DNA of 64,000 nucleotides from Chrysaora quinquecirrha (Eukaryota; Cnidaria; Scyphozoa; Semaeostomeae; Pelagiidae): assembly GCA_014526335.1 (NCBI GenBank), contig JACTAT010000052.1, positions 5,387,221-5,451,220 of the forward strand, in the 5' to 3' direction. Shown here piece after piece: positions 1 to 64,000 of this stretch (the stretch's first letter is position 1; each line of letters opens with the position of its first letter). Position numbers and translations under genes: made by a program. The notes beneath the pieces were generated by a model. That model searched no databases. It saw only the letters and a list, made by a program, of their open reading frames with translations, and had not been told where the DNA came from.

Positions 1-470
1 GGAATGGAAAATGGAATGTTGAAGCAAGAGAAGGGAATGGATTACAGGGACAAAATTTGGAAGGAGGAGATGTTATGTGGAATGATGATAGAATGAAATG
101 ATGAAAAGGAATATTTGAATGGCATGGTGGAAGTTCCACTGTGGAACAGGAACAAAATGTGGACGGAGGATTGTAAGATGAAATGATTGAATTTGGAAAC
201 ATTTGCCAGGGCAGGGAGTTCTTTGAGATGCGATACCTTTAGTTAAAACAGAATTAAGAAAAAGAGACGTTTAAATAATCAACGTTGTATTGAATGCCAA
301 GCACAAAGAGGATCATTAAAAACGCATTGGTTTTCAAATATATTATATCTTATATCCACATGAAACATTTCTTACCAGACACCAAAACCCCTTTCTGCTT
401 ATAGCGAAAGAATAATAATTTTACAGTAAATGTAAACAATTTCCATCTACAACCACATAAAGTTACGAGT
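1..470. other. 3' flank of the EF-hand gene
   Basis: Repeat-like purine-rich start (ggaatgg phrases at 1-170), repeated at 16346-16690. No coding exon seen. Confidence 0.5.
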
Positions 471-3400
471 CTATTGCCAAATTTTTTGGACCTTTTTATT
501 AGTGAAAAGAATCGAAAGTTCTTTCCTCTGAATTTTCCCATCTTTATTTTTATCAACATGTTTCATAACTTCTTTCTGCAGTTTGTTGATGCCTATTTGA
601 GAGTCTTCCTGTAAACAATTCACAAAACAGCGTAAACAAAGTAAACATGGACAAGAAAAAAATTAAGAAATACTGGAATAACATGAGCTGGTAAGACAGT
701 TGCTTATCTATTATTATAGAATTCTTTTTCTTATGCTAAATTTATGCGAAGCTCTTTGAAAAATCCAATGTTTATGTGGACAGGTCAGTTGCGATAAATT
801 AGTTCCGGAAAATCGCCAATCAGCAGCCGGCAACTAGTCCTGAACGTGCGCAATGTCGAGATAAGCCTGGCTTAAGTTCTAGCAAAATGACTATGCAAAC
901 CAGGGGCCGCGCCAGCCGCCAAAATGTGGGGTGGACTAGCGAGCGTAGCGAGCACACCCAAGGGGTCTAGGGGCTTGCCCCCTAGAAAATGTTTTGGGAC
1001 CAAACCCTTTGGAAGGCCGGAAACGCCCTTTTTGGATCGAATGAAAGATAGAATCCTAATTTTGGCAGAGATGAAACAGTCAATGAAGGGCAAAAAACTT
1101 AACGAGAACGTAATTATAAACTCAAGACACAACATAAACCCATGAAAATATTATTCACTGCTTGATTGTTTTCAGCTACTTCTTTTTCCTTCTTCAAAAA
1201 GGCAACCTCTCTTGATTCAGAAAGGAGTGTGAATTCAAGTGAAGTCTTAAGAAAGGAAAATGACTCATCACCCCCCCACTATTTTCTCATCGGGTTTGGG
1301 CAAATTACGAAATCGATCTTTGAGAAAACTGGGGTGGACACGTCCCCCCAGTCCACCCCGTGGCGCCGCCCCTGATGCAAACGATATAGAACCGAAAATT
1401 CATTAATTTTTTTTAATACCGTACAACTCTACTGTACAGTGCTAAGGTTGCCAAACAACAAGTTCACCAAACTACTGCCTTGGCTGACACGTCTTGAATG
1501 TTTAACAATAGTAGCTCCCTGGGGCATTTACTTGGGTTGGAAAAGAAAGCAATGGGTTAATACCATCAGAATCAACTATTCATTGCATGCAATGGGATTT
1601 CATGCAATGAGAAATGCCGGTCAGAGCACAGGAAACCTAAATAATGTACATCAAAAAATTATTAAATTAGAATTTGTTGGCGTCACATTATGAGCACTGA
1701 GATGAACTGCTTTAACATTGACAACTGTATGTCTGTATTTGTATTGTGTTGCATATATAAAGACTTCACAAGTAGTTTGAAATAATAAATCCAAAACAAC
1801 ATAAGATTCTAAAACTAGGCAGCAGTGATCTACCTTTCCTGCTTGAATGACTAAATCTCTCATCAAAGCTTCTAACTCCACTTCAGAAATATGTCCATCG
1901 TCATTCTAAAGGGAAAAATATTACACTTTTTTTTGTAAGGAACCACTTTATAAGGAACCTACATGTAGAAGGCCCGAAAATTTAAAGAACTTATACTAGA
2001 CAGGGAAATTACTGTAACCATCTAGCAAACTGGGTAACCGAAAATTTTATTGTTGCTATTACTTAACTACACTATTGCGGATATTTTGGCACTTGGGACA
2101 TTTTTTGGTAATTGCCAGAAGTCACGTGATCGATGACGTATGTAGTTGCCGGTCAGTAAAAAATCAAAGTCAAGATATTTCAAATTTCAGTATACCATAT
2201 GAAAGAGCGTCAAAAATTCAGCAAAATATTATAAGACATGCCTTGCATTTGAGCTACGGATACAAAGTTATGCACAGTTAAAAATGTGCTCCTCCGCAGA
2301 GGCACAAATTTTTTGAGCTTTCAAAATTGATTCTGTCATCGGTCTTAAGCAAAGCTACTGTCTTTTACATTTTGTTGAGGTATCACGGATGTGTAAAAGG
2401 TCCGAAACGATCAGAAAAACTTAGATTCATAGTGATAATTGTCAATCAGACGTTCTTCTTACCTACTGAACAAGGCCAAAAGCTTGCGACGTTGAGTTCA
2501 TGTGCTTTTCCGATGATACTTAGGTAATGCAATGTACGCCTGTCCAATTTCAACGTTTTACCATAACTATTCTTATTTAAGGTACATAAATGGCACAAAT
2601 TTGTAAGAGAAACTTAGATTCGTAGTCGTGAGAAGTCGTTCAGTTCTTATCCCTCAAGCAAGCCGAAACTTTGCAACTATGTGTTGCTCTTATGATTCTT
2701 TAAGCGCTATATGCCTTTCTAAATTCAACTTAAAAACCTAATTATTACCCAATCAGATTTACATGGGGTACAAAATGTCAGAAGAACTCGGATTCACGTG
2801 ATAGATGGTCAATAAAACGTTCTTTTATCCAAGGATAATCCAGTTTCGAGGACAAAACAACTCAATGCGAAGCAATAGTCAAGAAATCAGGTCCTAAAAG
2901 CCTGTTTCTATATTGAAAGAGAATGTCTGTTATTTCATATACTGGTCGTCAAGTTGTAGCTCAGAAGAAACCTTCCAGGACTAATTATAGTCCGCTATTA
3001 CTTAAGAACCTCGTCATTTCTTGAAGCGTATAAAGTGGAGCGCTTGCCGATAACGGCTGGTTTACATTTGGGCACAGTGCACCTCCGACGCTTGGAAGAG
3101 CGCTTAAAGCTGACTCAATTGCGCCTCGTCAGATCTTGGCACTACGTCCGCGTTTTCGAAAATGCTGAAATAGAAAGCAGGTATATTTCAAAGCAACAGA
3201 ATATTAGGTACGAGTTTCGGCTGATAATTCAGCGCAATTTTGAAATCTCCCAAATCTGTCGTCCCTGAAAGATGAACATAGTTTGAAGCTGGCAAAAAGA
3301 ATGGAAAATGTATTCACCGAGTATGATGAGAAACCAATTCATAGCGAAGCAAAGAGACAAGGGCCGATTAACGTGATTGCTTTTTGTTCCCAGTGAAAAT

Positions 3401-6400
3401 GGTCTAATTCCGCGAGAAACCGTATACTATCATCGAAAGAAACAACGCTTACAAAGGGAACCGGTAAAGAATGTGTTAGAGTTCATAACAACAACCTCGG
3501 AAAAGCTGAAGATCAAGTCAATTATACTGTAAGCAGCGCTAAATTTGCTAAACTTAGAAATGGACTTTGAATTTTTGACCGTGAAGATAAAAAGTTGTTC
3601 GTAAAGTAAGGCTTGGGGATTGCTGTTCGCCTATTTAATATACCTAATCTGATTGAAAAAATACACAATAATTCTCCAAAAAGGAACGCTAACGTTGAAA
3701 CTGGCTGCTATCTGCTTCACGATTCAGCCTGCTACGCTTGGTGCTCAGGTTCGGGTATGCGGTTTTCTGTAAAAGCTTTCTTAGGACGATTTGCTTTCAT
3801 ATATGTAATTATTTTACGGGAACGTCAACCTGTTTTCCGACTATGCTGTTCGATAGTCACCCAGTCTCTATTATCAGGATCCACAGAGCTCCATTGGCTT
3901 CATCAGATTAAATAGTTCAAGCATACACAACATTAGTTACCATGTTAGGAAAGTGCGAAACGGTCTATATTCAATTTCAAGAGGCCGATGTTGCATTTGG
4001 TATGGAATGTAAATGGCAAACGTGAAAGTAGAACAACAAGAAGAGAGATACAACCAAATAAAAGAGCAGATGATGTCAATGGCGCTTCTAATGAAACAGC
4101 GAAAGAACATTATCATGAACCGCAGGGCATCTTCTAAGGAATTATGACTAGTGGGCCAATCCAACAGGAGAGCTCGATTCACTAAGAAAAAAGTAAGGTC
4201 TGCAATCAAGACTATATCAAGAAATGAATGGCTGGTAACTCCAGTGGCCTGCAAACACCTTTTCCGACCATGAAGCAAACATGTAATGAGAAACATGTGC
4301 CAAAGGTGCACTTCCCACGGAGGGTACGGGGACATACTCCCTCGGAAAATTTTGGAATTTTATGTAGCTATCTAGAGTCGCCCTGGTTGGGTTTCCGTGA
4401 CTGAAATATGCTATAGTATATCTAACTAAAAAATGATTCTATTTCACCAACTTAGAAAGGGCCCAATCTAGTGGGCCAAAAGCCACAAATTTTGCTCTTT
4501 TTACTGGGCAAGGAAAAGGGCCCACTGGGCCAATGGCCCAGTAGTTACAATGTTCAAAGATGCCCTGCATGAACGCAACTTAGTGAGTGATACCAGTGCG
4601 TTTTCTAACAATACACTCTCATATTCTGCTATTCTTCTTTGCAAAAGATCTCGCAATGGAGCTGCAGTGGAGACTTGCATAACTAGTTATTTTATACCAC
4701 GTTTTACCGCGCTTGATAAAATTCTGGGTTGAGCTACAAGTTCTAGACGCATGATGTAAAGTATGTTGACCTTGAAAATACTGCTAAAGAATTATGGTCG
4801 CAAGAAAAAATACGTAAAGAATCATACAGTACAAACGATAGACGTAGAGTAGCTACATAGAGTGTCTAAACCCTCTAAAGGCAACACATAAACGCAAAGT
4901 CGAACGCGATCTCCCAAAGTTTCGGCTTCTCAAGGGGTAAGAACTTTTGATTATTGTAAGTCGTTGAAATTGGACAGGCGTACATTGCATTACCTAAGTA
5001 TCATCGGAAAAGCACATGAACTCAAAGTCACAAGCTTTTGGCCTTGTTCAGTAGGTAAGAAGAACATTTGGATGGGACTGATTGACAATTATCACTATGA
5101 ATCTAAGTTTTTCTGAACGTTTCGGACCTTTTACACATCGTGATACCTCAAAAAAATGTAAAAGACAGTAGTTTTGCTTCAGACCGATGACAGAATCAAT
5201 TTTGAAAGCTCAAAAAAATTTGAGCCTCTGCGGAGGAGCACATTTTTAACTGTGCATAACTTTGCATCCGTAGCTCAAATGCAAGGTATGTCTTATAATA
5301 TTTTGCTGCATTTTTGACGCTCTTTCATATGATATACTGAAATTTGAAATATCTTGACTTTGATTTTTTACTGACCGGCAACTACATACGTCATCGATCA
5401 CGTGACTTCTGGCAATTACCAAAAAATGTCCCAAGTTCCAAAATATCCGCAATAGTGTAGTTAAGTAATAGCAACAATAAAATTTTCGGTTACCCAGTTT
5501 GCTAGATGGTTACAGTAATTTCCCTGTCTATACTACTAAAGAGAAAATCATCAAGGAACTTTTCAATGTTGAATGCTTTTATCATTGCAAATAATCAAGA
5601 ATTAGAGAGTCGGTTCCATTCATTTGTAGTCGAAAATGACATAAATTGTACGTTAAGCATGTATCCAATGTTTCTTTGAGTAGTCTCGAGCTTTGCTCAC
5701 ATGCAAATTTCTCTCTTTTATTGTTAAGACCACTGTATGTGCAGTTGAAATTAAGGAACTATTAAGGAACTTTTGGAACTACAATTGCCTCAAAAGAGGC
5801 CCAAAAATAAGGAACTTTAAGAACTAGGCCTTGAGGTAGGTTCCTTATAAAAAAAAGCGTGTACAGATTGAAATAAGACGATCAGACATGCTATGTATGT
5901 GCAATCGTACAATAGGAACTGCCCTTAAATAGTGCAAACACGATGCGAGATTTCGCTGCAACACGTTGTCACAGCCCTGTTTCGAAAAATAGTCATGTTC
6001 GAAACAGAGTGCTGGCCAATCGCCTTGCATAACATATTATCATCAATGCCGCAGATTCGCTGGTCCCTCGTGGGTTGCGAAAGATCAGATCTGCTACCAT
6101 TGCTAGGTATTACACGGTGCAATGGCCCCTGCCCCCAAAATGTTTGTTTTTGTCTTGTGGGGGATATCGGCGGATATCGGGTCCGGAACAACAAATTTTT
6201 TCTGTTATTTGAGTTTCCACTGTACTAAAATGATTTGTGCGTCCCAGATTCTCTCGCAATTGTGTTACAGGAATTACTGCAAGGTGCAGAATTGCAGAAT
6301 ACATTGCCACTGTACCATGTAGCCTATAGCGATAGCGTAACGCCATAGCGAGAAATGTTGGAGGGGCAAAATTGCGGCCTTGTCTGATAGCAAAAGATAA

Positions 6401-9400
6401 TCAACTATATTTTACCTGGTCATAGTGTTTAAATATGATTTTGAAATCTTCTTCACTCAGCGATTTTTGCTTCTGTCAAAGAATAAACATAACAAGACAT
6501 ATTTAAGTACCCAAGGGCGGCGACGAAATTGTGGGGGATTTGGGGGGTTCGAGCCCCCCTTCCCACTTCTTCCAATTTTGTCGGAAATTTTTGCGATTTT
6601 TCTTTGAAAATAGCACAAAATAGAACATTTTTCACTGACTGTCGGAAATTTAGGCCTCTTGGTCCCACCAGTCGAAATTTTGAATTCCAGCCACTGCTCA
6701 GGGGGAAACTTAGGCCATTATTTTCTGTTCGGCTCTATGATATCCGGTTGATTATTTATTACTACTAATATAAGGTCTTTGTGTAAACAAGAAGTAGGTG
6801 GATATGTAAGACCTCGGAGGCACATCCACGTCAATCCATAAGTTATATTCCTTTTTAGATCCCTAATTACTATGGGGGAGATTTGAATAGGCGAAGGGTT
6901 GGGCTGGAACAGCATTCTGATTAGTTGGGGGGCGCCAATTAGGTACCTAAGTGTACAGTGGAAAGTCCTGACGAGATTGGAACCCACGACCTTCTCGATC
7001 GTATGTGTATCGGACACCTTGAAGAACGGAACCCATGGCCTTTCTTTTGAATGCCGGCATTTAGCCCGTATTCCAAAATCTTTTAATATAACAAACATAA
7101 TATGCAATAAAATACATCGCAAATGCCATAAAGATTCAGCTTTACTCCATTCTATGTCAACAAAACAGATAACCTGCCACACAGACAGTGTTGCGGAGGA
7201 GTTGGAAAATTCGAAAAACTTGCTCTTTCGCTCCTCCGCAACACTGTATGTGACGCAGGCTGCAAAACGGACTTCCCTACCTGGTAAATGTTCGAGAGAT
7301 AATTCTTTTCAACTGGAAGGAGTCTACAATAATAATAATGTATTAGTCACAAAGCCAAAATATTGACGCAGAATCAGATCAGTAGTCGTAAAGTAGGTAT
7401 GAGGAAGTCTCTTGCGGAACCTATTTATAGGGTAGGCCTATATATATTATGTGTATAACAGTTTAATATAAGGGACCCGGAGCGATGGCAAGGTAACGCT
7501 AACGGGGCGACAACACTGCCTGCCAAATGTCGTCAGAGCAGCCCCCAAAATTTCGAAAAATATGATTCGTCTTCACTTTCTTAGCTAATTAACTTATTAA
7601 CTTACTAACCAAATAACTTACTAATTCGAAAAATAACCAGCCAACTAGCAAACTAGTAACTAACTAAGGAACAAACTATCCAACTATCTAACTACACCTA
7701 ACTAATGAACGAACCAATTAGCTAACTAATAGGCAGCCAACTAACTACCCAGGGTACCAAGTAACTAACTAAGTAACAGACCATCTAGCTAACTAACTAA
7801 TAACTAACTATCTAACTAACTAAGTAACCAATTAGCTAACAAATAAGCAACTTACTAATTAACTAAGTAACTAATCATCTAACTAACTAACTAACTAAAT
7901 AAATAACTAACTAACTAACTAAGTAACTAACTAACTAAATAAATAACTAACTAACTAACTACGTAACTAACTAACTAGTTAACTGACTAATTAGCTAACT
8001 AACCAACTAAGTTACTGTTTAATTAAATAACTAACTAACCAACTAAGCTAACTTACTAATAAAGCAAATACCTTATTAATTAACTAACAAACTAGCAAAC
8101 TAACTAACTAACTAAATAACTAACTAAGATAGTAAGTGATTAATAAAGCAAGTGACGTACTAACTAAAAAATTAAATAACCAACTAACTGTCTACTATCT
8201 AAATAACAACCGATCAACTAACTATGTAGCAAACCCACTAAAATTGACTACAATTAACTTACTGACTAAGTAACAAACTTTTCAGTAACTTACTTTTGCA
8301 GTTCTCTTATGCTTAGCTTTCCATCTTTGTTCTTATCATAAAGTTCTATCTAAAAAAACAACCATTCCTATTTCAAAATTATCGAATTTCTAAATACAAA
8401 ACATTAGGCAGCAAAGTTCACCCTCTCTGTTAATTTTAAAACAAAAAGCGTTAAAAAACGCAAAAGATTCGCTTCTTACGATTCCTTCGCTAAATTCAGC
8501 GATCTTCCTAGGATTGAGTCTTCTTGATTTTTTCTTGTTCAACAAATCAAAGCAAAAGGTCTAGGTAAATAAAAATAAGGATAAAATAAATATATTAGTA
8601 TGGTAAAGTATAATATAGTATAGTATAGCATAGTATAGTATAGTATAGTATAGTATAGTATAGTATAGTATAGTATAGTATAGTATAGTATAGTATAGTA
8701 TTGTATAGTACACGTTTATAAGAAAGTGGTTTATAAGAAAGTAGTGCTCAACATCGTAAAAACTTAAGAAAATTCAATACTGGATTCTTGAAACTTTAAA
8801 AAAAATTCTGTTTCATACTTTCACTCCTAATGTTCTGTATGTTATTTTCGCTCTTCCGTTCAGTCGCTCATCTTGCTATTAAACGAGTCTGATGATTATT
8901 TTCTTTGAAAAACGTGGTATTTGTGCAATGTATACAGTGCTTTAAACTGTGCATTCTTAGAAATAGTGCATTCCAAAATTTTTTGTAAGGAAGTCACAAG
9001 AAAGTTTTGGCACTGAAAACATGAAATATCTAAGAAAGTTTCAATACTGGCCCAAAAAAATCTTTCTTATGAAATAGAAAAACGTGGATTATTGTATAGT
9101 AATTGTAGTCGGAAAAATAGCATATCTGTGAAATGATGATGACATCATTTATGATGTCATACTAGGCTTTTTCATCTCTATGGACTTTATTTATTGTAAC
9201 TATGTAGTGGTTTTAAGCCAGTTGATTTAACTATTATAATAATATAGTAGCTCAGAATAGAAATCTAGAGTATTCTTATCATAGTAAAGGTTAGCAAGAT
9301 AACCTATTCCTCAAAATTCTCACTGATAGGATTTTATTGTAAGTAGTGGTTAAGCCAGATGATTTAATAAGATTACAAGGGTTTATACTTTCAGGGTGAT

Positions 9401-12400
9401 TTAAGCGTTAAAAATTTCCTATCGAATAACTAGATTTGAAACTTTTAAGCCTTCTCTCTCATTCAGAAAGAATGTGGAATAATTCCTGGTGGAACACCTT
9501 GCATTAGTTGAACTCTAACTGAAGATCATTACTGCGGAGCAGCGAGAAGCGTCTGCGTAGCAGAATAGTAGGTTAGAAAAATCTTAATTTTATGTATGTT
9601 TATTTCGAGGCCATCGGTTTCTTTTCGTCTTCGAAAAGAGGCTATTCGATCCAACATACGTTTTTCTTCTCACCTGCCATCATTTTTAATTCTAACCATA
9701 CCTCATTGCAAACCTACTTGAAAAACCCCCAAAACACAGGGACTCATTGGCTGGCTAATAGTATTTCTATATTTTTTGATAGTCTCAGGCGTGCCTATTG
9801 CTTTCAGGCTGTGGCTAAACTAGAAGTCATGTCGTCCGAGACATTGTATTCTGCATATCTTTCAGCTTGGCAAATCATGCGAGTGAAAAGTCGCGGAAAA
9901 AAATTTTTTCTGCTGTCTCCCAGAAACATTTCCGTGTCTCCCATTGCAAATTTTGTCGCGCCTTACAATGTTTCCGAGTTAGCTGGACTGTGAGACAACG
10001 AGGGACATGTCACACGAGATAATTTCACGCGTAGCCTGTCTGTAAGCTTAGCTAGGCCTTAAGACTTTTACACGAATTATGCAGATAACAGGGGCCTATA
10101 GCTATGACTAAACTAGGAGACACTATAGCTATGGCTAAACGCGACACTGTATTCGGCGTGTCCCCCAGGGTGGCTAAACATGCAAGTGAAAAGCGAACAT
10201 GTCTCCGGAATCATTTTCATGTTGTGGAGACAAGAAATGTTTCTGTTGTCTCCCAGAAACTTTTGCTTGTCTCTTGCTTTGCTACAAATTTTGTCGCGCG
10301 CTACATAAAGTTTCCAAGTTGGCGAAACTGGGAGACACTGTAGATGCATCAATGTCGCAAGCGACATGTCTCCTAGTTTAGCCAGGCCTTTAGTAATGAT
10401 AATAATGTTTTTACTTCGATTTCCTTGCTTTCCAGATACCCGCTGCAATCTGAATCGTAGTGTTTCCAAATCTACAAAGGAGAAACATTTCAGCCATTCG
10501 AGATCAGCTAATATGAAGGTAAGAAGAAAGTTCAAGTACTCTTAGGTGCTTAATTGCTGGGGGGTCGGAATAGGCGGGAGGGGTTGGAACTGCAGTCAGG
10601 ATCTAATTAGCGGGGGGTCGGAATAAACGAGGGGTCGGACTTTGTTTGACAAACTTTGTCAGGACACTGCTGAAACGCACTGCGAGGAGCCCTATATAGT
10701 ACTTATATAGTAGGTTAAGGAAATCTATAGTGCTAACCAACAAATAGAGTATACAAGCGAAATTTCACATCAAGAACGTCAGAGTAAGTTCAGTGAAAAA
10801 TATCAACATCAATATCAATGCAAATCTTAGTAAGCGGGGGATCCTAATAAGAGCGGGGGGTTGGATTTTTTTCGAACAATTAATTAGCGGGGGGATGGCA
10901 ATTAGGCACCTAAGAGTAGACGATTAATAAGTAAGGAAAGGGCATTGAAATTTCCACAATTTCCAATATCAGCACGCTTCATGGAAAACTGAAGTCGGTT
11001 TTCACGAAGAAGGTTTTGCTTTGAGTTGGCATTTTGGCACTTCATCGTCTTCACGTTTCTCATACTCGTTCAAGTTTCACGAATTGGTTTTTGGTTCCTT
11101 TTTTGTATTCTATTGTAAAATTCTTTAACGTTAGTTTTTACAGTAGTGATTTGGCACCAATTTTAACTAACATAGAGCAAACTGCAGAGATTGCATTAAG
11201 TTATGTATTCTACTGCATGTTCCAAGATGAGCACTTTACTTTGCGTGAGTGAGTGGCCAAGCTTCTCAGTCAGTTCTCGTTGAGACAACTGAAGTTAAGC
11301 TTGGTCGTGTGTGGTCAGCATCTGGATGGGTGACTTTCCAAAAGGATGACTAAACAACTCAATCTGCCGTCCTTCGGAAGGGACGTTAAAATAGGGTCCC
11401 ATGCCTGAATGCGGCATGCATAGTAGGTCTAAATTAGCTGAAAAAGCTAGAAACAACAGCCTACTCAAAACAAAGTAACAGCAACAACTTTCATGTTTCG
11501 CATTTGTATTAATCTTCTCATCACGTATCACAAAAATACCCCTTCCCGCCTTACCCCTTCTCCCCATTTTTGGAGTAAAAGTAGCTACGAAATACCTTCA
11601 TAAAATCGATGCTTGTCAAATCAGAGCATTGCAATCTGAACTGTAGCAAGAAGTTTTCCTCTGTTGGCAGGATTCGTGATAGCTACAGAGAAAAGTTTTA
11701 TTCAAGCAGAATATGAATAAAAGATAGAGCTAGAAGCAGTAGAGTTCAGTTTGAAAAGTTCCTACTGTATTCCTTAGTATTTTCACTTCACACAACACTG
11801 GTGATTCCCTCATTCCTGTGTTGTCTTGCTATTACTTATTCATTTATCGTTAGCATCTAATATTATCATAATTAGCATTCTTTAGCATCTTCATTTCGTG
11901 CTGTATTCGCAGATATCTTATTTTATACCGTATTCATAAGCATCTTCATTTCAAGCCTTTTTCATTAGCATCTTCATTTCATACCATACCATTAGCATAT
12001 GCATGTCATCCGTATTGGTTAGAACCTTCATTTCTTACTGTATTCATTGGTATCTTATTCATTTAGTACCATATTAGTTAGCATCTTCATTTCACACCAT
12101 ATTCATTAGCGTCTTCATTTGATACCATATTCATTGGAATCTTCTTTTCATCTAATTTCATACTGCACTCATTGACATCTTCATTTCATACCGCATTCGT
12201 TAAGCATCTTAATTTTGTACCGCATTATTTAGCATCTTGATTTTAAAATATATTCATTACCTTCTTCATTTCATACCTTGTTCATTAGTACTATACTCTT
12301 ATTTCATACCGTATTGATTAGCTTCTTCATTTCGTACCATATTCATTAGCATCTTCCTTTCTTACTGCATTCTTTAGCATCTTCATTTCTTACTGTATTC

Positions 12401-15286
12401 ATAGGTATCTTTTTCGCACCATATTGGTTAACATCTTCATTTCATACGTATTCATTAACAAACACTCTTAAGCGTCTTCATTTTTCACTGTATTCCTTAA
12501 CAATTTAATTTCGTACCGTATTCATTGGCATCTTCATTTCATGCCGTATTGATCGTCATCTTCGAAGTTCGAGCTATGCAGTTGTTATTGAATAAAAGTA
12601 CATATATAGAAGATATGCAACACTGTTTTTATCGTTCGTAGAAGCAATTTTTTGTGTGTAGTTGTAGAAAAATCAGTGAACACCATTAAGAACACTCAAG
12701 CTTCAAATTATTCAAAAGATAAAAACATCGAGCCTCAGCAAAAATCAACTGGTTCTTATAGAAACGAGTTTATATGTAAATGGATGGTTTATTTAGCCAG
12801 TGCGCGCTTTTTTTATAAAGAACCACTTTATAAGGAACCTACATGTAGAAGGCCCGAAAAATTAAAGAACTTATACTACTAAAGAGAAAATCATTACGGA
12901 ACTTTTGAATGTTGAATGCTTTTATCACTGCAAATAATCAAGAATTAGAAAGCCGGTTCCATTCATTTGCAGTCAAAAATCGCATAAATTGTACGTTACA
13001 CATGTATCAAATGTTTCTTTGAGTAGTTTCGAGCTTTGCTCACATGCAAATGTCTCTCTTTTATTGTTAAGACCACTGTTAGTGCAGTTAAAATTAAGGA
13101 ACTATAAAGGAACTTTTGGAACTACAATAAGAGGCCCAAAAATAAGGAACTTTTAGAACTAGGCCTTGAGGTAGGTTCCTTATAAAAAAATGCGTGTATT
13201 AAATTTTGCCTTACAGCATCGAGAAAGCATGAGCAAGACCTTAGAATGAAAACGAAAGTGGTTACCTACCTCGGCTAGTTCAATCCGTTTGTCATTATTA
13301 GCATCGTAATTTTTCAGCAGTGTTTCTTTAAAGTCCTTCAAAGCTTTTACTTCATTGGCCTAAAATTACATAATAACTTATGTTGAATATCTACAATGAT
13401 GGAGAAAATTGTTGAAACAAGTTTTTAAAAAGTACCCTCAACCCTCTATTTCCCCCATATAATCCCCTCCCCCCAGTTCGATGGTGGAGATTTTGTTTCA
13501 TTCACTGCCGAAGTATGAGCTCCAACATGCGAAGGACAATGTATCATGAAACCCGTGAAAAAGTGGTCAACATTAAGTGGGGGAGGGGGGCAAAGACATA
13601 GACCCAGAATCAATATGACGGAGTATTGTCTCAACATATTTTGTCCATGATTGTAATAGCGAATCTTCTTTTAAAAGCAGTAATGTAAAATGAATAAATT
13701 TAACTAGTCTTTACTTTTTAATTATACAACAACAACTTGAACTCGTACTTACACCAGTTTGTTGGTCAGAAAGTAAATCCGCCAAGAACAAGTCGATTTC
13801 ACTTCCCTCGATGTAGCCATTATCTGAAAAAAGCGGCAAAAGATTATATAAATGTATTCTGCCACGTACTCTTGATATAATACTTCAGGACCCATTCGTT
13901 TCTTATAAAATCAGAAACTTTCAGATAAAATTACTCTTATAATTCATGTTAGTCTGTTCCTAAAGGTCCTTTTTTGGGACCTCTTTTAATTAAATTGTAG
14001 AACGAAAGCAACATTAATAGTTCCTGAAGTTTAACTGCATATTTAGTGAAACTCATTTTTTTATAAGAAACTATGCTCGGAGCCATACATTTGGGTTTCT
14101 TGACGTTGAGCACAATTGGTATAGTAAAATTTTCTTGCAGAGTTTCTTAACTTCAAGTCGAAATTTCAAACATTTCGTGAAATAAGGGTTTAATATGAAG
14201 TATCATGCTCTTAGCAGTCGAAATATGGACATTTTCCGGAATTTACCATAGACTGATTACCTGAGTCGTAGTTTCGCTATTGAATTGAATTGCTCTACAC
14301 TCAAGCGATCTCCTTTTAGTGCTAGCCTCGGTCTCATGAGCGATATCTGGGACTCAGGTAATCAGTCTAAATTTACCCCAAGTATGATATTTTTGGGGAC
14401 TATTTTTACGTAAACATTACAAAATTTACATCAGAAAATAGAAAGCTGAATTAAAAGGCCGAAATAGTTTCTTAATTTTTTATTTTTTCATCTTAGACCA
14501 TATAGAAGAATTTCTTGATTTTTTAGAAAAAGGCATATAAAGTTTCTTATAGTCGGTTTCTTATAAAAAAATGAGTGTGTTATAAAGAGTAAGGGACACT
14601 TTTTAGCAGGGTTTTTTTTAACGTGCAGTTCTACACAAAATGTGCAGTTCTAAAAATTTTTGTGCATTTCTAAAGATAAATTGTGCAGTTGAGAACTGGC
14701 ATAAAACATCATTCACACTATTTCATGTACTTGTTGCCCTATACCATAATAATGAAGAGTATATCTTTGCAAAATAGCAGGTCTCATAGTTAGATTTTGC
14801 ATATTCCAATCACGAAATGACCACAAGAGCGATTATAGACCCATAAAATTTAAAAATTTTCTCGGAGAGAATGCCTATACCCCCTAACTGAGAGCATTGA
14901 GTCATATTTACGTTAACCTTCATAAATTCTACTTTCTTCACCTATAAGACTAAAAGGATAGTGTGCAGTTCTAAATTTTTCTTTAAAAAACCCTGCTTTT
15001 TAGTGAGCAAAGTTCGAAATTGGTCAAGGAAGTTGTAAGTTGTAGAAAAATCAATTTTGATATAGGAAGACCATTAAGAACACTCGCGTCTCAAATTATT
15101 CAAAAAAATAAGATCTTCGAACCTCTGCAGCAATTATCTGGTTCTTATAAAATGTCAATGTAACCTACCATCCTTGTCATACTTTTTAAAACAAGCAAGA
15201 AATTCGTTTGAAGTAATCTGCTGTTGGCCATTCCATGTAGAAACGAAAGGCTGCAAGCTTTTCATGTTGCGTTTTTCTGCAGCCAT
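471..15286 (-). CDS. hexa-EF-hand calcium-binding protein, calbindin/calretinin/secretagogin family (11 exons, complete)
   Basis: Cytosolic Ca2+ buffer or sensor. Exons in transcription order: 15286-15169, 13823-13753, 13359-13270, 11682-11596, 10471-10415, 8560-8480, 8349-8294, 7323-7281, 6472-6416, 1905-1834, 608-471. All introns are GT-AG, phases join without error, and the sum is 870 nt (289 aa plus stop), close to secretagogin and calretinin lengths. The six EF loops begin DKDDNGYIEG, DANNDKRIELAE, DSDCSGYLESKE, DKNKDGKLSIRE, DQNDDGHISEVE and DKNKDGKIQRKE; all end in Glu at position 12. Loop 2 has Lys instead of Gly at position 6. ILPTEENFLLQF after loop 2 and LLPVEKNYL after loop 4 are family linkers. 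Exon 8 (43 nt) is needed to keep the frame between exons 7 and 9. The start is the ATG opening exon 1 (MAAEKRNMKS). CALB1, CALB2 or SCGN orthology is not resolved. Exons are family-typical; the introns are filled with repeats. Confidence 0.88.
901..1374. mobile_element. hAT-like non-autonomous element
   Basis: Begins caggggccgcgcca and ends tggcgccgcccctg, giving short imperfect inverted ends. It is flanked by an 8-bp direct repeat atgcaaac (893-900 and 1375-1382), the target-site length of hAT elements. It has no transposase. Confidence 0.75.
1922..5863. mobile_element. TTATAAG MITE (GGAAC subfamily) split by the foldback element
   Basis: Halves at 1922-1998 and 5536-5863 rejoin to the same sequence as the intact copies at 12801-13198 and 27081-27479. 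The pentamer GGAAC or its complement recurs within it. Confidence 0.8.
1999..5528. mobile_element. 3.5-kb foldback DNA transposon with long inverted repeats (copy 1, complete)
   Basis: Terminal inverted repeats of about 560 bp (1999-2555 and 4962-5528), starting gacagggaaattac, with weaker similarity extending inward. Flanked by a 7-bp direct repeat tatacta (1992-1998 and 5529-5535), so the ends are exact. It interrupts a MITE whose halves lie at 1922-1998 and 5536-5863. No convincing transposase frame: an open frame at 3937-4335 (minus) and short plus-strand frames show no known domain. Long TIRs and a 7-bp TSD suggest a Mutator-like or foldback non-autonomous element, but the superfamily is not proved. 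Confidence 0.82.
6512..6718. mobile_element. GGCGGCG-type short repeat element
   Basis: Element-like block in an intron starting near cccaagggcggcgac and including tgggggatttggggggttc-type palindromic G/C runs and a phrase ggtcccaccagtcg. Repeated at 21587-21790 in S2. Its exact ends and class are unclear. Confidence 0.4.
6960..7040 (-). mobile_element. tRNA-derived SINE head, S1
   Basis: The complement contains a B-box-like gtgggttccaatctc after an A-box-like region. Paralogue at 22565-22640. Confidence 0.5.
7575..8275. repeat. TAAC/TAACTAAC tetranucleotide-type array, S1
   Basis: About 700 bases of degenerate actaactaac repeats between EF-hand exons 7 and 8. The S2 copy is at 23150-23885. 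Confidence 0.92.
8600..8709. repeat. TATAG microsatellite
   Basis: About twenty tatag units next to EF-hand exon 6 in S1; absent from S2. Confidence 0.92.
8709..9086. mobile_element. TTATAAG MITE (GAAAG subfamily)
   Basis: Ends tacacgtttataagaaagtg and cttatgaaatagaaaaacgtg. The pentamer GAAAG/CTTTC recurs internally. Same family at 24170-24531 and, inverted, at 41623-42004. Confidence 0.78.
9790..10390. repeat. two tandem copies of a gtctcccagaaac interspersed repeat
   Basis: Blocks 9790-10025 and about 10104-10390 share gtggctaaac, gtgaaaagcg, gttgtctcccagaaac and ttttgtcgcgc. In S2 only one block remains (25270-25523), and recombination between such blocks would delete EF-hand exon 5, which lies just beyond. 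Confidence 0.65.
11251..11490 (+). mobile_element. 5S rRNA-derived SINE
   Basis: Its head resembles the internal 5S promoter and 3' half (gaagttaagcttggtcgtg, then ctggatgggtgac). The tail contains ccgtccttcggaagggacg and gcggcatgcatagtagg. A full inverted relative is at 63520-63715, and a tail remnant is at 25705-25800. Confidence 0.8.
11845..12555. repeat. roughly 30-bp minisatellite, S1
   Basis: Degenerate units of the type attagcatcttcatttcat followed by accgtattc. The S2 copy is at 26150-26850. Confidence 0.9.
12801..13198. mobile_element. TTATAAG MITE (GGAAC subfamily), S1
   Basis: Imperfect palindromic ends cgctttttttataaagaac and gttccttataaaaaaatgcg; GGAAC/GTTCC occurs about eight times. 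Roughly 400 bp. Confidence 0.8.
14051..14576. mobile_element. TTATAAG MITE (GAAAC subfamily) with a nested hairpin MITE
   Basis: Ends actcatttttttataagaaac and gtttcttataaaaaaatgag. GTTTC recurs internally about six times. Contains an agactgattacctgagt hairpin MITE at about 14250-14373. The S2 copy is at 28362-28820. Confidence 0.75.
14250..14373. mobile_element. 125-bp hairpin MITE (agactgattacctgagt ends)
   Basis: Inverted ends agactgattacctgagt and actcaggtaatcagtct, with a core containing gtgctagcctcggtc. Other copies: 28521-28633 and 61680-61820 (core gagcgtgctagca). A single end occurs at about 58233. Confidence 0.75.
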
Positions 15287-15560
15287 TTTCAGAACTTAAC
15301 AACTTTGATAAGACTAGAAATTGATCACACTAAATAAACATGAATATTCTTTAAACCATTGAGATTTAAATTCGGGGTATTCTATTCTTAAGATTTCCCA
15401 GGGGGGGGGGGCAGGGGGGCAGTGTCTCCACAAATGAATTTGCAAGTATCTGCTTTCAAAATTAATCTAGAAGTAGAAAGTACAAACATTAAAAAAAGGA
15501 ATTTTAGTAAAATCTGCACTCAAAATTTTCGATTATACACTTTGCTGTAAAAATTGCGAT

Positions 15561-15930
15561 TACACGTATTTGTTTATAAGAAACTAAAACATTGATCCAA
15601 TACTGACAGTTTCTTAAAATTTTCAGATTTTCAGTACTGAAGTTTCTTACGAGTTTCTTAAATATCCTTATTGGCAACATAGTTATTCTATCTGAAAGAT
15701 GTTTCAAATCCATTTATTGATCGTATTTGAATGCTTCTGGGTTTCCAGTTTTTCTGCTTGTCACAGAAATGATTTATTGCTGACAAAATACGGAAAAAGC
15801 GAAAATTTTTCGCAGTTTGAGGTAAAAAGTTTCCTAAGTCAATATTTTCCAGTACTGGAGTTCCTTAAACTTTTGGCCATTCAAGAGTCTTGGTTTCTTA
15901 TAACGAGTTACTTATAAAAAATTCTTGTAG
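15561..15930. mobile_element. TTATAAG MITE (GAAAC type, divergent)
   Basis: Starts tacacgtatttgtttataagaaac. GTTTC recurs about six times; the right end is ttacttataaaaaattcttgta. Between the two segmental copies. Confidence 0.6.
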
Positions 15931-16002
15931 CTGTAAAAAGTACTTATAAAAATAAGCAGAAGTGTACCAAATATATGCGGCTGCAAAATGGAAATCATCT
16001 CG

Positions 16003-16345
16003 AATACACGTTTTTTATAAGGAACCTTTGGTCTGAGTTGAGGCAGGAGTTTCTTAATTTTTCAACAAAATGAGGCTGAAAGTTCCTTGTACTATTTTTT
16101 ATCTTGATATATTTTTGAATACTAATTTTTAGAGCAAATTCACATAAGCTTGCTCCGTTTTAAACTTTAAAATATAAATTGAGTCTTTTAGGAAGTACGA
16201 TGGGAAATATGTTGTTATTCGGTTATTTAGTTGTATAAACCGTCTTGTTCTTGGAAAAATTACTCTTAGTTTTTCATCTGAGCATCGACAGTTCCTTAAA
16301 GTTCCTTAAATTTTGGGAATTTTAGCCTCGAGTTCCTTATAAAGG
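16003..16345. mobile_element. TTATAAG MITE (GGAAC type), right end cut by the S2 boundary
   Basis: Starts tacacgttttttataaggaacc and ends gagttccttataaag, exactly where S2 begins at 16346, so the duplication breakpoint lies in the MITE terminus. Confidence 0.65.
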
Positions 16346-16845
16346 CAAGAGAAGGGAATGGATTACAGGGACAAAATTTGGAAGGAGGAGATGTTATGTG
16401 GAATGATGATAGAATGAAATGATGAAAAGGAATATTTGAATGGCATGGTGGAAGTTCCACTGTGGAACAGGAACAAAATGTGGACGGAGGATTGTAAGAT
16501 GAAATGATTGAATTTGGAAACATTTGCCAGGGCAGGGAGTTCTTTGAGATGCGATACCTTTAGTTAAAACAGAATTAAGAAAAAGAGACGTTTAAATAAT
16601 CAACGTTGTATTGAATGCCAAGCACAAAGAGGATCATTAAAAACGCATTGGTTTTCAAATATATTATATCTTATATCCACATTTCTTACCAGACACCAAA
16701 ACCCCTTTCTGCTTATAGCGAAAGAATAATAATTTTACAGTAAATGTAAACAATTTCCATCTACAACCACATAAAGTTACGAGTCTATTGCCAAATTTTT
16801 GGACCTTTTATTAGTGAAAAGAATCGAAAGTTCTTTCCTCTGAAT

Positions 16846-17311
16846 GCGCCAGCGGCCATAATGTGGGGTGGACTGGCGAGCGTATCGAGCTTAATTCGGG
16901 GGTCTGGGGGATTGGCCCTAGGAAAAGTTTTTGGGACCACGCCCTTTAGAATGCCGGAAAACGCCCTTGGATCGAATGAAAGATAGAATCCTAATTTTGG
17001 CAGAGATGAAACAGTCAGTGAAAGGCAAAAACTTAACGAGAACGTAATTATAAACTCAAGGCACAACATAAACCTATGAAAATATTAGTCACTGCTTGAT
17101 TGTTTTCAGCTGCTTCTTTTTCCTTCTTCCAAAAGGCAACCTCTCTTGATTCAGAAAGGAGTGGGAATTCAAGTGAAGTCTTAAGAAACGAAAATGACTC
17201 ATCACCCACCCCCCACTATTTTCTCATCGGATTTGGGCGAATTACAAAATCGATCTTTGACAAAACTGGGGTGGACACGTCCCCCCCAGTCCACCCCGTG
17301 GCGCCGCCCAA
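16846..17311. mobile_element. hAT-like non-autonomous element, S2 copy, both ends damaged
   Basis: Homologous to 901-1374. The left end is fused to the middle of EF-hand exon 11 and the right end to the foldback element, so both flanking repeats are lost. Confidence 0.72.
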
Positions 17312-20300
17312 GAGCGTTAAAATGCAGCAAAATATTATAAGACATGCCTTGCATTTGAGCTACGGATGCAAAGTTATGCACAGTTAAAAATGTGCTCCTC
17401 CGCAGAGGCTCAAATTTTTTTGAGCTTTCAAAATTGATTCTGTCATCGGTCTGAAGATGTCTTTGTTTCTACATTTTACATTTTTTTGAGGTATCACGAT
17501 GTGTAAAAGGTCCGAAACGTTCAGAAAAACTTAGATTCATAGTGATAATTGTCAATCAGACGTTCTTCTTACCTACTGAACAAGGCCAAAAGCTTGCGAC
17601 GTTGAGTTCATGTGCTTTTCCGATGATACTTAGGTAATGCAATGTACGCCTGTCCAATTTCAACGTTTTACCATAACTATTCTTATTTAAGGTACATAAA
17701 TGGCACAAATTTGTAAGAGAAACTTAGATTCGTAGTCGTGAGAAGTCGTTCAGTTCTTATCCCTCAAGCAAGCCGAAACTTTGCAACTATGTGTTGCTCT
17801 TATGATTCTTTAAGCGCTATATGCCTTTCTAAATTCAACTTAAAACCTAATTATTACCCAATCAGATTTACATGGGGTACGAAAATGTCAGAAGAACTCG
17901 GATTCACGTGATAGATGGTCAATAAAACGTTCTTTTATCCAAGGATAATCCAGTTTCGAGGACAAAAACAACTCAATGCGAAGCAATAGTCAAGAAATCA
18001 GGTCCTAAAAGCCTGTTTCTATATTGAAAGAGAATGTCTGTTATTTCATATACTGGTCGTCAAGTTGTAGCTCAGAAGAAACCTTCCAGGACTAATTATA
18101 GTCCGCTATTACTTAAGAACCTCGTCATTTCTTGAAGCGTATAAAGTGGAGCGCTTGCCGATAACGGCTGGTTTACATTTGGGCACAGTGCACCTCCGAC
18201 GCTTGGAAGAGCGCTTAAAGCTGACTCAATTGCGCCTCGTCAGATCTTGGCACTACGTCCGCGTTTTCGAAAATGCTGAAATAGAAAGCAGGTATATTTC
18301 AAAGCAACAGAATATTAGGTACGAGTTTCGGCTGATAATTCAGCGCAATTTTGAAATCTCCCAAATCTGTCGTCCCTGAAAGATGAACATAGTTTGAAGC
18401 TGGCAAAAAGAATGGAAAATGTATTCACCGAGTATGATGAGAAACCAATTCATAGCGAAGCAAAGAGACAAGGGCCGATTAACGTGATTGCTTTTTGTTC
18501 CCAGTGAAAATGGTCCAATTCCGCGAGAAACCGTATACTATCATCGAAAGAAACAACGCTTACAAAGGGAACCGGTAAAGAATGTGTTAGAGTTCATAAC
18601 AACAACCTCGGAAAAGCTGAAGATCAAGTCAATTATACTGTAAGCAGCGCTAAATTTGCTAAACTTAGAAATGGACTTTGAATTTTTGACCGTGAAGATA
18701 AAAAGTTGTTCGTAAAGTAAGACTTGGGGATTGCTGTTCGCCTATTTAATATACCTAATCTGATTGAAAAATACACAATAATTCTCCAAAAGGAACGCTA
18801 ACGTTGAAACTGGCTGCTATCTGCTTCACGATTCAGCCTGCTACGCTTGGTGCTCAGGTTCGGGTATGCGGTTTTCTGTAAAAGCTTTATTAGAACGAAT
18901 TGCTTTCATATATGTAATTATTGTACGGGAACGTCAACCTGTTTTCCGACTATGCTGTTCGATAGTCACCCAGTCTCTATTATCAGGATCCACAGAGCTC
19001 CATTGGCTTCATCAGATTAAATAGTTCAAGCATACACAACATTAGTTACCATGTTAGGAAAGTGCGAAACGGTCTATATTCAATTTCAAGAGGCCGATGT
19101 TGCATTTGGTATGGAATGTAAATGGCAAACGTGAAAGTAGAACAACAAGAAAAGAGATACAACCAAATAAAAGAACAGATGATGTCAATGGCGCTTCTAA
19201 TGAAACAGCGAAAGAACATTATCATGAACCGCAGGGCATCTTCTAAGGAATTATGACTAGTGGGCCAATCCAACAGGAGAGCTCGATTCACTAAGAAAAA
19301 AGTAAGGTCTGCAATCAAGACTATATCAAGAAATGAATGGCTGGTAACTCCAGTGGCCTGCAAACACCTTCTCCGACCATGAAGCAAACATGTAATGAGA
19401 AACATGTGCCAAAGGTGCACTTCCCACGGAGGGTACGGGGACATACTCCCTCGGAAAATTTTGGAATTTTATGTATCTAGAGTCGCCCTGGTTGGGTTTC
19501 CGTGACTGAAATATGCTATAGTATATCTAACTAAAATGATTCTATTTCACCAACTTAGAAAGGGCCCAATCTAGTGGTTCAAAAGCCACAAATTTTGCTC
19601 TTTTACTGGGCAAGGAAAAGGGCCCACTGGGCCAATGGCCCAGTAGTTACAATGTTCAAAGATGCCCTGCATGAACGCAACTTAGTGAGTGATAGTGCGT
19701 TTTCTAACAATACACTCTCATATTCTGCTATTCTTCTTTGCAAAAGATCTCGCAATGGAGCTGCAGTGGAGACTTGCATAACTAGTTATTTTATACCACG
19801 CTTTACCGCGCTTGATAAAATTCTGGGTTGAGCTACAAGTTCTAGACGCATGATGTAAAGTATGTTGACCTTGAAAATACTGCTAAAGAATTATGGTCGC
19901 AAGAAAAATACGTAAAGAATCATACAGTACAAACGATAGACGTAGAGTAGCTACATAGAGTGTCTAAACCCTCTAAAGGCAACACATAAACGCAAAGTCG
20001 AACGCGATCTCCCAAAGTTTCGGCTTCTCAAGGGGTAAGAACTTTTGATTATTGTAAGTCGTTGAAATTGGACAGGCGTACATTGCATTACCTAAGTATC
20101 ATCGGAAAAGCACATGAACTCAAAGTCACAAGCTTTTGGCCTTGTTCAGTAGGTAAGAAGAACATTTGGATGGGACTGATTGACAATTATCACTATGAAT
20201 CTAAGTTTTTCTGAACGTTTCGGACCTTTTACACATCGTGATACCTCAAAAACATGTAAAAGACAGTAGTTTTGCTTCAGACCAATGACAGAATCAATTT

Positions 20301-20626
20301 TGAAGGCTCAAAAAAATTTGAGCCTCTGCGGAGGAGCACATTTTTAACTGTGCATAACTTTGCATCCGTAGCTCAAATGCAAGGCATGTCTTATAATATT
20401 TTGCTGCATTTTTGACGCTCTTTCATATGGTATACTGAAATTTGAAATATCTTGACTTTGATTTTTTACTGACCGGCAACTACATACGTCATCGATCACG
20501 TGACTTCTGGCAATTACCAAAAAATGTCCCCAGTGCCAAAATATCCGCAATAGTGTAGTTAAGTAATAGCAACAATAAAATTTTCGGTTACCCAGCTTGC
20601 TAGATGGTTACAGTAATTTCCCTGTC
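17312..20626. mobile_element. foldback DNA transposon, copy 2, left end truncated
   Basis: Second copy of the element at 1999-5528 in S2. About 200 bases of the left TIR are lost in the deletion that also removed EF-hand exon 10. The right end (ccctgtc) is intact but is followed by different sequence (20,630-20,765) before the next MITE. Confidence 0.8.
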
Positions 20627-20765
20627 TATAAGACATGCTTTAGGTCACATGGTTTTGATTGACAGGTTATGTGATTTCGATTGATATATCACGTTGTTTT
20701 GATTGCGAGGTTACGTGGTGTTGGCATCCTCTGTGTCCCAGAAGTTTCTGACCCATTTGTACGAA

Positions 20766-21163
20766 TACACCCTTTTTTCTAAGGAACCACTTTATAAGGA
20801 ACCTACATGTAGAAGGCCAGAAAATTTAAAGAACTTATACTACTAAAGAGAAAAATACTAAGGAACTTTTCATTGTTGAATATTGTTATCACTGCAAATA
20901 ATCAAGAATTAGAAAGCCCGTTGCAGTCGAAAATCACATAAATTGTACTTTACGCATATATCAAATGTTTCTTTGAGTAGTTTCGAGCTTTGCTTACAGT
21001 TACATGCAAATGTCTCTGTACAGAAGTCATTAAACTGTATGTGCAGTTAAAATTAAAGAGCTATTAAGGAACTTTTGGAACTACAATCGTCTCGAAAGAC
21101 GTCAAAAAATAAGGAACTTTAAGAACTAGGCCTTGAGCTAGGTTCTTTATAAAAAAAGCGTGT
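20766..21163. mobile_element. TTATAAG MITE (GGAAC subfamily)
   Basis: Same skeleton as 12801-13198 (aacctacatgtagaagg near the left end, cttgagctagg near the right end). In S2 it is intact and separated from the foldback element by about 140 bases. Confidence 0.78.
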
Positions 21164-21799
21164 ATGCGAAAGATCAAATCTGCTACCATTGCGAGGTATT
21201 ACACGGTGCAATGGCCCCTAAAATGTTTGTATTTGTCTTGTGGGGGGTATCGGCGGATATCGGGTCGGGACCAACAAAGTTTTTCTGTTATTTGAGTTTC
21301 CACTGTACTAAAATGATTTGTGCGTCCTAGATTCCCTCGCAGTTGTGTTACAGGAATTACTGCAAGTTGCAGAATACATTGCCGCTGTACCATGTAGCCT
21401 ATAGCGATCGCGTAACGCCATAGCGAGAAATGTTGGAGGGGCAAAATTGCGGCCTTGTCTGATAGCAAAAGATAATCAACTATATTTTACCTGGTCATAG
21501 TGTTTAAATATGATTTTGAAATCTTCTTCACTCAGCGATTTTTGCTTCTGTCAAAGAATAAACATAACAAGACATATTTAAGTACCCAGGGGCAGCGGCG
21601 GAAATTGTGGGGGATTTGGGGGGCTCAAGCCCCCCTTCCCAACTCTTCCAATTTTGTCGGAAATTTTGCGATTTTTCTTTGAAAATGGCACAAAATAGAA
21701 CATTTTTCACTGACTGTCGGAAATTTAGGCCTCTTGGTCCCACCAGTCGAAATTTTGAATTTCAGCCACTGCTTAGGGGGAAGTTCGGCTCAGCCCCAG

Positions 21800-22148
21800 T
21801 ACTGAAAATTCCTTAACTGACAGCCAAATTTGAGTACTGAAAATTCCTTAGCGATTGCTTAACTTTTATACTTGTATCTTAAAAATAAACCTAGGGACAA
21901 GGGAATAAAGGGACATGAAGGTGTCAGAAGATGAATAGAAATGAATTTAAATTAAACAATTGACAAAAAGAGTATTGCTTGCTCGTTTTATACATGTAAA
22001 TGATCAGCTTCACAAGACTTCATCATTTTTAATAAAGTCAGATTCCTTTAATGGTCTCTGATCCAGTACTGGAATTCCTTACGTTTTTGCCTAGCCGAGT
22101 ACTAACTTCCTTATAAAGCACTTCCTTATAAATAAAAATGCGTGTATA
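21800..22148. mobile_element. TTATAAG MITE (TTCCTTA type)
   Basis: Repeated gtactgaaaattcctta phrases, with right end cttccttataaataaaaatgcgtgta. Only in S2; not seen at the equivalent S1 position. Confidence 0.55.
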
Positions 22149-22339
22149 TTCCTTTTCCTCGAGAAATTACCTGGGACAGCTTATTCATGGACGGCGTTGG
22201 AAGGATGTGCAGCTGAGTTGACTGTAGGCTTACTCCTTACTTTTAGGTCCCTAATTGCTGGGGGGATTTGAATAGGCGAAGGGTTGGGCTGGAACAGCGT
22301 TCAGATTAGTTGGAGACGCCAATTAGGCAACTAAGAGGA

Positions 22340-22562
22340 GGGGGTCATTTGGCATGACGGTTTGCGGTTTTTCGACATTTTGAGAGCGGTTTTACGGATT
22401 TTTACCTTCAAAAAGTACGGTTTTGCGGTTTTCCAATCTGCGATTTCGGTGCGGTTTTACGGCTTTAACAAAACAGATGTATGCTTGTACGGTTTTTGGC
22501 TTTTCGGTTTTACCGTTTTTTACCGTTTTTTACCCCCCTTCCCTTCCTATGACCCCCCTAAG
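22340..22562. repeat. CGGTTTT-rich degenerate repeat, S2 only
   Basis: Many cggttttacgg and gcggtttt phrases. At the S1 equivalent (about 6945) the flanks meet directly, so this is an insertion or expansion. Confidence 0.75.
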
Positions 22563-22564
22563 AG

Positions 22565-22640
22565 TATAGTGGAAAATCCTGACGAGATTGGAACCCAGGA
22601 CCTTCTCGATCCTATGTGTATCGAACACCTTGAAGAACGG
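22565..22640 (-). mobile_element. tRNA-derived SINE head, S2
   Basis: Duplicate of the element at 6960-7040, with some substitutions and a shorter flank. Confidence 0.45.
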
Positions 22641-23149
22641 AACCCATTGCCTTATTCCAAAATCTTTTAATATAATACCAACAATATATGCAATTAAATA
22701 CATCGCAAATGCCACTCCATTCTATGTCAACAAAACAGATAACCTGCCACACAGACAGTATTGCGGAGGAGCTCGAAAATTCGAAAAACTTGCTGTTTTG
22801 CTCCTCCGCAACACTGTATGTGACGCAGGCTGCAAAACGGACTTCCCTACCTGGTAAATGTTCGAGAGATAATTCTTTTCAACTGGAAGGAGTCTACAAT
22901 AATAATAATGTATTAGTCACAAAGCCAAAATATTGACGCAGAATCAGATCAGTAGTCGTAAAGTAGGTATGAGGAAGTCTCTTGCGGAACCTATTTATAG
23001 GGTAGGGCCTATATATTATGTGTATAAAAGTTTAATATAAGTGACCCTGAGCGATGGCAAGGTAACGCTAACGGGGCGACAACACTGCCTGCCAAATGTC
23101 GTCAGAGCAGCCCCCAAAATTTCGAAAAATATGACTCGTCTTCACTTTC

Positions 23150-23885
23150 TTAGCTAATTAACTTATTAACTTACTAACCAACTAACTTACTAATTCGAAA
23201 AATAACTAGCCAACTAGCAAACTAACTATTTAAGTAACTAACGAAAACGAACAAAATTAACTAGAACTATAAGTTATAAAGTATAAGTAACTAACTAAGG
23301 AACAAACTATCCAACTATCTAACTACACCTAACTAATGAACGAACCAATTAGCTAACTAATAGGCAGCCAACTAACTACCCAGGGTACCAAGTAACTAAC
23401 TAAGTAACAGACCATCTAGCTAACTAACTAATAACTAACTATCTAACTAACTAAGTAACCAATTAGCTAACAAATAAGCAACTTACTAATTAACTAAGTA
23501 ACTAATCATCTAACTAACTAACTAACTAAATAAATAACTAACTAACTAACTAAGTAACTAACTAACTAAATAAATAACTAACTAACTAACTACGTAACTA
23601 ACTAACTAGTTAACTGACTAATTAGCTAACTAACCAACTAAGTTACTGTTTAATTAAATAACTAACTAACCAACTAAACTAACTTACTAATAAAGCAAAT
23701 ACCTTATTAATTAACTAACAAACTAGCAAACTAACTAACTAACTAAATAACTAACTAAGATAGTAAGTGATTAATAAAGCAAGTGATAAACTAACTAAAT
23801 AACTAAATAACCAACTAACTAGTCAACTAATTATGTAGCAAACCCCCTAAAATTAACTAAAATTAACTTACTGACTAAGTAACAA
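23150..23885. repeat. TAAC/TAACTAAC array, S2
   Basis: Equivalent of 7575-8275, with local indels. Confidence 0.92.
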
Positions 23886-24169
23886 ACTTTTAAGCAACTT
23901 ACTTTTGCAGTTCTCTTATGCTTAGCTTCCCATCTTTGTTCTTATCATAAAGTTCTATCTAAAAGAGCAAACGTTCCTATTTCAAAATCATCAAAATCTA
24001 AATACAAAACAGACATTAAGGCTCATCCTTTCTATTTATTAATTCTATAACAAAAAGCGTAGAAAAACGCAAAATATTCGCTTCTTACGATTCCTTCGCT
24101 AAATTCAGCGATCTTCCTAGGATTGAGTCTTCTTGATTTTTTCTTGTTCAACAAATCAAAGCAAAAGGT

Positions 24170-24531
24170 GTACACGTTTTTTTATAAGCAAGTGGTTTAT
24201 AAAAAAGTAGTGCTCAACTTCTAAAAAACTTAAGAAAGTTCAATACTGGATTCTTGAAACTTAATAAAGTTCTGTTTCATACTTTCACTCCTAATGTTCT
24301 GTGTTTTATATTTGCTCTTCTGTTACGTCGCTCATCTTGCTATTAAACGAGCCTAATGATTATTTTCTTTGAAAAACGTTGTATTTGTGCAATGTATACA
24401 GTGCCTTAAACTGTATTCCAAAATTTTTTCTAAGAAAGTCACAAGAAAGTTTTGGCACTGAAAACATGAAATAGCTAAGAAAGTTTCAATACTGGCCCAA
24501 AAAAACTTTCTTATAAAAAAAACGTGTATTA
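24170..24531. mobile_element. TTATAAG MITE (GAAAG subfamily), S2, abutting exon 6 of the EF-hand pseudogene
   Basis: Starts gtacacgtttttttataag immediately next to the exon-6 sequence, where copy S1 has an AG acceptor and a TATAG microsatellite. Ends with an aaaaaacgtg terminus. Confidence 0.75.
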
Positions 24532-25704
24532 TTGTATAGTAATTGTAGTCGGAAAAATAGCATATCTGTGAAATGAGATGACATCATTCATGATGTCATA
24601 CTAGGCTTTTTCATCTCTATGGACTTTATTTATTGTAACTATGTAGTGGTTTTAAGCCAGTTGATTTAACTATTATAATAATATAGTAGCTCAGAATAGA
24701 AATCTAGAGTATTCTTATCATAGTAAAGGTTAGCAAGATAACCTATTCCTCAAAATTCTCACTGATAGGATTTTATTGTAAGTAGTGGTTAAGCCAGATG
24801 ATTTAATAAGATTACAAGGGTTTATACTTTCAGGGTGATTTAAGCGTTAAAAATTTCCTATCGAATAACTAGATTTGAAACTTTTAAGCCTTTTCTCTCA
24901 TTCAGAAAGAATGAGGAATAATTCCTGGTGGAACACCTTGCATTAGTAGAATGCTAACTGAAGATCATTACTGCGGAGCAGCGAGAAGCGTCTGCGTAGC
25001 AGAATAGTAGGTTAGAAAAAACTTAATTTTGTGTATGTTTATTTCGAGGCTATCGGTTTCTTTTCGTCTTCAAAAAGAGGCTATTCGATCCAACATACGT
25101 TTTTCTTTTCACCTGACATCATTTTCAATTCTAACCATACCTCACTGCAAACCTACTTGAAAACCCCCAAAACACTGGGACTCATTGGCTGGGTAATAGT
25201 ATTTCTATATTTTTTATGATAGTCTTAGACATGCCTATTGCTTTCAGCAATCTACAGAGGTCTATTTAGCGTAAGGCTGTGGCTAAACTCGAAGTCATGT
25301 CGTGCGCGACATTATATTCGGCATATCTTCCAGGTTGGCTAAACATGCGAGTGAAAAGTCGCGGAAAAAAATAATTTTTCTGTTGTCTCCCAGAAACATT
25401 TCCGTGTCTCCCACTGCAAATTTTGTCGCGCCCTACAATGTTTCCGAGGTGGCTGGACAGGGAAACAACGAGGGACATGTCACACGAGATATTGTCACGC
25501 GTGGCATGTCTACTGGTTTAGCCTAACCAACAAATAGAGTATAGAAGGGAAATTTCACACCAAGAACGTCAGAGTAAGTTTAGTGAAAAATATCAACATC
25601 AATATCAATGCAAACCTTAGTAAGAGGGGGGTCCTTATGAGAGCGGGGGTAGGTTGGAATTTTTTCTAAAAATTAATTAGCAGGGGGGCGGCAATTAGGC
25701 ACCT

Positions 25705-25800
25705 AAGAGAATGGATGCGGCATGCATAGTAAGTCTAAATTAGCTGAAAAAGCTAGAAACAACAGCCTACTCAAAACAAAGTAACAACAACAACAACAAC
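25705..25800 (+). mobile_element. tail remnant of the 5S-derived SINE in S2
   Basis: Only the end from gaatggatgcggcatgcatag on remains; the 5S head is missing compared with S1. Confidence 0.65.
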
Positions 25801-26149
25801 TTTCACGTTTTCGCATTTGTATAAATCTTCTCATCACGTATCACGAAAATACCCCTTCCCGCCTCCCCCTTTCCACCTTCTTATAAGTAACAATAGCTAC
25901 AAAATACCTTCATAAAGTCGATGCTTGTCAAATCAGAGCATTGTAATCTGAACTGCAGCAAGAAGTTTTCTTCTGTTGGCAGTATTCGTGATAGCTACAG
26001 AGAAAAGTTTCAGTCAAGCAGAATATGAACAAAAGATAGAGCTAGAAGCAGTAGAGTTCAGTTTGAAAAATTCCTACGGTATTCCTTAGTATTTTCACTT
26101 CATACCACATTAATTCCCTCACTCCTGTGATGTCTTGCTATTCCTTATT

Positions 26150-26850
26150 TATTAATCATTAGCATCTAATATTATCATAATTAGCATTCTTCAGCATCTT
26201 CATTTCGTGCTGTATTTACAGGTATCTTATCTTATACCGTATTCATAAGCATCTTCATTTCATACCTTATTCATTAGCATCTTCATTTCTTACTGTATTC
26301 ATTGGTATCTTATTCATTATGTACCATATTCATTAGCATCCTCATTTTATATCGCATTAGTTAGCATCTTCATTTCACACCATATTCATTAGCGTCTTCA
26401 TTTGATACCATATTCATTGGAATCTTCTTTTCATCTAATTTCATACTGCACTCATTGAAATCTTCATTTCATACCGCATTCGTTAAGCATCTTAATTTTG
26501 TACCGCATTATTTAGCATCTTGATTTTAAAATATATTCATTACCTTCTTCATTTCATACCTTGTTCATTAGTACTACTCTTATTTCATACCGTATTGATT
26601 AGCTTCTTCATTTCGTACCATATTCATTAGCATCTTCCTTTCTTACTGCATTCTTTAGCATCTTCATTTCTTACTGTATTCATAGGTATCTTACTTCGCA
26701 CCATATTGGTTAGCATCTTCATTTCATACCGTATTCATTAGCAAACACTCTTAAGCGTCTTCATTTTTCACTGTGTTCCTTAACAATTTAATTTCGTACC
26801 GTATTCATTGGCATCTTCATTTCATGCCGTATTCATCGTCATGTTCGAAG
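26150..26850. repeat. roughly 30-bp minisatellite, S2
   Basis: Equivalent of 11845-12555. A few similar units also occur at about 62750-62870 in AP-1 gamma. Confidence 0.9.
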
Positions 26851-27080
26851 TTCGAACTATGCAGTTACTGAATAAAAGTACATATATAGAAGATATGCAA
26901 CACTGTTTTTATCGTTCGTAGAAGCAATTTTTTGTGCGTAGTTGTAGAAAAATCAGTGAACACCATTAAGAACACTCAAGCTTCAAATTATTCAAAAGAT
27001 AAAAACATCGAGCCTCGGCAAAAATCAACTGGTTCTTATAGAAACGAGTTTATATGTAAATTGATGGTTTATTTAGCCAG

Positions 27081-27479
27081 TACACGCTTTTTTTTATAAA
27101 GAACCACTTTATAAGGAACCTACATTTAGAAGGCCCGAAAATTTAAAGAACTTATACTACTAAAGAGAAAATCATTACGGAACTTTTCAATGTTGAATGT
27201 TTTTATCACTGCAAATAATCAAGAATTAGAAAGCCGGTTCCATTCATTTGCAGTCAAAAATCGCATAAATTGTACGTTACACATGTATCAAATGTTTCTT
27301 TGAGTAGTCTCGAGCTTTGCTCACATGCAAATGTCTCTCTTTTATTGTTAGGACCACTGTATGTGCAGTTAAAATTAAGGAACTATAAAGGAACTTTTGG
27401 AACTACAATAAGAGGCCCAAAAATAAGGAACTTTTAGAACTAGGCCTTGAGGTAGGTTCCTTATAAAAAAATGCGTGTA
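27081..27479. mobile_element. TTATAAG MITE (GGAAC subfamily), S2
   Basis: Paralogous position to 12801-13198 in the duplicated segment. Confidence 0.8.
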
Positions 27480-28003
27480 TTAAATTTTGCCTTACAGCAT
27501 CGAGAAAGCATGAGCAAGACCTTAGAATGAAAACGAAAGTAGTTACCTACCTCGGCTAGTTCAATCCGTTTGTCATTATTAGCATCGTAGTTTTTCAGGA
27601 GTGTTTCTTTAAAGTCCTTTAGAGCTTTTACTTCATTGGCCTATAATTACATGATAACTAATGTTGAATATCTACAATCGTAGAGAAAATTGTTAGAAAC
27701 AAGTTTGAAAAGATACGCTCATATATCCTTTATTTCCCCCATCTAACCCCCTTCCCCAGTTCAATAGTGGATATTTTGTTTCAATCACTGCCGAAGTATG
27801 CGCTCCAACATGCGACGGACAATGTCCGAAAAAGTGGTCAACATTTAGTGGGGGAAGGGGGCAAAGACATAGACCCAAAATCAATATGACGGAGTATTTG
27901 TCTCAACATATTTTTTCCATGATTAATAGCAAATCTTGTTTTAAAAGCAGTAATGTAAAACGGATAACTTTAACTACTTTTTATTTTTTAATTGTACGTA
28001 TAA

Positions 28004-28039
<36 letters not shown>

Positions 28040-28041
28040 CT
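28004..28041. repeat. AAC microsatellite, S2 only
   Basis: About twelve aac units just downstream of pseudogene exon 2; S1 has two or three. Confidence 0.9.
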
Positions 28042-28361
28042 TGAACTGGTACTTACACCAGTTTGTTGGTCAGAAAGTAAATCCGCCAAGAACAAGTCGA
28101 TTTCACTTCCCTCGATGTAGCCATTATCTGAAAAAGGCGGCAAAAGATTATATAAATGTATTCTGCCACGTACTCTTGATATAATACTTCAGGACCCATT
28201 CGTTTCTTATAAAATCAGAAAATTTCAGATAAAATTACTCTTATAATTCATGTTAGCCTGTTCCTAAAGGTTTTTTTGTGGGACCTCTTTTAATTAGATT
28301 GTAGTACCAAAACAACCTTAATAGTTCCTAAGTTTAGCTGCATATTTAGTGAGATGACCAC

Positions 28362-28820
28362 ACTCATTTTTTATAAGAAACTATGCTCTGAGCCACATAC
28401 ATTAGGGTTTCTTAACTTTGAGCACACAATTGGTATAATAAAAGTTTCTTGCAGAGTTTCTTAACTTAAAAGTCGAAATTTCAAACATTTCGTGAGATAA
28501 GGGTTTAACATGAAGTATCATAGACTGATTACCTGAGTCGTAGTTTCGCTATTGAATTGAATACAGTTTGAGCGACCTCCTTTAAGTGCTAGCCTCGGTC
28601 TCATGAGCGATAACTAGTACTCAGGTAATCAGAATTTACCCCAAGTATGATGACTATTTTACGTAAACATTACAAAATGCACATCAAGAAAATAGAAAGC
28701 TGAACTTAAAGGCCGAAATAGCTTCTTAATTTTTTTTACATCTTAGACCATATAGAAGAGTTTCTTGATTTTTTAGAAAAAGGCATATAAAGTTTCTTAT
28801 AGCCGGTTTCTTATAAAAAT
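28362..28820. mobile_element. TTATAAG MITE (GAAAC subfamily), S2, nested hairpin MITE
   Basis: S2 equivalent of 14051-14576. The nested hairpin element is at about 28521-28633. Confidence 0.72.
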
Positions 28821-29729
28821 AGTACAAATAGCCAGTTCTAAAGAGTAAGAGAAACTTTTTAGCAGGGTTTTTTAACGTGCAGTTCTACACAAAATGTGCA
28901 GTTCTAAAAATTTTTGTGCAGTTCTAAAAGACAAATTGTGCAGTTGAGAAACTGGCATAAAACATCGTTCACATTATTTTGTATACTTGTTGCCCTATAC
29001 CATAATAATGAAAGGTAAATCTTTGCAAAATAGCAGGTCTCATAGTTAGATTTTGCATACTCCAATCACGAAATGACCACAGGAGCGATTCTAGACCCAT
29101 AAAATTTAAAAATTTTCTCGGAGAGCATTCACCTATTGGACTATAAGGATAGTGTGCAGTTCTAAATTTTCTTTAAAAACCCTGGTCAAGGAAGTTGTAA
29201 GTTGTAGAAAAATCAATTTTGATATAGGAAGACCATTAAGAACACTCGCGTCTCAAATTATTCAAAAAAATAAGATCTTCGAACCTCTGCAGCAATTATC
29301 TGGTTCTTATAAAATGTCAATGTAACCTACCATCCTTGTCATACTTTTTAAAACAAGCAAGAAATTCGTTTGAAGTAATCTGCTGTTGGCCATTCCATGT
29401 AGAAACGAAAGGCTGCAAGCTTTTCATGTTGCGTTTTTCTGCAGCCATTTTCAGAACTTAACAACTTTGATAAGACTAGAAATTGATCACACTAAATAAA
29501 CATGAATATTCTTTAAACCATTGAGATTTAAATTCAGGGTATTCTATTCTTAAGATTTCCCAGGGGGGCAGGGGCAGTGTCTCCACAAATGAATTTGCAA
29601 GTATCTGCTTTCTCTGATTTCAAGGCCTGTTAAATTCTGGCCCAAATAGAAAGTAAGAAATTTTCATATTTTGGCAAGTACAAAATTTCAGTCCAGACGG
29701 TCTTTCGTTGAAAATGTCTTTTCGACACA

Positions 29730-30131
29730 ATAAACGCTTTTTTATAAAAAACCACTTCATATAGGAACCTACATGTTGACCCAAGCCAAAAAATTTAAAG
29801 AACTTATACTACTAAAAATAAAATCGCTAAGGAACTTTTCAATTTTGAAAATTTATAACTCCAAACAATCAAGAATTTAAGCCGGTTCCATCTATAAATT
29901 TTTGGTTAAAATTCACATAAATTGTATGTTACACCTGTAACAAATGTTTCCTTGAATAGTTTCAAACTTTGCTCACCTACCTACAAGTGTTTCTTTATAA
30001 GAGACAGTCACTAAATATGCAGCTAAGCTAAAGGAAGCTTTGGGTACAGCAATTAGATTAAAAGGTCGAAAAATAATGGACTTTTGCAACTAGACCTTGA
30101 ACTAGGCTCTTTGCAAATTGAAAAGCGTGTA
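29730..30131. mobile_element. TTATAAG-family MITE, unit A
   Basis: Ends aaacgcttttttataaaaaacc and gcaaattgaaaagcgtgtacg, with the skeleton cctacatgttgacccaagcc. Copies at 33621-34024 and 37638-38040 come from the tandem array. Confidence 0.7.
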
Positions 30132-30163
30132 CGCTATCTTTGTTTCACTTAGGGGTTTTGGAA

Positions 30164-30206
30164 TCTGTCTACATCAAAACCAAAAGGCCGGTTTTGTGTA
30201 GACAGA
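30164..30206. other. 17-bp stem hairpin, unit A
   Basis: tctgtctaca-t-caaaacc pairs with ggttttg-t-gtagacaga around an 8-base loop. Conserved at 34055-34097 and 38071-38113. It lies just after the MITE and before the CCAAT-box cluster. Function unknown. Confidence 0.6.
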
Positions 30207-30245
30207 AAGAGTTCGTTTTCTCACTTGGACTCTTCAAATAATTCT

Positions 30246-30324
30246 ATTGGTCTTCCCGCTGTATCCGACCAGCTGATTGGTGTTCAAAACACAATGTCAA
30301 TTCAGCTTTTAGCTTTCTGATTGG
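30246..30324 (+). promoter_or_regulatory. cluster of three ATTGG (inverted CCAAT) boxes
   Basis: ATTGG at 30246, 30276 and 30320, the last two within gattggtg contexts. Present in all three units. They lie more than 500 bases past the peptide gene stop, so they would serve a plus-strand transcript if anything. A short ORF follows at 30424-30516 (30 aa, MPENDSAIHRN...), equivalent to 34315-34407 and, shortened by a stop, 38340-38426. No known protein is recognised in it. Confidence 0.3.
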
Positions 30325-30826
30325 TGCTTTTCGAGCCTCATTTGGGTACAAATTCCGCCTTATTCTATTGTTTCGGTCTGTTTCTGACGTTCATACTCTG
30401 AGGAGCGAAAAAGGCTTTTAAGTATGCCCGAAAATGATTCCGCTATTCATCGCAATCTTGAAGTTTTGTACAACTCAAAGACTATTTATTTGACCTCCCT
30501 AGAAAAATGGTTTTGAAGAGGACCTTTCTTGTAGAATTGCGCATAGTTACTACAAAAAATACGCCAAAGTTGCAGTATCAATTCTTGACTTCTATAATTG
30601 GGCCATTTGGTAGCCATTTTTAAGAAACTCAAATCTACTGGACCCAACTCTCGGGCCTCGATGGGTTTACCCCAAGGTAGCAAACCCTTGAAATTTCCAA
30701 TAAACAGATATAAGGAGGACAGGAAAAATAAAAACACTTTTTATCAGTATCTTTGCATCGTAATATCATAGAAAAAGATTAATTAGAATCTTGCGTAAGA
30801 TGCAAGTCCAAGTCTTGCTCAGTTCT

Positions 30827-31530
30827 TTACCATCTTCTTCGTCTTCCACTGCCGCCCCAAGGTGTGCATCGACGGCGACACAAACGGTTGCAGAAGCAAG
30901 GGGCAGGATCTGTTGGAAAAAATGTGTCAATTGAGTGATAACTAAAACCTCTAGGGTATACTTAGGGGACACCTTGGGAACCAGAGAGGACATTGCCCCG
31001 AAGTTTGGAATTTCATTTTCTTACCAAACATTGTACTTCGTCTCATGTTCAGAATAAACGGGAGGCTTCTTATTGATTAAATCTCTTGATTGTTGCTTAA
31101 TTCAGTTTCTTAATGTAAAACCAACATTAAATAAAGAATGAGAGGGGTTTTGCGGACAACCCAAAAAAACAGATTATATAGATCATGGCAACCTTTTGCG
31201 GCCCCTGAATCCTCGTTAAGATCAGCAAAATCTAATCCATCATCAGGTTCTTCTTCATTATTTGCATCTGAAATTAAAATTGAAAAATTTACGAAAAGGC
31301 AATAAAGTACGAAAATGGGAACATACAAAACGTTGCACACATAAGCTGGTATGTAGTGTGTTTTGCTCTTATAAGAGGCAATGAGGCAATGAAAATATAA
31401 CTGTTGGATGATTTGTGGAGCTGGAAATTTTCCACAGAACAAGCCCTGCCTAGGGTTAGCCACAGGTTAACTTACCGCAAAATGCAAATGCGAACACAAG
31501 AACCAGAGAGAAAAGCAAAATGGTTTTCAT
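30827..31530 (-). CDS. secreted cationic cysteine-rich peptide precursor, paralogue A (antimicrobial-peptide-like)
   Basis: Three exons: 31530-31476, 31267-31193, 30909-30827; both introns are GT-AG in phase 1, giving 70 aa. Residues 1-18 (MKTILLFSLVLVFAFAFC) form a signal peptide, cleavable after C18 or A20. Residues 19-43 are an acidic propeptide with ten Asp/Glu and one Lys. Residues 44-70 are the mature part: DPAP, then four Cys as CxC-x3-C-x3-C including LCRRRC, then a Trp-Gly-rich stretch and a C-terminal GRRRRW; eight Arg against one Asp. Signal, anionic pro-region and cationic two-disulphide peptide match the general layout of antimicrobial-peptide precursors, with the pro-region likely balancing the mature charge. 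An excitatory or hormone-like disulphide peptide is the main alternative. I do not recognise the family. A possible AATAAA poly(A) signal on the minus strand lies near 30,483-30,488. Upstream sits a threefold 144-bp repeat. The activity is inferred, not shown. Confidence 0.72.
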
Positions 31531-31612
31531 TTTCTCAAGCTTTCTTGCTGATCAACCTTGTCTGTGACAAACTGAAATGTTTGGTTGAGGTTGAGGAATG
31601 AGCAAAGCATTT

Positions 31613-32045
31613 AATTGGGATGTTTTTCCGCTGGTACAAAAAGCCTTATTGATGAGCGGAAGAATTTGCTACAAAGGACATTATTTTCATTTCAAAATCG
31701 AGCGATTTGATTGGACGTTATTACTGCATTCTTATTAATACAAAGTAATACAACAGAATTGGGATGTTTTTCCGCTGGTACAAAAAAGCCTTATTGATGA
31801 GCGGAAGAATTTGCTACAAAGGAGATTATTTTCATTTCAAAATCGAGCGATTTGATTGGACGTTATTATTGCATTCTTATTAATACAAAGTAATACAACA
31901 GAATTGGGATGTTTTTCCGCTGGTACAAAAAAGCCTCATTGATGAGCGGAAGAATTCGCTACAAAGGACACTATGTTGTTGCGTTTCGTTTCAAAATCGA
32001 GCGATTTGATTGGACGTTATTACTGTACTGCATTCTAATGTAATA
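31613..32045 (-). promoter_or_regulatory. threefold 144-bp repeat upstream of peptide gene A
   Basis: Units start at about 31613, 31757 and 31902, each beginning aattgggatgtttttccgc. They lie 83-515 bases upstream of the peptide-A start codon. Unit B has one copy (from about 35977) and unit C none. A role as promoter or enhancer is inferred from position only. Confidence 0.45.
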
Positions 32046-32095
32046 CAAAGAAATTTATACAGCAGGATGTGTTTGGCTATCCTATCTTGAAAACA

Positions 32096-32265
32096 TGGAA
32101 TGTGGAATACTGGAATGGAATACTGGAATAAAATGGAATACTGGAATACTGGAATACTGGAATGATATTCCAGTCAATGCTGGAATGTTTCCAGTGATAA
32201 CTGGAATGGTATTCCAGTATTCCAGCATTGGAATACATTCCAGTATTCCAGACATATTCCAGACA
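32096..32265. repeat. GGAATACT/ATTCCAGT palindromic cluster, unit A
   Basis: Many direct and inverted copies of tactggaat within about 170 bases; the left half is in one orientation and the right half in the other, so a large hairpin can form. Duplicated at 36161-36330. Confidence 0.85.
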
Positions 32266-32933
32266 CTTGATAATTATATCCAAACAAGGGTGTCTTGTTT
32301 CCAAACAGTTGAAGATATTTCAATGAATATGAATATCTCAAATTTCACAAACGTCCATTGAAATCAGCTTGATTGAAGCGAAACAGGCGAAGAACTCTTG
32401 ACCCAAGATTCTAAGGACCACCCAGTGGCACAATTTACTAATTTCCAAATCATTAATGCATTGATGATAAGTCTATGCGGTATCAAAATACACCTTTCCA
32501 GCAGATCATGGATGCATCGCACATTCAAGTGATAAGACTGTTTCTCGCCATGAGATTGATTTTCACTGAGTTTTGCGTTTGAAACTGAGTAACGAAAAAT
32601 GAGGGGACACTATAGTCACCACTTATCATGACAAGCCTTTGATATTTAGTTGGGCAACGTTTCCGGAGAGATCCGTCTCCCATCATCGGGCAATGAGAAA
32701 TGTGGTTTCTTGGCTATTTAGTGCAAAGGTCGGATCGAATGGTGTGAAATTAACCGGACCTGCGAGGAAGCTCGGAATTTTTTGGCGCTCAGTTTCTAAA
32801 ATTTTGTGGCGCCAAAATTGCGGTCAGTGCAGCTTTTGATGTTATTCAAACAGATTTCTGGGATTGAGTAAGATACTTGATTGATACAAGGAGTTGATAG
32901 AACTGAGTGAATGCTTTCTTTAACAAGTCTGTT

Positions 32934-33219
32934 TTAACATGTCCTGAAGGCTAGTTTTCCATCATTCTCTACCTCTGTAGTGAACTTCAATTTCACATGT
33001 AGGGAATTGATGTGCTTATAGAAATCTTCCATCTTGTCCCTCTTCATAATCATGAACACATCATCTACATATCTCTCCTATACTTTTGGTTTCTCAATGT
33101 ATGAATCAAGGGCAAGCGATTCTTTTCTTGCATAAAGATCTCAGCAACTACAGAAGAGGCAGGTTTTCCCAGTGCTACTCCATTTGTTTGTGAGATAAAC
33201 TTCCCATTGAATTTGAACA
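32934..33219 (-). mobile_element. Penelope-like element reverse transcriptase fragment, unit A (broken)
   Basis: The minus strand reads FKFNGKFISQTNGVALGKPA, then SSVVAEIFMQ, and, after a frameshift, RYVDDVFMIMKRDKM and a segment with HINSLHVKLKFTTEVENDGK. The YVDD catalytic motif and the GVALGKPASSVVAEIF block match the RT core of Penelope-like elements. Only about 95 codons remain, with a stop before RYVDD and a 1-base frameshift. No endonuclease or complete RT is present. Confidence 0.75.
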
Positions 33220-33226
33220 TTCCCCT

Positions 33227-33390
33227 CGTTCCACAGAGTATCAACATTCCCCGATTCCGCAAATAGCAACAACTCTCGTTCCACAGAATAGCAACTTTCC
33301 CCGATTCCACAGAATCATTCCTGTCGTTCCACAGAATAGCAACATTCTCAGGTTCCGCAGAGTAGAAACATCTCTTGGTTCTACAGGATA
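33227..33390. repeat. ttccacagaatagcaacatt-type tandem repeat, unit A
   Basis: About seven degenerate copies of a roughly 24-bp unit with a gttcca-caga core. A shorter version is at about 37293-37400 in unit B. Confidence 0.7.
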
Positions 33391-33620
33391 CCGGAGGCTA
33401 GCGTGTTTTTACCGCGAGTAGTACATTTGGATTGTATTGACAACTTTCCTGGGTTTACTTTCTGCAACATGGCGAAAATTCGAGCATTTCATCCGACCCA
33501 GTTGCTGATTTCAAGGCCGGTTAAATTCTGGCCCAAATAGAAAGTAAGAAATTTTCCTATTTTGGCAAGTACAAAATTTCAGTCCAGACGGTCTTTCGTT
33601 GAAAATGTCTTTTCGACACA

Positions 33621-34024
33621 ATAAACGCTTTTTTATAAAAAACACTTCATATAGAAACCTACATGTTGACCCAAGCCAAAATAATTTAAAGAACTTATAC
33701 TACTAAATATAAAATCGCTAAGGAACTTTTCAATTTTGAAAATTTATATCTCCAAACAATCAAGAATTTAAGCCGGTTCCATCTATGAATTTTTGGTTAA
33801 AATTCACCTAAATTGTATGTTACACCTGTAACAAATGTTTCCTTGAATAGTTTCAAACTTTGCTCACCTACCTACAAGTGTTTCTTTATAAGAGACAGTC
33901 ACTAAATATGCAGCTAAGCTAAAGGAAGCTTTGGGTACAGCAATTAGATTAAAAAGGTCGAAAAATAATGGACTTTTGCAACTAGACCTTGAACTAGGCT
34001 CTTTGCAAATTGAAAAGCGTGTAC
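33621..34024. mobile_element. TTATAAG-family MITE, unit B
   Basis: Equivalent of 29730-30131 in unit B. Confidence 0.7.
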
Positions 34025-34717
34025 GCTATCTTTGTTTCACTTAGGGTTTTGGAATCTGTCTACATCAAAACCAAAAGGCCGGTTTTGTGTAGACAGAAAG
34101 AGTTCGTTTTCTCACTTGGACTCTTCAAATAATTCTATTGGTCTTCCCGCTGTATCCGACCAGCTGATTGGTGTTCAAAACACAATGTCAATTCAGCTTT
34201 TAGCTTTCTGATTGGTGCTTTTCGAGCCTCATTTGGGTACAAATTCCGCCTTATTCTATTGTTTCGGTCTGTTTCTGACGTTCATACTCTGAGTAGCGAA
34301 AAAAGCTTTTAAGTATGCCCGAAAATGATTCCGCTATTCATCGCAATTTTGAAGTTTTGTACAACTCAAAGACTATTTATTTGGCCTCCCTAGAAAAATG
34401 GTTTTGAAGAGGACCTTTCTTGTAAAATTGCGCATAGTTACTACAAAAAATACGCCAAAGTTGCAGTATCAATTCTTGACTTCTATAATTGGGCCATTTG
34501 GTAGCCATTTTTAAGAAACTCAAATCTACTGGACCCAACTCTCGGGCCTCGATGGGTTTACCCCAAGGTAGCAAACTCTTGAAATTTCCAATAAACAGAC
34601 ATAAGGAGGACAGGAAAAGTAAAAACACATTTGATCAGTATCTTTGCATCGTAATATCATAGAAAAAGATTAATTATAATCATGCGTAAGATACAAGTCC
34701 AAGTCTTGCTCAGTTCT

Positions 34718-35894
34718 TTACCATCTTCTTCGTCTTCCTCTGCCGCCCCAAGATGTGCATCGACGGCGACACAAACTGTTGCAGACACAAGGGGCAGGAT
34801 CTGTTGGAAAAAATGTGTCAATTGAGTGATAACTAAAAGCTCTAGGGTATAATTAAGGGACACCTTGGGAACCAGAGAGGACATTGCCCTGAAGTTTGGA
34901 ATTTCATTTTCTTACCAAACTAGTGTACTTCGTCTCATGTTCAGAATAGACGGGAGGCTTCTTATTGATTAAATCTCTTGATTGTTGCTTAATTCAGTTT
35001 CTTAATGTAAAACCAACATTAAATAAAGAATGAGAGGGGTTTTGCGGACAACCCCAAAAAAAGCAGATTATATAGATCATGGCAACCTTTTGCGGCCTCT
35101 GAATCCTCGTTAAGATCAGCAAAATCTAATCCACCATCAGGTTCTTCTTCATTATTTGCATCTGAAATTAAAATTGAAAAATTTACGAAAAGGCAATAAA
35201 GTACGAAAATGGGAACATACAAAACGTTGTACACATAAGCTGGTACGCGCAGTTAATAACCGCTTATAAGCAACCAAGATGTAGAAGGCCTAAAAGCTTA
35301 AGGAACGTATAGTACCACAGGAAAAAACCTAAACTTTTTAAATTTTTGATAATTTATTTCACTGCGAGCAATCGAGGATTGATCAACATAGAAGCTATTT
35401 CCATTCATTTATCGTCAAAACTCGCATATCAACGGAGTGTTTCTCGTTAAATGAGGCATTTCATTGACGGGTTTCCATTTAACTTTCAATACAAAGTCTC
35501 TAATGGTAAAAATATCAGCATGGAGAATGTTTCCAGTCATTTTATGTGCAATGTTAGATTTTGCTGTTTTTCTAGTCTCTATACTATTCTTAGGACAAAA
35601 AGATACAGTTAATATTAAGCAACTACTAAGAAACTATTGCTACTAAAAGGTGGCCATAAAAGGTCTAAAAATAAGCAACTTTTTGAACTAGGGCCGAGTA
35701 AAGTTGCTTGTAAAAAAACTGGGTGTTGTGTGTTTTGCTCTTATAAAAGGCAATGAAAATATAACTGTTGGATGATTTGTGGAGCTGGAAATTTTCCACA
35801 GAACAAGCCCTGCCTAGAGTTAGACACAGGTTAACTTACCGCAAAATGCAAATGCGAACACAAGAACCAGAGACAAAAGCAAAATGGTTTTCAT
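34718..35894 (-). CDS. secreted cationic cysteine-rich peptide precursor, paralogue B
   Basis: Exons 35894-35840, 35161-35087 and 34800-34718, with lengths (55, 75, 83 nt) and phases identical to paralogue A. The product is 70 aa. The signal peptide differs at residue 7 (Phe to Leu). The pro-region has an Asp-to-Gly change in the PDDG segment and Glu at the third-from-last position in place of Gly. The mature peptide keeps all four Cys, but the first loop Phe is Val, the Arg before LCRRRC is Ser, the Pro after the last Cys is Ser, and a Ser in the tail is Arg. These four replacements come with no synonymous change relative to paralogue C. Intron 1 is 678 bp because a palindromic MITE (about 35245-35727) is inserted; paralogue A lacks it. 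Same functional inference and uncertainty as A. Confidence 0.72.
35245..35727. mobile_element. TTATAAG MITE (GCAAC subfamily) in intron 1 of peptide gene B
   Basis: Ends gtacgcgcagttaataaccg and gttgcttgtaaaaaaactg. GCAAC/GTTGC recurs about four times on a skeleton shared with the GGAAC subfamily (aagatgtagaaggcc). Absent from unit A, so it inserted after A separated from B/C. Confidence 0.75.
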
Positions 35895-36160
35895 TTTCTC
35901 AAGCTTTCTTGCTGATCAAACTTGTCTGTGACAAACTGAAATGTTTGGTTGAGGTTGAGGAATGAGCAAAGCATTTAATTGGGACGTTTTTCCGCTGGTA
36001 CAAAAAGCCTTATTGATGAGCGGAAGAATTCGCTACAAAGGACATTATTTTCATTTCAAAATCGAGCGATTTGATTGGACGTTATTACTGTACTGCATTC
36101 TAATGTAATACAAAGAAATTTATACAGCAGGATGTGTTTGGCTATCCTATCTTGAAAACA

Positions 36161-36330
36161 TGGAATGTGGAATACTGGAATGGAATACTGGAATAAAATG
36201 GAATACTGGAATACTGGAATACTGGAATGATATTCCAGTCAATGCTGGAATGTTTCCAGTGATAACTGGAATGGTCTTCCAGTATTCCAGCATTGGAATA
36301 CATTCCAGTATTCCAGACATATTCCAGACA
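36161..36330. repeat. GGAATACT/ATTCCAGT palindromic cluster, unit B
   Basis: Near-identical copy of the cluster at 32096-32265. Confidence 0.85.
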
Positions 36331-37008
36331 CTTGATAATTATATCCAAACAAGGGTGTCTTGTTTCCAAACAGTTGAAGATATTTCAATGAATATGAATA
36401 TCTCAAATTTCACAAACGTCCATTGAAATCAGCTTGATTGAAGCGAAACAGGCGAAGAACTCTTGACCCAAGATTCTAAGGACCACCCAGTGGCACAATT
36501 TACTAATTTCCAAATCATTAATGCATTGATGATAAGTCTATGCGGTATCAAAATACACCTTTCCAGCAGATCATGGATGCATCGCACATTCAAGTGATAA
36601 GACTGTTTCTCGCCATGAGATTGATTTTCACTGAGTTTTGCGTTTGAAACTGAGTAACGAAAAATGAGGGGACACTATAGTCACCACTTATCATGACAAG
36701 CCTTTGATATTTAGTTGGGCAACGTTTCCGGAGAGATCCGTCTCCCATCATCGGGCAATGAGAAATGTGGTTTCTTGGCTATTTAGTGCAAAGGTCGGAT
36801 CGAATGGTGTGAAATTAACCGGACCTGCGAGGAAGCTCGGAATTTTTTGGCGCTCAGTTTCTAAAATTTTGTGGCGCCAAAATTGCGGTCAGTGCAGCTT
36901 TTGATGTTATTCAAACAGATTTCTGGGATTGAGTAAGATACTTGATTGATACAAGGAGTTGATAGAACCGAGTGAATGCTTTCTTTAACAAGTCTGTTTT
37001 AACATGTC

Positions 37009-37286
37009 CTGAAGGCTAGTTTTCCATCATTCTCTACCTCTGTAGTGAACTTCAATTTCACATGTAGGGAATTGATGTGCTTATAGAAATCTTCCATCTT
37101 GTCCCTCTTCATAATCATGAACACATCATCTACATATCTCTCCTATACTTTTGGTTTCTCAATGTATGAATCAAGGGCAAGCGATTCTTTTTCTTGCATA
37201 AAGATCTCAGCAACTACAGAAGAGGCAGGTTTTCCCAGTGCTACTCCATCTGTTTGTGAGATAAACTTCCCATTGAATTTGAACAT
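37009..37286 (-). mobile_element. Penelope-like element reverse transcriptase fragment, unit B (broken)
   Basis: Duplicate of the fragment at 32934-33219. Here the frame is continuous from FKFNGKF through YIEKPKV, followed by one TAG where Trp is expected and then ERYVDDVF. It ends in a stop after LAFRTC. A remnant amplified by the tandem duplication, not by transposition. Confidence 0.75.
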
Positions 37287-37292
37287 TCCCCT

Positions 37293-37400
37293 CGTTCCAC
37301 AGAGTATCAACATTCCCCGATTCCACAGAATCATTCCTGTCGTTCCACAGAATAGCAACATTCTCAGGTTCCGCAGAGTAGAAACATCTCTTGGTTCTAC
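37293..37400. repeat. ttccacagaatagcaacatt-type tandem repeat, unit B
   Basis: Shortened copy of the array at 33227-33390, missing about two units. Confidence 0.7.
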
Positions 37401-37637
37401 AGGATACCGGAGGCTAGCGTGTTTTTACCGCGAGAAGTACATTTGGATTGTATTGACAACTTTCCTGGGTTTACTTTCTGCAACATGGCGAAAATTCGAG
37501 CATTTCATCCGACCCAGTTGCTGATTTCAAGGCCGGTTAAATTCTGGCCCAAATAGAAAGTAAGAAATTTTCCTATTTTGGCAAGTACAAAATTTCAGTC
37601 CAGACGGTCTTTCGTTGAAAATGTCTTTTCGACACAA

Positions 37638-38040
37638 TAAACGCTTTTTTATAAAAAACACTTCATATAGAAACCTACATGTTGACCCAAGCCAAAAAAT
37701 TTAAAGAACTTATACTACTAAAAATAAAATCGCTAAGGAACTTTTCAATTTTGAAAATTTATAACTCCAAACAATCAAGAATTTAAGCCGGTTCCATCTA
37801 TGAATTTTTGGTTAAAATTCACATAAATTGTATGTTACACCTGTAACAAATGTTTCCTTGAATAGTTTCAAACTTTGCTCACCTACCTACAAGTGTTTCT
37901 TTATAAGAGACAGTCACTAAATATGCAGCTAAGCTAAAGGAAGCTTTGGGTACAGCAATTAGATTAAAAAGGTCGAAAAATAATGGACTTTTGCAACTAG
38001 ACCTTGAACTAGGCTCTTTGCAAATTGAAAAGCGTGTACG
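37638..38040. mobile_element. TTATAAG-family MITE, unit C
   Basis: Equivalent of 29730-30131 in unit C. Confidence 0.7.
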
Positions 38041-38742
38041 CTATCTTTGTTTCACTTAGGGGTTTTGGAATCTGTCTACATCAAAACCAAAAGGCCGGTT
38101 TTGTGTAGACAGAAAAAGTTCGTTTTCTCACTTGGACTCTTCAAATAATTCTATTGGTCTTCCCGCTGTATCCAACCAGCTGATTGGTGTTCAAAACACA
38201 ATGTCAATTCAGCTTTTAGTTCTTTCTGATTGGTGCTTTTCGAGCCGCATTTGGGTACAAATTCCGCCTTATTCTATTGTTTCGGTCTGTTTCTGACGTT
38301 CATACTCTGAGGAGTGTCAGACGAAAAAAGCTTTTAAGTATGCTCGAAAATGATTCCGCTATTCATCGCAATTTTGAAGTTTTGTACAACTCAAAGACTA
38401 TTTATTTGACCTCCCTAGAAAAATAGTTTTGAAGAGGACCTTTCTTGTAAAATTGCGCATAGTTACTACAAAAAATACGCCAAAGTTGCAGTATCAATTC
38501 TTGACTTCTATAATTGGGCCATTTGGTAGCCATTTTTAAGACCCTCAAATCGACTGGACCCAACTGTCGGGCCTCAATGGGTTTACCCCAAGGTAGCAAA
38601 CCCTTGAAATTTCTAATAAACAGACATAAGGAGGACAGGAAAAGTAAAAACACATTTGATCAGTATCTTTGCATCGTAATATCATAGAAAAAGATTAATT
38701 ATAATCATGCGTAAGATACAAGTCCAAGTCTTGCTCGGTTCT

Positions 38743-39913
38743 TTACCATCTTCTTCGTCTTCCACTGCCGCCCCAAGGTGTGCATCGACGGCGACACAAA
38801 CGGTTGCAGAAACAAGGGGCAGGATCTGTTGGAAAAAATGTGTCAATTGAGTGATAACTAAAAGCTCTAGGGTATAATTAGGGGACACCTTGGGAACCAG
38901 AGAGGACATTGCCCCGAAGTTTGGAATTTCATTTTCTTACCAAACTAGTGTATTTCGTCTCATGTTCAGAATAGACGGGAGGCTTCTTATTGATTAAATC
39001 TCTTGATTGTTGCTTAATTCAGTTTCTTAATGTAAAACCAACATTAAATAAAGAATGAGAAAGGTTTTGCGGACAACCCAAAAAAAACAGATTATATAGA
39101 TCATGGCAACCTTTTGCGGCCTCTGAATCCTCGTTAAGATCAGCAAAATCTAACCCATCATTAGGTTCTTCTTCATTATTTGCATCTGAAATTAAAATTG
39201 AAAAATTTACGAAAAGGCAATAAAGTACGAAACTGGGAACATACAAAACGTTGTACACATAAGCTGGTACGCGCAGTTAATAACCGCTTATAAGCAACCA
39301 AGATGTAGAAGGCCTAAAAGCTTAAGGAACGTATAGTACCACAGGAAAAAAACCTAAACTTTTTAAATTTTTGATAATTTATTTCACTGCAAGCAATCGA
39401 GGATTGATCAACATAGAACCTATTTCCATTCATTTATCGTCAAAACTCGCATATCAATGGAGTGTTTTTCGTTACGTGAGGCATTTCATTGAGGGGTTTC
39501 CATACGATGTCTCTAATGGTAACAATATCAGCATGGAGAAATGTTTCCAGTCATTTTATGTGCAATGTTAGATTTTGCTGTTTTTCTAGTCTCTATACTA
39601 TTCTTAGGGCAAAAAGATACAGTTAATATTAAGCAACTACTAAGGAACTATTGCTACTAAAAGGTGGCCACAAAAGGTCTAAAAATGAGCAACTTTTTGA
39701 ACTAGGGCCGAGCGAAGTTGCTTGTAAAAAAACTGCGTGTTGTGTGTTTTGCTTTGCTCTTATAAGAGGCAATGAAAATATAACTGTTGGATGATTTGTG
39801 GAGCTGGAAATTTTCCACAGAACAAGCCCTGCCTAGAGTTAGACACAGGTTAACTTACCGCAAAATGCAAATGCGAACACAAGAACCAGAGACAAAAGCA
39901 AAATGGTTTTCAT
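38743..39913 (-). CDS. secreted cationic cysteine-rich peptide precursor, paralogue C
   Basis: Exons 39913-39859, 39185-39111 and 38825-38743; 70 aa, same phases as A and B. The mature peptide is identical in protein sequence to A, with one synonymous Cys codon change. The pro-region has PNDG in place of PDDG. Intron 1 carries the same MITE as paralogue B (about 39269-39740), so B and C share a more recent ancestor than either does with A. Homology to units A and B stops at about 39,986, some 70 bases upstream of the ATG. This gene therefore lacks the upstream repeat and distal flank of the other two and may be expressed differently. Confidence 0.7.
39269..39740. mobile_element. TTATAAG MITE (GCAAC subfamily) in intron 1 of peptide gene C
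   Basis: Same insertion as in paralogue B, inherited through the tandem duplication. Confidence 0.75.
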
Positions 39914-39986
39914 TTTCTCAAGCTTTCTTGCTGATCAACCTTGTCTGTGACAAACTGAAATGTTTGGTTGAGGTCGAGGAATGAGC

Positions 39987-41425
39987 GGTCTTGAAGGTTT
40001 GAAATGGTGGTCTTGAAAATTCCTTCAAAAAAAGTTCCAGACCTTGCTTTAAACCAGTATGGAAAGGAAGCAATGTGTCTGTTGTTTGATGCTCCGTTTT
40101 GGTCCACTGACTGAATTGCGAGGAAACATAAACATATGTATGTGGCAACTGGCCACTACAGTGATTCTAGGTACCCAATTGTTTAAAACATTCCATGGGG
40201 GCATTTCCCTAGAGCCCTCTAGGTGTATCACCCAAAAATTTCATTGTGTTATCTTAACTGCATCTGCTCCAATTTACATTCTTTTTCATACAATTTAGCA
40301 AAGCTGCTGAAAAAATCGCAGTTGTTTGTTTAGAGGTGAAGTGGAAATGAGAAAATGCAATTCTTGACGTTGCAGATCCAAAATTTTCTGGGGTGTATGC
40401 TCTCAGACCCCTTAGATATAGCACATTCGGCACATCCAGGTGACTTTGCAATACAGACGCACATACTCTGGTGCACAGAACGGAACCCAAATATTTTTGT
40501 CTGACGCACAGAAACACGGAGGCCCGGCCCAGAAACATTGCTTACCGTATTGTACAGTAGTGCGCTACAAACATAAGCAACATCGGTAAATACAAATCAG
40601 CAGTTCTGTCTCTTTCACATGTTCAACCAACTTTTATCAAGTTCATTGCTCTTACTGATCTAAATTTCACGAGAAAATGTTGGGATAGGGGCACAATGTC
40701 AATAGGAGGAACAAGGATCTAATTGAAAGGAGTTTTCCCGACGAACTGGGATTGTGGTGTTCAAAAATTTTCTTGGGGGCTCACTCCTCCCATTTTTGCT
40801 ATATCTTGCTTGTCATTTCATATACAGTATTTGTCGGGTGTCCCACTTCTGCTTGAAGCATATTTCCCCCATCCGATAACAATTCTGTAGATGTGGTCTT
40901 GTGAATTTGGCTTTAAACATGTGACATAACTGGGGAAGACCTGATTTCACTGAAATCCAACTGCTACCAAACTGAATGACGACATAAGAAAGATCTGAGT
41001 ACTACCGAGCACTTCCTTATAAAGCAATTTCTGCACGTTTCTGCTCCCTTGCAAAATGGTGATCTCGAAAACAGTGGACTGGGAATGGGGAATGGAAATG
41101 GGGACAGGGAATAGGAAATGAGGAACGGGAAAAGGAGTACGGGGAATGGGGAATGGGGAACAGAAATTGATTCTTTTTCTAATAATGTATTTAAGTACAA
41201 GCGCTGTTAGATGTTAGATTGTGGTTACAAAGGTATTATTGAAAATCCACCGCGAATAGATCTTGACAGCCTCATTTCGATATGCCGGGATCTAAGATGA
41301 TTTCGAGGTTAAAACACTGTGCAAATGCAGCGTTCGGCTCACATGCAGAACGTTCACTTTCACCTAGGTATTCTCTGTAGGAAAAAAGACTATATTAATG
41401 ATGTTGATTTTACCTTACTTTTCAG
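39987..41425. other. stretch between peptide gene C and the first visible AP-1 gamma exon
   Basis: I looked for exons of the AP-1 gamma N-terminus and for a promoter and recognise neither. It contains a ggtcttgaa direct repeat near 39,987, an element-like phrase gctctcagaccccttagata near 40,400 and the GGGAATGG tract. Confidence 0.5.
41079..41161. repeat. GGGAATGG low-complexity tract
   Basis: Purine-rich repeats of ggggaatgg just upstream of the first visible AP-1 gamma exon. Confidence 0.8.

Positions 41426-64000
<22,575 letters not shown>

Follow-up and report, generated by a model that had tools for sequence, protein, structure and literature searches.

Roughly one hundred predicted secreted cationic peptides with a shared arginine–tryptophan tail in a medusozoan genome

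Three tandem genes in the window (the whole 64-kb stretch of DNA analysed here) are predicted to be members of a larger family, some 100 genes with a common Arg-Trp tail. It is nearly certain that these genes form a genuine family in a medusozoan genome and encode secreted cationic peptides. The most likely reading is that of lineage-restricted, diversifying cationic defence peptides, a fast-evolving antimicrobial arsenal, and host defence as the main role is given slightly better than an even chance. As judged from the predicted exons, the defining element of the family is the C-terminal W...G-R4/5-W-stop and not the four-Cys motif. The secreted precursor layout described in the sequence-only reading stands, but that description was incomplete, covering three of ~100 genes and featuring a motif that does not define them. 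The constant tail had not been singled out there.

Three tandem gene models

The minus strand of the window carries three 3-exon genes, each with a 70-aa precursor as product, exons of 55, 75, and 83 nt, and two phase-1 introns. In copy 1, exon 1 (39859..39913) contains the start codon and signal peptide MKTILLLSLVLVFAFAFC, exon 2 (39111..39185) encodes the acidic pro-region DANNEEEPNDGLDFADLNEDSEAAK with a net charge of -9, and exon 3 (38743..38825), which is among the GRRRRW-stop places of the genome, encodes DPAPCFCNRLCRRRCTPWGGSGRRRRW and the stop, with a net charge of +7. The corresponding exons lie at 35840..35894, 35087..35161, and 34718..34800 (DPAPCVCNSLCRRRCTSWGGRGRRRRW and stop) in copy 2, and at 31476..31530, 31193..31267, and 30827..30909 (DPAPCFCNRLCRRRCTPWGGSGRRRRW and stop) in copy 3. 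Donor 1 is GTAAGT and the acceptors end in TTTAATTTCAG and TTTTTTCCAACAG; donor 2 is weak (AAAAG|GTTGCC), and an AAG|GTT-type donor is seen again in paralogues. AATAAA, a candidate poly-A signal that may be there by chance, is found on the minus strand 336 nt past each stop (38401..38406, 34376..34381, and 30485..30490 for copies 1, 2, and 3). An explicit model search of the 64-kb window, using a hydrophobic signal exon with a GT[AG]AG donor, phase-1 acceptors, and a four-Cys basic last exon, with thresholds chosen after the models had been seen, returned exactly these three genes and gave a model in 0 of 100 dinucleotide shuffles. The gene structures proposed in the sequence-only reading were thus reproduced, as was its division into signal peptide (on hydropathy only, the best 12-residue value being 3.1–3.2), acidic pro-region, and basic mature part. 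The mature part contains the Cys motif CxC-x3-C-x3-C and several arginine repeats (each gene has CRRRC and GRRRRW), and it ends in WGGSGRRRRW or WGGRGRRRRW, with Trp as the C-terminal residue. An AlphaFold prediction for the exon-3 reading frame, including intron-derived residues at its start, had a pLDDT of 53 and no secondary structure.

The genes lie in tandem units (37521..39986 with copy 1, 33505..37520 with copy 2, and 29614..33504 with copy 3) that are ~97% identical to each other. Homology of the copy 1 unit to the other units ends 73 nt upstream of the start codon, and the region upstream differs. An insertion of ~480 nt in intron 1 of copy 2 (35246..35723) is also present in copy 1 (about 39270-39765) and missing from copy 3. 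Across the 213 coding nt, variable sites comprise eight nonsynonymous and two synonymous ones (~162 and 48 sites, respectively), close to the neutral expectation and without a selection signal in the three copies by themselves. All four cysteines are present in 3/3 copies, as had been stated, but because the units are ~97% identical, this conservation is nearly empty; the evidence for conservation comes from paralogues elsewhere in the genome.

Paralogues and coding constraint

An exon similar to exon 1 of copy 1 occurs at three further loci (L009, L010, and L011), where the three exons, their phases, and the splice sites are the same as in the window genes. Between copy 1 and L009, 14.5 nonsynonymous differences over 163.3 sites stand against 11.5 synonymous ones over 46.7 sites (pN/pS 0.36), and L010 and L011 differ by four synonymous changes and no nonsynonymous one. 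Both comparisons point to coding constraint. The view that the exons are too short for ordinary ORF calling can be shared; on sequence grounds, the genes are probably coding and spliced. The absence of a selection signal in the window copies alone and the richness of the locus in duplications could suggest that there is no gene family, only reading frames that arose by chance or were carried by repeats. This is extremely improbable given the shuffles, the length differences between paralogues in whole codons, the retained splice sites, and the interchangeable stops described below.

A genome-wide family with a constant tail

In the 328-Mb genome, the GRRRRW-stop pattern has 100 matches as compared to 15 for the reversed control, and GRRRRRW-stop has 16 as compared to one; the stop code TRR also accepts TGG, which is what one of these 16 reads, and the Arg patterns also accept AGT/AGC (Ser), e.g., in L027 and L143. 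A search independent of the tail gave a consistent result: 52 of 67 CRRRC-x2-W places continue into G-R4/5-W-stop, whereas the 15 that do not are outnumbered by the 23 control matches. Twenty-five of the CRRRC-x2-W places lack GRRRRW-stop (14 were read and 11 were not). Gly immediately precedes the Arg run in 10 of the 11 family-like CRRRC places that were read without use of the GRRRRW tail, all 10 still having an Arg-run tail; in the eleventh, L139, the tail is lost. The examination covered 96 tail places (all of the 100 except C224:2234656, C324:4106426, C389:2640088, and C399:5366908); six of the 96 had no usable acceptor, which left 90 exon-3 models. Since the acceptor rule was lenient and ~15 of 100 matches are expected by chance, some of the 90, including some of the 18 Cys-free models, are non-members.

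Exon 3 usually starts with DP, continues with a variable core, a Trp, and a few residues, and has G-R4/5-W at the extreme C-terminus; its median net charge is +7 (90 models). The family constants are the acidic pro-exon, the D or DP start, and the tail. Cysteines are optional: CRRRC occurs in 57/90 models, and 18/90 have no Cys at all. The core is most often of the four-Cys type with CRRRC, other members being Cys-free (possibly amphipathic) or eight-Cys, and the spacing of the last four cysteines varies (5,2,3 in 24 models; 1,3,3, as in the window genes, in 10; others in the rest). In some members, e.g., L029/L030 (...WTSGRRRRWLISGRRRRW), Trp-Arg blocks are repeated. The 70 distinct exon-3 DNAs end in TGA (29), TAA (28), or TAG (13), and all four Gly codons are found among them; therefore, the tail is maintained as protein. 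Candidate acidic exons were found upstream of several members, Cys-free ones included (without a shuffle control), and the Cys-free L049 has both a signal exon and an acidic exon. Many of the 30 longer loci yielded no signal exon and no acidic exon in the 1.5 kb upstream.

In several close pairs, core replacements far exceed silent changes (18 N:1 S for L034-L075, 14.5 N:2.5 S for L077-L078, and 8.5 N:0.5 S for L110-L113). The pooled core pN/pS is 0.68 over 41 pairs, which were selected for shared words within limits of length and divergence, and some pairs show only silent changes; hence, the counts suggest diversifying selection in some pairs only.

Comparison with known peptides

The sequence-only reading had held that the cysteine spacing fits no named family, and the searches agree with it. 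The Pfam profile search with two precursors gave no family at E<=1, the PDB search found nothing related, and exact-string literature searches for the core and for CXCX3CX3C retrieved no paper. In a set of 5.8 billion proteins, no candidate shared three 5-residue words with the precursor. This is weak evidence of absence, since the nearest AP1G1 listed from the set is 75% identical, so that no close species seems present, and since the search may have skipped words rich in arginine. Leads to starfish PpCrAMP and coral SCRiP were dropped, as the tree places the window in Medusozoa. Peptides of the apamin/endothelin (cysteine-stabilised helix) type have the spacing CxC-x7-CxxxC. The likeness to them that had been noted extends to CxC...CxxxC, whereas the middle loop is three residues here instead of seven, the spacing varies within the family, and the searches run gave no homology.

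Multigene families of secreted, Cys-stabilised, hypervariable peptides are typical of venoms, and the products of this family might accordingly be venom components of stinging cells. We consider this quite unlikely: Cys-free members such as L049 have the same exon kinds and tail, the constant part is the tail and not a fold, and no solved protein is related in sequence.

Defence or signalling

An acidic pro-part and a cationic mature part within a predicted secreted precursor, a criterion for antimicrobial peptides, are found here, with exon 1 encoding the hydrophobic leader and exon 2 the acidic pro-segment. As defence peptides, the products might work as follows. The leader would direct the precursor to secretion. 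Masking of the cationic part would fall to the acidic segment, which would be cleaved off near the residues preceding DP (K|DP in the three genes here, RR|DP in L012). In Cys-containing members, two disulfides could fold a small rigid core. The arginines of the released peptide would bind negatively charged bacterial surfaces and the flanking tryptophans would insert. Paralogues would diverge in the core, as members of other antimicrobial peptide families do, with new copies supplied by tandem duplication. A nearly invariant C-terminal tail is unusual for antimicrobial peptide families, and an element for recognition or signalling would account for it equally well or better. The described Hydra antimicrobial peptides (arminins, periculins, hydramacin, and candidate HyCWR) are likewise secreted, mostly charge-bipartite, with complex Cys patterns, clustered paralogues, and restriction to the genus (PMC10945409). 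HyCWR differs in having six cysteines, and the available text of that report does not mention a fixed C-terminal W-G-R4/5-W. Aurelin (Aurelia aurita, 40 aa) is also a Cys-stabilised jellyfish peptide, but it is described with six cysteines, not the four of the window genes, and without the Arg-Trp tail (PMC8719109).

The tail could also be read as a processing site. In precursors of amidated peptide hormones, G-RRRR would be a classical amidation and convertase site, and the active part would be the core with a C-terminal amide. Gly adjoins the Arg run in 10/11 CRRRC places, and in scyphozoan precursors, G followed by R is reported to mark where the cyclic neuropeptides end at the C-terminus (PMC6909153). 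These FRamides of Scyphozoa and Cubozoa (CXXXMCWFRamide) are also short, Cys-bridged, and secreted, with GR sites next to them in the scyphozoan precursors; they differ, as described, in their two cysteines and WFRamide end, and the annotated precursors contain several copies, against one peptide per precursor here (PMC6909153). The conserved single Trp between the Arg run and the stop would have no processing role, and the internal CRRRC would be cut as well, which makes this explanation improbable.

The tail resembles WSRRRWL, and the peptides might therefore act as signals, or CL390 itself might be a member of the family. Aurelia CL390 is reported to yield WSRRRWL, the inducer of strobilation in Aurelia sp. 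1, said to be inactive in other Aurelia lines (PMC5744923). The Red Sea CL390-like protein is described as rich in arginine repeats, with a signal peptide and an extra C-terminal Trp replacing WSRRRWL (PMC4334923), and CL390 as not found in other cnidarians (PMC5744923, PMC4334923, PMC10433978, PMC6441219). The strobila-specific secreted arginine-repeat proteins CL390, CL390-like, and CL631 share with the window genes a signal peptide, arginine repeats, a Trp beside the Arg run or at the C-terminus, and a medusozoan host, a likeness by description and not by alignment. If the Trp/Arg-run/Trp C-terminus were the active part, the family would supply signals for metamorphosis or regional growth, with the core as a carrier or specificity element; the repeated Trp-Arg blocks of L029/L030 would also fit. 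We regard this developmental reading as the main and a serious rival to defence, though rather unlikely. About 100 diverse members are many for one hormone, the trigger itself is reportedly line-specific, and the loose W-[RK]3-W also arises by chance (four other places in the window). RXR-type half-site pairs are absent from the array (one in the window, 1.45 expected), and the CL390_R2 primer, allowing <=2 mismatches, has no genome match, as expected if species differ. A hybrid query for CL390 gave two candidates, none with E<=10. The heptapeptide WSRRRWL is not in the window genes. A WxRRRW-L/F DNA pattern (133 matches, six in the control) was set aside, one dispersed repeat dominating, by eye, the 100 matches listed; among six loci read of the 20 cut from these matches, only L054/L055 have WSRRRW, which comes from a minisatellite.

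Tentatively, and with no greater confidence than in the developmental reading, CL390, instead of being an isolated invention of Aurelia, could belong to a large superfamily of secreted peptides in Medusozoa that combine a Trp-Arg tail with exchangeable cores (four-Cys, eight-Cys, amphipathic, or Cys-free). Such a superfamily would have begun as an antimicrobial arsenal, and metamorphosis signalling would have been recruited from it. In germ-free Aurelia, CL390 and its companion genes are reported not to be expressed, and strobilation is also abnormal (PMC10433978). The silence would suit such an origin, although failed strobilation may alone explain it.

Implications

The analysis brings to light about 100 short-exon genes of a jellyfish lineage, of a kind missed by ordinary ORF calling. 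For a defence arsenal, it is unusual that so many different cores should share an Arg-Trp tail that hardly varies. As the tail resembles a reported strobilation trigger, the origin of CL390 and its lack of homologues outside Aurelia become testable, and medusozoan genomes can be searched by G-R4/5-W-stop exons instead of by sequence similarity to CL390.

The three window genes and their paralogues

The three gene models of the sequence-only reading were borne out exactly: all are on the minus strand, with exons of 55, 75 and 83 nt, phase-1 introns and products of 70 aa, one gene in each of the tandem units at 29614-33504, 33505-37520 and 37521-39986 (the last holding copy 1). Two copies share the mature region DPAPCFCNRLCRRRCTPWGGSGRRRRW; that of the third is DPAPCVCNSLCRRRCTSWGGRGRRRRW. 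Under explicit rules, set only after the models were seen, a scan of the window returned these three models and no others, and 100 dinucleotide shuffles gave none. The argument from the conserved cysteines of the three copies carries little weight on its own, since the units are about 97% alike and coding changes are near neutral expectation (eight variable sites change the amino acid and two are silent); intron 2 and the 3' flank are at least as conserved as the coding parts. Intron 1 of copy 1 (39270-39765) and of copy 2 (35246-35723) carries an insert of about 480 nt that copy 3 lacks; by eye, the ends of the insert resemble imperfect inverted repeats. Only 73 nt upstream of the start codon are common to copy 1 and copies 2 and 3, so the upstream region of copy 1 is different. 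The TTTCAG just 5' of the shared leader in copy 1 may be a splice acceptor, joined either to an exon further upstream or to one supplied by trans-splicing.

Paralogues were sought in the whole genome (328 Mb, 740 contigs; the window is contig 399, 5387221-5451220). The precursor gave 11 exon matches at E<=0.001, six of them in the window and the other five elsewhere in the genome (contigs 152, 399 and 134). The last exons outside the window read DPSPGNCFCNSLCRRRCIPWGWHGRRRRW, DPAMYCVCNPGCRRRCNPWGWSGRRRRW (two loci), DPKPGCACGMPCRRRCTNWGAPFSGRRRRW and DPKPKPGDCACADFCRRRCTPWYGTWGGRRRRW, and an alignment of six such peptides has D, P, four Cys, RRR, W and GRRRRW as invariant columns. Splice sites and phases are kept at the paralogous loci L009-L011, and length differences between paralogues are whole codons. 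Over three exons, copy 1 and L009 differ at 14.5 of 163.3 replacement sites and 11.5 of 46.7 silent sites (ratio 0.36), and L010 and L011 by no replacement and four silent differences; more distant pairs show replacement/silent ratios of 0.62 and 0.81. On sequence grounds, the window genes and their paralogues are a coding gene family. Two further loci on contig 399, L017 and L019, adjoin L010 and L011 and share the same Cys-rich reading frame (...CIGCKKYCDCEKGVCVSQC...); the L010 and L011 neighbourhoods are suggestive of a duplicated block with copies about 720 kb apart.

Family size and the C-terminal tail

The sequence-only reading was right that the family is real and coding; its size was underestimated, as the GRRRRW-stop DNA pattern has 100 matches in the genome versus 15 for the reversed control. 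GRRRRRW-stop has 16 matches versus one, and one of the 16 has TGG where the stop is expected. Among these 116 tail places, chance matches included, distributed over 42 contigs, 80 fall in groups with gaps below 100 kb; the window array belongs to a group of six on contig 399 (5359706-5425963).

Reading 96 of the 100 GRRRRW-stop places gave 90 last-exon models under a lenient acceptor rule. They start with D in 76 cases and DP in 59, and have a median net charge of +7 (range -1 to +18); 57 contain CRRRC, and in 89 a Trp stands no more than seven residues ahead of the tail. Four cysteines are present in 57 models, none in 18, two in 10, eight in four and one in a single model; at least seven Cys-free models start with DP (L024, L026, L046, L049, L050, L079 and L100). 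Because these places were picked by their tail, the tail was also tested in a set chosen otherwise. CRRRC-x2-W occurs at 67 places in the genome versus 23 for the control, with GRRRRW-stop within 150 nt in 42, GRRRRRW-stop in 10 and neither in 15. Of the 25 without GRRRRW-stop, 14 were read; ten of the 14 have five arginines, preceded by Gly in every case (the L130 piece stops short of the Trp-stop, which was taken from the GRRRRRW-stop matches). L139 is a member that has lost its tail, and L140, L141 and L143 appear unrelated to the family. In 70 distinct D-starting last-exon DNAs every Gly codon occurs and the stop is TGA in 29, TAA in 28 and TAG in 13, so that the tail is maintained at the amino-acid level, not as a DNA repeat.

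Upstream exons and variable cores

A signal exon of MK... type was found at L009, L010, L011, L021 and L049. Candidate acidic phase-1 middle exons, called without a shuffle control, lie upstream of L009-L012, L022, L024, L028 (with weak donors), L041, L047, L049 and L050. At many other loci neither exon was found in the 1.5 kb upstream searched.

The last four cysteines are spaced 5,2,3 in 24 models, 1,3,3 (the window type) in 10 and 5,3,3 in seven, with other spacings besides. The same tail follows a much longer eight-Cys core of about 77 residues at L073, L115, L116 and L117. In place of the cysteine pattern, some members have a putative amphipathic stretch: that of L102 has a moment of 0.88, equalled by 3/500 shuffles, the signal is weaker in L028 (37/500), L101 (24/500) and L103 (54/500), and L118 and L119 give none (113/500 and 472/500). 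The core replacement/silent ratio, pooled over 41 selected close pairs, is 0.68. Some pairs show a replacement excess (L034-L075, 18:1; L077-L078, 14.5:2.5) and others silent changes only, a pattern suggestive of diversification in some clusters.

Possible relation to CL390, and possible amidation

A medusozoan family whose peptides end in Trp, Gly, four or five Arg and Trp strikingly parallels the Aurelia strobilation inducer CL390, compared here by description only. The CL390 peptide WSRRRWL induces strobilation in one line and is reportedly inactive in others (PMC5744923). A Red Sea homologue (KM587721) is described without WSRRRWL, with a signal peptide, many arginine repeats and an additional C-terminal Trp (PMC4334923). 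Another source gives CL390 and its companion CL631 as signal-peptide proteins with arginine repeats, whose expression was undetected in germ-free animals, where strobilation was also abnormal (PMC10433978). A match of Trp, arginines and Trp by itself is not rare by chance, with four other six-frame places in the window. A signalling role of the tail, as in CL390, is the rival to host defence and the less probable of the two; CL390 may belong to this family, though with low probability. A 15-bp minisatellite reading (WSRRR)n lies beside a run of N at L054 (contig 36, 77123-77217); the first six residues of the heptapeptide occur in it, probably by chance. Among 100 listed of 133 genome matches to WxRRRW-L/F, most are, by eye, a dispersed sequence with TGGCGTAGCCGACGGTGGTT, on many contigs. 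That G-RRRR serves as an amidation site would account for the Gly before the arginine run, but it leaves the terminal Trp unexplained and is quite improbable.

Surroundings of the array

A segmental duplication of about 15 kb (about 24-15457 and 16345-29612) directly adjoins the peptide array. Both of its copies contain, by eye, an EF-hand-like reading frame on the minus strand (about 13282 and 27563); a Pfam EF-hand match at 474-662 scores 25.2 bits, just below the 25.4 cut-off, and none was found at 1654-1905. On the other side, the plus strand carries exons of AP1G1 (gamma-adaptin) from 41423 to 63054. When these exons were joined and placed in a tree with 31 proteins chosen among 120 listed, the window sequence stood beside two proteins, P0001 and P0002, then Hydra and six others, in a fully supported group of ten apart from Anthozoa and Bilateria. 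This places the genome in Medusozoa, probably outside Hydrozoa. The AP1G1 exons start at about residue 156 and later ones were readily found; the first 155 or so residues gave no match at convincing E-values in the 41 kb upstream (window 1-41422). The peptide array may sit within one very long intron of AP1G1; alternatively, AP1G1 may be incomplete here. One AP1G1 exon occurs in two copies (51890-52012 and 54307-54429), which belong to a tandem duplication of 1.6 kb with about 95.5% identity. The gene also contains about 34 tandem copies of a 26-bp unit (50030-50898).

Proposed action and likeness to defence peptides

The genes comprise a leader-like exon, an acidic exon and a basic last exon with a near-constant tail. 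The leader would direct secretion of the precursor, the acidic part would be removed, and the peptide may then bind negatively charged surfaces. A role in host defence is slightly more likely than not. No known family matching the window peptides was found in Pfam, the PDB, a protein set of limited coverage or the literature, and as far as these sources show, the peptides appear novel as a family. Hydra antimicrobial peptides are described as mostly charge-bipartite and genus-restricted, with complex Cys patterns and clustered paralogues (PMC10945409). Judged against that description, the present family is alike in charge layout, Cys complexity, paralogue clustering and lineage restriction.
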